Origin: Rhypophila decipiens
Lineage: Eukaryota; Ascomycota; Sordariomycetes; Sordariales; Naviculisporaceae
Reading direction: 5' to 3'
DNA: 64,000 nucleotides
Assembly (NCBI GenBank): GCA_033297075.1
Contig: MU858199.1
Location: forward strand, 1 to 64,000
Shown: one piece after another, positions 1-64,000 of the stretch
Numbering within the stretch: the first letter of the stretch is position 1
How the letters are laid out: the number at the start of each line of letters is the position of its first letter
Position numbers and translations under genes: made by a program
Notes under the pieces: model-generated
What the model was told of the DNA's origin: nothing
What the model saw: the letters and a program-made list of their open reading frames with translations, nothing else
Databases searched by the model: none

Positions 1-1563
1 GCTGAAGTGTCTGATCTTTTGACTCGGGTTTCAGACTATTTGTACGACCGTGGTAGATGGAGGGAGAAGGAGCCGGTAGATCAGAGGGCGTACGATCTGA
101 GGCGGGCGGTGCTCGGGGAGAAGCATCCGGATACGATTCAGAGTATGGCGCACCTCGCGGCGACATACCACGCGCAGGGTCGGTATGCTGAGGCCAAGCT
201 AATATGCATCAAAGTGTTGGAATTGCGGCGGGAAATACTTGGGGAGAAGCATCCGGATACGATTCGGAGTATGGCGGACCTCGCAGCAACATACAACACG
301 CAGGGTCGATATGCTGAGGCCGAGCCAATATACATCAAAGTGTTGGAACTACAGCAGGAGGTTCTCGGGGAGAAGCATCCGGATACGATTGGGAGTATGG
401 CGGATCTCGCAACAACATACCATGCGCAGGGTCGGTATGCTGAGGCCGAGCCGATAGACATCAAAGTGCTGGAGCTACGGCGGGAGGTTCTCGGGGAGAA
501 GCATCCGGATACGATTGGGAGTATGGCGGACCTCGCAGCAACATACAATCGGCAGGGTCGGTATGCTGAGGCCGAGCCGATATACATCAAAGTGCTGGAG
601 CTGCGGCGGGACATACTTGGGGAGAAGCATCCAGATACGATTCGGAGTATCGCGGACCTCGCGATGACATACCACGCGCAGGGTCGGTATGCTGAGGCCG
701 AGCCAATATACATCAAAGTACTGGAGCTGCGGCGGGAGGTTCTCGGGGAGAAGCATCCGGATACGATTAAGAGTATGGCAGACCTAGCGACGACATACTA
801 CGCGCAGGGTCGGTATGCTGAGGCCGAGCTGATATACATCAAAGTACTGGAGCTGGGGCGGGAGTTTCTCGGGGAGAAGCATCCGGATACGATCGAGAGT
901 ATGGCGTCCCTCGCGACGACATACAACGTACAGGGTCGGTATGCTGAGGCCGAGCCGATATACATCAAAGTGCTAAAGCTTCGACGAGAGGTTCTCGGGG
1001 AGAAGCATCCAAATACGATTGGGAGTGTGGCGGACCTCGCGACAACATACCACGCGCAGGGTCGGTATGCTGAGGCCGAGCCGATGAATATCAAAGTGCT
1101 GGAGCTGCGGCGGGAGGTTCTCGGGGAGAAGCATCCGGATACGATTCGGAGTATGGCGGACCTCGCGACGGCATACAATCAGCAGGGTCGGTATGCTGAG
1201 GCCGAGCCGATATACATCAAAGTGCTAAAGCTTCGACGAGAGGTTCTCGGGGAGAAGCATCCGAATACCATTCGGAGTATGGCGGACCTCGCGACGACAT
1301 ACCACGCACAGGGTCGGTATGCTGAGGCCGAGCCGATAGACATTAAAGGGTTGGAGCTGCGGCGGGACATACTTGGGGAGAAGCATCCAGATACGATTGG
1401 GAGTATGGCGGACCTCGCCATTACCTGGAATAGCCGGGGCCGACGGGATGATGCTATTGGCTTGATGAACAAATGCCTGCAGTTGAGACAAACGGTCTTG
1501 GGACCGGACCACCCATTCACAAAACAATCAGCCCAAACTCTCAATAGCTGGAAGAATGGGTAG
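1..1563 (+). CDS. 3' part of TPR-repeat protein, probable NLR (partial at window edge)
   Basis: The frame is open from base 1 with no convincing ATG, so the gene starts upstream. The visible 520 residues are almost entirely a tetratricopeptide array of the kinesin-light-chain type. Eleven 42-residue units carry the cores LGEKHPDTI and GRYAEAEPI, and a twelfth, degenerate unit (LGPDHPFTK) ends at the TAG. In fungi such arrays usually form the C-terminal sensor of STAND/NLR proteins behind a PNP_UDP, patatin or HET-type effector and an NB-ARC or NACHT domain; those domains would lie left of this window and are not seen. The units are near-identical in DNA, with changes concentrated at the residue after DTI and at the two residues before Q in TYxxQ. 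A plain TPR protein without an NB-ARC cannot be excluded. Confidence 0.8.
   Translation, partial: AEVSDLLTRVSDYLYDRGRWREKEPVDQRAYDLRRAVLGEKHPDTIQSMAHLAATYHAQGRYAEAKLICIKVLELRREILGEKHPDTIRSMADLAATYNTQGRYAEAEPIYIKVLELQQEVLGEKHPDTIGSMADLATTYHAQGRYAEAEPIDIKVLELRREVLGEKHPDTIGSMADLAATYNRQGRYAEAEPIYIKVLELRRDILGEKHPDTIRSIADLAMTYHAQGRYAEAEPIYIKVLELRREVLGEKHPDTIKSMADLATTYYAQGRYAEAELIYIKVLELGREFLGEKHPDTIESMASLATTYNVQGRYAEAEPIYIKVLKLRREVLGEKHPNTIGSVADLATTYHAQGRYAEAEPMNIKVLELRREVLGEKHPDTIRSMADLATAYNQQGRYAEAEPIYIKVLKLRREVLGEKHPNTIRSMADLATTYHAQGRYAEAEPIDIKGLELRRDILGEKHPDTIGSMADLAITWNSRGRRDDAIGLMNKCLQLRQTVLGPDHPFTKQSAQTLNSWKNG
109..1494 (+). repeat. 126-bp coding tandem repeat, 11 copies
   Basis: Eleven head-to-tail 126-bp units (109 + 11 x 126 = 1495) encode the TPR array. 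A 252-bp higher-order period is also visible: the variant with 'tgctaaagcttcgacgagag' occurs near 971 and again exactly 252 bp later, and HA and N-x variants mostly alternate between units. This indicates recent unequal exchange of two-unit blocks. Confidence 0.95.
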
Positions 1564-2044
1564 CTCGGAGGCGCTTGGCTGTGGTGGGGTCCATCTGTAA
1601 CCTGAGGGTATACGATCTGCGTGTGGACAAGCAAGAGAAACAGTCGAGCACTTGCTGGATCGCAGTGATCGCCTCGCGATCGCCTCGGTCGTTCGTGCGT
1701 TGATCGCAGTTTTAATGCCAAGGTTTTGTGGCAAGAGACAACAGGGGTATATAGCCGGGTGGGGGCGGGTTTAGTATTGTTAAAAAGACGCCTTAGACGC
1801 GGCCAAAATCGGAGGAAAATTTCCCTCGAAACGATATTACAAGGATAGCAGGTAGATAACTCGATATGATGTCCATCTACTTCTCTCACTGCTTCCAGCC
1901 CCCGTACTGGTCCATTCATCGCTAGCTGAGGCTCTGTGATCCTTTGACAACTTCTGTACATCCTTATGGACAGAGTAATACACACTCTGTCAAAGTCACT
2001 CCACCTGGCAATGTCCTTAAAGTTCAACTTCAGACCCTTTACAC
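1564..2044. other. Intergenic
   Basis: No supported gene. It contains the 3' flank of the TPR gene and the presumed promoter of the membrane-protein gene that starts at 2045. A few gcgatcgc-like palindromes near 1670 have no evident function. Confidence 0.6.
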
Positions 2045-3546
2045 ATGGCAACAACGACTGCTTCGGAGCTCCTCCGAAACTTGACGCTCAAAAACATCAC
2101 CCAGAGTTTTGCTGACGATTGCCAAACAACATCGGAATATCTCAGCAGACTGCTCGAGATCGAAGGTTTAACCCAAAATGTCTGGGAGCGAGATCCTACC
2201 CCTATTAACCTATCCTCATCATACCCATATACGGAACTCATCAACCTCGCCCGCTCAGTTTATCCCGTCGTCTTCAGTAACGTATCCCGAGCAACAATCG
2301 TGGATTGGTTGGATGGACTGGAAAAAACGGCTTCCAATGGAGTGGTTAGATAGGTTCTTGGGTATCAACTTCGATGGCTACTGGTCAGATATTGAGTGTC
2401 ACAAGGAGGTCTGTGAGAAGCTACACTGGGAGGGAAATGCTGATCTTGCAGGGGTTGGAGTATGCCACCCAAGTCCAAACCTTTACTTGAGCATCTCCTG
2501 AGAGCTTACTATAACAGATGGTTGCATCGTACATCATCGAGATGGCCCTCACCACCGCGTTCGTTCTTGGGGTCGGACTTTTGCTCTCCGCACGCGCTCT
2601 CACAACCGACTCAGCTGTTCTAGACAGCTTATTCATCGACCCGAAAGATACATCTACCAAGTGCTTCTCAAACGCCCTACAGACCAGTGTGGGTGTCTTT
2701 TGGGATACTGCCCTGATGTTTGCCATCACCATTATCATAGCTGGTGTAACTGTGAGCTGGCACAACTCTAGCAGTTACTACACCATGTTCTTCGCATCAC
2801 TTTCGTCCAACCTTGCGACTGCTGCCGTTGTCGTGGTATGGCCTCTGTACCTGCCAAACTGTCGCCACATCACCTACCGCTGGGCTGCGCTCTGTGTAGT
2901 GTGCATGGGCAACGCGGCAATTGCTACCAACTATTGGCTTACAGGACCGGACTCTGGGGCAAGAGCACAAGATATCCATCTATCCTATGACTGGACCTGC
3001 CTTAGTATGAGGGTCCATCATGGGATTCAGTTCTGGCCACATGCTGTCCTTTTAGTCCCTGCATTTGTCGCCTCCCTTGTTCCAATCACGCTCCTCGCGG
3101 GTTACATCCTGACTGCGATATTGGTCATACAAAGAAAGATACGAGGCTTACCGTCTCCATCTCTAGATTCACCTGTATTCACTACCGTCTCGATCGCAAC
3201 AGTATTTATCCTTCCCGGTATCTGCATAACCATGTTCACGCTTATGTGGGTTTCACTTGCATTCCTCATCAAGCATCGAGGAATTGTCGCAGGAGTGGCA
3301 GGCCCGTCTTTGCAGGAAGGATATTGGTCTTTTGGACAAATTCTGGCCCTTGCTACATGGGTGCCGACTCTGGTGGATTTCTTTGCGATTTGGAAAGTTG
3401 GGCTTTTCGTCGCTCTCGCCTCAGGCTTGTCACGACTAATGCTGATCCTTGTTAGGCCATATCAAGATGATCACATACCGACTTCCACGAGGAATAGAGC
3501 TTTTACCCGTTACCCAGGACAAGCCAAAGATGATATCCAGCAATAA
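2045..3546 (+). CDS. Polytopic membrane protein, function unknown
   Basis: Proposed join 2045..2276, 2350..2459, 2518..3546 (456 aa). The second intron (2460-2517, GTATGC...AACAG, phase 0) is well supported: it joins a block containing CHKEVCEKLHWEGNADLAGV to the membrane region starting MVASYIIEM. The first intron (2277-2349, GTAACG...TTAG) restores frame but lacks a clear branch site, so a different junction or a frame error near the A6 run at 2322 is possible. A soluble N-terminal part of about 115 residues with a conserved Cys-x-x-x-Cys segment precedes seven or eight hydrophobic helices. I do not recognise a named family; it resembles lineage-expanded fungal integral membrane proteins of unknown function. 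Confidence 0.65.
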
Positions 3547-4717
3547 ACAGCTTTGGCTAAATGGTGAGTCGAATTGTCCACACTCCGGAGCAGTACGACA
3601 TTAACAACATGAATCGCATCAGACACCCTAGACTCGACATCGGTGCGATACTTTCTTCCTGCATTTCGGGTTCCATTCTCAAGCGTTAGCCTAGGGCTGC
3701 AACTGGAACCTGCAGAGTAATTGAACAATCAGGGGAAGATGTTGTCGTGGGCAACGATCAGGGTTGGAGTGGAGCTGTGGGTCGGGCGCCCCTGAACCCC
3801 TGAAGCGTTGATGTTGGTGAACAAACAACCAGAGAAGACAAGACCCGAATCCAAAAAAAAACCCATTACTTTATGAAATGTCACCTTTTTTGAGGTTACG
3901 CTTCGTAATGTTTCTTCGATTAATAGCCAAAGACCTTTTTGGGCAGTGGTCACATGGCATTGAGGCTCTCAAGCCAACCCTTATGACAATCACACCACTT
4001 TTCCATGGATGGAGATCGAGCACCTCCAGCTTCTTGGTTGGATGACTTGAAACTGCAGCAAATCCGAGTCTATCCGACCACTGGCACGGCTCAAAAAGAA
4101 CTACGTGATAAAGACGTGTGACGCATCAAGTTTTTGCGTAGACTGCCTTTAGCTACCTTTATTGCATGCAACGGTGGTGGTCCCGGAATCCGGATCGTGA
4201 CAAGCTGCGAAAGCCCGGCACTTTGCCTGTTAGCTACACACAGTCGAATTCATACAACCACTAACATTATGCAGGCCAACAGCTGCCAGTCATGTACCTC
4301 TTCCACCAAACTTTCAGCAGCCGTGTCACCCGGTACCTGCGAGGAAAATTGATGTCGTGCATACAATTATCAATCATCACCATATCTTGCATGCCAGCCC
4401 GCGATCTCGACCACTGTGACATCTGCGGACTACAAAGCTGGTTTCAATTGCATGCGCCAGCAGGATACGCCATGCCAGAGCTACTGCATGAAGCAGCCCG
4501 TCTCGGGCATAACATGATGTAATTGATGCTTTCCCCCCAGCCAACGTGATCCAAATGTTGATCCCCGGGCTACAAGATGACCGTCACCCCTCAAGGAGCT
4601 AGGCCTCTGCCACGGCAATGGATCAACAACAACCAATCCATATCGCCACGGACTACTAGAAGCGCCTGAAAACTTTGTTGTTACATCCTATTTGCCTATC
4701 TCCCCTCCGTCGTCATC
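3547..4717. other. Intergenic, 1.2 kb
   Basis: No open frame longer than about 75 codons and no protein-like sequence on either strand. An A9 run lies near 3854. It presumably contains the 3' UTR of the membrane-protein gene and the promoter of the gene at 4718; a pyrimidine-rich stretch (catcctatttgcctatctcc) directly precedes that ATG. Confidence 0.6.
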
Positions 4718-6463
4718 ATGCCACACGCCTCCATCTTCTCCAAGACGGCGGCCGGATATCAGTCGGACGGAGGTGAAAAGACCAAGCGACAGAGAAAAAA
4801 ACTCAAGAAGCGAGCACCATTTGGATACTCAGAACCAAACTACGTGTCCTACGATCTAAGCAACCTCATGGGGAACCATCACAGCATCGAGGCCGTTCCG
4901 CGCCCCACGCGTCCCCCTCGACCTTCTACGACCGACCTACCTGACCTTCCCGGGCTACCCATCTACAAGACGTTTGGGGGAGCTACCGAGATCAAGCCCG
5001 GGCCTGCCACGACACTGAGTGACGAGCCACCGCCGCCGTTTCAGGAGCAACAGCCGTCCGAGTCTGCCACAGCGTGGGTGCTGGCACAGTCGGATTCAAC
5101 TCCGGTACCTACCAGTGCCAGTAGACCGTCACATGTGGAGAGAAGGACGCACTCATCTGTGCGGTCGACAGGCCGGCGCGAAGCAGGATTAGACAGACCT
5201 CCGGTTCCACAGAGACCTCCTCAGTACGACCGAGCTTCCCGGCTTGCAGAATCGTACCAATCTCTACTGCCAGATTTCGACTCGCTCGACTATCCCGAGT
5301 CCCACACGGCACTCTGCAGACAGAAATCTGACCTGAGACATGGAGGCTCCAACCGGGAACAGTGGCGTTACAAGCACAACCCTCGGAACAGCGGCCGTTT
5401 TAGCCCACCTCCTCAGGTTCACACGCTGCGACACACCTCGCCTCGTCCCGGGACAGCTCCAGGACCTGCAATAGGCTCCTGGCAACCTGCATCGGGATTC
5501 GACATGACGGGATATCCTCCCCGGGCGGGTACCCATGGTCTTGGTGCAAGCGGCGATGCGCACTCGATTCTTACCGACTCGTCGGCTACCGCAGTCGAGA
5601 GCGATGTTAGCCCCGTGGACAGCAGATTCTCCACTGGTAGCGAGATGGTGTTTCCTACCCATGGCGCCAGGCAACAAGCACAGATGAAGACAACCGATGC
5701 CTGGGACCCCAACCCTAACATCAGGCCGGGTGAGTCATACAACACTGGAAAGCGCACGGTGACCACGACTATCAGCATGGGCAGCTTGAATTTGTACAGC
5801 AATAATCACTTGGCCTCCTTTGACAATGCAGGCAGTTCCACCAGTGACAAAGATACCACAGGTGACGAGGATCTCAAAGGCACTGGCAAGAGAGAACGCA
5901 AACCAGGCGGACGAATCACCTCATCCGACTACGTCGGCCTGCAGATCTGCTCGGAGCTTTTGACCGACGAGCTCTTGAAGACCTTCTTTCGTCGCCATCC
6001 AACAGAAAAACACGCCAAGGCCTCCAAGCTGCAGGTGTTACTTCTCATCGAAGCGTACGAGGCCATGCTGGATAACTGTCGGAAAGAGCTGCTCCATGTC
6101 CCGCTGCCTGAGAGGTCCGCGGGTGTTGGAGAGGGAGCCGACGAGCGGGAATGTGTACAGCGGAGGAGACATATTCGGGATGCAGTCAGGATTCTGGATC
6201 ATTGGTTGGATAGTCTGTATGTCATTTACGACGATACTTTTGGGGACTTGCCTGGTGGCGGGGACGAGGAAGAGCGGGGCGGGCTCGAGGAAGTTTCTTC
6301 CACTGTTACTGTCAAAGGGCAAGATGGTATTGTGAAAGAGAGTACGGTGCCGGAAAGTCAGGGGGGCAATGTGCCAGGAACGAAACAATATTGGGCCTCT
6401 TCCCGCGGCGGCACAAATACCAGTGCAACCGGGACCCACGACGGGGTCCAGCAGGTTGTTTAG
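4718..6463 (+). CDS. Conserved fungal protein, long disordered N-terminus plus helical C-terminal domain
   Basis: Single exon, 581 aa; ATG in good context (gtcatcATGCC). Residues 1-400 are Pro/Ser/Thr/Arg-rich and look disordered, with a basic patch at 21-32 (KTKRQRKKLKKR) that could be a nuclear localisation signal. Residues about 405-510 form the only folded-looking part: a helical region with LLTDELLKTFFRRHP, then SKLQVLLLIEAYEAML and VRILDHWLDSLYVIYD. The C-terminal 70 residues are again low complexity. I cannot assign a function. The pattern (variable disordered region plus conserved helical module) suggests a scaffold or regulator rather than an enzyme. It is an isolated gene with no partner in the neighbourhood. 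Confidence 0.8.
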   Translation: MPHASIFSKTAAGYQSDGGEKTKRQRKKLKKRAPFGYSEPNYVSYDLSNLMGNHHSIEAVPRPTRPPRPSTTDLPDLPGLPIYKTFGGATEIKPGPATTLSDEPPPPFQEQQPSESATAWVLAQSDSTPVPTSASRPSHVERRTHSSVRSTGRREAGLDRPPVPQRPPQYDRASRLAESYQSLLPDFDSLDYPESHTALCRQKSDLRHGGSNREQWRYKHNPRNSGRFSPPPQVHTLRHTSPRPGTAPGPAIGSWQPASGFDMTGYPPRAGTHGLGASGDAHSILTDSSATAVESDVSPVDSRFSTGSEMVFPTHGARQQAQMKTTDAWDPNPNIRPGESYNTGKRTVTTTISMGSLNLYSNNHLASFDNAGSSTSDKDTTGDEDLKGTGKRERKPGGRITSSDYVGLQICSELLTDELLKTFFRRHPTEKHAKASKLQVLLLIEAYEAMLDNCRKELLHVPLPERSAGVGEGADERECVQRRRHIRDAVRILDHWLDSLYVIYDDTFGDLPGGGDEEERGGLEEVSSTVTVKGQDGIVKESTVPESQGGNVPGTKQYWASSRGGTNTSATGTHDGVQQVV

Positions 6464-7393
6464 GGGCTGGAATAGGGGCGTTGGATTCTGGGCTCCGTTG
6501 CCAGGAGGAGTCTAATTGTAATCGAGGGCCACACATTTGATATATTTAGGAAAACACCCGGCGTTTGTGACAGGCGCAGTCTCTCTGTGTATGTGTAGAT
6601 TGAACAGTTTGCCAAGGGGTTCGCCAATGGAAGACTATGGAGATTAAGACCCAGTAATACAGATCCATGTACTTGGCTTTTGCCAACACAAGGACGAGAA
6701 AGGCATCTGGAAGGACAAACATGACTTTGTGATGTGAACGGTGCTGCAGAAGTGCTGAATGATGAATACGTACGATATGTTTGTGTTCTGGTCTCGTGGT
6801 TTCGTAACTGCCACAGGCCTTGGATGGACGCTGCCAACGGAAAATAGGAGACATCTTGATTCAGTGTTCATGTGCATTGTTCCTCATCACTGACCACACG
6901 AGAGGAATGTTTGGTTCCCCATTGCTAAGGCGCAGTACTTGGCAACTACAAGCCCTGCTGTGCTCACTTGATCACTCAGTAACCCCCCCTAAAAGGCACC
7001 GGTTGGCTCATCAACCCCGCAGATTAGTACCACTGGGTACATCGACAACCATCTCTCCGCAGACAACATTCAGGACCTAACATAACCCTTTCACTGTCCA
7101 CAGATCCAGGCCTATGGTCTCCACGTCTTTTAAGATCCATACTGTAACACCGCCGGAGGATTCGATCAAGAGCCGGTTTGGACATCGTTCTCCGAGGGCT
7201 CCTGACAAATGTCGGGGTCAAGGGGTCAAGTGTCACCTCGTCCAGCCAAGTCGGTGACTCGTTGTGCTCATATATCTACCCAGTGACAACCGAAGCCTTC
7301 CGCCATGCCGCTACATGTACCGAGAAAATACCCAGACCTGATCTGGTGGTGATCTCGACCAGAAGCCGGACAAAAAGTCATTTTCACGACACC
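6464..7393. other. Intergenic, promoter of GH127 gene
   Basis: No supported coding sequence. Small overlapping ORFs at 6460-7240 have no protein-like composition. The last 130 bp form the presumed core promoter of the GH127 gene. Confidence 0.55.
7269..7278 (+). promoter_or_regulatory. TATA-like element of GH127 gene
   Basis: The sequence tcatatatct lies about 120 bp before the ATG at 7394, a plausible distance for a fungal TATA element. Seen by eye only. Confidence 0.35.
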
Positions 7394-9713
7394 ATGGTGG
7401 CATTTGCGGGGGCCTTTGCTCTCCTCTCTTTGTATCAGACCGTGGTCAGCGGAGACCCAGCAAAGAGAGAAGCTGGGGACGCAGGCCGAGGGCGTGAGTT
7501 AAAGTCCATGTCCAGCTAGTATAGCTTCAGCGTCTTCAAATCATGATTGCTAACCACCAAATCCTAGTTGAACCATGGACCTTTCCCCCATTCGCTCTTG
7601 GGGTCGTTAGGGCCGAAGGGTGGCTGCTTGACGAGCTGCAGACGGTAATCTGTCTTATGACCACTTCTTTTCATCATTTAACGAAACTGACATGGCATGC
7701 CTCTTCAAGATGGCCGATGGCCTTGCTGGCCACGAACACGAGTTCTATCTCTACGTTGCCAACTCAACCTGGATCCTCGGTCCGGATCATGGACACGAAT
7801 ACAGCTCCCTCAACGAAGGGTTCCCCTACTGGTTCAACGGAGTAGTCCCGCTCGCCTACCTAACCAACAACGCAAAGCTGAAATCGTTTCTCTTGGAATC
7901 TCTCGACAAAGTGCTCTACATCGCAAAAGGCACCGATGGTTGGATTGGGCCTGAAGAAGCAGGAAATCGCGCCTTTTGGGGCCGCATGCCCTTCCTGCTC
8001 GGCATGACCCAGCTGGCCGAAGCCGAGGGAGATACGACAGAGTACGAGATCGTTGAAGCTCTTTCTAGGTTCATGTGGGTCATGAATGACATGCTTCACA
8101 ACGGCGGCGAGGGACTGGCCACTTGTCCCCCCGACGTGGAATGTTCCTGGGGCCAGGCTCGCGTCGCTGATCTCATCCTGACCGTCCAGTGGCTTTTGGA
8201 GAACAACGCAAACGACCAGAACACAACAAGGCTCTGGGAAAACATGGACCTGCTCTACAACTACACGTCCATCAAGTGGGAGACGTGGTACCGGGATGAG
8301 CTCTACCAGGAGGTCGTAACGGACCCAACCAGGGATAACCCCAACTATCCATTTCTGCACGGTGTCAATGTTGGTCAAGGCTTGAAATCGCCAGCCGTGG
8401 TTCGGCGGTTCACTGGCAATCAGGACTTGGTCGGCGTTGCCTACAACGCCGTGAACAGGACCCTAACCTTCCACGGGTCTGCTACCGGGGCCATCCTCGG
8501 CGACGAGATCCTGCGTGATGCGGCCCCATATTCGGGAAGCGAGCTGTGTACCATTGTAGAGACCACCTACTCGCTCGCCTACCTCTACCACGCCCTGGGC
8601 GACGTCATGTATGCTGATTACGCCGAGCTGGCCATCTACAACAGCTTTCCCACCATGATGACTCCCCACTACTGGGCCCATCAATACATTTCTCAGCCAA
8701 ACCAGCCCTGGGTTCGCTTCGAAAAGGCTGAACAAAGCGACCCGCATGTCTTTACCACGACGAATGAGGGCGCGGCCACCACGTTTGGGCTGGAGCCTCA
8801 GTACCCGTGCTGCACCGTCAACCACCCACAGGGCCTCCCTAAGTTTGTGTCGAACAGCTGGGGCACCGTCTGGGCCGAGACGAACAAGACGCAACTCGGC
8901 ATTGCCCACCTCCTTCTCGGTCCCTCGTCCGTAACGTTTCAAGGCTTCACTGTCAACTGCTCCACCAAGTATCCCTTTGAGCTCCAGCTGAACTACACAA
9001 TCACCTTTCCCACCTACAACACGGGCGTAACCGAGCTTTGGTTGTCGGTTCGTATGCCGGGTTGGCATCAAAGTAATACGTCCAGCATCGAGGCTAGTCC
9101 GTCTCTGAACCAAAATTACTCCATAGCCCCCAACGAAACCACGGGCCTCACCAGGGTCAAGATTCCCTTCACCCCAGGCATGGCACCAGTGACAGTCAAC
9201 TTCACCATTGGAACCGCCGTCCGCCTGGTTGACATGCCAAACGACACGGTATCTGTCTTTTACGGCCCTCTCCTGTATTCTCTTGACCTGGGTCAGAAAA
9301 ACACATCCACCGACCCGCACGCGTGGATGTGGCCCGACAGCAACGAAATGACGGGCCTTCCTTTCCCACAGGCACGAGACTATTACCTGGAGAGCATCAA
9401 CCCCTGGGCCGTGGCCATCGACCCCGAAGCCGGCATGGACTGGGCTGGAAATGACGTGGGAAAGCCGTTGCAGAGACCGGCGTGGGATTACCAGCAGGAG
9501 GACGACGGGCCGGTTATCACGGTCACCGGGTGCGAGATTGCCTGGGACTTGTACCTCAATCGCACGCCAGGTCTGCCGCCTGCTCTGAACAATCGCACCT
9601 GTATCGGTGGATCGAAGCAGTACAGGATGGTTCCGTATGGGAGGGCCAAGCTGCACATGTCTGAGCTGCCGGTTGTTAATTTGACGGCCCAGGGGTTTAA
9701 TGTGTCTAAATAG
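7394..9713 (+). CDS. Secreted GH127-type (DUF1680) beta-L-arabinofuranosidase-like enzyme
   Basis: Proposed join 7394..7493, 7568..7644, 7710..9713 (726 aa). Both introns are canonical (GTGAGT...CCTAG; GTAATC...CTGAC...TTCAAG) and together rebuild the family N-terminus PFALGVVRAEGWLLDELQT followed by MADGLAGHEHEFY. A signal peptide spans residues 1-19. The zinc/nucleophile set known from bacterial HypBA1 (Glu, Cys and a Cys-Cys pair) is matched by E337-x-C339 in GSELCTIVE and C426-C427 in YPCCTVNHP, so an active retaining cysteine glycosidase is expected. The catalytic (alpha/alpha)6 barrel is followed by beta-rich domains to the C-terminus. Many N-x-S/T sites fit secretion. Likely role: removing terminal L-arabinofuranose from plant cell-wall glycans; the exact substrate is inference. 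Confidence 0.9.
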
Positions 9714-11863
9714 TACGGGTAACAAGGTGCAAGTCAAGTCATGGATGAGGGATACAGGCTCAAGGAAAATACAGTGAAGACAAAAAGGCCTTGTTTAGGT
9801 CCATAGATTTGGGTGTGCATCACAGTCAAGACTTGCAGTGTGTTGATGTCTCTTCTGCGTCCATTATCCTCTCGGGCATAACTCTATCGAACAAGATGTT
9901 GTTTTGATGTTGCAGTCGGTTGCCGGTCGTCGGTAGTCGACACAGATCATTGGGGTGATATCATGGCATGTTACATTCCCCGTCAGCACCGCTATAAACA
10001 AGCTTTCTTCCATATAATGAATAGATTAGTTTGGGTTACCAGTATGGTATCATCACCAGAACGTTATGCTTCTTACAGGGTTCCCCATTAATGTCAAAAC
10101 AAAGGCTACAACATCACAAGGACCGTTCCAGACCTAACCCCACTTCCAGGGGGTCAGGTATATCAGGATAAACATGCCCAAGCCCAAGCTCCCATATCGT
10201 GACCGCCCAGGTGGGAAGTGTAGGCGAGCGGTGGACTCTAGCACCCGCTTGGCATTCAGGCAATATGCATGGAAGCATGGGACAGAAAGAAAACAAAACC
10301 CAGCTTCCCGTTTACAGCTGGTCGGTCAGTGTTCCGCGTGCGGGACGAGATTATGTGTACCAAAATAGGGCCGGAATCATGGATCATCGTTGGGGGTTCA
10401 GTAGTCGTGACTTTAGGCAAAAGTGAAGCTCGTCGTCACTAGGCAAGGTGCATATCATCCTTTCCGGTGGGAAGAATGCCAAGTATCATGACGTGATTCG
10501 TACGTGACCGCGGATCCTGACCGCTCGCCTACGAAAAAACGAAGGGACACTATACCTTGAGCCGTCGGACTGATTAAACCTAATATATTGTCGACAGTAA
10601 CCCCAAGCTTGCCCAACTCGCTTCCCAGAGCACCGACTATCATTACCCACTCTGGGAAATCGGTCTGGACTCTGTCCTCTTGGTCAGCCCGGTAAGATCC
10701 CGTTGCCAGTATAATATCATGCGGCTGCCTTGGCAGACATCCCCTCCCAAGATCCCGTTCCCAATGTGAATAAACAAGACCGTTCGGCTGGCCGCCCGAA
10801 AATAAACGGTTTGGAGTAGTCTTGGCGCATATCATGGAGATGCATGCCCGATATTGTTACCCAACAGACATGAACTACTATCAAGCTCATCTTGATCGTC
10901 TTTTGCCCCGTCCCGGGCCTCTGATGCCTTTGATAGTCCAACCCGTATCATTCTTGAGTACACACCGGGTCGCCTGTGCTAGCTGCCGCCGGCACCTATG
11001 GCACCAACGGGGCAATTGACCCCGAAGTGTCCCAGCTCTACTTGACCAAACCTGTAACATGCGTGTTAATTATACAGATTGCATCTACAATGAGTGACTG
11101 CTAGAAGGGCAGGTACTGGGCACCGCCGGTATAAGTAATTAGCAAGTTCAAAAAAGATGATACTCATACATCTGACCTGCATATATGATGTGCCCCAATG
11201 TGATTGGTAGTCCCATGCCATGCCATGATAATATCTGATGCTTGCAAAACTGTATAAGTTTCAAGGGAGCAAAGATCGTGCTGACTCCTCATTATTCGAC
11301 CGAACTGATTTCTGTCGCTTCACATCCCGCCCACCTCTTTCCTACTCCGGACCTGTTCCGTGCCCGCCTCCCAGCCGAAGGAGGGATCATCATGATCGTG
11401 ATCGTTCCTCCCCCAAGCGGAAGCCTCGCAGGAAAACCTCCAACAGACATGTCAAAAACCTGTAATACCCATCAACACAAAACAATTGCAATGCCGTCTA
11501 GGTGGTCATCATATAACCCCCACATTCCGTCTGGCTGCTCGCCACGAGTTCCTGGCTTGTCCGAACCGTCTCCAGCTCGTAGCCCGGGTCCGCTTCACAC
11601 CCATCTTGACCGGGTACAGTTGACACTTGTTATTAGCCAAGAACCAGAATGATTCTCCTCAAGTGGACCTGCAGGTTCTAATACCGGGCAGTTCCTCTTG
11701 CTACCTCCCAATGGCGCATTGCCAAGACCAGACCACTTGAGCCTCCTGTCGTTCCTTCGGTTGCGTCCAAGATCTGTTTCTCGCTCCAAGTGATCATTTG
11801 CTGCTACCTTTCTTCCACGACAAACTCGTTCTTAGTCATCCAAGTTCTTCCTCAGAAATCAGG
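9714..11863. other. Intergenic, 2.1 kb
   Basis: The longest supported-gene-free stretch besides 28.7-30.4 kb. ORFs of 60-136 codons occur on both strands but none shows domain-like sequence or splice-consistent extension. No terminal inverted repeats or target-site duplications were noticed. The 3' end, from about 11660, is the presumed promoter and leader of the glycosyltransferase gene. Confidence 0.55.
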
Positions 11864-13791
11864 ATGGGCTCCATAGACTCTCCACAGTCGAGACCGAAGC
11901 GCGTCCTCATGTTTACCAACTCTGAACACGGGCAAGCCAACGTCTATCTGGCTACGGGCTACGCCCTTGTTACTCTCCCAGACGAGGACGTCGAGGTGCA
12001 CTTTGCCTCTTTTGATCCCATCCAGAAATTCGTCACCACCACCACGGAACACGCCCAAGATGAGTACCAAAAGTCACACCCTCAACCGCAACATCCTTTC
12101 CGCCCCATCATTTTCCACAAGCTTGCCGGAATATCCATGGTGGCAGCATGGGAGACACCCGAGGTCTTGAACGAGCAAGCAAGCCTCAACTACCTCGAAG
12201 CCAACCAGAAATGGTGGACCATGCGTTCCCAGGTCGCCTCCATCATGCGACGGATGCATTTGTTGTTGCGAGTCATTCTTCCCTGGTCAGGCCCCGAGTT
12301 TGTCGAGATCTTTTGGTCAGCCATAGATATCGTGCACAACGTCCAGCCCGACATCGTGGCTGTGGATCCGGCTTTTGCCCCTGCGCTGACGGCACTGCGC
12401 CATATTGATGCAAAATTCGTCGTGCTGGCCCCAAATACCATCAAGGACTTTGCCATGCCTTTGCAGCCGAACGGGGAAGCGCTTTGGAAGTATCCCGTGT
12501 GCGTGCCCCCCTCTCCCCAGTCTTTCCCCTTCACGTCATTCCTTGACTGACCGTATGTCATGTCTTTGTGATTACAGAACAGGAAAGCCGTATGCCTACC
12601 CTGTCCCAGGCCACCAAATCGTCAACAACGTATTCCTCATCCTCCTCGCAATAATAATATCCTTCTTCTTTGACCACCGACGCAAAGCCATCCAAGACTA
12701 CGTACGTCTCCATGCAGACGGAGCCAAACTCACCACCTTGAACGACTTGTCCTTGACGCCCCATCTCATCTCTCGAAATTTGAAGTTTCTAGTGGCCAAT
12801 ACCAAGGAGATTGAGTTTCCTTTGCGCTTGATCCCCGGGCATATCATACCTTGTGGACCCATGATTCGGCCTGCCAAGGCGATCGGGGAGGTTGATCCTG
12901 ATCTGGATAGTTGGCTACGAGGTGCCGCCAAGACAGAGGAGGTAGGGCGACGAGAACAGGTTGGGACAGTCTATGTCAATTTGGGTACACATATGCGCTT
13001 CGACGAGGCGAGTGCGGTTGAACTGGCCAGGGGATTAAGAATTTTGCTGGACCATGCCGATGCTATGGCAGACTCTGTGGAGGGCAAGCTCAATGGTAAT
13101 GGTGATATGTCAGAGGAGAAAAAGAGTGGCAGAAGGCTGCAGGTCCTCTGGAAGCTGAGCAGACAACCGGGATGGGAAATGGGGCCGGAATCCAGGATCT
13201 ATGAGATACTAGGCAAGGAGATGGACGAGGACAGGGTCCGAATCGTCGACTGGATTGAAGCCGAGCCGACGGCGGTTTTGGACAGTGGTGGAGTTGTCTG
13301 TGTCGTTCACCACGGCGGTGCTAACTCGTTCTTGGAGACTTGTTGGTGAGTACTATTGATGCCCATTTCTACGACGAACGTTTGTTGACATGATATGATA
13401 CAGTGCCGGCATACCGCAGGTTGTCCTCCCCGCCTGGATGGACACATTTGACTTTGCCAGGCGAGCCGAGATCCTCAACATTGGTCGATGGGGCAACCAG
13501 ATCGCTGTTGGAAGGATCTGTGAAGGAACTGAGCTGGGTTCGATACTGGTAGATGTTCTCCTTGGTCCCCGCTCCTCTCTGTATGCCGAGAAGGCGAGGA
13601 AGATTGCCGAAATATGCCGTGAAGGGGGCGGTGGGCGAGTCAAAGCGGCAAGACACATCTTGGCTGAGATCGCAGCTGAGGAAGAGATGCATCAGAATGA
13701 TACCGAGGGACAAGTGGAAGACATGAACGTGGACGAGAAGGAGCCGTTGCTGATTGAGCATACCAACGGCAGGACGAATGGTCAATGTTAA
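11864..13791 (+). CDS. GT1-family UDP-glycosyltransferase
   Basis: Proposed join 11864..12498, 12578..13345, 13404..13791 (596 aa). Intron 1 (GTGCGT...TTACAG) and intron 2 (GTGAGT...ATACAG) keep frame and join YPV to TGKPYAYPVPG and ETC to CAGIPQVVLP. The start at ATGGGCTCC is preferred to the in-frame ATG at 11798 because RPKRVLMFTNSEHGQ, the glycosyltransferase N-terminal beta strand, follows closely. The C-terminal half holds the GT1 donor-binding signature: VHHGGANSFLETC near residue 458, then GIPQVVLPAWMDTFDFARR. A hydrophobic segment IVNNVFLILLAIIISFFF between the two lobes suggests membrane association, as in fungal sterol/lipid or xenobiotic UGTs. Acceptor unknown. No biosynthetic neighbours on the same strand. 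Confidence 0.88.
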
Positions 13792-13865
13792 AGCGGGAGT
13801 GCAGTAGCTAAGAAGTAAGAACGTGTATGCTGTCATTGTCTGCAGCCCGCCTGACTTCAAGTCAT

Positions 13866-14145
13866 TTGAACAAGCGGCTCATTTGCGTACAAGCGGCTCA
13901 TGAGATAAGCCGTTCACACCCATCGAGCACTCTAGAAGAAGGCTCGTTTGAGAATGAGCGGCGCACAACAATGAGCCCCTCAAGGCCTGTGAACTGCTCG
14001 TTGTCGTGCACCACTCAACCCCCATTGAGCTGCTCAAAAGCGTGAACCATTGCACTTGTCTGGGCGTCTCCTTATTCGCCCAGAGGTTTGAGCCGCTCAC
14101 GACAATGAGCCCTCTTCATACCGTACCCATACCGCTCATTGCCAC
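13866..14145. repeat. Island of short direct and inverted GAGC/GCTC repeats
   Basis: About 280 bp between the convergent glycosyltransferase and SurE genes. It contains two copies of acaagcggctcat 19 bp apart (13870, 13889), a CGGCT/AGCCG hairpin beginning in the second copy, a perfect odd palindrome ttgagctgctcaa (14025-14037), and an inverted pair gctcgttgtcgtg (about 13996) and cacgacaatgagc (about 14098) matching at 12 of 13 positions. No ORF is supported. It may be a decayed foldback/MITE element or a structured 3'-UTR region shared by two convergent genes. Confidence 0.5.
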
Positions 14146-14176
14146 CTGCATGGGGCGGCAAGGCTCCTATGTGCTA

Positions 14177-15243
14177 CTACAGGCAAGCCCAGCTCCCCCA
14201 ACCTTTCAGACTCTCAAGAACAGCAGTGTAATCCTTCACTGATGCAACTCCAAGATCCTCTGCGTTCACCATGCTCACCGAAATCAGACACTTTTTCTGA
14301 TTATCCTTTGAAAGAACTTCTCCCTCTGTTGGGATCCGTGAACAATTCCCCTGCCTCACGTCAGGTGCAACAGTGACATTGGTGAGTTTGGTGTACGCCA
14401 ACACCCATTTGAACTTGGAAGTGTCATTGCATCCCGTCGAACTGAGAGTCGCATCCGGAAAGTTGACATTCATCAAGGTACCCTTGGGCAAATAAGTACC
14501 GTTTATGCTGTCTGCCGCTTTGATGATCTGAAGGACCAGCGAGGTAGCCAGGCCGGCGTAGGTCTTGGCCACGACCAGGGCGTCCGAATTCTTTCCACCC
14601 AATTCCGGGTCGTTCCATCCAACATGTCGTCCAAAACTGCCTGAGAATCCGATAGCTGGGATGCCTCTCTTGGCTGCATATCGAGCTGCACCTACGGTGC
14701 CCGATATCGAGGCGGTGCTATCGCCGTTTGAGCCATAGTTGATGCCAGTGAGTGCCAATTCCGGCTTCAAGTTGCTGCCAAGACGCGAGAAGGCGTCCGA
14801 CGAGAAGTTGTCAATCCCCAGGCGCATAGAGGTGGCCGGGTACCCGTTCACCCAGTAAAGATAGGGATCTTCCGAGCCGTCTGTCTTGATGCCATGGCCG
14901 TGTCGCTTGCCCGGAGCTCCATGTGTGCTGTTGAACCGACACTCGCCTTGAGCTGGGGTCCGGAGGTCTCCTTCCGGGTCTGAGGTATCTCGTGAAGCTG
15001 GAGCGGGACTGGTCAGTAAGCCGAATCGGTTGGATTGAAGGTGGAATCGGGCGATTTACCGGTTCCGGACTTGTCATCGCACGGAGCAGAGACCAGAAGG
15101 TCGAAATACCCTGATGAGTTTAGAGTGTGGTAAAATTCGTAGAGATTTAGAGACCCGAGACCATCGTCATTGGAAAATATGATACGAGGGTTCCTGGCAC
15201 GGCAGAGCGGGGCCAGTGTCAAGAGCGTTAGGAAATGCATCAT
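14177..15243 (-). CDS. Secreted SurE-like acid phosphatase / 5'-nucleotidase
   Basis: Proposed complement join 14177..14997, 15060..15243 (334 aa). The intron (GTAAAT...ACTGAC...CTCCAG) restores frame between DKSGT and SRDTSDPEG. Residues 1-16 (MMHFLTLLTLAPLCRA) are a signal peptide. They are followed directly by the SurE metal site, IIFSNDDG at 21-28, whose two Asp bind the divalent cation. The later block GTVGAARYAAKRGIPAIGFSGSFG is the second hallmark of the family. Bacterial SurE proteins are cytosolic nucleotidases/exopolyphosphatases; secreted fungal homologues act as acid phosphatases. A second ATG three bases downstream of the first is equally possible as start. The gene is convergent with the UDP-glycosyltransferase, separated by the inverted-repeat island. 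Confidence 0.9.
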
Positions 15244-15724
15244 GATTGTCCTCAGAAGTTGGTGTTGATGGGCAACTAACCCCATACGTTTACTCGGACA
15301 CGACGCCTCAAGACTTTCTCTACGTTCCACCGGCGTGCTCGGAGACGAGTGGCCCACGTTGATGTGTCCCATGTATGGATAATCTCATCCCAAGGTGTCA
15401 CTCGGATAAACGTGTTCGTCATATCTCAAATCTTCCGCTCAGGCATGCAAGATCATGGTTACGGGCGTTCTCTGGTGACATCATACTGGCAAAATTAGAG
15501 CAGCAAATGGAGCCTATATAGACTCATATGGTGATATGTGGTACTCCAGATATAGCCTGTAACTGACATTGAGGTGTGCCACAGGTGGCCCTACCGCCCG
15601 CCCCGGCCTTGACAGCACAAGCCGATATTCACAGGTAAAGCAAGAAAAGGATGTGCCAACAGACCGCGGCTCAACTTACGTAGCTAAGCTAGTGGAACAA
15701 ACATGAAAAGAGGCTTCAAGAGCC
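15244..15724. other. Intergenic
   Basis: No coding sequence supported. It separates the SurE start from the stop of the phenol hydroxylase-like gene. A tatata element at 15515-15520 lies about 270 bp upstream of the SurE ATG and may or may not be its TATA box. Confidence 0.5.
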
Positions 15725-17828
15725 TCACGCCCTCAAGACCAGACATCCGGCAAAGTATCTCTCCAGATGTTCAAAATCGTCCAGCTCGCCAACCCAAGCA
15801 ACGTATTGATCAGGCCTCACAACTACAACGCACCCTCTCTCCCTGTCGACGCCATAGTTCTTGTACGCGTCGCCATAGCCCTCGTGGTAGCTCACGTCGT
15901 CGACAAACACCTTGTCGTAGTCCCATCCACGATGAGGATCAAGCGGATGCAAGATTGCAGGAAAGTCCCGCAACAGTTCCGTATCAACCCTCTTGGACGA
16001 GTGGATGGTCAGGACCTCAATGACGCCATCGATGGCCTGACCCTCTGGTGTAGCTCGATGGAGGAAGCTAGCAGGCGCATCCAGCAGCTCGCAGAACTTG
16101 TCCACTCGTGCCTTTTGCTCGGGCTTGAGAATGTCACCAGCAAAGAGCACGACCCTGAACCGGCCATCTGCTTTGAGCCGCTCTTGGAAATGCCATGGTC
16201 GGGCATCTGCTTGGTTCAGGACCTTGAAGCTGTTGAACCGCATGCCAACAGGCAGTCCCGTGGCCAGCGCTTGCTTCTTCTCGAAATCCTCTTGCTCAGC
16301 TGCATCGCCTGGCTTGGCAACAATGGTACTCGGTCCGTAGTTGACACTCAACCCAGAGGCAAACATATTACCCTTGAGGAAGGCGTCCTTGAACTCTTCC
16401 ATGCTGACTCCCTCGGCGTCCATGACGTCCTTGGCTGGCCGTCCGCTGAACAGACGACTGAACTTGTGATCAAAGTCAATAAGGTCCTGTGCGATCTGTC
16501 TCCTTTCGCTTTGGTAGCTCGACAAGATGCTCCTCTTGGCAATGCCCTGGGCCACAAGCCCGACCTTCCAGCCGAGGTTGTAGCAGTCCTGCATCGAGAC
16601 GTTCATGCCTTGGCCAGCCTTGGGGCTGTGGGTATGGACAGCATCGCCAGCGAGGAAGACACGATTGTGTGCATCGAACGAGGTGCCTACCCTCTGGCCA
16701 ATCTGGTAGGCAGTCCACCAATCACAGTACTCGTAGTCGATCTTGTAAGGGGCTAGGATCTTTTGCGCGGCCGAGAAGATGATGTCTGGCGTGATTTTGG
16801 ATCGGTCGGCTCGACCCGAGGCATCAGGTGTGACCTCCTTGAGCTGGATGTACAGCCGGACCATCTTGTTTTCGCGCGGGATGACCATCAGACTGCCGTT
16901 CTTAGCGGAATGGATGGCGCATCGCATGCGGATGTCGGGAAAGTCGGTGAAGGGGATGATGTCCATGACACCCCAGATAAAGTCGGTTGCTTCGCCGACG
17001 AGTTCGAACCCGAGAGCCCGTCGTGTCCAGCTGCGCGCGCCGTCGCAGCCAATGACATACTTGGCGTGGACGATTTCGGTAGCTCCAGCCCGTGCAGCGC
17101 TCTTCTTGATCAGATCTGCCTCGTCGTCTTCGTTGATGAGGTTACTCCGGAACAGTCCATCCGCGACTTTGCTGCCAGTAATCTGCTGCTGTGGCGTCGC
17201 CTCCTCCGCGCTCAGCGTTCGCAGCTTCACCGTCACAGGATAGGCCTCGTCATCGTCCACCTTGTCGGCGTCAATCTCCAACGACTCGGGCAGAACACCC
17301 CTCTCGACATGGATCGTATCGCCCGAATATTTCTTGATGTTGTCCAGGAAGAATCGCTCAATCCGTCCTTGGTGCAGGACAATCTGCTGAAAGCGCGACA
17401 AGCCCACGATGGTGTCGGGGATACGATCCGACCGTCGGATCACGCCGTCCTGGCCGGGATTCCACATGCAAATCTCAATCATGTGGTGGGCTTCTTTCCA
17501 GGCCCGATCGCCGAATCCGAGGCTGTCAAAAATCTCGAGACTCCGGCATTGGAGGCCGTCTGCTTGGCCGCTGAATATCTTGGTGTTGCGCTTGTCCACG
17601 ATGCGGGCTTTAACGCCCATGTGGGCCATCCAGGCGGCTGCCATGAGCCTGTAGGTTTCATGTCAGTGGTCAACTCTTGTTGGATGAGCAGGCGATGAAG
17701 GGACCATATTACCCGGAAGGGCCAGCACCGATGATGAGCCTGCGACATGTTAGCTACAGTGGTCAATAGGCAAAGATGCAAGAGAGTTGGACTTGCACAT
17801 CGGTCTTGGACTCGGTCGGTTCCGTCAT
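15725..17828 (-). CDS. FAD-dependent phenol 2-monooxygenase-like hydroxylase
   Basis: Proposed complement join 15725..17648, 17713..17739, 17797..17828 (660 aa, the usual length for yeast-type phenol hydroxylase). Exon 1 encodes MTEPTESKTD plus two bases. Exon 2 is a 27-nt microexon carrying the FAD dinucleotide motif IIGAGPSG. Intron 1 (17740-17796) has a GC donor (GCAAGT) with a CGCAG acceptor; a GT reading does not keep frame. The large exon holds the second FAD/NADPH motif VIGCDGARSWTRRALG, the ribityl-binding GD motif RVFLAGDAVHTHSPKAGQG and a C-terminal thioredoxin-like dimerisation domain. The family hydroxylates phenols ortho to the OH using NADPH and O2. Role here: aromatic catabolism or detoxification, possibly tailoring. 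The SDR downstream of its promoter is on the same strand. Confidence 0.9.
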
Positions 17829-18853
17829 CTCGAACCTGATAAAGCTATGGATCGTTGAGCCGGATAGTGTTCTGAACTTCTGGTACCAAAGTTGGAAAAG
17901 GAGCAAAGTTATTGCAGAGACAGTAGACGGTACCGGGGGAAGACTGGAGCCGGGAGTAAGAAGCGGGAACGAGCTGTCAAGACCCCACGACCTGGTTACG
18001 AGCTGCCCGTCAACATGTCCCAATACACGCCGCAGAGCTGCTGTTTCTTCCTGCCAAGATCTACCCCAAGGGCAAGGGTTCAAGAGACCTTACTGGTCAG
18101 GAGTTGCCAACGGAAAATCTCTTGCAGAATATGCCATGCATGGGATGCAGGAGAAATACTCAAGTAAAGAACTCTGCAGCTTCGACCTCCTCTGCCAAAG
18201 AAGTATAAGAAGTCACAGGTTTACAGACTGGACTAGCTCAAGAATGGGTAACCCGTAATTGCGTGCTAAATCTCTGGGCATTTGACCTCTCTTGCGGTCT
18301 GATCCGGGAAGCTAAACCCGGGACGAGACCACTCATCGGCGGTAATTACGATCTCCGACGCCAGCTTACCCCTCTCTTGTTGACAGAGGCCGATGTTACT
18401 TGAAGATGGGATGAGGTATCATGATTCCCCCATGGAGAAGCAGCACTTTATTACCGGCCTAGCGCCCAATAGATACTGCAAGTAGCTAGTATCCACCTTA
18501 ATGAGTGCAGCTCTGCTGGTTTAGATATGCCCGAGAAGGAATGATGCTTGAGTGAAATCTGGAATAAGAAGCTAACCACCGAAGCACAAGACCAAACGAA
18601 GATAGGCGTCACCGAACAACGTATTTGGCTTTATACAAGATCGAATAATGAGGGGTTTTAAAGGTACTTTCCAGCACCAACTTGCAATATGGTGGTGACA
18701 ACGAAACCAAGATGGAAATAATACGTAAACACCTTGTCCAAGGAACAGCAGGGATATAAACTCGCCCAAAAACCAACCTGATAACGCGTCGAAAACACCG
18801 GCATTAAACCCCAGCAAGTCTCCCAGCACCCAATATCCTACGTGTATGCCAAT
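17829..18853. other. Intergenic, 1.0 kb
   Basis: Small ORFs near 17763-18258 overlap the first exon of the hydroxylase gene and show no domain. The interval should hold the hydroxylase promoter and the 3' end of the SDR transcript. Nothing else recognised. Confidence 0.5.
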
Positions 18854-19882
18854 CTAAGTCATAGCCTTGATTCTCTCCAGCTCCTCGAGGGTATGCTCCC
18901 AAATCTTGGCATCAATTCCCTCGTCGCGGTATGGCTTCAACACGCCATGGCTGAAAACAGGCTCACACTTGCCATTGACCGTGTAAGCGCCGCTCCCCTT
19001 CTTCCCATCTGATCCTACCGCCACAACCTCTCCGCCTTTCTCGCCGACTTCAGCGGGCGCAAATCGCGCATCAACAGCCTCCCACAAATGCCTCTCTCCG
19101 CTCTCCTCGGGCGAAATCGCCACGAGCCTAAACACGGTCGGACCAATGACTTTGTTCATGAAGAACGCAAACGCCGACGGAAAATGCTCGGCGTTGAAGA
19201 TGTTCGACCTGACCACCCCAGGATGGCCGTGGATAAAAGTCACCTTGGGATGATCCCTCGCCAGCCGCTCAAAAGACAGCGTCATGTAAGTAGTCGCCGC
19301 AACGAGGGCGGGAATGGCCCCGCTGTTCTGCGGCTCGCGGAGTCCAAGATCGGAAGGAATGATTTTCCCTTCTGAGCCGGCATTGTAAACGGATATCACG
19401 CGCGGCCTGGGGAACGTGTTGGCTGACTTTTCGAGCAAGGGGAGCAGGTCCAGGATGAAGCGAACACGTCCGTAGTAACGGATTGCCGTGATCTTGTCGA
19501 GACCTTCGGAGGACTCGTTCCGCGCACGGAGGGTTAGGTATCCTTGAGAGAGAAAGAGAATGTCGATGTGCGAGGTTTCTTGGGAGAGAATTTGTGAGGT
19601 GGCCTGGCTGACTTGCTTGAGGAGAGTCAAGTCGCTGGCTACAACGGGGATATACGTCCCTTTGGCATTGACGTTCTTTTGGAGGTCGGCGATGATGGCG
19701 CTCAGAGTAGTCTCGTTGCGGCCGACTATGTAAATCTTGGGCGAGGGTGTGTATTCGGCCAGCTTGTAGAGGAAGCCTTTGCCAATGCCGTTGGTGCCAC
19801 CGACCACCACCGCGGTGAGATTGGCTGGTGCGTTGGTCTTGAGATCCGCAAGGGTCTTTTTGATGGTTGAGGCGTTGACCAT
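18854..19882 (-). CDS. Short-chain dehydrogenase/reductase-like protein, atypical active site
   Basis: Single exon, 342 aa, start in strong context (cttcaccATGGTC). The Rossmann fold is clear: AVVVGGTNGIGKG at 24-36 is the TGxxxGIG cofactor motif with G in place of T, followed by YIVGRNE (NADP-type Arg) and VASDLT. The usual catalytic YxxxK is not present in the expected place: the aligned segment TTYMTLSFERLA has Tyr but Ser instead of Lys. HGHPGVVRSN follows as in related fungal SDRs. Oxidoreductase activity is therefore uncertain. Its substrate is unknown. It lies head-on behind the phenol hydroxylase-like gene on the same strand, so a joint role in aromatic metabolism is possible but unproven. 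Confidence 0.82.
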   Translation of the reverse strand: MVNASTIKKTLADLKTNAPANLTAVVVGGTNGIGKGFLYKLAEYTPSPKIYIVGRNETTLSAIIADLQKNVNAKGTYIPVVASDLTLLKQVSQATSQILSQETSHIDILFLSQGYLTLRARNESSEGLDKITAIRYYGRVRFILDLLPLLEKSANTFPRPRVISVYNAGSEGKIIPSDLGLREPQNSGAIPALVAATTYMTLSFERLARDHPKVTFIHGHPGVVRSNIFNAEHFPSAFAFFMNKVIGPTVFRLVAISPEESGERHLWEAVDARFAPAEVGEKGGEVVAVGSDGKKGSGAYTVNGKCEPVFSHGVLKPYRDEGIDAKIWEHTLEELERIKAMT

Positions 19883-19956
19883 GGTGAAGTGCTTAGGGTC
19901 AGAAGTAGTGATGGGTTTGAGTGGTAAATGATGTTTGCAGTGGTTGGAAAGCGACC

Positions 19957-19963
19957 TTTTATA
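19957..19963 (-). promoter_or_regulatory. TATA box of SDR gene
   Basis: On the minus strand this reads TATAAAA, about 75 bp before the SDR ATG, a consensus TATA box at a sensible distance. Confidence 0.6.
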
Positions 19964-20502
19964 CTGGCGTCGACCATGGACGAGATAGCATCACTGCAAG
20001 AGATCGCTAGCAGAATCTGTGACGTGACCCTGGTGTAAAATCTCATGACCCCACCTTCATTGTTCCATTGGAGATTAGTCACGCCATGCCATGTTTCAAG
20101 CAGGGAAAACGAGCAATGAGCGATCCAAAAGCGGGATGGGCCATTGTTTCTTGTCCAATAGAATACAGTGGTATTTCGTGAGATAGCTCGCCGATCTCGA
20201 GGTCCAGTGATAAGTAAAGAACCACCCGGGGGCAAATGCCACCATCGCTACCTGCCATCGCCGAGTTGGCCCGGCTGCCTACTCCCGTCTTACCATACTC
20301 CGTACCTGCAGATACCGTAAGTCCGTACCAAAAGGCCCTTCGCTAGCAGTGATTTAGAGTGCTGACACGTCACGTCCGACCAAGTCTCGGATTATCCGGG
20401 GAGATCTCGGAGTTAACAAAGATGCATTACTAACACTACATTAGGGGCTCGTACTCATATCAGACTCAATGTTCAGAGCCTGCGAGACAACGCCTACTAT
20501 TA
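19964..20502. other. Intergenic
   Basis: Lies between the SDR promoter and the stop of the DUF2235 gene. No coding sequence supported. Confidence 0.5.
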
Positions 20503-21903
20503 TTAGGGCACAGGCCTCCCGGTCCTCAACGCCCATGTCCACGGCGTCTTGCTCGGATACCGCTTCTCAGTCACCTCGCCCAGCTGAGCAACAGATCCCG
20601 CCAGAGGAATACTCGAGTCAGGCCGATGAAGGGGATACACATTGGCCTTGTCATCGGGGATCAACCTGTCCCTTCTGTCAAAGAACAACTCCCAGAGACC
20701 CAAGCTTCCGGCCACGAACAAGACTATCGCTCCGATCCGACTCCCAAACGGCCCATACTCGATGATGCGATCATAGACATCACCGCTTCCCACCATGGCC
20801 CGGTGTGTATATGCTCCAGCGCCATCCGCCATGCCGCCCGCGAGATTCGCCATCTCAGAGGTCAGCACTGACTGCGGTATCAGAACATGACCAAGGTCGT
20901 GTCGATCAATCCTCTGCAGCATCTTCCAGAGAGCCAGATCCGACAGGACCGTATTCGGCTCAATGATCTTGCCACTCCCCAGGATGGGGATGCTCGCAAT
21001 CAGGCCGGCCAACCTCTCCCACAGTCCCGAACCAGTCCTGAAGAACTGGAATCTCTGCCTTCCGAGATCATAATGCACGCCGGGAATCCATTCCTGGTCA
21101 ATCCCGACCTGGTTCTTATCCCCTTTCCTCCGGGCCAGACAGGGTTGGAAGACGTAGAACCGATCATGCAATGACACCAAATGGCACACATCCTGCACCA
21201 CCGACGAGACGATGTCATCATGAAACTGCGGCCACTCGAAGCCGACACCTCCCTTCAGCTGTGGAATTCCCAGTGAGCCCACCGTGTCGAACAAGCCCAT
21301 GAACCTGACGGGCGGCGTCAGTCTCTCCTCGCCCTGCCTCTCGTCCCCGATCAAGGGCCAAGACATGCGTCTCCGGAAGTCCCTCATCTGCCGGCTATGG
21401 GGCTTATTGATCTCGTCGTCCGACTTCCAGATTTTATAGATTTCCTGACACAGCATGTCTGTCTCTCCGTCGTCAAGCCCGTCCCGCTTGATGATGCCGC
21501 AATTGTTGATCATGCCGGCGACGCATCGCACCGTGTATGCGCCACGGCTCAGCCCAAACATCCAAATCTCATGCTCAGGCGACGTGTAGTGATTGACAAT
21601 GTACTTGTACACGGCGATGCATTCCGCCGCAAGATCTTGACCAGTGACGCCGTTGAAGAGGTAGTCCAGAAAGGACGAGCCTAGACCGACGCCGTGGCGG
21701 TACCGAACGCAAACTTGCTTATGCGGAGGTGCATCGGGGTCGTATTGACGGAAGCACGGCTCTTCCGTGTCGGCGTTGGGGATGTTGACGCCGAAGAGCT
21801 TGGCCAGGAGGTAGATGTTGGTTCGCGTGCCGGTTTCGCGGCCGCACCAGGTTCCATCGCAAAGGAGGACAATGCGTGGATTCGTGGTGGGGTGTGAGTT
21901 CAT
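20503..21903 (-). CDS. DUF2235 (Tle1-like) alpha/beta hydrolase
   Basis: Single exon, 466 aa. It begins with IVLLCDGTWCGRETGTRTN (residues 11-29), the diagnostic N-terminal block of DUF2235, and has the nucleophile elbow FGLSRGAYTVR with Ser119 in GxSxG. Further conserved blocks, RYRHGVGLGSS and VKFxGLFDTVGSLGIP-like sequence (MGLFDTVGSLG), support the family. In bacteria the same fold is the Tle1 phospholipase of type VI secretion; fungal members are widespread, mostly uncharacterised, and presumed intracellular lipases/esterases. No signal peptide. The C-terminal 80 residues include a hydrophobic stretch, IGAIVLFVAGSLGLWELFF, that may be a membrane anchor. Confidence 0.87.
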   Translation of the reverse strand: MNSHPTTNPRIVLLCDGTWCGRETGTRTNIYLLAKLFGVNIPNADTEEPCFRQYDPDAPPHKQVCVRYRHGVGLGSSFLDYLFNGVTGQDLAAECIAVYKYIVNHYTSPEHEIWMFGLSRGAYTVRCVAGMINNCGIIKRDGLDDGETDMLCQEIYKIWKSDDEINKPHSRQMRDFRRRMSWPLIGDERQGEERLTPPVRFMGLFDTVGSLGIPQLKGGVGFEWPQFHDDIVSSVVQDVCHLVSLHDRFYVFQPCLARRKGDKNQVGIDQEWIPGVHYDLGRQRFQFFRTGSGLWERLAGLIASIPILGSGKIIEPNTVLSDLALWKMLQRIDRHDLGHVLIPQSVLTSEMANLAGGMADGAGAYTHRAMVGSGDVYDRIIEYGPFGSRIGAIVLFVAGSLGLWELFFDRRDRLIPDDKANVYPLHRPDSSIPLAGSVAQLGEVTEKRYPSKTPWTWALRTGRPVP

Positions 21904-22411
21904 TATGATATATGATGAGGATGGGTTTAGGCGATATAAATGTTTATTGGATAACTGCTGCGATCATTGAACCAGGTCGGTCGGATGGAGGGAAGAGAGT
22001 GTTTACTCGTTAAAGAAGATGCAACATTTTGATGAGAATAAAAGGAAAAGAAAAGGAAGGGGAGGCAGAAAACAGTCGAACCTTCCCCGGGCCCTGGGCC
22101 GGATGCGTCTTGTGATGTCCCGAGTCATCGTGGATGGTGGTGGGCAATGTGACTGCCACAATGGAAACTGACGACACCACCAAAAAAAAAGTGCCGGGCG
22201 GACCAACAGCTAGCTGAACAAACGAATTGTCGGCGGTTGCGGGCTTGATCCGGTCACTGTGTGCCTGCATTCGGCCGTAGGCAACGGAGAACAATGGAGT
22301 CAGCTACCATAAAGGTTGTTGCCACAATGGCAAAAAGGGGTGACAGGAGCCGGTGAAGGGCTTCTTTCATGTGCAAAAATGAAGAGTACAATTAAAATGG
22401 CAAAATATAAT
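21904..22411. other. Intergenic
   Basis: Promoter side of the DUF2235 gene and 3' flank of tRNA-Leu. It contains an A9 run near 22182. No ORF supported. Confidence 0.5.
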
Positions 22412-22525
22412 TGACAAGAGTGGGATTCGAACCCACGCCCTTTCGGACCACGGAATCCATGCGAAACAGATTGTAATCAAGGTAACACCTTAACGTGGCG
22501 CCTTAGACCGCTCGGCCATCTTGCC
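22412..22525 (-). tRNA. tRNA-Leu (AAG anticodon) with 34-nt intron
   Basis: The minus-strand sequence folds as a class II tRNA. The acceptor GGCAAGA pairs with TCTTGTC plus discriminator A, the D arm is typical of Leu (GGCCGAGCGGTCTAAGGC), the anticodon stem is CCACG/CGTGG, and the T arm is GTGGG-TTCGAAT-CCCAC. The loop TTAAGG places AAG (22489-22491) as anticodon. A 34-nt intron at 22454-22487 starts one base 3' of the anticodon and contains ACCTT, which can pair with the anticodon region (AAGGT) as in typical nuclear pre-tRNAs. CCA is not encoded. Confidence 0.93.
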
Positions 22526-23645
22526 TATATTATTTGATAAGACAACCCCTACGGACTTAGTTCCTATGAGGCTACATCCTTTCAAGGTCTCGTGTTGAGG
22601 ATGAACCATAATCATTCCCATTAGTTCTTTTAGATAACCGAAGATGGGTAGTGGGCAAGGAACAAGGATTTCTTTGCGACACGTACTGAATGCCTTAATA
22701 GAAATGTTTGTTTTATATAACGACATTAACATGGGTTCCCTCTTTTTCTCTTACGAGATCAGCCATAGCTCTAGAGTGTAAGGCATGTTTAGGTTTGCAC
22801 CATCGCGAAGAATTACTTCGAGCAGAAATGCAAAAGTGACATAGCCACTGCTGTAGCCGGGCGTGAGACTCTGGAGAGTAGTCTTGAAAGTCTGCTCATT
22901 TGTGCAGTACTGTCTTTTTAAATTTGTACTTTTACCCACCTCGGATGTGACTGGCGCCAGAATACGTTCTCGGAGCATCAATGAACCTCCGCTCCGACTC
23001 TAGCTGGGTGGATGTGCAGTTATTCAAGAACACTACATCTCAATATATTGCCTTGGCAGTCTGTTTCGGTGACTAGCTGAGTGAGGACGCCACTGCAACA
23101 CCAAGCAGCTGTCATCGTCCACAGTCCTGCGGCCGCTTTACCCAGCCCCCGCCACGAAAAGTGCAAATAGCGGCATATGAGTTGAATGGCCTATGAAAGT
23201 TTAACGACTTATCTCCTGGTCATGACCCATTGGCCGGTCATCGGTGAGGTTTCTAGCACCCCCTCTGGTTTGTTTTAGAAAGGAATCGGCTACCAACAAG
23301 TGGTGTTCAGTTCGAGTGGATAAGGCAGAATCAACATGCATCTGCTCGAGGAGGCGATATTTCCATATCAACATATCTCCAAGTTCAACTAGGTCAGTCA
23401 CGCTGCCTGACTTCAAGTTCAAGAGCTTGCGTATGTTACGGTATGTCACTAGAACGCCTTATAAGATACCTTGTGTGGAAGCCTCGGGAGCCAGCTTCTT
23501 ATAACTTGGGTTAGAGTCAAAAGAAATGTGATAAAAAGAGTGCACACAAGTATATAAACACTCGTGATTTTCTTGTATCTGAAGTTTGTGATCGTATTCT
23601 GCAATATCAGACTTTCATCATTTCCCGAGTTCCTACTTCCTAGAC
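22526..23645. other. Intergenic, 1.1 kb
   Basis: 5' flank of tRNA-Leu and promoter of the membrane protein at 23646. Several ORFs under 100 codons are not protein-like. No repeat or mobile element recognised. Confidence 0.5.
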
Positions 23646-25720
23646 ATGGCAAAAGCCAAACCCCTTCATCTCCTTGGACTGCCAGTCTTCCTGGTCGTCC
23701 TGAACCCATCATTCGTGGCGGGCTCGGAGACAAAAACCAAATGGACTGTCTGTCGAGACCGGTTTCATAGCGTCCTCGCCGGCAACACTGTCAATACGAC
23801 GGTGGGAAGCATCAATAACGTCACTATCAAGGATATGGGGTTTCTCTACGAAGGCCCTATTCACGGGCTGGCGCCACACTTGGATGCAAATGATATTCTG
23901 ACGATCACATACGAGGGTACTAATGCTCAAGAACCACTACGCCACCCGAGTGTCACTAACGTTGTTATCCCAGGATGTGTCGCGATATGCAGTTCCGAGG
24001 TCGAGTTGCAAGAACCACGGGATGCACTCAGCATGGTAGCGACGTGGATTTTCCCATTGGCTATCGCGCTGAGTCTCCCATACGAGGCCTTCCATCGCCG
24101 AAAATTCATCAGAACCCTGGGAGCGACTGTCAACTGGCTTGGCTCGCCCCAGACGGCCCTCACAGCGACCATCTTCAACTTCCGCCAAATACGGCAAGCA
24201 CGTCGACTGTCCGGCGGGAGGACCAGGCCAGGGGACTCCAACCTGAACTGGAATGATGCATTTTACGTTCTAACGTGTATGAGCCAGTACGACATTGTTG
24301 GCATAACCCTTCAGCATTTGGAGACGCTGATGTACGGCCTTTTCCGACCAGCGGTCCACGAGGCAGGTTCCGACGACGACGAGAGCGCACTGCTAACCCA
24401 CCAGCTACTGTCCCAGCTGGCTTTCCAGTTAAGAATGCTGCGACGGCGGGCTGTTATCCCCACTCTGGCGAGTTTGGGGACCTTCCTGGTGGCCTATGTT
24501 TTCTCGGTCGTCCTCTCGTTCGCTGAACTCACAGATAGCGCCTCAGTTGACCAGCTTGCCCTTGGACTGCTGTGGAGTTGGCTTCCGGTCTTGGTTATGT
24601 TTACTATCGTGGACCGGAATCCCGTCTCGGGAAACCGCGCAAAGTATGCAAAACCCACCGACGGTGATCACTTATTGTCAGGAGCCAAGAGGGTCTAACC
24701 ATGTGTTGTCTACACTCTAGGGTGTTGATGGAAAGATGGCTGCATAATGTCCAGGCGGTGAAGCTTCACAGAGAAGGCAAGACTCCTGTTATTCAGTGGT
24801 GGCCGCCTCCGCCACCAACAGAAAGCGAAACATCCCCGTCGCCTAGCACGACTCCATCTCCAACACCGAGCACGACCGCCATACCACTGGCGCCACTAGG
24901 ACCAGCCGCTCATGCCCCCATCACGACTCTTCGAGTTGGGCCGGGCGGCTTTATCGGTCAGGGCAGATCGATCCAATACGCCGGGCTTTCCCACGCCGTT
25001 ATGGCCGAGGAGCCGTCAGACGACAATGTCGTGCCAACCTTTCCCAAGTACTACACCGATCTTGCAGACAGGGTGTACCAGAGACTTCGACCTAACCGCC
25101 CACGTCCGTTTTCCTGGTTCATGACGGCCTTGGTATCGCAGGTGGCCGTCATTTCAGTCATTATGCTGGCCTTTATGCTTGCCTTTAACACTCCGACGGT
25201 GGGGCTTGGTTGCTGGTCGGGAAGCTTTGCGCTTTATGCGGTCCTATCTTCAATTTCCTGGTTTTTGTCGCTTTTTACTAGCCACAGGCCAGGACAGGTA
25301 GTCACGGGTCTGTGCTACTTCTTCAACGGTCTTGCGTTTTGCTGGCTTATCACAGTCACGTTTTTGATCGTAAGTTGTGGCCTTTCTCCCTTGTTCCCGC
25401 CCTCAGCCACTAACCCCAGGCAGCTCACCGGTGCAATGAACACATGTTACTGCCAAACCTCGCCCTTTGCATACCCCAGATTTGGCGGGTACATGACATT
25501 TGAGCCGCCAAGCAAGATGCGCGAGATGTTTAACGTGACCAAGTACTGGGCGACGGCCGCTGGCTTTGGACTCGCCATACCCTTTGTGGCCTTCTCGGTT
25601 GCTGTAATATGGTGGCTGAGGTGCGTTCACCTGTGGAAGGTCAGCGAGGATGGCACCGACTTGGAGATGGCGCGTTTTGCTAGGGGCTTGAAGATTGACA
25701 TGAGGTGGCTGGCGTCGTAG
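23646..25720 (+). CDS. Polytopic membrane protein with signal peptide and Pro-rich loop, function unknown
   Basis: Proposed join 23646..24643, 24721..25369, 25424..25720 (647 aa). Intron 1 (GTATGC...CTAAC...CTCTAG, phase 2) joins two long frames. Intron 2 (GTAAGT...CACTAACCCCAGGCAG, 54 nt) is a strong site but stop-free and a multiple of three, so retention would add 18 residues. The N-terminus (MAKAKPLHLLGLPVFLVVL) is a signal peptide or anchor, followed by a roughly 100-residue lumenal/extracellular part with Cys and N-x-T/S sites. About seven further hydrophobic helices follow, and a Pro/Ser/Thr loop (WWPPPPPTESETSPSPS) lies around residues 360-400. No named domain recognised. Confidence 0.75.
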
Positions 25721-26088
25721 AGACCATGCCTAAATCCCTGGACTCTAATGCCTGGACTCGCATATACGGCAAACATGGACATCTTTGGAATAAATGTTAC
25801 AATGCAAAGGATTTCTTCTCTATTCGTTATCATCGAGGGCATTGTGAAGAGAGAGCTTCCAGCTATGCCATGTTATAAACCTGAGGGAATCCTGGACTAC
25901 GAAAGGAAATATCAATGTATGACTGCTATTTTGAAATTGCTATCCCTCATTTTGTCATTTTGATATCAATCTTGATCCTCCTTGTCATATTTTGCCGACT
26001 TCCCAACCTGGTAACCTGGTAACCTATAATCATACACTTTTCATTCTCATTGATATTACTCTGCCCATCCCGAGCTCCTCCTGAATCT
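25721..26088. other. Intergenic between convergent genes
   Basis: Shared 3' region of the membrane-protein gene and the coiled-coil protein gene, fairly AT-rich. No ORF supported. Confidence 0.5.
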
Positions 26089-28663
26089 CTAAGAACTAGT
26101 AGACCTCGTCCGTTCACAACTGCTGCCAGATTCACCTTTGTCAGCCATGACCCCTTCACCAGCAGATGGCAAACGGCTGGGAGCCCTAGCAAAGGTTCTC
26201 ATCGGCACCCCGCTCTTGTCGACACCGCCACCCATGTCAGCTACAGCGCGCCCGGGCTTGGCAAAGATGGTGCCCTTGGGATTTCCGCCGTTATCTGGAC
26301 TGAATTGTCTGGTCCTCCCTTGGTCCCTATGCTGTACCCTCTCGGTTTCAAAAAAGGACGAGGGCAACTGGCGTGAAGGTATGGTGCTAAGAACATCGGG
26401 AAATGCCTTGCGTAAGATGTCGTTGATATAAGCATCCATATCTTCAGGGGCCCCAACACCTTCAACTGATGAATCCGTCTCTAGCAAAGCCTGCAAAGGA
26501 AAGCCGGTTTTGGCTGGAGGCTCCATGCCGGGCTGAGGCTCAATCGAGACTCGATGGTTCGAACCGACTCTGGCCAAGCTTGACTCCCGAGCATGATGGC
26601 TTAGCTGTTTTGAAGGCGCCGGCTGGGCAGAATTTGGGGTAAGGCCAACGCGGGAGAATGGGCCACTCCCGTCATGACCAATCCTGTTTTCGCGGGCTGT
26701 GCCGAAGACGGAGTCGGCGTCGGAGTCGGCGCTATCGGAGTCGGAGTCGGCGCTCTCGTCATCCGAGTCGGCAACGGCAAGATCGTCATCGTCATCGTTC
26801 CATTGGTCGCCGTCGTCACGACCGTCTTGACGATCAGTATTCCCGCGTTCGCTTCCAGGTTCATCCGAGTCCTGTTCTTTAGTGCTCGCTGCATGCCGGC
26901 GAGGCCCTTAGGGTTAGCACTGGAATTAAAGAAACATGAACATGGAAAACTGACCTCTCCATGCCTTCATTCTCTCATGAAATGCTTTGGCGGCTTTATA
27001 GCTCTCGATTTCACGGACTTCGGGGTCATCCATGTTGACCATGGTGAGCTTGGAACGCTTCAAAAAGTCGTAGCACTCGATACCAAGCGGTAGGGCAAAC
27101 GGCTCGGGGAACTTTGGTATTTCAACGCCCCTACAGAAGGCTAGGATTGGGTATTTCCTGTTCCTGACACGTTCTTGGCCATCCCTGTAGTTATGTTCCC
27201 ACCCGTAGGTCTCCTTCCTCTTTAGAAAGCGGTAGCAGCGTGGTATCGTGAACCCTAGGGCAGTTACAGCAGGACCTGTCATTCCTATTACCGACAGGTT
27301 TGCCATGGGGAGGACAACAGCCAGAGCAGGCTGCCGGAGCCATGAGATCTTGTAAACCTCGCCGACTGTTGGGTCCATCGTCGGCTGCACCGCTGGCGAA
27401 TGTCGGGTGTTCAAGTTGGCAATGATGGTGCCGGTGGGCCGCGGTCGGCGTCGCTGGGCACGGCGAGCCTTTTTCGTCCGAGCCGCTCTTGGGTATTCGT
27501 AGCCTGATTTGGCGGCCTCTTTGACGGCGAGATTGTTTTTCTCGGCTTTCGCCGCGTCGCAGTTGAGAACCTGGACGTGGAACATCTCGAAAGCACGATC
27601 CTGCTTTCGGGGGCCATTGTGACATCCGCTGTTCAGATGCTTGGCTCCTGCCTGGAGAGCGCCCCTGAAAAAGTGCATGTTGTGTTCTAGACATCGCAAA
27701 ATGTACCACTTGCCGCTCTCCTTTGGGAACTCGACAATGTTGTACTTGATCTTTGCATTGCCGTTCCCGAACACCTCATCATAGTCGATGAACTCCTGAT
27801 CTTGTCTGCGTGCCGAGACCACGGAATTCCCGGCGACTTTGGACTTCTTTCTCAAGTGGCTGTTATGATGGCTTTCGTCATCAATGGGGCATGATCGTTT
27901 CTCCCTGGCAGCATCTTGGTCGCGCTCGCTCGTGTTCTGGACCTCGGCGTCGGATAATCCGGCTTCAAGTTCTGGAGATGTCAATCGTAAGTCGTATGGA
28001 CGTCTGATGGTTCGGGTCCGAGTTGAACGCCGAATTTGCTGCATGTCGGAACTGTCGGCGTACTCCTCTTCATGCTCTGGGATTCCTTCAAGGCCTGGGT
28101 GTCGGCTGTGCCTGGAGGTAGTAGTTGCGCCGCCTGCCCCGAGCTGGCCGAGCTGCGTCGCGGTTGAATGTTCGGAAACTGGGTCCTGCTACCAGTTCAG
28201 CAAAATTCACGATGCCGGTGTTGAATCGGCTTAGACAGCACGAGACGGATGCGCTTACCAACGACCCAGCCCTAAGGGCTGCGAAAAATTCATCCTTGAT
28301 TTCATGTCTAACCTGGATCCGCTTCTCCAGCATGCCTTCAGGCTTTAGAGATCTCAATATCTCTTCTCTTTTGTTCTCGTCATTGTCACATTGCTGGCGA
28401 AGTGTTTGACTGCGCTTGTTGGCGGCACGGATGACCGCTTCGCTTGCCTCGATGATGGCTCGGTGCTCTTGGATGATGGCTCGATGGTCCTGGATTAGAG
28501 CTTCATCTTCCTGGAGGGCGGTGTCACTAGTCCCGGCTCGAGCTTCAATCTCAGATAGCTCTTGTTCAAGCTGGACTCGAATAGCGTCGACGCGACTAGT
28601 AGTCGTACTCTCAATCAAGGCCTCCAGTAGGACGCTGTAGGAGCTGTTTCCTGCCATTTGCAA
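26089..28663 (-). CDS. Fungal protein with N-terminal coiled coil and conserved Cys/His region, function unknown
   Basis: Proposed complement join 26089..26906, 26955..28185, 28259..28663 (817 aa). Intron 1 (GTAAGC...GTAGCAG) and intron 2 (GTCAGT...GCTAACCCTAAG, 48 nt) preserve one frame throughout. Residues 20-110 form a Glu/Arg-rich coiled coil (VQLEQELSEIEARAG; IIQEHRAIIEASEAVI). A basic patch (RRSTRTRTIRRPYD) suggests nuclear entry. The core, about residues 250-510, contains YNIVEFPKESGKWYILRCLEHNMHF and HLNSGCHNG, a spaced Cys/His pattern that could bind zinc, then an aromatic region with KISWLRQPALAVVL. An acidic Asp/Ser tract follows near the second intron, and the C-terminus is disordered. 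I know similar sequences only as uncharacterised fungal proteins. Chromatin- or DNA-associated function is inference. Confidence 0.75.
26701..26770 (-). repeat. GAGTCG/GCGTCG short tandem repeat encoding an Asp/Ser tract
   Basis: Degenerate hexamer repeats (ggagtcggcgtcggagtcgg on the plus strand) encode the alternating acidic DSDSDSADSD-type run of the coiled-coil protein. Likely to vary in length between strains. Confidence 0.7.
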
Positions 28664-30457
28664 AATAAGTCGGCTCTATCGATTTAGTTGACTATGCGCA
28701 AACTCTTACTCTTTTACAGCAGAATAAAGCACGATAGTTCGAGAGTAGCAAAAGACTTGGAAAGTGTGAGCAGTCCCAGCCATTCTTCAACCCTGCGGCC
28801 TGGCGGTTTCGAGTTCTCGGACAGACGGAGAAACTGCGACAGAATAGCTAAAGAACAAGCACATTTACCCTGGCAGCAGTCCGAGTCTCGGCCAGGGCAC
28901 CGAAATATCGACATGTCATATTCACGCCCACTATACCAAAGCCGCATATAGTTCCGTGCACCAGACTAGCGTTCTGGGACTGTCTACAGTCTAACACAAT
29001 GCTACCAACCAGCTGGGGAGAAAGGCCGGTGTGGAAGCCGGTGTGGAAATTACTAGCCACACGCACTAACTCTTTTTTTTTTCTCATCTAGTTACAAAGC
29101 CGAGCATCTTCGCTCCAAACTTAATGCACGAGGTTATCATAAATACGCATACGAGAGTATTGCTTGCAGCTTCCAGCTTCTCGCACTCACACGCGAATGT
29201 AGCGTAGGTAAGGGGACAAAGGGCACGACAATCTTTCTTTTGTGGCCTGAGTGCGTCCACGAAGGTGCTAGCACAAACAGGACATGAACCCTAGCGGAAA
29301 AGAAAAGAAAAAGCAAAGTTGCAAAACAAGGGCAAGCCCAAACAAGGAGAGCACAGTCTGACAGGGTATCGGCAGTTCAGCTTTCCTAAGCAAGAGGGTA
29401 GCATTTTCTTGGCATTGGCCACAAACAAGGTGGGCAACCAGCGGTTATTTGCAGTAAATCGGAGGTTCTAAAGCCTGACTTCCTTAAGATGAAAAGGGGT
29501 GGTGACATTATCTATGAACAAGCGCAGGAAATTATCCGTAAAGAATACGGAGTAAGCAAACCCATTTAAGCTACGAGGCAACTATTATCCCACTTTCTTA
29601 ATTTGTCCTATAACGTTATAAGCTTTTGTTTTGTATTATACATCTTTAACATAACCTCCTGATGATGAGTTACCTCGAAGAACTCTTGTTAAGACTAAAT
29701 TTGAGGGGAAAAGAAGAGAAAAATAGCGAAAACAGTGGTGTTAGACACTACCATACTGCCAGGACAAATTGAAAGATTCTTAAGGAGTCCCGGACATGCA
29801 GTAAATTAGGTGGCTGGCAGGACCAACGAGAAACATGGCAGCTTGCAGGGCACACAGTGCGACGAAATTGAGGATGCTTCTGCACGGATGACGCTGCTCG
29901 TATCCCTTTTCTTCTTTTTCTTCGGATCACGAACGCAAAGAAAGCAACCCCACCAGACGCACTAAACCGAAGTATATCATGGGCGCTTGATCACGACTTC
30001 CATCTGCTTCCCCGTTTGCTAGACACGAGTTAGGGAAGATAAGGGGCGAACAACATCACACAGGAACTACCTTACTTGTTAACTAAAACATAACCAAGAT
30101 TATATTCTCAAGTTTGACAATCTCCATCCATTCGCGGTACTGCTAACTACACGACTGACACGTTTGTAACCTCAGGCAGGACTTGCATCAGTAATAGGTG
30201 CGGATTCAACTTCTCCCTGCTGGTCGCCAATGCCATTCTGCTTCACTGGTAACAAGTGAGTGATCTTCACCTGAGTCCGCCATTCGGTTGCAAACAGTTC
30301 TCTCCACCAGCTAATCTCGCACCTTACCCTAATCCAGTTTCTTGCTTCATTAACTACATCACTGATCATCTGCCTGTTATGGCTAGCCGGGACTCTCCCT
30401 CCACTTATCATCATATCTTCGTCCGACTCCGATACAGAGGGTTCGAAAGGCTTTTGA
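28664..30457. other. Intergenic, 1.8 kb
   Basis: No supported gene. The stretch 29560-29720 is AT-rich with purine runs (aaaagaagagaaaaa), and a T10 run lies at about 29070. No RIP-type extreme AT content, terminal repeats or transposase fragments were noticed. The open frames present are short and not protein-like. Confidence 0.5.
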
Positions 30458-30952
30458 TTAGCAACAACATCCAGAACTCTGCTTCTTTTTCTCTGCGGCG
30501 GGACGCATTTGCATCGGCTCTGGGCGCGCGTAACCGCTTGGTGACGGAGTCCTGCTCGATGATGATGCGTAGCCCGGCTTTGTATATAAGCTCCCAGCAG
30601 GTGGAGCAGGTGATAGATATTGCTGGTTATATGCCCCTGCATCTGGCCGTGAATGCCTTTTTGCTGGCTTGGGAGGGATTATTTTCGGCTGCTGTGCTGG
30701 TGCCTGGAAAGCAAGAGACGGATGTGACGGTCTCCTTGATGCCCCAGGTGGACCAGGGAGAGGCGTCTGGTCGCGGGGTGGATAGGTGTGGGATCTTGGT
30801 TGCCCATCCCTCCTGGCCACCGGGCGAAGGCGTGTTGGTGTTGTAGAGGCGTCGGATGAAAGCACCGTGATCCACATCTCCCACTCTGCACAAGAATCCG
30901 GAGGATACGCAGGACGTCTTGGCGCTGAAGCTTTTGCCTGTTCGTCCTCCTT
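30458..30952 (-). CDS. Small Pro-rich protein with C-terminal Cys triplet (5' end uncertain)
   Basis: A minus-strand frame is open from 30952 to a stop at 30458. Its upstream limit is TAG at 30953-30955, which could equally be a splice acceptor for an unseen first exon. The sequence is rich in Pro, Ser, Arg and Tyr (PPRDQTPLPGPPGASRRPS; SRTPSPSGYARPEP) and ends KKKQSSGCCC. The terminal Cys triplet after a basic stretch resembles palmitoylated membrane-tethered tails; it is not a CaaX box. An additional intron within 30860-30920 is possible. The opposite strand also has a 196-codon frame, but its composition is less convincing. Function unknown. Confidence 0.4.
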   Translation of the reverse strand, partial: KEDEQAKASAPRRPAYPPDSCAEWEMWITVLSSDASTTPTRLRPVARRDGQPRSHTYPPRDQTPLPGPPGASRRPSHPSLAFQAPAQQPKIIPPKPAKRHSRPDAGAYNQQYLSPAPPAGSLYTKPGYASSSSRTPSPSGYARPEPMQMRPAAEKKKQSSGCCC

Positions 30953-31124
30953 CTACCAAAGAAGTACTAGTTTTCTTCCACCCGCGTTCAGTTCTGGCGA
31001 GGCAAATCTAGCAAATTCGAACTTTAATTCAGTCCCCGCAGAGCTAAAGTCGACATATTAAATCCCCCCCTGGTTCTAAGTTAATTCTTTTTGGTTCACT
31101 CAATTCCATCCTCGGTCTTACTAC

Positions 31125-31200
31125 CTAGCTTTTCTCCCTCCCTCTCCCTCTCTGGCTCTCTCTTTTCTTTTACTCTCTTCAAAGCACTGCGAAACAAAAC
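31125..31200 (+). promoter_or_regulatory. Pyrimidine-rich leader upstream of the gene at 31202
   Basis: A near-uninterrupted CT tract (tttctccctccctctccctc and more) immediately precedes the ATG, a common feature of filamentous-fungal promoters/5' UTRs around transcription starts. Confidence 0.5.
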
Positions 31201-31201
31201 G

Positions 31202-32363
31202 ATGAGCACCGAAGCCAACAACTCGAAAGATTCTGCAGGCCACACCTCGCCAACTGAAGCCAAGGAAGAAGATGGCAGCCCCTGCAAGAATCTCCTCGCC
31301 GCCCAGCGCCCCACTGTAACAGCGGTCCTTCATGGGCAACCGCGTGCATACAGCATACAACACGGCGATCATTTTGATACACTGACCGACTACACCCCAT
31401 GGACATGTGTCTTTTATGGAGGAGATTGCTTTGACTGGTTCGACCGTTGGGTTGAAGTATCTGATAGTTGGACGATCAAGAAGATGATCTCGTGGAGGCC
31501 ACAGGTACTCCCATATACGCGAAAGCTCGCCGGCCTGAAGCGTGAGGACATGATCGAGTTTGCGAATAACTGGATTCTCCCAACTCCCATCCCGCTGTTC
31601 AAAGACCCGGAGAGCGGAGATGAGTACCACATCGACGGCGACGAGACACCAAACCTGCCACAGATCACTTGCCCTTCAATCCATGCCGGATCGAACCCAA
31701 CTGCAAGTCTCCTATTTCTCCTTCAAAGCCGAGGTATTTCCCCCCTCGGCAACGCAGGAGTTGCAACCGAAGCAGGAACGCAAACCCCCACGATATGCCG
31801 TATATATCGGTTGTCTCAAAGTAAGAACTACCACCTTTAGAGGCCTTCAGCTCGATCTTGAGAGCCTCGAAGAACCGCCGCCGGTAACCGAAAAGACCGA
31901 CTGGAATGTGATCATAGATGTAGAGGACGAGAATTATCCAGTCTGGATAGTGGCATCTCGCCAGCAGCTCAAAGATCATTATCACGACCAAGGAGAAGAT
32001 TACGAGCCACTATTTCCTCTTCCCATCTTTTGGGGTCTAATGAGTGATGAGAGCGCCGACTACGATTGCGCGTGCATTCTCGTCTCCATCCATCGCCTTG
32101 GACTGGATAACCCAATGGCGCCGGACTTCTCAGAGGTGCTGGACATAATACGAAGCACGCGCTGCATTATCGACCCGGTACATCACCCTCTGCCCCCGGA
32201 ACAGCTCACCAAGTACGTCAACAATGAGCAATTCGATCATCCAGAACCAGCGGTATGGCCGGCTGATCCCGATATGGAGGTGAAGATCACTCACGTGTTG
32301 GTATATGACGACGATTCTCAACAAGACCTTTGGCACAGCGCACTCGAAAGGGGAGAGTACTAA
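31202..32363 (+). CDS. Uncharacterised protein, reading-frame change in the middle
   Basis: The first part is open from ATG 31202 (aaacgATGAGC) and includes PWTCVFYGGDCFDWFDRWVE and SWRPQVLPYTRKLAGLKRE. The second part, in the next frame, runs to the TAA at 32363 and includes YAVYIGCLKVRTTTFRGLQLD and DCACILVSIHRLGLD. The frames overlap around 31560-31845. A 40-nt intron at 31624-31663 (GTACCA...CCACAG) would restore frame but is unusually short; the alternative is a one-base indel near 31660-31710, natural or from sequencing. If joined, the product is about 370 aa, soluble, acidic and without a recognised domain. Confidence 0.55.
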
Positions 32364-32941
32364 CCAGAGTCCCATATGGTGTGTGTAATGCTTTTGACCC
32401 GATGGCTGGGTGGTTCTTGGAGGATTAGTACTAGCAGGACTGCATTTGGGGGTTATATATGTGGAATTCAATCCTTTATGATGTTGCGTGAACGGGCGAA
32501 GTATTTCACAATGACGGCCTAAAGATGTAAGAAACAGCGAAGCGGATTATCCCGTCTCTCACTTTTACTGAGAATAGTAGACCCATAATTTGTCATAAAC
32601 TGGGCACGAGATGTCCGTAGAAAGAAAACTTCTCGAAACTCCCACTGAACAACATCTTCTAGGTCTTGACTCTTGTTGACTGTTGATTGCCTATCGTCGA
32701 GCACTTTCAGGGGAAATCTCCACATTTGTTTTGGCGGGGCAACGACCTCTGGAGCCCACACGGGTAGCTTCCCAGGTTCCGTTAGCGAGAACATTGTAGG
32801 GGATAGCGCCGTAATGAGACTCTTAACAGGGGAAGAAAAAAACCGTGACACTCTTTTCTCACCACTCAATCAGAACCTCATCCAATTGGTACCTCAAATT
32901 CCCGACCGCTCTCTTTCTTGCTGCATCCTCGCCTGCCAACA
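32364..32941. other. Intergenic
   Basis: 3' flank of the split-frame gene and promoter of the EXPERA protein. ORFs at 32519-32945 overlap the latter's leader and are not supported. Confidence 0.5.
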
Positions 32942-33667
32942 ATGACAACTTACACTAAAACGTGGAGGAATTACCTCTGGCTGGCATGGTTCGTCATTCA
33001 ACTGCCCATCATCATCTGTAAATATTTACCTGCCCCACTTGACAAACCTCACCTCGATCTCAGTAACGTAGCTAATCTCATGAGCAAAAAGTGATCGATG
33101 GATATGACCACCTCTTTCCCAAATCCTTCAGTCAACCTGGGGGGCCATTGCACCCGTTGGCCGTCGCCCGACAAGACTACATAGCCACCTTCAACGACCC
33201 GATCGTGCAATGGTCGCCGGATACCCCACGGGGCCATGACAGCTGGATGGGCTTGTTCTTGTACATCGAGTTTGCCGCCACCCTCCCGACTGTCCTCTAC
33301 GCCGTTTATCGTCTGGGACTTAGCAAGCGCAACAAGGGCACCTCGGGGGCTGACGAGTTGGTCTTCTTGGTCTACGGATTTGAGACGGCCCTGACGACGC
33401 TGGTTTGCTTTCATGACGTCTTTTACTGGGACGACAAGGTGTACTCGCCCGAGTTGAAGAATACCTTCAAGTACAGCTTTTTTGCGCCATGGATTGTAAT
33501 GCGTAAGTCCTTGGCTTTCTCTCTTCATGAGCATTGGCAGCGTGTATGATGATGCTGACTGGCGATGGATGGTGACAGCGACCCTTCTTTTTGTCGACAT
33601 GGCTTCCCGGATTCTTGCACGAATCAGGGTGGCGGATGCAATGCTTGCTGGAAAGAAGATGCAGTAG
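32942..33667 (+). CDS. EXPERA-domain ER membrane protein (TMEM97/EBP-like)
   Basis: Proposed join 32942..33017, 33092..33502, 33579..33667 (191 aa). Introns GTAAAT...AAAAAG and GTAAGT...CTGACT...GACAG fit frame and rebuild WFVIQLPIIILIDGYDHLFP and FAPWIVMPTLLFVDMASR. The length and four hydrophobic helices (about 10-28, 75-95, 112-133, 152-170) match the TMEM97/EBP superfamily, whose members are sterol-binding or sterol-isomerising ER proteins. The last four residues, KKMQ, form a dilysine KKxx ER-retrieval signal, consistent with that location. Sterol isomerase activity cannot be claimed: the fold is shared by non-enzymatic sigma-2-receptor-like proteins. Confidence 0.85.
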
Positions 33668-33898
33668 TGTGACTACGAGGCAGATCACGTCGATGAAAGG
33701 CGAGTAGAAAGAGGGAACCGGCGGTGAAGATGCCTGAAAAGTTCCCGCCCTGTATATATTGCAACAAAACGCCAAAACAGGTAACTACCCAGCCTACCAA
33801 ACTCCAGTTGCCCGTATCCTTACATAGCAAGCCGTCTGTTGAACAGCAAGGTCCGTTGGTAGATGACAGTCATCCAAGATCACCATAGTTCATGAACT

Positions 33899-34861
33899 CT
33901 AGTCAATTGCCCTCTTCTGATATCCCCAGCCATTACCCAGCCCGTTCAAGGGCGTCGCGCCTCCCAGCGTCCTGCCTCGTAACCTCTTTGGCAGAACAGA
34001 GCCATAGAAATGGACTGAACTAACCACGACGCCGGCAAGGAAGGCCACCAGCCCATAGAAGATGGTGCTCGCGTAAATATGTCCGCCCATTCCATTCCAC
34101 TCGACCTTGCCCTCTACCGTCGGCAGGGCCGGGGTAGGAAACCACCTGACCGAGAAGCTCAAGGGCAACGGGTCGCCAATGATCAGCTTCCTGGTGGCTC
34201 CGCCTTCCATGTGTGTCAGCGGACTCGTCGAATACGCCGTCGCGCTGTCCAGCACCCCCGAATCGTGCGGGTGTATGTGATGTTTTGGCGTGCTATGCAG
34301 CAAAACATTCATGTGCGTGCTGATGTGCATGTGGCTCAATTGCAGAGTCCCGGCCAGAGCAAAGACCAGCGGGATGTATTCCATCTCGTACGCCTTCTCG
34401 CCAACCGTCTCGATGTGGGGAGGGGGTCGCGACGGCAAACGGCAGGATAAGGGGGCGTCGGAGTGGATGTAGAACTCGAGAAGGTGGAAAAAGGGATCGC
34501 TGATCATGGGGATGGTGCAGTTCTGCTCGCCTTCGACGCCGTAGTGGAATTCGAGCGGGGCCGCCGTCTCGTTGCAGACTGGGAACGGTATCCATTGGAT
34601 CTCGTGTGTTTTGGCATTTTCAATGTGCTCGCCGGTTTCTCTGAAGGTTGCCAACTGTTAGTGATTGCAGAAAGGGGGCCAGAGCGATGGGTATAATCGC
34701 GAGCAACAGAAAACGTACGAGCTGCGGTTCATGCATTCTACCCGGATGGGTGCCCCGTAATGGTAGGATGGAAGTGCATTCTCGTGAACGTAGGCCAGCG
34801 CCTGCGCTGCCAGACAACAGGCGACCAGCAGCGCTATCCGGAGAACTGACAGACCGGCCAT
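33899..34861 (-). CDS. Secretory-pathway single-pass membrane protein, function unknown
   Basis: Proposed complement join 33899..34640, 34719..34861 (294 aa). The intron has GTACGT donor, CTAAC branch and CTTCAG acceptor, joining CMNRSS to ETGEHIENAK. Residues 1-23 (MAGLSVLRIALLVACCLAAQALA) are a signal peptide. The lumenal part contains Cys residues and N-x-T/S sites (CNETAAPLEF; NCTIPM), then a His-rich stretch near HISTHMNVLLHSTPKHHIHP. A C-terminal transmembrane helix (IFYGLVAFLAGVVVSSVHFY) is followed by a short basic tail (PKRLRGRTLGG): type I topology. I do not recognise a family. An alternative acceptor 17 bases upstream (AACAG) would change a few residues. Confidence 0.78.
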
Positions 34862-35312
34862 GGTGGTTTGCGCCCGAGTGTCGCGCGGTGGAGGTCAATT
34901 GCTCTTTGTCTCGTGCCGGTAAAGTCTCGGTTTGCCGTCCAATCACCGGAGATGGTGCATCTTGCGCGGACACCCGATAATTGGTATCGCGTTCCGAGTT
35001 GTGAGTCTCGTCGTCGTTTGGTGGACTGGCTCTGGCTTGTAGATCCACTGTAGCTTATGGTAAACTGCCAGAGCTCCAGCTTCAGACCTCCAACGTGGCA
35101 AAGTGCAAATTTGGCCAGGTGTTTGCTTAGTCATCCGGATCGGGAACAATTACAAGTAGAGACACGAACAAGGCACAAAAGCAATTTGGAACCCCTGAAC
35201 ATAAACAACGGAAAGGGGGAAAGGGGATCGAAACATTCTGGGAATTAAAAGTCACTTGAACTGAGGCCGGCTGATCAATCAAGAGTGCTATAAGGGTCAA
35301 AAAGAAAAAGAT
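34862..35312. other. Intergenic, upstream of the type I protein gene and 3' of tRNA-Gly
   Basis: No supported coding sequence. A short minus-strand frame runs from here into the first exon but lacks convincing composition. Confidence 0.5.
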
Positions 35313-35383
35313 TGCGTCAGCCGCGAATCGAACGCGGGGCCCATCGATGGCAACGATGGATTTTACCACTAAACCACTGACGC
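35313..35383 (-). tRNA. tRNA-Gly (GCC)
   Basis: The minus strand reads GCGTCAGTGGTTTAGTGGTA and onward, a 71-nt intronless cloverleaf. The acceptor GCGTCAG pairs with CTGACGC, the anticodon loop TTGCCAT gives GCC, and the T arm is CCGCG-TTCGATT-CGCGG. Discriminator A; CCA is not encoded. Confidence 0.96.
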
Positions 35384-35745
35384 TTGTTATGGCGATTGAT
35401 GTTCTCGCAAACCCAGGACCCCTATATTAACAGCACTAGTGTCTCACATCCCACAGCGACTTATTAACAACATTCAACAGCAATCTTAACATTGAACGAC
35501 AATCGAGATCATCAGTGATTTGGATTTATCAGAGAATGGCATAAGTAACTTCCTTGCCTAATAGCCTTTTAACTGTTCAGATAGCTACTGTGGAATATGT
35601 TGTCCATGGCCATGATTAACAGGTGAAGGAGACGACGAGACCTTCGAAATTGGAAGGTGGTTAATGACTAATTGTCTACAGTACTTTAGTATCCCATTTG
35701 TCAACTCCCAGCTTCTCTTGACACGGCAGCGATTCGGCTTCCTAG
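35384..35745. other. Intergenic
   Basis: 5' flank of tRNA-Gly and 3' flank of the NLR gene. AT-rich, no coding sequence seen. Confidence 0.5.
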
Positions 35746-38700
35746 TTAGAGCTTCAGATGCTCGAGATCTGCCTGGTTCGCCCACCCCTTTTCGTGATCC
35801 TCTTCGTCCTGCTCACTGGTGGCAACACTCGACGAAGCTTCCAAGCCTCTCACTTGCCATCTGTCAATCCAGAATTGTTAGCAGGTTGTTGACTTTTGAA
35901 TGCACTCTCTCAGGCTGTCAACAACGCGCCGGAAATGAAAGCAAGAGAAATAAAGACGTACATTTTCCAGGTGAAATCATCGCCCCCAGAGACAAACAAT
36001 GAAGGATCGATAGGGCTCCATGCCACCGTGTTACACCTTGGAAGATGTTGGGACTCTAGGCGGACAATGAGTTCGGTCGTTTCCTTGCTCCAGATCAAGA
36101 TGGAGCCATCTAGCCGGGTGAGGTGCGGATTGACGTGTCAGCACTGGGCATTGTTTCGTCATCAGTCTCGGAAGAGTGTACTCACCTTCGCTTCCAGTGA
36201 GAACAAAGTCTTCACCCATGACTCCTCCACCGAAGCTGCAAAACTGTTTATACTCGCCCCCCTTTGTCCCCAGATATCTGGCCACGATTTTCATGGGGTC
36301 GTTTACAAGACCTACCAGAACCAGAACTCCACTCGCGCAGCCTGCGAGCAACACTCTGGAATCCCTGCTCACGCACATGCCTACTATTCGCGACTCCAGT
36401 ATTATATCCCGCCCCGCATTCCGTCCATCAATCTCTAACAAGGCGATCTGCTCCTCTTTAGCCACCGCCATCGTCTTTCCGCCCACCAACCACTCCATCT
36501 CCTCCACTCTGTCAAACACGTTATTATTATGCCACTGGCTCTTGAGGGAGACTGTGTCGGCCTTTTCATCACCATCGCCGTCGAGAACCTCTCTCCAGAG
36601 GCTTGTATTCGGGTGCGGTGATCCAAGGATGAACCACTTATTGTCAGGAGCCCATACACAAGAAGTAGTCGGGTAATCATCAAAGCCAAGAACATCTTTC
36701 AGTCGAACAAGCCCGGGCTGCACGGTGCAAGCATTCTCAGCTTCCCAGACTAGAGCCCCGTGTAGGGTACAGGTCACGATCAAAGAGTCGTCTGGACTCC
36801 AGCTGACCCTGGTGACATGAGCCGGCGTTTCCAGTGTCGATTCCAGCTGGCCAGAAGACATGTCCCAAATATCCACGAAATTGGCCCTCCCAGCGACGGC
36901 CACACGTCGGCCATCGTGGGAAAAGCTGGTACACCACACTTCTTCAGACCACGACTTATTCGCAGGAAAGGATATTGTCTGTTTTAAATGGACGTCCATC
37001 GTGCCACTCTTACTCCAGGCAGTCATAGGGCTGTCCGAAGTTTTGCTGAAGTCCAAGAAGGAAGTCGTGGACTGCTTTGGATCAGATATATGTTGGTGGT
37101 CGTTTATTAATAACTCTGCCACTTTGTCATGGCCTTTGAACCTTGCCCAGTCCAAGGGAGAGCACCCAAGACGATCCCTTGCTTCGATTTCAGCATGGGG
37201 CTGTTGCATTAGAATCTCCACTACAGCTATGTGCCCTCGAAATGCTGCCCACGAAAGCGCGGTCCGTCCGTGCAAGTCACGGTGGTTGATATCAACCTTG
37301 TCTGGCCGGAGCACAATATTCCGGACCAGCTCATCATGGCCTCTCTCGGCTGCACAGATGAGCATGTTCCAACCCTCGGCGTCAACTGTATTCGGGTCGA
37401 TTGCTGAGTGCGCTAAGAGGAAGTCCACGTCATGCTTCCCACCACTCCACATAGCCCAGAGGAGGGCTGTTCGTCCTCTTTTGTCTTTCTGGTTGACATT
37501 GACTTCCGGCCGAGAGAGGAGAAATCTTACAACGGATGTTCTTCGCATGGCTGCTGCTTCGATCAAGGGTGTTCTCCCCTTGTTATCTGAGATATTCATA
37601 TCTTTTGCAGGATGGTCCATTGACTCTAGCAGCGTTTCGCATGTTTCGAGATGACCCCTAGAGACTGCAAGGAAGAACGGGGTTCTACCCATACTGTCTC
37701 GTCTTTCATGTGGCTTGACCCCTAGTCCACCGTTCCGGTCCATCTCCTCGGCATCTGCTCGGATATGGTGCGCCAACAAGTACCTTACGGTAGATGTGTG
37801 TCCAGCCCACGCAGCAGAGTGCAAGGGGATCCTGCCTTCCCGATCCTGGGCGTCTAACCTGCAGCCACTGGCAATCAGTTTCTGTATTGTCTCGGCAATC
37901 GATTGTCCATCTGTAATCTTCGGTATGTCCTGCAGCCGTTGGCCGTCGTGGCCGAAGGCTGGTAGGCACCTGAGGATGCTTTCCAGGTATCCCTCTCCAG
38001 AGGAAAGAACATGCAGCAGCGTCTCTTGCGATCTGGGATCGGCCAGCATCCCAGCGTTCATGCCAACATCCAGCATTAGTTGCATTAACGACGGTTCTGC
38101 TAAAGCGGCGATCACAAAGGCAATGGAGCGGTCATTGTTGTCCAAGAGATCAAGGCAGGGAAAGACGATCGCCCAAGGACAAGATCCGTTCGTGGAGTCG
38201 CCGACAATGCTGGTTAGTCCAGACTCCTTCTTTATCAGAGAAAGGAGGAGCTTTTGTTCCTTTGGCTTTTCGCGAAAAGCTGTATGCGCCCACAAGACAG
38301 CGTATCGGGCAGAGAGCGTGAGTGAAAAGCCTCGGGCTTGTTCCCGGAAGTATTCTTCTATCAACTCGGTTGTTCCAACTGTGGCATCATCACGGGCTTG
38401 TTTTGTGCCTCGCCCCTGGATGGTCTTACTATACACCTCCAGTGCGTGTGCTCCAGTGTGCTGCCATGTATAGAGAAGTAGGGGGTAGGGTGGCCTCGAG
38501 GATTTTGATCCTCCAAGTTTGCTACCAGTCTTACTGGTAGCAGCAACGCCCTTGCCATTGCCAGCGACATCGTCATAGTGTTCCATATATGCTAGACAAC
38601 ATCGGAAGACGAAGCGATTGCACGCAACTGGGTCCAACCGAAAGCGGGCTGGGACAGGATTTTGACCCTGCAGATACTGCTTAACAGAGAAATGAGCAAA

Positions 38701-41171
38701 AGTGACGACGGTGACAACGGTCCGATTTGCCCGAGAATCATCCGGTTGATCCTGTTCGTCCCAAAGAAGAAGCCGCTCCAACTCTGTAAACGTGACAAGG
38801 CCTGCGAGAATCCGCCTGAGTGAGTCAGGGTTTTTGTACCGTGCACTCGGATCGAAGATGACAAGCGAATCACCATCGTCTTCGAGTTCTTCATCGCCGC
38901 TGGTGCTACTAGTTGTCGACGTACCATTATCCGTGTTCTCGACCTCAAAAGCGACCAACTCAGAAACCTCGGCTAGACTCAGTGGCCTCTTCGCGCATGC
39001 CAACCAGCTGAGCACAACTATTGCTTCCTCGCTCTCGTCGGCGTCCTGTATACGACGAAGCATGCGTTCATACGTCTCTTCGAGTCCTTTTGGTAATCTC
39101 TTCAAGGCCTTCCTGACATCTTTTTCACGCTCTTTGCCAGCCAGAGCCCGAACCTGGAGGTCGGCCCAGCGAAACACTCCATCGGCTTGCTCCGTCAGCT
39201 CGGTAATGACCTGGTCTTTGAGCTCATCTGACCACGCGTCATAAGAGGGGTCGAAACCCGTCTTGATTAAATGAGAGAGATGTTTCTTGATGTCATTGTT
39301 GATGGTTTCTTTATCAAATGCGAGCGTAATTACTTGGGCTGGTGCTGCTGGTTTGATCGCGGTGATCGCGGCCAAAATGTCCGGTTCAGGTCGGCTTGTC
39401 ACCAGAATGTGGATATTAACTGGAAATTCGGTGAGGATGTCGGCCAAGAAAGCAACCATCTCCCGCCTGGCTGCTATGCCAGAATACTCGTCCAGACCGT
39501 CCACAACAATATAAAATGGCCGTGAGCTGTTTTTAGACGGGGCCGCTGACAAGTAAGAGGCCAAGAGTCCCCACAACGTCGCATCCAGATCCTCCATTGT
39601 CGGATTCCTCGACGGACGATACTTCTTATACAGTCGCTGAAAGCTTGCTGGGACAAGGAAGTCGCTCGGGCGACGAGGGTCGGGAAGAATGGCGGCCCTG
39701 AGAATCTGGACAAGAAGGGTGCTCTTGAAGTGCCAAAGGTCCACCGTTCCGCTGTTTCGGTCCTTGCCTTCAAATGATAGGTAGAAGAAGGCGAGCTCCC
39801 CCAGGGTTTGACGCTCGATATGATCAATGATTGCCGATGTCAAGACCGTCTTTCCTGAGCCGGCTGGGGCATGAAGCCACATGAGGGTCGACCCGGGCCC
39901 TTGTCCGTTCTCATGAGCTGTATTCGACCACCGTTGAAAGGGCTCACCATCGAGGAACCACCTACCGGTAGCCCTGCTTTGTCGAAGGCTGCGGGCTGTG
40001 TTATGCTGCTGTCGGGTGTCAATAAACGGCAGCCATTCCAGATATGTGTTCCTCATTGTAGCAGGAACGGAACCGTCCTGCGGGGCTCGCGCCCTGAGGA
40101 AGTCCGACACAAGACTTTGAGTATGGCCTTGCTCGAGGTACATCTCGGTAGCCGCGACGATCTGCTCTTTCTTCTCCTGCTCGTCCAGTCTCACATCGCT
40201 GAGGCCGCTGTTATCGACATTGAAGCGGAAATACCGTCCGTCTCCGACTCCAAGCTCGGCGTGGTTCTGGTAGAACCTCTCGGCAGTCCGCTGTGTGTCG
40301 GTAGCGAGTGACTTGAGCGTATTGGCGATCTCGGCAAGATTGCCACCAAAGTCCTTCAGGGGCGGGACACCGGTACCGATGCTGACGAGGCACTGGATCC
40401 GATCTCTGGCATCATCGAGCCATATAGCCTTGGCCTCTGACAGGACCCTCTCAACTGGGTTGTTCATTCCTGTCGCACCATCGACAAATTGCTGGGTCCC
40501 AATCTGGATGGGGTCAAAAAAGGTCGAAGCAGCCGACGTCGCTCGCGCGGCTTCCCATATTCGGCATTTGGCGGTCGAGATGTAATTGACCGAACTGTCG
40601 GTCTTGTATGACCGAATCAGGACAGGCTGGCTGAGGGTTTTGGAGTTGGCGCAAACAAAGACTCGACAACTAGTGTCAGGCGTGAACAGCAAAGCATCCG
40701 GGTCCTCCTCCAGCTCCATGGCCGCCTTTCGGAACTCCGTCGCCAGTGTTTCGGATCGGTACTTGCCGTCTGCTTTCCAGAAGTCCTTTCCCTTGGCCAC
40801 AAGGTTCAGCTTGGATCGCTTGAGCTTGAAGGCCTCGGCTGAGAGCTGCAGGTATTTCTCGATGCATTCGTCGACACTCATCCGCAGTCTCCCAAGCATG
40901 ATGGCAATGAGCCTAGGGAACATGAAGAGACCTGGGTTAGCAGCGATAATGCCAGCATCATACAGGCAACGCGGAAAGACTCTTACCCTCCAGTGCTAGT
41001 ACCACCAATTAGCTGGAAATAATCGCATGGCTTTGGTGGGTTGTTTGGGTCAACTTTCTCCATTAAATGCTTGAGGATGATGAGAGACGATAGGCCTCGA
41101 ATGCCGCCGCCATCAAGTGATAATAACCGCACCGACCCCTGTTCATCGTAATAGCTTGCTTTCCAACTCAT
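35746..41171 (-). CDS. Patatin-NACHT-ankyrin-WD40 NLR-like receptor
   Basis: Proposed complement join 35746..35860, 35962..36109, 36186..40912, 40987..41171 (1724 aa); all three introns are canonical (GTAAGA...CCCTAG, GTGAGT...GGCTAG, GTACGT...CTAAC...GACAG) and the total is in frame. Order: patatin phospholipase domain with oxyanion motif DGGGIRG (20-26), nucleophile GTSTG (Ser59) and catalytic Asp206 in VDGATG; NACHT NTPase with Walker A APAGSGKT (410-417) and Walker B VVDGLDE (531-537); seven ankyrin repeats (about 1075-1330, e.g. HGRTALSWAAFRGHIAVVE); then WD40-like repeats (about 1385-1700) ending FTWKIWQV. The catalytic dyad and P-loop are intact, so it should be functional. In fungi this architecture acts as a STAND receptor: repeat-domain ligand sensing drives oligomerisation and lipase activation, often in non-self recognition or cell death. 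The role here is inferred from architecture. Confidence 0.92.
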
Positions 41172-41644
41172 TTTGGAAGATCTGCCGTGATGCTGTCAAG
41201 AAGCGAGGTGAGTCAGAGGTCGGTCTGATGTCAAGGACCGTGATTGTTAGCATCCTCTTGGCGAATACCAGGCGAGGATTCGACCTGCATATATCACCTG
41301 ACTGGCCAGAATCAGGCCAAGTTGCTCCAGCGTCGACAACAAGACATGGAAGGACAACAGTACATCTTGGTCTTGACCGCTTGCCTGCTTCAGTATGCTC
41401 TCGATCGAGGCTGGGACCTGTCAACTGGAAAGGCAAATCTGATCATGAAAGATGAGTGTATAAGCCTATATCCGTATCATGTCATGAGGAATGATGACAG
41501 ATGCACGTGATGATTCCTGCACCATTAGGCTCCAACCCTGGTCTCATCAGTCTTCCTGCCCAGTGGTTACAGCCAAACTCTTCTCTCCAGCTTGATCTTG
41601 AATCCCCATATCCATTGACTACAAGATCTGGATATACAAGAAAA
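41172..41644. other. Intergenic between divergent NLR and F-box genes
   Basis: Contains both promoters. The frame upstream of the F-box ATG is open back to 41501 but is not considered coding. Confidence 0.5.
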
Positions 41645-43192
41645 ATGACAAGTCTTCACCACCTTGCACCAGAGCTCCTAATCCAGATACTCTCCTCTAT
41701 CGACTCGCCAGCAGGCCTCTGCTCTCTTGTCGCGGCATCGTCGGCATGTTTTCGAACATATTCCTTGTACCAGGGACCCATACTCCTCCAAGTTCTAGTC
41801 AACTCGCTCTCGCCACAACTGATTAAAGAGCTTCTGGTGATTGCCAACCGCCCCAGATTAAGATCCAACCATGACAATTCCATCCATCTCCTCGGGCCCT
41901 TTGTCGAGCGGTACTTCTCGATCGAGCCGGTTGCTTTTCCACTATACAACATTGATATTGTCTCGGTACGCCGGGCATATTCTGCCGTTAACCGCCTCAC
42001 AAACATCTATTTCACTCACGCCACGGCGCCCCTGATGTATTTCGACAAGACGAACCATCCTGGCGAGGAACCGCCAAGGTTTCTTCCCCTCTCGGCCGCA
42101 GAAAGAGACCGGATTCAACGGGCCTTTTACAGATATGAGCTATACTCTCAGCTCTTCCCCCAAGGCGACTCGGAAAGAGCCAGAGACCCTCCCAGAGAGG
42201 CAATGACGCAGTTCAATCTCTTTCTCCGCCACATGACTCCATGGGAACTAGAAGAGCTTGCGTGCGTCCACCATTTCCTGGTCAACATGATCGACGGCTT
42301 CATGGAAGACGTCGAGGACGAGATTTTTGACACTGAAGTGTCGTGTCCTGGTGTTCGCGGAGAATCAAATTGCCGTCCCTGCCGCTGGTCGCTTTCTGAC
42401 TTGAACCGGATAACTACTGTTGGCCCTCGACGGATTGTGTTTCCGGCATCATGCTCGTTTCCAGTTCAGCGGAAACGTAAGCGGTCCCCGTCCCCGTCTC
42501 CGACTGACCCGATATATCCCTCGCGGTATCGACCAAGTGATGACATCCCCCCCAAAGGGCATGTGGCGTTCAGCTCCTTGGATCAATACGGCCTGGAAAT
42601 GTTTGGAAGAGACTTCCGCGAGAGTGTCAAGTCTGGATTCGTCGGCAAACTGGCGTCTCTTGGTCTTGGATTCATCCTCGACCTCATCGATGCACCCTCT
42701 CCACCGCACAGAAGATTGCTGATCCAATCTCAGACATTGACCGGCCGCGCATTTCTCCCTGAAGCTTTGGACTGCAGACCGAGGAACATGCATGACAAGG
42801 ATGGAATTGACCTGCGCGACGGCCCTACAGCTCAACAACAGCGCATTCCGGCGTTCATTTTTTCTAATAGAGGAGCAAATTATGTCAGTATTTACAACCA
42901 CATGGGTGATATCAAATGGGATAGTCTCCGGGCAATAGGCTATCTGTTCTGGGACAAGGCGCGATGGCAGGGCCCCAGTGCGCAAAGGGCCATGGTGATG
43001 AGCTGGAATTTCGCATCCATCGCGACCCAACAGAGGCCGGAGCGTGGCAACTCCTCGTTGTCTAGGTTCCTTCGAAGGAGGTTGAGTGTGGAGGAGAGGT
43101 TAAGGGGCGTGAGTATCCCTACTGAAGAGATGAGGAGGATTGGGGAGATGTTTGGGGGAAAAGATGCAGTGGGGTTCGGCGATCAGAGGTAA
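41645..43192 (+). CDS. F-box-like protein
   Basis: Single exon, 515 aa from ATG 41645 (agaaaaATGACA). The frame opens at 41501, but the upstream part has no protein character. An F-box-type motif lies at residues 3-40: LHHLAPELLIQILSSIDSP then LCSLVAASSACFRTYS, the LP-ELL-I-L pattern that binds Skp1. The remainder is a helical, Cys-poor substrate-side region (EELACVHHFLVNMIDGF; FGRDFRESVKSGFVGKLASL) and a region MSWNFASIA near the C-terminus, without LRR, WD or Kelch repeats. Large families of such proteins exist in Pezizomycotina. Predicted role: substrate adaptor of an SCF ubiquitin ligase; the substrate is unknown. Confidence 0.75.
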   Translation: MTSLHHLAPELLIQILSSIDSPAGLCSLVAASSACFRTYSLYQGPILLQVLVNSLSPQLIKELLVIANRPRLRSNHDNSIHLLGPFVERYFSIEPVAFPLYNIDIVSVRRAYSAVNRLTNIYFTHATAPLMYFDKTNHPGEEPPRFLPLSAAERDRIQRAFYRYELYSQLFPQGDSERARDPPREAMTQFNLFLRHMTPWELEELACVHHFLVNMIDGFMEDVEDEIFDTEVSCPGVRGESNCRPCRWSLSDLNRITTVGPRRIVFPASCSFPVQRKRKRSPSPSPTDPIYPSRYRPSDDIPPKGHVAFSSLDQYGLEMFGRDFRESVKSGFVGKLASLGLGFILDLIDAPSPPHRRLLIQSQTLTGRAFLPEALDCRPRNMHDKDGIDLRDGPTAQQQRIPAFIFSNRGANYVSIYNHMGDIKWDSLRAIGYLFWDKARWQGPSAQRAMVMSWNFASIATQQRPERGNSSLSRFLRRRLSVEERLRGVSIPTEEMRRIGEMFGGKDAVGFGDQR

Positions 43193-43564
43193 AAACCTTG
43201 GTAATTAGGATCTTGTATGTTTGTGTTGTTTCTTATGCAAAATTTTGCAAGAGCGCCGGACTGGTATTGAGCCCGAATGGTGTAATCTGGAACAATCTCA
43301 AAAATCACCGTTGGCAATTGGCATTCAAGGCCCCGCAGCTGCAGGAGTGAACCCCGAACCCCGAACCCGGGCTTCCGGGTCTTCAGGTGGACTCCCGTCG
43401 GGTGACATGATCGACGTCATCCCAGCCCTCAGCCACTGCACCATCTGGTCTGGTCTAAAACAAGCCCGACATCCCTTTCCAAGTCCTCGACGCGTTCTGT
43501 GAGGGATGCACCAAAGACTTTCATTCCCACTCACGATCGAGTAAAATACACAAAATTGAACAAA
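43193..43564. other. Intergenic
   Basis: 3' end of the F-box gene and promoter of the GH128 gene. A GC-rich patch (ccccgaaccccgaacccggg) lies near 43350. No ORF supported. Confidence 0.5.
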
Positions 43565-44323
43565 ATGGCCCACCTATCCGGCAAACGCGGCCTCTGCTGG
43601 CCAGTCGAGAACCAGAAAACGGCCGACTCGCCGATAATATTCACCAAGCCCGGGTCCAAGATCAGCTGGCTGTACAATTGGTCCCCCCATCCAACGCCTG
43701 GAACCCAGCTCCTGCAGTTTGTGCCCATGCAATGGAACCACGTCAACGCCGACCAACTTCCTTCCCACTGCCAGCGATATCGACCGAGGGAACTTCTGGC
43801 CTTTAACGAGCCCGAGCTGGATTCTCAGGCCAACATGCCCGTCTCGCTGGCAGTAGAGACCTGGATGATCCACATTCAACCGCTACGGCAACGCGGACTC
43901 ATTCGGGCAGGATCGCCGGGCATTTCGTCTGCTCCCCAGGGAGTGACATGGCTGAAGGAGTTCCTCGCCGGGATCCGCGCCCAAGGAAGCGACATCGATT
44001 TCTACGCACTGCACTGGTATGGCCTCGAGCTGGGCCACTTCTACGACTACATCTGGAGCACGTATCACAACCTGGGGCCGAACAAACCCGTGTGGATCAC
44101 GGAATTCGCGCCGACAAACTGGGATGCTGCGAACCCGCTGGGGAAAGAGCATGTCGAGAATTTTTGTCGCGAGAGCATCAAGTACCTCGATGGGCTGGAG
44201 TGGGTGGAACGGTATGCTTTCTTTGGCGCCATGCGGGATACCGGCACTGTGGGCAAGTGGGCGAGGATGCTGGATGACCACGGGAGACTGACCGAGCTGG
44301 GGAGGATATATAGGGATGCATAA
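43565..44323 (+). CDS. GH128-type (Asl1-like) glycosyl hydrolase, catalytic residues present
   Basis: Single exon, 252 aa, start ATGGCCCAC in good context. The frame extends 22 codons upstream to another ATG at 43499, which is less likely because family similarity begins at GKRGLCWPVEN. TIM-barrel landmarks of the Glyco_hydro_cc/GH128 family are clear: WLYNWSPHPTP, EFVPMxW-like FVPMQWNHV, LLAFNEPELDSQAN with acid/base Glu82, DFYALHWYG, and VWITEFAP with nucleophile Glu180. No signal peptide is predicted, so the enzyme may act in the cytoplasm or leave by a non-classical route. Known GH128 enzymes cleave beta-1,3-glucan. It is convergent with a second GH128 protein at 44433. Confidence 0.88.
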   Translation: MAHLSGKRGLCWPVENQKTADSPIIFTKPGSKISWLYNWSPHPTPGTQLLQFVPMQWNHVNADQLPSHCQRYRPRELLAFNEPELDSQANMPVSLAVETWMIHIQPLRQRGLIRAGSPGISSAPQGVTWLKEFLAGIRAQGSDIDFYALHWYGLELGHFYDYIWSTYHNLGPNKPVWITEFAPTNWDAANPLGKEHVENFCRESIKYLDGLEWVERYAFFGAMRDTGTVGKWARMLDDHGRLTELGRIYRDA

Positions 44324-44432
44324 GCTTTGTTACTGCAACGGATTAAGATTAATATTATGGTTGGTACTTGCCATGCAACTACTCTATTCTAGCGTGTATG
44401 TATGAGGTCATTTGCTGTCCAAGTTTCATGTA

Positions 44433-45563
44433 CTAAAAGAACAAGACGAAAACAGCACCGACAGCAAGCAGCGACATGACCAAGCCGTCTATCCTTGCCC
44501 CGCTTGCGCCATTCTTGGGACCGCTTCCACACGGCTTCTCGGGCGTGCAGGCAGCCTCGGTCGGTTGATCTGTGGGAATGGCCTCCAGTCCGGTGGCGTT
44601 GCCGCCGAGATACCACGATCCAATGTCGGTCAACTCGCCGTAGGGGTTCAGCATGGCGGCGTTGGGCCCCACATTGGACACGATGCTCCTGCAGGCGCCA
44701 AACCAGGCATATCTCTCCACCGACTTGGACGCTTCGACAAAGGCGAGGGACTCGTTGAAGAACTTTTGAGTCTTGGGCAGGTCCTGGTCGTTGAAGCCGT
44801 ACTCGATCAGCCAGATGGGGACGCCGGGGAAGCTGCATGTGGTCTACTGTAAGCTTGTGATGGAGAACATTGACGGGGGCCCGGGGCGGGCTTCAGCCAC
44901 TTACGCATTGGCAAACGTCGCCACGCGATCCTCCAGAACGGCCATGTCGCCGTACGATGTGATGGGAATAAAGTCAAACTTGCACTCGGGCTTGGCCTCG
45001 CCATCCCTCTTTCCAGCCGTCTTGTTCAAAATATCGGAGCAATTGGCCAGAAACGGCGTCACCCAATTGTACGGATCGCCAACGATGGGCAGCCCGACTT
45101 TGACCCCCTTTTGTTGCAGGGGAACCGCATTGTTTACCCAACTGCGGGCCGCGATCCGTGGCTTTATCACGGGCCCGCCATCTTCAGCGGTCCCGTCCGG
45201 GTGGCTAAACGTCATGACGTGCGAAATGGCCCTGCCCTTGTCAATCACGTCCGAGATGTTGCCCGCGAAATAAGAGTCTGTTCCGTTTGCCGTACCGGCG
45301 CCCCACATCATGGGCACAAACTCGAACGTCGACTGCGGGACGGATTTGTACGCAGCCGATGCTTCCCATCCAAAGTTGTAGTACCATGAGACGGCCCCTT
45401 TCTCGGCCGCTTCAGCCCAGTATCTGTCGTCGTCGGGCCAATTCTCGTTTGGGGTGAATGCGATCCCACGCTTCAAGTTTCGTGTGGTTGCCGTGTCCGA
45501 GTCGGCGAGGGACGATGGGAGCCAGAGCAGAGCTGGAGCGAGGAGGGTGGTGATTGAGCGCAT
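44433..45563 (-). CDS. GPI-anchored GH128-like protein, acid/base Glu replaced
   Basis: Proposed complement join 44433..44832, 44905..45563 (352 aa); the intron (GTAAGT...CATGCAG, phase 2) joins ATFANA to FPGVPIWLIEYGFND. Signal peptide at 1-20 (MRSITTLLAPALLWLPSSLA). The GH128 fold is recognised from WYYNFGWEA, FEFVPMMWG and the nucleophile strand PIWLIEYG (Glu230). The acid/base motif FNEPD is replaced by FSHPD (119-123), losing the catalytic Glu. After the domain comes a Pro/Thr/Gly linker and a hydrophobic C-terminus (GLVMSLLAVGAVFVLFF) typical of a GPI-anchor signal. It may therefore be a wall-located beta-glucan-binding protein rather than a hydrolase; that is inference from one substitution. 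Confidence 0.85.
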
Positions 45564-46591
45564 CGTTGTGGAGATGGGTCGCGAATCGAGATGGTCGGGT
45601 TGCGGCGATCGCGTCGTGTCAGCCAAGAAGGAAAAAAACGAGTGAATGGGCAAACCGAACAGAGGGATCGATGGGTCGGACTGAGGCTATTCGGACATGG
45701 TAAGAATACAACTTCTTCGACGCTTGGCCAATCGACTCAAAGACAAAGCAGTGTTGTCAGTGTTCTCTTCGGAGAGAAAACAAATGTTCACGATGCTGTG
45801 AGGCCCAGAACGCCAGCGAACTCCCGTCGCTGACCAGCTTCAGCTGTGCCACAGCATGTTTTCCCTGAAGCGGATCATCTTGGCAAGGAAGATTGGCGCT
45901 GGAGATGGATGGTGATTCGCTGCATCGCCGGCGCTATTGAAATGAACCCTGTTCAGCGACTCAGGAGTCAGGGGCAGGGGGGCGCTGTCAGTGACGGCTG
46001 AGATCCACTTTTGGCGTGTTAACAGTTACCTGCTGGATGGCACTCACGTGGTACTGGTTCATCCCCGGGACCCCGATACAAAAACACAAAAACAAAGACA
46101 ACAAAAGGGACGATGATGTTGATGTTTGTGCATCACATTGTCGCTCTCGATGTTCTGTTTGTTTCGCCTCACTTGCAGACCGAAGCTCGGGACAAGGGTC
46201 ATTTGCATCACCCAGCTTCCTGCTGACTGCCGAAGTGCGAATAGCTTCATCCCCCGGTTGGTCTCTTTGTCCCCTCTCCATGTATGTTTCGCCTACCATA
46301 GATATGGCGAACGAGATGTCGACTCACCTGGCTTGGGCAAAGGTGAAATGGATGTGGCTGCATGAGCTGAGAAGGTGGCTGAGGCAGTGTTCTGTGATGG
46401 CTGCATCTACGGATCAAATGCGGACGAGGCTCTCTGCAGACCGCTACAAAGTGACTACCCCCCTCCGTTCATCGTGAGTCACAAGACATCATGCTTGTTA
46501 TGACGATCTCTCTTCACCATCTTGGCGCTCAGGAATACCTAACACAGCGATTAAATCCTGAACGGTCCCCTTAAGCCTGCACCTGGTCACC
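45564..46591. other. Intergenic, 1.0 kb
   Basis: Contains the divergent promoters of the GPI-anchored GH128 gene and the gene at 46592. A 153-codon frame at 46016-46477 has no upstream support or domain and is not accepted. Confidence 0.5.
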
Positions 46592-47643
46592 ATGGGCGAT
46601 GTGGACCAAGGGCTTGGACTTGCCCTCGCCATCATCGGAATAGCCCTGGGCTTCTTCGGCTATTACATTGATATCGGCGAGTTTGTCCGTTCTTACCTCC
46701 ACGCCGAGCTCCATCTCTGGGCTACAATCACCAAGTTTCAGAGTGCAAAACTCGCATTGACGTCGTCAACAAGGACCCCGGCGGGAGGCAGCATTGGGGT
46801 GAACAGGTTGAGTAAAATGGGGGCTGATATCGAGAGCGCGCTGGCGACCATCTTGCGGGACCCCTCCGAGTCATCCTCCACCAACAACGAACTGCAAATA
46901 CACCATGATAACCGTGACACGGGCACACCGGATCTGGAGGCGCAACTGCCTCCGATGCCATGCTTTTCCTCCCACGCCGTAAAGCTAAAGTGGTCACTGG
47001 GAAGGAAGCGGGTGCTTGAAGCCATGGTTGACGTATTCTGCGGCCAAGTGGACATGTACAAGCAGCTCCTTCTCGCGAACCTGTCGATGCCGGCTCCTAT
47101 GCCCGACATGTCAACGGCAGATCAGTCAGCCATATGGCTCACCGACTTTCGTGGTACAGTCCGCAGGTTCAACATTGAACTCTGCAAAGGTGTTGGGGTA
47201 AGTGACTTGAAACCATTTGACTGACCAGTATCGACCTAATCTGACCATGATGATCCTATCAGAACTTCGTCCTCTGCCTCCTTGTAGCACTCAAATCCTC
47301 CCAAGAGTCTCTCGATCTACTTACCCTGGCCGCTCTACTCAACGGAGAGTTCTGGGTCATCGCTGAGGATCACCATGATCATGATGAGTTGGAATCAAGT
47401 TCAGACCGCTGCGTGATCCAGCCCGGCGTCGATAGGCGGCATGGAGCCATACTGGCGGATACGTGGGAGGCAAACGTCCGTCCAGGGCGCAGATTCAAGA
47501 TGGTCATGCCTACCGGCGATGCCAGCCCCAATTTAGATAAGGAGACGCTGCATGGGCCTTGGGAAAGTATCATACGGCCAATCCTTCCCAACATTTTGCA
47601 GATTCTGGGCTGGCATGGTGATGGAAGGATTCAACTCCCATAA
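46592..47643 (+). CDS. Uncharacterised protein with N-terminal membrane segment
   Basis: Proposed join 46592..47197, 47263..47643 (328 aa). The intron is GTAAGT...CTGAC...CTATCAG, phase 0, joining CKGVG to NFVLCLLVALKSSQ. Residues 6-25 (GLGLALAIIGIALGFFGYYI) are a hydrophobic segment, followed by a helical soluble region with VLEAMVDVFCGQVDMYKQLLL and a C-terminal part rich in acidic residues and His (EDHHDHDELESS). I recognise no domain. The N-terminal layout recalls the hydrophobic helix plus helical bundle seen at the start of some fungal STAND proteins, but no NTPase follows, so that resemblance is weak. Confidence 0.7.
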
Positions 47644-48382
47644 CCGCTATCAGCGTCTGAAGGCAGGTCAACAAGTGACGAGACCACTAGATGGGTTGAG
47701 GACCAAGAAGGTGCTTCGTCCTTGCACTTGGCACCCGCGTATTCTATACTTGTTAGACAGACCACTGCAAGGGCTCAGACGTACAATGATTCACGGTTAT
47801 AGCAGTTTCATAACTCTTACTACTAGTCCTCGCTGGGAAGGTGTCAGATATATCATATCAGACAGTCGTATCAACCTGCCTTTTTTAGCAGTACCCAGTG
47901 CATGATGAAAGATGCCTTGTCCATATCAACCCGGTTAAATGGTGTGTGCTTATATGTGATGGACGGCACAGCCATGTTCCAGCCAACTCTTTCCTTCCCC
48001 ATAGAACCGTTGTTGGACCTGGCCTCCGCAAAAGTACCAAGACGCCACCAACGTGCAGTCAACGGCAATGCTAATCTTGACGTGACACCAAAGGACATTT
48101 AGTATCACGGCCTTGAGGTTTGGAAGCGGCGCAGGTTGCTTCGAATCATGCCTACCTGACCTTACTGGGAGTGAGTTCTGAAAGTCGACTCACATCAATG
48201 ATTGTCATTGGACATACACAAAGACCCCACGAAACCTCTGGCTCTTGGGTGACAGAACATGTCCCCAAATTTGTCCCATTATCAACTTGCACACTCTGAG
48301 ATATTCTATTCGTAGACGTTTCCTCCTCATTCTCCCCGGTCTGTTGCTGTGGTCTATGACTTTCAACTTCATCAAGATTTGA
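47644..48382. other. Intergenic, promoter of first UstYa gene
   Basis: No supported gene. A pyrimidine-rich stretch (cgtttcctcctcattctccc) lies about 65 bp before the ATG at 48383. Confidence 0.5.
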
Positions 48383-49533
48383 ATGTTTGCAATGGAATAC
48401 CTCAAATCCAAGCTTACCAGGGTTGGCAAGTCCAAAAGCTCAACTGTTAGCTACTCACCTGTTTACAAGGACGAGGATGACTCTGTCTCGGAGACGACGA
48501 TAGAGCTCTCGCCGGCTAGAAGAACCAAGCTCAGGTTCTGCTGCAGCGTCTTCCCATGGTTTCTCTCCGCTTTCTTGCTATGTACCAATCTCATCACACT
48601 TGCCCTTATATCTGATAGCATGGTTCATGGTGAGGCTAGCCACAGCACTCACTCAAGGCCTGGCCATGGGATGCATATGGGCGGTGGTTCTTCTCGAGGC
48701 AGCTTTGAGACCGGGTGGGCTACTGACTTTGGTGAGTCGAACAACCTGCATCTTGAACAAGAAGTCCAGTGCGTATATACTGACTGTTGCCAATCTCAGC
48801 CGACGCAAGAGCTTCTATCGAAGTGGTCGAGACCCGGTTCACTGGTGCTCCAGCATTCTACGACAACGGCACCATGTACATTCCCCATCCCGACCCTGTT
48901 CGCTACACCGGAGACCCGCGCAAGTACCCGGAAGTGGATGTCAACTGGGAGAAGCTGCTAGCTGGTAAGTGTGATATCTTGTGTCTCCAGACTCATTTGT
49001 GTGATAGTTCCCTAACCCGTTTGCAAGGTCGTTATTTCCGAGTCACGGCCGAGGAAGCGAAAGCAACTTTTGGCAAGGACTGGCATGACTATTTCGACCC
49101 CAAGTACGGAGCCTATCTCACAGGCATCGACATGTTTCATACCCTGCACTGCATTGTGAGTATATGCTGCTCCATCACGGCCTTACACCTGGCACTCGTC
49201 TTGACTGACACACGAGCCAAACAGAACCACATCCGAAGAGAGTATTATCCAGACTACTACGAAGACGGCAAGTACGAGGATCAGCACGAGGTGGAAATGC
49301 ACAGAGACCACTGCCTAGAACAGCTGCGTCAGTACATCATGTGCCACGGCGACATGACGCCTATCCCGACCAAGTACTACAAGGGCCTGGGCCGGAACTA
49401 TGTGCTGTCGGATGCTCCTCATACTTGTCGGAACTTTGAGAAGCTGCAGAGCTGGATGATGGAGCGGTATAACGGGAGCACGCAGGTGTTTCCGTACAAC
49501 CAGACTGATTACGATTATCTGTTGGAGGAATAG
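48383..49533 (+). CDS. UstYa-family (DUF3328) oxidase-like protein
   Basis: Proposed join 48383..48731, 48800..48964, 49028..49155, 49225..49533 (316 aa). All donors are GTGAGT/GTAAGT types and frames agree. Introns 2 and 3 (63 and 69 nt) are stop-free multiples of three. Topology: cytosolic N-tail, one transmembrane helix (about 53-77), then the lumenal DUF3328 domain. The two defining HxxHC motifs are both present, HTLHC (209-213) and HRDHC (240-244), and intron 3 falls one codon after the first. DUF3328 proteins of the ustiloxin type catalyse oxidative cyclisation of ribosomal peptides, probably with copper. The pairing with a small secreted peptide gene 950 bp downstream supports that role here; the substrate assignment is inference. 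Confidence 0.9.
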
Positions 49534-50486
49534 TTCCCGCGCGGGCTGGTCAAGCTCTTAGCTAGTCATCGTGGTGCTTACATTCTGATGGCCAATGAAT
49601 AGGGGAGGACCATCTTCTTGGATAAATACTAGTAGTATGAAGAATGCCCTGGTATCCGTAGGATGAACCAGAATACACTACATCATTATGCATGTTAAAA
49701 AGACTCATAGTGTTTCCTGTGGGTTCATTGTTCTGAGAGTAGTACCTGTGTATAATGGCAAAGAAGTTTCATGTTGATGTTGTAAATCTCTTCAGCATTT
49801 ATTTCTTTGCTCAAGAAGAAAAGCCGATACATTTTGGACATGGACAAAGAGCCAAGTACCTATGCAAAGGCACAAGTACCAATCCCAAAATCTTCAAAGT
49901 TGAGAACATGTACCCGAGGCTCCAGACGAAGAAACATATTTAGTGAACCTTCATGTCAAGTTGCATCATTTTAGATTTTTATCAACCAAAGAAAGATGGA
50001 GGACGTCCGATGATGTAAGTAGGCCCTATCGTGCGACAAACGGCCCAATTCACCACCGAGGACTGCAAGATTGCGCAAACTTGCAACTTAAGAGGTCTCT
50101 ACTCGTTCAAGTGCCATGTAGAGCTAAATTCTCACTTTGTCTGAAAGAGCAGCTATATTTCTCTTTGTACATTATCACTTGGGTCACTCTTACATGAAGG
50201 CGAGGTATTGCATGACTCGGAATGGGCAAGGCAGGTGTATTTTGGCTGGCTGCGTGGCTGCTATAAGCTAAGAGTCTTTCCTATGCACCCAGTATCCCCC
50301 ATTGTCCAGACATGTACACAATCCCTCCGACGTTATGCCTATTGCCTCTATCTGTACAGGCATTTTAATATACCAGCGTTGACACTGGAGGTCTGGCACT
50401 GTCAGTAAACCCAGCACGTTACTCGAGCATCTTCTAGTCAACTCACCAAAGACAGGATCTAGACCCTGTGTGAACTCAGGTCAGAC
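49534..50486. other. Intergenic, convergent 3' region between UstYa and peptide genes
   Basis: No protein-like frame longer than about 85 codons; AT-rich in the middle. Additional small peptide genes were looked for by signal-peptide-like starts and none was found. Confidence 0.5.
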
Positions 50487-50681
50487 TTAGACCTTGACAG
50501 CCTCGACCTCGGAGCCAATGCCAAAGGCTCGCTTGGCCAAGTTGAGGGCGCGTCGGGGAGTGCTCCAGTCCATCCAGCAGTCAACGTCGGCTGGGGCGCG
50601 CTGGGCAAGATCGGTGGTCTCGACGGGAGCAGCAACGGCCATGGAGGCAGCAAAGGCAACGAGAATAGTGGTGAACTTCAT
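50487..50681 (-). CDS. Small secreted peptide precursor, candidate UstYa-type RiPP precursor
   Basis: A 64-codon intronless frame with excellent start context (ctttcaaaATGAAGTTC). Residues 1-18 (MKFTTILVAFAASMAVAA) are a clear signal peptide. The rest is divided by basic sites: Q27-R28, R43-R44 and K50-R51, each followed by Ala, as expected for kexin-type processing. The central segment 29-44 contains one Cys (35) and two Trp (36, 39) in DCWMDWS; the tail is acidic/hydrophobic (AFGIGSEVEAV). It lies between two UstYa-family genes. Ustiloxin, phomopsin and related precursors have the same signal-peptide-plus-KR layout but multiple core copies; here there is a single non-repeated candidate core. 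Alternatives: pheromone-like peptide (no match to the WCxxxGQxCW alpha-pheromone type) or a small effector. Confidence 0.72.
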   Translation of the reverse strand: MKFTTILVAFAASMAVAAPVETTDLAQRAPADVDCWMDWSTPRRALNLAKRAFGIGSEVEAVKV

Positions 50682-52053
50682 TTTGAAAGTTTTGTTTGGG
50701 ATCTGGTAAGACCTTTGGGCGGAGGATGGATGGGCTCTGAGTAAGTTGTTTGACTGCTTGGTTATGATCTCAGATGGGTGATGATGGTGATGCTAGTATC
50801 GTACCATCTTGACGGTGGGGACGCCGGCTTATATGCGAATACTTGGTGTACCTCGTACTGATTTCTGCCCCTGTCTCTGTGAGCCTGCGCATGCCATGAT
50901 TGTACTCGTCTTGGGTGGTGAGTGAAACCCGGGTGAGATGGTACTTTGGCAACGAAGCATTGCTAGTATCCAGTCTTGCGGTTGGCCTCATTATCTGATT
51001 CGTAGTATAGCCTGTTGCCATCATTGTTATGCCATGCTATTGACGGACCCCGGCCAATTATCTGACTTCCAGAAATGGATGCAGCATCACCAGCCGCCTC
51101 TCATCGTCTAAGCTTCCATAACCAGGCGACTAACCCGTGGGAACCACCTTGTGGTGCTCGGGAACACACCGTGCCTCACCTAATCCCATCCTACGCTCGG
51201 TGAGAGATTGGACCTTGACCTTTGGATATCACGAATTATTTTACCCGGATAACGTCCTCTGCCACTTGGTGGTTATGGTATAACACTATTATTCTGTTGG
51301 TTTGTTTCAACCGTCTGCGCCACGCAGTCTTAGCAAACTGGTTCGCGGGTCAAAGGACTTGTGATTCCAACGTTCTCTTTCTGCCACACACATGCATTGG
51401 TGTCCATTAATGCCTCCTTTGCTCTGTGGGGAAGGTGCTTACGCCGGCATCCTATATCAGGCTGAGACTATAACACACAAAGTCCATCGTTACCACGATC
51501 AAACATAGCACCTCCAACATTCGCTGAGAGCACAGCCAACGATGGAACATTCTCCATAACGACCAAGTCTGGTTCGAACGGGATCCTTCCTCACAGGCCA
51601 ACGACAAAAGTCCCTAATCCCTAGCTATGACCTTCACTCGTGATCAACATCGAAATAGCCGGGCATTGATTCACTCTGCTAGCTTGGGGCAAAGCTAACC
51701 AGAATATCAAGCATAACGGAAGAGCGTATAATGGTGGACATCAAGAAGCGCCACCAAACCTGGCACGGTGATAGGACTGGACCCGAGGTCTAGATGAAAA
51801 AGGGTCTTTTGGTCACTGAAACCAACAAGACTTCTTGGTGATCCTTACCGTCTGCCTTTTTCTCATCTCATCGACGGCATTGACCCTGGCCCTTGGCTGC
51901 CATCCACCTCTCTTGTCCATTTTCTCAGGCTCAGGGGGGTAGGAAAGTTCGAGCAGTCGCTACTTTCAAATCTCCCTTGTTCCGATCGTCTCCATCTCCC
52001 TCATTTGCAAGCAACCCTATCTTATACTCGACAACTAAAGCGATACCACAGGA
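50682..52053. other. 1.4-kb divergent promoter region of peptide and second UstYa genes
   Basis: The two genes are transcribed away from each other here, so their control may be shared. Visible short elements: ggccaattatc (CCAAT-type, about 51052), ctcacc/ggtgag as a 6-bp inverted pair 18 bp apart (about 51176-51205), and cccggataacg (about 51244). None is decisive. No coding sequence recognised. Confidence 0.45.
50828..50835 (-). promoter_or_regulatory. TATA-like element of the peptide gene
   Basis: The minus strand reads CATATAAG about 150 bp before the peptide ATG, compatible with a core promoter and a leader of roughly 115 nt. Confidence 0.4.
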
Positions 52054-52890
52054 ATGCACCTCCCCACAATCAACTTCAATTTTCTCAAACCGTCAACCGG
52101 CAAAATGAAAGAAAACTCTCCCTCCTACAGCATCGTCAAGCAAGTCCAGGTGGAACAAGAGGAGAAAGAGCCTCTGAATGGCGTGTCCTCCTCCCGCAAG
52201 TCTGTGAGCTGGGCCACTTCAAATTCGTCCTCGGATGGCTCGGACGACCTGCGCTCCACGGCGGTTAAACTGTACCAACTCCGACGAAACAACATCATCC
52301 TCTCCATCGCGCTTTCGATTGCAACCTTTCTTCTGCTCACTTGCCTGACGCTGCTATACCTCCATCCATATTCATCCACTGGCGCGTCGGTCTCGTCCAC
52401 AGTCGACCAGGACCCGCGTGCCAATTCGGGACCCAACCCCACAACCTACGGCCGGGGGTGCGGATCGTCCATAGCTCAAGCCAAAGCCTTCAACTGCCGC
52501 TTCGACATCCTCTCCAAGGCCTGGCTCCCGCAGGAATGCACCGACCTGGGAAACGACGAGTACCTGACCGACAGCTGGTCGTGGAACCATACCGGCTGGG
52601 GCATATACGCAGACCGATGGCAGACCCGAGAGCTCACGCTCGAAGAGCTCTCGCAGTATGCCGACTCGGGCCTCAAATGGTACGGCACCGAGAGGGAGCA
52701 TCTCGTGCATTGTGCATGGGGGCTGAAACGGGTGCTGGACGCGTTTTGGCATGGCAAGAAGCTCGACTTTGTCATTCAGCAGCTGCACCATACCACCCAC
52801 TGCGTAGACCGCTTGTATATGAGCGCCATCAAGGCCGATGGGCTGGATATTGTCCTGGGCAAGGGAAATGTTAGGTTTGGTCATTGTTGA
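52054..52890 (+). CDS. Second UstYa-family protein, divergent subfamily
   Basis: Single exon, 278 aa; a second in-frame ATG at 52105 may be the real start. Cytosolic Ser/Glu-rich tail, transmembrane helix at about 81-103 (ILSIALSIATFLLLTCLTLL), then a lumenal domain with CGSSIAQAKAFNCRFDI, KAWLPQECTD and WGIYADRW, the signature of the second, Cys-richer branch of UstYa-like proteins. Two HxxHC motifs are present: HLVHC (216-220) and HTTHC (246-250). Fungal RiPP clusters commonly carry two or more UstYa-like proteins, some acting in pairs, so this one and the gene at 48383 could act together on one peptide. The protein ends soon after the second motif, a short C-terminus for the family. Confidence 0.87.
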   Translation: MHLPTINFNFLKPSTGKMKENSPSYSIVKQVQVEQEEKEPLNGVSSSRKSVSWATSNSSSDGSDDLRSTAVKLYQLRRNNIILSIALSIATFLLLTCLTLLYLHPYSSTGASVSSTVDQDPRANSGPNPTTYGRGCGSSIAQAKAFNCRFDILSKAWLPQECTDLGNDEYLTDSWSWNHTGWGIYADRWQTRELTLEELSQYADSGLKWYGTEREHLVHCAWGLKRVLDAFWHGKKLDFVIQQLHHTTHCVDRLYMSAIKADGLDIVLGKGNVRFGHC

Positions 52891-53078
52891 TCTATGCGTC
52901 TGTTAACATCAGAAACCTCATGGATTAGCCTTGGCGGTTGTGTGAATGGTTATTCGAGACTGAAAGATTAGTCCGAAGACAAAGTGTCTGGATATTGGAA
53001 AGAAATACAAAGTACCCCATATGTCGCATAGCTGGTCAGATTGTTACTTATCGTATAAAGCCTCGAGCCCATCTGCCC

Positions 53079-54835
53079 TCAATTGTCTGTCACCTGCTCC
53101 TTGCCCATGCCCCCACGCAAAATAGCAACCTGCTTCTGGATCTCGACCCAAAGGACCAGGTCCTTGATATCACGACGTTGAGCACCAGCATCATCCCTCG
53201 GCCAAACATCAACCCATTCGATTCCCTCCTCGTCGTCTTCTTCATCTTCCGACTCCGTGTCGTCCACAATCGTGAGCTTCTCAAACTCGCGCTCGTCAAA
53301 GCCACTGTCTGTCTTCTCGCCTCCGCGCCGGGCAATGGCCAGCAGAGCTGCTACAAAGGCCTCCTGCATGTAGGCGAAGCTGAAGCCGTCCGTGATGTCG
53401 GCAATTGCCTTGCATAGCTCGTCGGGGAATTCAATGTCCTTGTTGTCTGCTAGCTTCTCCTGCCAGAACTTGGAGTAGGCAATGCGCTGGTCCACGTCTG
53501 GGTCGGGGAACAGGTACTTTCTGTCGAAGCGCGAGGGGCGTTTCTGATGCAATGAGGATCAATATCAGTCAATCGGGAACGATAGACATGGCTACTTACC
53601 GAGATACCGGGATCCAGACGATCGAGATGATTGGTGCTGCCAATCATGAAAATGCCGTCATTTCCCTTGAGCCCGTCCACCTCATTGAGGAAGTAACTGC
53701 GCACCTGGTCGTTGATCAGCGAGTCCAGATCCTCAAAGATGAGGTAGCACGGCGCCAGCTGCCTGGCCTTGTTGAAGATTTCACTGATGGCCGCTTCTGG
53801 TCCCGCCCACTGCAGTGCAAGCAGCAGTCAGCATCTCATACAACCAGCAGTGGATAAGCTCCAACTTACAGAGACAAAGTTTCGGACATAGAGCGAAGGA
53901 ACCGGATCCTCCCTGGCATACAGCGTGTGCATCATGGCCTTGATGCTGATTGTCTTGCCGTTTCCGGGGGGGCCGTAGTAGATGATGCCGCGTTTCCAGG
54001 GCACCTTGAGTTTGGCGTAGGTGGCACGGGCGTCAAAGAAGGTCGAGTGATCGTTGATGAGGGCCTTCTTCATCTTTTCATCCAGAATGACCGCTTTCCA
54101 GGTGGCATTCTTGACGCTCTGGAAGAGCTCGGCATTCTTGCGCCAACCACCATTGTCGTAGACCCAGATCTCGTCGTGCAGCTCGTTGCCCCACTTGCCG
54201 ACGTCGAGAATGAGGGCGTTGGCCTTGTGCACATCGGTGGTCAGCAAGTAGTTGTTGCGCACGCTTGGGTAGGCGCTGGTCCCGTCGCGGCCGTCAACAA
54301 TGTAGAGGACAAACTCGGCATCCTTCCATTTGTAGAGGAATTTGGCGAACTCCATGCCCTGGGCCAGGAAGCCCGGGGACCCGTCGAGTCGGCGGGCAGG
54401 AGGGACATAGCTGGTCCAGCCCAGAGAAGCCGGGAGATTTCCGCCCGGACCAGTGTCGTCGTCGGCGATGGGCGTGTACGTAGCATGACCAGCAGCAGCA
54501 AAGGCTAGGAAATTGATATTGTACGAGGGCGATATGACAAGATCGAGCGAGGGGTACTGTTTCCTGAGTGCCTTTGCGATGACTGCATCGGTCGAGACGC
54601 GCTTGGCCGAGCTGTGGCCGAAGAATTGGTCCGTTGTGTTCTCGGCCGCACCGAGTCCCCGGACAGAGCTGGAGGCAGTCGAGCGGGGAGCTGGGCTGCG
54701 ATGCATGTGCTGGTGCTGGTGCTGGTCCTGGTCCTGGTGGGGTGCGGATGCCTGGACATTCCGACTGTGCTGGAGACGGAGAGAGGTCAGATCAGCGTAA
54801 GCAACGCCATCAGATCGCCATTGCAAGTCATTCAT
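53079..54835 (-). CDS. BCS1-like AAA+ ATPase
   Basis: Proposed complement join 53079..53543, 53600..53809, 53870..54835 (546 aa); both introns are canonical and phase 0. The start at ATGAATGACTTG is preferred over frame extension to 55033, which adds only low-complexity sequence. The N-terminal 110 residues include a Gln/His tract (DQDQHQHQH). A mixed alpha/beta region follows (AYADLTSLRLQ; FLYKWKDAEFVLYIVDG), then the AAA core: Walker A GPPGNGKT (288-295), Walker B YLIFEDLD (344-351), sensor 1 IGSTN and arginine finger region RPSRFDRKY. The C-terminus is acidic (ESEDEEDDEEGIEWVD). Fungal genomes hold many such proteins of unknown client. No mitochondrial targeting sequence is obvious. It ends about 190 bp from the second UstYa gene, tail to tail. 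Confidence 0.88.
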
Positions 54836-55609
54836 GATGGAAGCAAGTGGGTTGGAGTCTAGAAGTGTTGAAGTTGATGAGCACCTGTCTGCTTGCTGAT
54901 GTTGAGAATTCCGAATTCGTGTTGCGAGTTGGTCAGACCTACTGCGGAGAAGAAGAAGGTCAGGGAGCTGACGTGTTGCCGGGCCGGGAAGCTCTGAAGG
55001 ATCGGTCCTGTCATGGTCATGTTCAGGCAGCACAGTTTCAATCCAGAGCCAGCAACATGAATCAATTGGGCCAATTGAGGAAGCTCCCCAAGCTACTACC
55101 CCGCAGTGGTGCGCGTGGCGCCGCGGGCTGAAGCTTACCTGGTATGATTACATTCGTGTACCCCCAAGTACTTCCTCGGCAGTGCGGATACAAGTTCGAA
55201 TTACACTTGCGAGGAGACCAGACTGGATGTCTTGGTCAGGGGCCCGGGGAACACCAATTACACAATCGAGGGGTTGGGAATTGAGGCGGTGCAACAAGGG
55301 CGGTCTGGAAATTCCATGGCCAAGAGTCTCCTGAACAAGTATGGCTTACTCCCGTCTGTACCTCGTCGTATGAGGTAGTTGTCATTCTGGAAAAGAAATA
55401 TGAATTTTGTACTTGCAGTTTGGAGCAAAAGTACATGTAGGTGGATCATTATTGCACCGTAGTACCTTAAGGGCTTCAAGTTCGCTTTATGCTGACACGC
55501 CAAGCCAACCGTTACAAAAAGAACTCTTGTATCCGTATCCATAACCTCATCACGTCATGACTATCTTACTCATCCTTTTTCCTTTTGTTCATCATTAACC
55601 CACTCTGTG
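54836..55609. other. Intergenic
   Basis: Promoter of the AAA ATPase and 3' flank of the APH-like gene. The minus-strand frame continues upstream of the chosen ATG to 55033 but looks non-coding. Confidence 0.5.
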
Positions 55610-57070
55610 TCACTTATTACTAGTAGAGGTACCCTTGTCTTTGCGGATGCCGACCCTCAGCACCTCCATCAGGCCCAAAAACTCCCTCCGGTCAATGGCA
55701 TCAACCCACTGCTCAATCCTCCTGAGATAGAACCCGGCACCGCATCGACTCACTGCCCCGAGAAAGTCGACCTTGAATGCGGCCTCGACGACCTCGACAT
55801 CCCAAGTCGGCCACAGTTGTCGCATCCTCGTGCTATACACCTTTCTGAGCTGTGTCTGCTCGTACTCCATGAGGTGAATCCAATACAGCTCCGTCTTGCC
55901 TTCGTTGTCGACGCTATCCTCCAGATTTCTAGGCTCCCCGTCGTCGTCGTCGTCGTCTGATATGGTCCCATCACTGACATCGGTGTACTTGTTCCGATCT
56001 GGCTTGGCATCTCGGTCGGCCCCTCTCAGGAACTCTGGGAACTGCGAGGCCACCCACAGCGGCATGGTCGAGACGCACTCCCAGTCGATGATGCCGCTGA
56101 TCTTGTCGTTGCCATCCACCATGATGTTCATCAGACTCAGCTCGTCGTGCCAGAGCACCGTCCGTTCGGGCGGGTGCACAAGCGAGGGCAAGATTCTGTG
56201 CAGCAATCTCAGGAGCTTCCTCGCCACGCGCAGGGCAGCCTCTGCGTACTCTCTATCATCCTCATCCTTGGTGTCGGCCAGCATGGTGGTGTGTTCCTTG
56301 ATGATGACGTTGAGGTAGGCCTGCAACCAGTCGTGGCTCGAACGAAAGGGCCCCCGCGGGATGGGGTAGTGGTAATGTGCCCCAGAGAAGAAGACTGGCG
56401 ACACCACCTGGCCTGGGCCGGGCAGACCCGAACGGTCGTCTAGGTCGGCACGGTCTTGGTCGGTGCATGTCGAGCCCAGGGTGCCAATCCCTCGGAAGCC
56501 TTGGCCCAGGTTGCCCAACCGCGATAACTGCGCCTGGAAATCTGCCACGCGGGCGACAAGCATCTCCTTCCGGGCCATGGACATCTTGCGCCACCGGTAA
56601 TATGCCGGCCGACCGGGCAAGAACTCTAGGAGGATCCACTCGAAGCCGATCTCGTTGTCGGGAGTGTCGTCAAAGGCCACCACGTCGGGAACTGGGATAT
56701 CCGTCCTTTGCCGGACGAGCTGTAGCGTTGTCACCTCTCCTCTGGTCTTGTTCCGCGGCTCGACAGGTAGGGAGATGCGCATCATGTATTTGATTCTTCG
56801 TTTTGCTTTCCTGGGTGACGTCGTGACGGCTTCTACCAGGTACATTTTGTTGAAAGTCCCGGCGGCGTGAAAGGTGACGGTGCAGTTTGGCGACTCCTCT
56901 TGGGGGTCATCGGCGGGGACGTTGAGGTGGCGACGGCAGACTCGCTCAACGGCCTCGATCTCGGGTTCCCGGCCCCAGCGCGGCTCCAGATCGAGCCCCG
57001 TGTCATCCCAGATGAGGCCGTCCCTGCTGGGTTTGTTGCGTGTGTGCTGTAGTCTGGTCGTCATGTCCAT
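55610..57070 (-). CDS. Aminoglycoside-phosphotransferase-type (APH) kinase-like protein
   Basis: Single exon, 486 aa from ATG 57070; the open frame extends upstream to 57391 without protein character. N-lobe features: GTFNKMYLVEAV and MMRISLPVEPR. C-lobe: VLWHDELSLMNIMVD (from about residue 306) and ISGIIDWECVSTMPLW. In canonical APH folds the catalytic loop is H-x-D-x-x-x-x-N; here the Asp position aligned to Asn315 is Glu310 (HDE), while the metal-binding Asp of IIDWE is kept. Activity is therefore uncertain. Such proteins are abundant in Pezizomycotina, their substrates mostly unknown. The acidic stretch SDDDDDDG near residue 375 is low complexity. Confidence 0.82.
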   Translation of the reverse strand: MDMTTRLQHTRNKPSRDGLIWDDTGLDLEPRWGREPEIEAVERVCRRHLNVPADDPQEESPNCTVTFHAAGTFNKMYLVEAVTTSPRKAKRRIKYMMRISLPVEPRNKTRGEVTTLQLVRQRTDIPVPDVVAFDDTPDNEIGFEWILLEFLPGRPAYYRWRKMSMARKEMLVARVADFQAQLSRLGNLGQGFRGIGTLGSTCTDQDRADLDDRSGLPGPGQVVSPVFFSGAHYHYPIPRGPFRSSHDWLQAYLNVIIKEHTTMLADTKDEDDREYAEAALRVARKLLRLLHRILPSLVHPPERTVLWHDELSLMNIMVDGNDKISGIIDWECVSTMPLWVASQFPEFLRGADRDAKPDRNKYTDVSDGTISDDDDDDGEPRNLEDSVDNEGKTELYWIHLMEYEQTQLRKVYSTRMRQLWPTWDVEVVEAAFKVDFLGAVSRCGAGFYLRRIEQWVDAIDRREFLGLMEVLRVGIRKDKGTSTSNK

Positions 57071-57509
57071 GAACTGGTCATGTGCACAACATGAAGTTTC
57101 GGTGATTGATGTGACCGGGAAAAAAACACTTTCACTTGGAAACGCTGCTGCTGGCTTGGTGGTGATGGAATGACATTGTGGTTCACTTCGATTGCTCTGA
57201 TGTCTCAAATGGCAATGTGGGTCTGCTGTAATGGGGATGGAAATCAGGAGGGAGATTGAAAAAAAACCAGAGTGAAGCGAAAGTGGGACTGGCCCACGAT
57301 GTTTTCTGTTTCTATTGGTTGCTACATTGATTGGTCTAGCGCCCTTAGTTTTCACCACTTGCCGTGATGATACGGAGCACACAGGTAACAATCATGAGTA
57401 TCAAACATTGAACCATACCGTACAAACCGCGACGGTGTACTAATAACTGCATTTGATGTCGCGGGAAGTCTTGTCACACCGAAATTCCTGACACCTTTCA
57501 CATTACCTC
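57071..57509. other. Intergenic
   Basis: Upstream of the APH-like gene and 3' of the F-box gene. No separate gene supported. Confidence 0.5.
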
Positions 57510-59188
57510 CTAAAGACCATAAAAGACTCGGAAATGCCTGAACCTCAGTGGCATTAGGTGGTCGTCTGGGATTGGCCGTGGTCTTGGCACCCGGCCCACG
57601 GTGATTTCGCATGTCTCCGGGTCAAAAAAAGTCGTCTTGACCCCCCACTGTCGCCATTGGCTGATTAGCCTCGCGCATTCCTTCTGGTTCGAGTTCTCGG
57701 ACATGATGCCCTCAATGATGGCCTCCTTCAGACCGGTATTTCGGGCCGCGTCGATGAACATTGACACCAGTGACAGCCTGCCCGAACCGAACCGGACCCG
57801 AGATTCTTCCAAAAAACCAAACTTGGAGTCTGGCCTCCAGAAACTCAGGAGAAGGCGTTTGAGTCGCGGCGGAGCGTGGCTGCGCACTCGGACTGGGTCA
57901 GCAAGGGAATAAGGCCCGTGTAAGGCTAGTGTGAGCTCCTCGAGTGCCTCAAAGTCGGCGAATGGAGCGTACGGACTCCAATCCGGCCCGGGGGACGGCT
58001 TTCGAAGCTCGTTCCACCAGTCCAGGTCCAGGCCCGTACACAGGAGAGCGAGAGAACGAAGGGATTTTTTGTGTAGCAACAAGAGGTCCCAAAAGCCAGC
58101 AGAGAAGACCGCCACCCGCTTCTCGACGTCTCCTAGGCTACTGCCATTGCCAAAGTCGATAGCAAAGTGCTGCAAGTTCTTGATGTTGCGCAGGACAGGC
58201 CAAAGATGGTGGTCGTCACCGGCCCAGTAACTGGACAGCGACAGGGATTTCATGTTTGAGAAGATGGCATTCTGTCGAGTTACTTCAGTTAGCCTTATTG
58301 CTCCATACCTTAGTCAAGTCAGCTCCGAGTCCACGCACCTGGCTTGCCGATAGTTGGAGACCCAGGCGGCTGTCAACATTCTGCCAAGCCGACTTGCTCA
58401 ACAGATCCACAATCTGCAAGGCCTCAAGTCTGGGTGCATGCTCAAGTAAGGCCAACAGTTCACCTGCAGGTGATGCCCTGACCCTTGAGATTGAATCCAA
58501 TGGTGGAAGCCATTCCCGAGGTGATTCCGTGATTCTAGCCCTTGTTTCCGGTGGGATGAGCTGCGGCCACGATTTTGTGGTTATTTCCAGGGAAAGCTCC
58601 TCCATCTGAGGCATGTATGGCAAAAGCAACTGAACCAGGCCGCTCTCTGCGCCCGCGACTCCTGAATAAGAGTCCCACCACTGGCAAAGCCCCCAAACAT
58701 GAGACAGACAGAGTCTTAGTCGCTTCAGATTGGGCATCTGTCGCAACACCTGGTCCAGAGCGTCCCGCATTGCGTCATTCAACGACAGGTGATTCAAGAT
58801 CAGCTCCAGGGATTGGCAATGCTCGTCGAGATTTCGATTGGACTGGAGAACTGTCAGGTAACTGCCCAGGACTCTGACAACAGATCGCTGACAAGACTCT
58901 AGGTCCCTCATGTTGGTCGGTACTCTGGCATCCAGACGGAAATGCTTGTAAAGGAATGGCGTTGCAACGAGATTAAACTGGCGCGAGACTTTGCACAGAG
59001 GGCTGAAGCGGCCAGGCGGTTTCGTAAAGCATCGTGTGTCCACGATGAAATGTCGATGTCGACACACCATGCAACTCTCTGCTTTGTTCAGTTCTCAGTG
59101 GAATAGGGACGGCCTCGAAGATGTCCATGAGGAGCTCCGAGGGAAGACTGCCGACCCCCATCTGAGCTGGTTCAAGTGCGCCTGGCAC
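57510..59188 (-). CDS. F-box protein with LRR-like C-terminal region
   Basis: Proposed complement join 57510..58271, 58339..59002, 59076..59188 (512 aa). Intron 2 (GTGCGT...GACAG, phase 0) is strong. Intron 1 (59003-59075, GTTGCA...CTTCAG) has a weak donor, but it is the join that restores an F-box: LPSELLMDIFEAV then DPLCKVSRQFNLVATPFLY. The rest shows irregular leucine-rich segments (LKRLRLCLSHVWGL; MEELSLEITTKSW; LEALQIVDLL; MKSLSLSSYW; LEELTLALHG) typical of fungal F-box/LRR proteins. Predicted SCF adaptor; substrate unknown. The start could also be the in-frame ATG at 59161. If intron 1 is wrong, the gene may be frame-disrupted. Confidence 0.72.
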
Positions 59189-59457
59189 TGGGGCGTGGAT
59201 GACGGGTGTTTGTCACTGTTGGGAAGGAGGTTTAAAGGAAGAGAAGATGGGGGAGGCGGGAAAGACGAGGAATATAGGTACTTTGGCTTTGTGGCTGCTC
59301 AAGCCTTTTTTTCTTTTGGCTTTCCATTATCGATGCACCTTTGAAGGCACTAGTAGGTTCAGTGGCTTTCTTCTTTGCCGAGTCACATGCTAATGGTTAG
59401 GTACTTGACAGGTACCCACGTATTTCATGTTGTAAAGTACCGTAACTAGTAACTGAA

Positions 59458-61033
59458 TCAAACAAACACCTTCTTCCACACCCACAGGCTCCTCGAGTTG
59501 GTAAAGTGTTTGAACCCTTCCAAGCCCCATTCCATTCCAATGCCGCTCTCCTTGTGCCCGCCAAAGGGAACATTCGGGGCCACGTCAAAGTGAGAGTTCA
59601 CCCAGACGCTGCCAGCGCTGATCTGACGAGCCATCCTCTCGGCCCGAGCAACATCCTTGCTCCACACTGAGGCGCCCAGGCCCGTCTCGAGGGCATTTGC
59701 CCGGTCGATGACGTCTTGTTCTGACGACCACTTGAGCAGGGGCACGATGGGGCCAAACGGTTCCTCTACCACAATCCGGGAGTCCTCGGGCGGGTTATCG
59801 ATAATGGCTGGCTCGATGAAATAACCCTTGGAGTCCGTCTCCCGGACTCTGCCCTCCAGCGCGACCTTCCATCCTTGCTTGTCGATCTCGGCGTACATGG
59901 CTTTGACAAGCTCGAATCTGGCAACAACACAAAGTGAGCATGCAATCGAGCTAGTGCAAATGCGGAGAGAAAATGACTGGTCATACTGCATCTTGTTCTG
60001 CACCGGCCCAACGATAACCCCGTCCTCAAAGCCACCTCCGGTCTTGATATTATTCTTGGTAAATTCCACCATCTGGTCCCTGAACTGGTCATAGATGCTC
60101 TCGTGGACATAGATGCGCTTGGCGAGCATGCAGATCTGACCCGAGTTCAGAAAGGCCAGAGTGGCAATCTTGGGCAGACACTTGTCAATGTCGACGTCTT
60201 CGCACACAATTGCCGCATCGTTCCCTCCCAGCTCAAGGACATATCTTTTGAGAGTCTTGGCACAGCTCTCTGCCACCTTCTTGCCCGTGGCAATGGATCC
60301 GGTGAAACTGATCATGTCGATACCACTGTGACTGGTCATCCACGGGCCGAGCTCGTCACCACCCGAAAGAACCTGGAACACCCCTGGCGGGAAGATGTCC
60401 ATGGCGAGTTCACCAAGCTTGAGGTCGCAGTAGGGTGTATAAGGCGAGGGCTTCATTATCACCACGTTGCCCGTCATGAGGGCCGGCCCGACCTTGCCCA
60501 TCCCAAGAAGGATCGGCCAGTTCCAGGGGACAACGGCGCCAACGACACCCAGTGGCACGCGGGTCGAGTAGATGGTCTTTTCATCCGTGTCTTCAAGGAC
60601 CTCGTCGACAAGCTGCATGTCGGCAAAGGTGCGTAGCCAGGTGAGGGTCATGGTGATCTCGGTATTGGCTAGTCCGACCGGCTTCCCTTGCTCCATGGTC
60701 TGGAGCTTGGCCAGCTGCTCCTGGTTAGCTTCGATGGCATCGGCAAAAGATCGAAGAAGAGCGGCGCGCTCCGAATGACTGATCCGGGACCAGGATTTGA
60801 AGGCGGTTCGAGCATGCTTCACAGCAATGTCGAGATCTTGCTTGCTCGCCACAGGGACCTCGTACAGGGGTGCGCCGGTTGCTGGGTCAATGGAGTGTCG
60901 AGTGGTTGCGGTAGGGATGAACTCTCCATTGACGACGTTGCCCGGGTAGGTCTTGATTCATGGGTCAGAACTTGGGTCAGGAGAAGGGACAAAGAGGGGC
61001 TCTACAGACGGCAATGTCGATTTTTCTCGCCAT
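59458..61033 (-). CDS. NAD(P)-dependent aldehyde dehydrogenase
   Basis: Proposed complement join 59458..59917, 59978..60951, 61010..61033 (485 aa). Exon 1 is only 24 nt (MARKIDIA), joined by GTCTGT...CTGACC...TCAAG to TYPGNVVNGEFIPTATTRH, which matches the usual fungal ALDH N-terminus. Intron 2 (59918-59977, GTCATT...GCCAG) is a stop-free 60-nt insertion that, if left in, would interrupt the conserved region after NKMQYDQ. Catalytic residues: Asn152 in PWNWP, Glu248 in LELGGND, nucleophile Cys282 in NSGQICMLAKR; the C-terminal PFGGHKESGIGMEWG is the oligomerisation region. It oxidises an aldehyde to a carboxylate. The substrate could be general or part of the neighbouring peptide/O-methyltransferase locus. 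Confidence 0.9.
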
Positions 61034-61729
61034 AGTTGCTGTTGTGCTCGGGATCCAAGCAGAGTCGGTCAGGGGTGATATGTCAGCCTATCTTGATACA
61101 GAAAATAAAAGCTCGAAAGGCACGCAGATTGAAGAAGCCATCGGCTGTGACTGGAGATGAAGTTTCCACGTCAGCGTCACGGTCGCACCCTTGGCCAACC
61201 CTGCGCGGGGAACTCTTGTCTTTGACTCTTTGTCGGCCCCCTCTTGAACGACCCAGTCATGCCAAGACATGCTTACAGCAAGTGCGACAAAGAAGGTGAA
61301 AATCCGACAGTGCTACGGAATTCTCCGGAGCAAAGCTTTGATCCGCTAGGCGGATCTGCTGTACACGTCAAATGTGAATGCTGTTGGTGTGGTCGTAAGT
61401 GTGCCTTGATAGGCGGAGAGATGTTGTTGTCCTGCATAAAGTACAGGAGATGAGTGACACCGGCAGACGATTCCCGGGATCAAGTGGAGTCTGTCTTTTC
61501 CCCGACTGCATGTCTCCGGGTATGTTGGCGTGCCGATCGCTGCCTTTTACGTGTAGCACAAGTCAACAAGTCATATATATTCCGAGTCTTAGAGAAACCA
61601 GCATAAATCATATTCATTCATAATATGAACCTGCGGCGTGAAATGAAAACCCCAAACAGCCCCTAAACAATCACAAAGACTCTGACCTTCCCTAAAAGCA
61701 CCGTGCCGTACGTATATAATCCCTCGACA
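61034..61729. other. Intergenic
   Basis: Promoter of the ALDH gene and 3' flank of the O-methyltransferase gene. No gene supported. Confidence 0.5.
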
Positions 61730-63049
61730 TCACTTGACTATTTCAACTTGGACTACCGATAACTCAGAGCCCGGAGGAGTATATACACTTGTGATTTCCA
61801 ACCTTTCGTCCGCTGCCCTGAACAAACTGACCCACTGCTCGCGACTCCTTTCCCCTGCATTTCCAAACATCAGAAACATGTTCAGATCCATGGCGCGCAT
61901 CTGGGCCTCCTGATGTAGCGGCATGTCGCCCGGCCTGTCGGGCAAGACTCTGTCCACGACCAGCAACTTTGTCCTCAGCCCCTTCATGGCCGGGATGAGG
62001 TTCTGCAGTATTTGGACCGAGTCCTCGTCCGACCAGTCATGAAGCACCCTTGAAACAAGGTACACTCTCGGATTCGAGGTAAGAGTATCGTCGGGCTGGG
62101 GTTTGAAGAAGTCATGGCCTTGAAACGTGACCTTACCAGTCCCCGCCAGGTCAGCCTGCTGAATCAGTTCTGCCGCGGCATGTTCATTCTTTTCCATATC
62201 CTGAACCACCAGCTTGAGATTTGGGAACGACTTGGCCAACGACACGGCATTATGACCATTGCCCCCTCCCACGTCGACCACCACAGCCCCATCGCCCAGG
62301 CCGGCCCAGTCAAAGGCCTTGGCAAGAAATAGGCCTGGGTCACCTTGGCTGTACTGCAGAGTTGCTTTCATCGCATTAGCAAATGCCTCCATGCCCCGAC
62401 CGTCGGGCTCGTCCTCTTTGATGATGCTCCAGAGATTTCTCGCGGTAGGGTCTGAGAAGGACAGTGGCGGCCGAGGCCAGGTTTCTAGGGAGAGGGAATC
62501 AGCAAAGTGCAGAGAAGCAGGCGGGATCTTCATGGTGTCCCCCAGGTAGAGCCACATGGTGGGCGAGATGGACGGTATTGCCGCCGAGATGGCAGTGTGC
62601 TCGACATGATCCGGTAGTCCAGCTGGCTCTCGGAAAATCGACTGAGTGAAAGCAAATCGGATCAGACGTCTCAAGGCGTCGGCATGTACACTGAGCCTGG
62701 CTGCCAGATTAGGGATACTGATGCTGCGGTCCAAAGGTACGGCCTCGGCGATCCTGAGTTGGTAGATGGCGCGCAATACTCCAATGTTGAGCATGTTGGC
62801 CTTGATGCTGACAAGTAGAGTGTCGATGGGTCCTTGGGCAAGGGTGAGGAGGCTGCGGCAGGCCTCAATCAACTTGGTCCTTGCCTCGACTGCGCCGGCG
62901 TTCTCCAGGATGTCGAGGTAGTGTGTGCGACCGGTGCTTTCGAGACTGGGTTGTTCGAGGCCCGCACCGTCCAGCTGCTCTTGGAAGGTGGTGGCAAGTT
63001 TGGCAACATCGGTTCCCAGAGCTACTAGAGATGGAGTAGGAACAGACAT
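61730..63049 (-). CDS. SAM-dependent O-methyltransferase (plant COMT-like, secondary-metabolism type)
   Basis: Single exon, 439 aa. An N-terminal winged-helix dimerisation domain (NLAARLSVHADALRRLIRF, 114-132) is followed by the Rossmann methyltransferase domain with SAM motif VVDVGGGNGHNAVSLA (257-272), an acidic ribose-binding position in VVQDMEKN, and the catalytic His337 in RVLHDWSDED. LLVVDRVLPD and the MDLNMFLMFGNAGERS block close the active site as in fungal O-methyltransferases of polyketide and peptide pathways (OmtA/UstM-like in general type). Acceptor unknown. It is the last gene of a minus-strand run that starts beside the UstYa/peptide locus, so a tailoring role is possible but not shown. 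Confidence 0.9.
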   Translation of the reverse strand: MSVPTPSLVALGTDVAKLATTFQEQLDGAGLEQPSLESTGRTHYLDILENAGAVEARTKLIEACRSLLTLAQGPIDTLLVSIKANMLNIGVLRAIYQLRIAEAVPLDRSISIPNLAARLSVHADALRRLIRFAFTQSIFREPAGLPDHVEHTAISAAIPSISPTMWLYLGDTMKIPPASLHFADSLSLETWPRPPLSFSDPTARNLWSIIKEDEPDGRGMEAFANAMKATLQYSQGDPGLFLAKAFDWAGLGDGAVVVDVGGGNGHNAVSLAKSFPNLKLVVQDMEKNEHAAAELIQQADLAGTGKVTFQGHDFFKPQPDDTLTSNPRVYLVSRVLHDWSDEDSVQILQNLIPAMKGLRTKLLVVDRVLPDRPGDMPLHQEAQMRAMDLNMFLMFGNAGERSREQWVSLFRAADERLEITSVYTPPGSELSVVQVEIVK

Positions 63050-64000
63050 GATGGCAAACGGAAGTTATGGCTGGGTGCTTCTGGGACTGGGGGGTATCTG
63101 ATGGACCGTAGTCGCCCCGAAGTGATGATTGAGGAATCTTCTGGACCGAGCGCACATGTATTGGATCGGCAACTCTTGCGGGGAACCACACACTCTTATC
63201 CTCTCCCTTTCTCGCTCCACCACCCAAATCCGACCCGTTACCCACCGGCCAAATATTAACCCCGCGAGCGGCCGCTTCACGACCTACTAATCTGGAATCG
63301 TTGACGCCCACGTTACACAACGGCGAACAGCTGCCTCCAAAGAATACACACACCATGGGTCGTGATGGGGTAGAGATTGGCACCACGATTGGTTGAGAGG
63401 TCCGAGTCTTGGGTGGTGGGCAAGACCGGTTGGCCTATTAGCAGCCATACGTCACGATCATAACAGAAATAAGCATGTGTTGTGTATTAGGTTTGCCAAG
63501 GGAGATGATGCTGTACTATCAACTACTACCTATGCGACCATGCTAGTTGATCTCAGTTTACCCCTTATTGCATACCTCAGACCAGGCATTGTTCCCAAGC
63601 ATATCCTTCTCACTGGAGCCGTCAAGTATTTGGCGTGGACGTCCCAAGATTAAGAAAATTCCAAAATTGCCATGGTTTCATTCCCTCATGCCTGCCTTGA
63701 TGTTTAATGAGGTCGTTATCGGGATAGATGACGCAGATAGTGTTCTGCGTTTGGCACCATCTGTTTGCCACAGCGTTGTCGTCATGGGGGTAGGTGTTGT
63801 CGGAATATCACACTTCTTGTCAAAATTGATTGATTGTGATTGAATTTATTTTCCTCCTTCTCCTCTCTGGCTTCGCTAGAGAGGTTCTCTTATAACTATA
63901 CATAGTGGCAATACTGGTGGCAAATATGACGAAACCGGTGACAAAGATTATTACCAATATTTCCAGTCATTTCCAGAGAGTTCCTTCTGATAACCAATCC
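63050..64000. other. Intergenic to window end
   Basis: Upstream region of the O-methyltransferase gene. ORFs of 86-98 codons on the plus strand near 63400-63840 have no recognisable features. AT content rises towards 64000. Nothing else supported. Confidence 0.5.

Follow-up and report, generated by a model that had tools for sequence, protein, structure and literature searches.

The locus is read, with somewhat more confidence than doubt, as a RiPP locus of dikaritin-like type whose precursor has a single core, and its product would probably be a small modified peptide with an unusual design that lacks repeats. This reading is built on observed gene content and motifs, on the signal-like start and Kex2 sites of the peptide, and on the repeated precursors seen at related loci. 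A UstYa/DUF3328 gene (gene A), an intronless gene of 64 codons and a second gene with paired HxxHC motifs (gene B) are all present, with the peptide gene lying between the other two and 953 bases from gene A (Table 1); proximity of a UstYa gene to the precursor gene is a dikaritin trait. The first-pass annotation had described two UstYa-like genes flanking an intronless 64-codon gene with a signal-like start and dibasic sites, and this arrangement is seen in the sequence. The locus was set against other loci of one 45.7-Mb genome (Rhypophila decipiens, n = 1 genome); the window is the whole stretch of 64,000 nucleotides analysed, and its contig is denoted C155.

Table 1. Features of the locus, in window coordinates.
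Feature	Position	Strand	Basis
Gene A, UstYa/DUF3328 protein	48383..49533	+	splice-site reading, translation, Pfam
Gene A, single predicted membrane anchor, residues 53-77	48539..48613	+	read from sequence
Gene A, first HxxHC motif (HTLHC)	49138..49152	+	sequence
Gene A, second HxxHC motif (HRDHC)	49300..49314	+	sequence
64-codon secreted-peptide gene, intronless, candidate single-core precursor	50487..50681	-	ORF, signal scan, codon use, precursor filter
C-terminal segment, residues 52-64, AFGIGSEVEAVKV	50490..50528	-	sequence
Dibasic KR, residues 50-51, Kex2 site	50529..50534	-	sequence
Dibasic RR, residues 43-44, Kex2 site	50550..50555	-	sequence
Likely core, residues 29-42, APADVDCWMDWSTP	50556..50597	-	inferred: dibasic site and alignment to C53 precursor
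Predicted signal peptide, residues 1-17, AVA/A	50631..50681	-	heuristic scan, not SignalP
TATA-like CATATAAG, ~150 bases upstream of peptide start codon	50828..50835	-	read from sequence
Gene B, intronless, 278 aa	52054..52890	+	translation, motif reading, Pfam
Gene B, first HxxHC motif (HLVHC)	52699..52713	+	sequence
Gene B, second HxxHC motif (HTTHC)	52789..52803	+	sequence

Splice-site reading predicts three introns in gene A (exons 48383-48731, 48800-48964, 49028-49155 and 49225-49533) and a product of 316 amino acids, or 313 if the second ATG is used. The product matches Pfam PF11807 with 131.4 bits against a cut-off of 25 (E = 5.6e-38). Its two HxxHC motifs were located, the second 31 residues beyond the first in the spliced protein, and a hydrophobic segment was read from the sequence, which upholds the earlier assignment of gene A to DUF3328/UstYa with paired motifs and a membrane anchor. 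A search of solved structures returned one match only for gene A (E = 0.93) and none for the B family.

The product of gene B likewise carries one hydrophobic segment that reads as an anchor (residues 81-104) and two HxxHC motifs, 30 residues apart. To this extent its earlier description as DUF3328/UstYa stands, but the Pfam profile does not bear it out: gene B gave no match to PF11807 at E up to 1. No match was returned by NCBIfam either, and a Herpes_BDLF2 match of 17.5 bits (cut-off 27) was taken as one of composition. One of the five B-family members scanned matched the Pfam UstYa model, at 0.078, and the family profile bears a weak likeness to the UstYa profile (hhalign probability 17%, E = 0.0014, 51 columns). 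As judged from these comparisons, gene B is a member of a separate family outside Pfam that has the HxxHC motif; a CGxS...A...C..D block in gene B is conserved across it. Searches of this genome with three members as queries found six genes on four contigs, all of which carry PF11807 genes, and each of the three contigs other than the focal one (C53, C21 and C326) has a repeated Kex2 precursor. Both motifs occur in one open frame in four of the six members, always 30 residues apart; another has its second motif in the next open frame, and one lacks the first motif. A match of gene B on C13 (E = 0.025) was dropped, its frames having no HxxHC. The dikaritin-like reading is weakened by the failure of gene B to match the Pfam UstYa model and by the family member without a first motif. 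With all six members on UstYa-bearing contigs of this genome, the family could serve as a second anchor for locating such loci, one to which the Pfam UstYa model is blind.

The best match of gene A elsewhere in the genome is at C53 (60% identity over 109 residues, with one stop codon read through). B-type genes and a repeated precursor are also found at this locus (L023), and an A-type protein, B-type proteins and a precursor therefore occur together there; it differs from the focal locus in its four-repeat precursor and in having one extra UstYa and one extra B-type gene. A tree built from 21 UstYa pieces, with 12 of 18 inner branches drawn open, places gene A in a group with one protein from C53 and two from C306 (support 91/92, short of the starred level of 95); C53 and C306 both have repeated precursors. 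The dikaritin-like RiPP reading gains support from these relatives of both enzymes at repeated-Kex2-precursor loci.

Besides the focal contig, 16 UstYa-bearing contigs (of 29) were read; a repeated precursor was present on seven and was not found, in the stretch examined, on nine. Those nine weaken the reading and are consistent with an alternative in which the substrate of A and B is a different one, either a precursor encoded elsewhere or a non-ribosomal peptide, the peptide gene being irrelevant. A precedent for the latter is CctR, the DUF3328 copper hydroxylase of cyclochlorotine, in which the paired motif is required for activity and two copper ions are bound per monomer, and whose substrate is a non-ribosomal peptide (PMC12435403). 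The likeness to CctR is one of motif and anchor, as both have a single membrane anchor and HxxHC(x)nHxxHC, whereas the putative focal substrate is ribosomal. The placement of close relatives of A and B at precursor loci argues against this alternative, as does the lack of a peptide-synthetase domain among 22 distinct window ORFs (a subset of those in the window) run against Pfam, and it is considered improbable.

The peptide ORF looks like a gene by its codon use: among 737 ORFs of 50-90 amino acids, three reach its synonymous codon score (itself included) and four its full codon score. Its start context is TTCAAAATG. Like KEP and dikaritin precursors, it combines a signal peptide (by heuristic scan) with Kex2 sites, and the N-terminus of the core may extend to residue 18 or 19. 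Across 288 kb, a precursor filter requiring a signal start, a Kex2 site and codon use passed six of 2144 candidate ORFs. Besides the peptide ORF these comprise the C53 and C21 repeated precursors, a putative precursor start at C59, and a pair of ORFs that resemble exons of larger genes. The filter loses five of seven repeated precursors known by other routes, which are intron-split or have an unresolved start. Within the window it passed the peptide ORF and one ORF resembling an exon of a larger gene, and among 11 signal-like starts in 40000-60000 no other was judged a better precursor. Searching this genome with the peptide returned itself and a weak match at C8 (E = 0.055), rejected as a second peptide locus as the ORFs listed there show no such precursor; tblastn against plasmid records, a collection not of fungal chromosomes, gave no match.

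Dikaritins (ustiloxin, phomopsin, asperipin-2a, epichloecyclin and victorin) pair a repeated Kex2 precursor with UstYa/DUF3328 proteins. The focal locus shares with them the signal-like start, the Kex2 sites, the adjoining UstYa gene and paired-HxxHC proteins, but its second enzyme is outside the Pfam family and its peptide, with two dibasic sites, has no tandem repeats. A repeat search near the peptide gene found only one chance-like 16-base pair, within gene A; the same method recovered the exon-separated repeats at C326. Tyrosine is also absent from all 64 residues, so Tyr-ether chemistry cannot apply. In a broad survey, KEPs, or Kex2-processed repeat proteins, are defined by at least three tandem repeats of at least eight residues between Kex2 sites, and 65.6% of repeats adjoining DUF3328 genes contain tyrosine (PMC7329392). 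The survey states that ustiloxin and phomopsin pathways also need a tyrosinase (PMC7329392); the first-pass claim that exactly these components suffice in those systems was therefore wrong. Tyrosinase matches listed for the genome number 60, and C155 carries none of them. The Pfam-matched neighbours are Glyco_hydro_cc and APH, with an AAA match below cut-off, and none is a known RiPP gene. The proposal of a RiPP pathway thus holds in part: it is backed by the relatives of both enzymes at repeated-precursor loci in the same genome and weakened by the want of repeats (a hallmark of both KEPs and the precursors of dikaritins), of tyrosine and of a tyrosinase match on the contig, and by the nature of the neighbours. 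Repeat-less secreted proteins with Kex2 sites are also clustered with UstY homologues in lichen RiPP clans R1 and R2, for which a single core peptide was named as one possibility (PMC12048977); these clusters, likened here by description, differ in containing extra tailoring genes.

The peptide aligns with the C53 precursor (E-x-TD ... V--W-D-S ... R), and both have W-x-D-x-S ahead of a dibasic site. The score was 32, against 14-26 with six other precursors, the C53 piece being the longest; the likeness is weak (shuffle fractions 0.026-0.072, seven precursors tried), which also weakens the dikaritin-like reading. This alignment and the four repeats at C53 would fit a relic, a formerly repeated precursor shrunk to one copy at a locus no longer productive. 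However, the frames of genes A and B and the peptide ORF are intact, and the codon preference of the last is stronger than in nearly all ORFs compared; a relic is thus very unlikely.

A less favoured but appreciable alternative is that the peptide is secreted unmodified, as a pheromone-like, effector or signalling peptide that undergoes no more than Kex2 cleavage, and that its gene lies between A and B by chance. This alternative would accord with the non-repeated sequence, the WxxW spacing, an STE2 receptor gene in the genome and a weak Pfam MF_alpha_N match at residues 1-27 (17.4 bits, cut-off 22); a genome search with that profile gave no match, and none in controls either. Fungal alpha-pheromone precursors have a WCxxxGxxCW-type core, a motif absent from the peptide. 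In the genome this pattern has 15 matches against 3 for a backward control, all single and none on C155; one is WCGFLGRPCW at C26:299038. In the KEP survey, moreover, pheromone precursors were not adjacent to DUF3328 genes, with three exceptions (PMC7329392).

Under the dikaritin-like reading, the 64-residue precursor would enter the secretory pathway via its signal peptide. A and B would be type II membrane proteins and would carry in their lumenal domains the paired HxxHC, the motif that binds copper in the related CctR. Acting together on the peptide as their substrate, they might hydroxylate, desaturate or cross-link its one Trp/Cys-containing core in an oxidative step. Trp-bearing cores near UstYa genes at C53, C208 and C59 speak for the dikaritin-like reading. 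Kex2 would cleave after RR44 and KR51 and a carboxypeptidase would then remove the basic residues, giving a secreted product of ~14-25 residues. The calculated [M+H]+ of the unmodified segments is 1593.635 for residues 29-42, 2704.202 for 19-42, 2775.239 for 18-42 and 1305.705 for 52-64. Single-core precursors, if real substrates, would escape surveys of the kind in PMC7329392, as these demand three or more tandem repeats. More tentatively, the locus may represent a dikaritin-like subclass with a single Tyr-free core, one UstYa and one distinct HxxHC-family protein, and new Trp- or Cys-based oxidative chemistry; were this so, such pathways could do without repeats.

The window is C155:1-64000 of a 45.7-Mb assembly, and its genes point to a fungus. 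The focal locus on it is likely a dikaritin-like RiPP locus whose precursor is unusual and which includes a gene of a second HxxHC family, a reading drawn from sequence and favored because related loci in the same genome support it; substrate and chemistry are putative. The first-pass annotation had placed here two DUF3328/UstYa genes, each with paired HxxHC motifs and a membrane anchor. Gene A conforms to this, matching PF11807 (UstYa) at 131 bits in a Pfam profile search. Gene B has the anchor and both motifs, spaced 30 residues apart, and gave no UstYa match in that search. The peptide gene, flanked by intergenic gaps of 953 and 1372 bases, was found as annotated: intronless, with a signal-like start and dibasic sites.

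Features of the focal locus and of UstYa-bearing contigs of the same genome (C, contig; L, fetched stretch of that contig)
Feature	Position	Strand	Description
Gene A	48383-49533		4 predicted exons, GT-AG sites; 316-aa protein; two HxxHC motifs
Peptide gene	50487-50681, between genes A and B	minus	64-codon ORF; signal-like start; RR 43-44, KR 50-51
Gene B	52054-52890		intronless; 278 aa; one hydrophobic anchor
C53 B-type protein	L023:8115-8879		lacks first HxxHC; YIHQC-like residues at its place
C53 repeated precursor	L023:9308-9607		four repeats with SAAGVVTWADVSK; contig with UstYa and B-type genes
C21 repeated precursor	L043:6128-6478		Kex2 precursor; four repeats, TNSYPKYGKAEDYEAVN; contig with UstYa and B-type genes
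C306 repeated precursor			repeat YNGDDEGADKKKR
C71 repeated precursor			repeat PLYSLTALVGP
C59 repeated precursor			repeat GPPPPSWKR
C208 repeated precursor	L040:6500-7130		repeat DADAIWLWKK; near UstYa gene
C326 repeated Kex2 precursor	L028:3000-4001	minus	repeat EYNDNNAVEFKKRGELPTSG, about one per exon, short introns between

Codon use was compared among 737 ORFs (50-90 aa) drawn from the window and from 23 fetched stretches, with a codon table derived from five Pfam-supported ORFs of the window. The synonymous score of the peptide ORF was matched or exceeded by three ORFs and its full score by four, the peptide ORF counted in each time. As the fetched stretches were selected for UstYa genes, the window is the sole control not picked for them. 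A filter on signal start (by our own heuristic scan), Kex2 site and codon use reduced 2144 ORF candidates in 288 kb to six: the peptide ORF, the C53 and C21 repeated precursors, the start of a C59 candidate precursor, and two that look like exons of larger genes. It was passed by none of the other ATG ORFs of at least 50 aa touching the two gaps (62, 63, 84 and 57 aa, that of 63 aa overlapping the peptide gene on the opposite strand). Because one open frame is required, the filter misses five of the seven repeated precursors found by other means.

A genome search with PF11807 gave 67 exon matches, spread over 30 contigs with the window's among them. We examined stretches of 16 of the other 29; seven of these contigs carry repeated precursors (Table), and none was seen in the stretch examined on the other nine. 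The C208 precursor has KK sites, and no signal-peptide start could be made out for it; its repeats have a WxW core, pheromone-like in look. One UstYa locus on C59 holds two candidates (L031:885-1119 and ~5500-6043, minus strand): one has GPPPPSWKR repeats, and in the other a secreted start precedes VYPEPD repeats that lie in a different frame and lack dibasic sites. The UstYa locus of C167 has a secreted-looking, Cys-rich minus-strand ORF with one KR site (L037:5955-6332).

In a whole-genome search the best non-self match of gene A was at C53 (60% over 109 residues), followed by the C306 proteins. A tree of 21 UstYa pieces, with weak support on most other branches, groups gene A with C53_5702 and both C306 proteins (support 91/92, unstarred by the tool) and places the second C53 UstYa elsewhere. 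By these placements C53, on which A-type, B-type and precursor genes occur together, resembles a sister locus. Between the mature focal peptide and the C53 precursor the alignment reads E-x-TD ... V--W-D-S ... R and scores 32, versus 14-26 with the six others, the C53 piece being the longest; shuffle fractions were 0.026-0.072, varying with what was shuffled. Since seven precursors were tried, homology is suggested at most.

Genome searches with three members of gene B's family gave six genes: the focal one, two each on C326 and C53, and one on C21; a C13 match was dropped. The first HxxHC motif is missing from one C53 member of the pair, which weighs very slightly against the overall reading. 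All four contigs carry PF11807 genes (one on C326), and the three non-focal ones carry repeated precursors. Chance is an unlikely explanation of the pairing with UstYa, because UstYa neighborhoods (~33 places of 20 kb) fill roughly 1.5% of the genome by our estimate. Co-occurrence with precursors says less, since these are present on 3/3 contigs with B-type genes versus 4/13 without.

The focal peptide contains no tyrosine, no repeats were found in it, and it falls outside the definition of a Kex2-processed repeat protein. Lichen clusters with UstY homologues include secreted, Kex2-site proteins without repeats, for which a single core is named as one possibility (PMC12048977). A demonstrated single-core UstYa precursor was claimed in no title or abstract found, most subscription journals lying outside the search, so absence is unproven. 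That the gene encodes a pheromone-like linear peptide is kept as a rival because its signal region weakly matches MF_alpha_N, at 17.4 bits against a cut-off of 22. Elsewhere, a lone WCGFLGRPCW motif at C26:299038-299067 is a candidate core of an alpha-pheromone, and C47:14454-15227 matches the STE2 receptor.

Under the dikaritin-like reading, a Trp/Cys core would undergo some form of oxidation in the secretory pathway and be released by Kex2. Genes A and B share the HxxHC(x)nHxxHC motif with CctR, a membrane-anchored, dimeric DUF3328 hydroxylase with two coppers per monomer that requires O2 and whose activity is lost on changes to the motif residues (PMC12435403). A Trp core, seen in this genome on C53, C208 and C59, is a minority case, since repeats of precursors beside DUF3328 genes contain Tyr in 65.6% and Trp in 20.5% (PMC7329392). 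Five dikaritins are named in PMC10512285: ustiloxin, phomopsin, asperipin-2a, epichloecyclin and victorin. The earlier claim that UstYa and peptide components suffice for ustiloxin and phomopsin does not hold, as both also require a tyrosinase (PMC7329392). None of the 60 tyrosinase exon matches listed for the genome, a number that seems large to us, was found on C155. On C58, one of them (C58:57781-57885) and a UstYa match (C58:62267) are ~4.4 kb apart.

On the minus strand, ~6.6-10 kb past gene B, are aldehyde dehydrogenase and O-methyltransferase ORFs (59461-63064), which may or may not belong to the locus. The window also holds a minus-strand 1654-aa ORF (36034-40995) with patatin-like, NPHP3/NACHT-type and ankyrin-repeat matches, and, at 97-1418, ~10 tandem 126-base repeats in an open frame that may be TPR-like.
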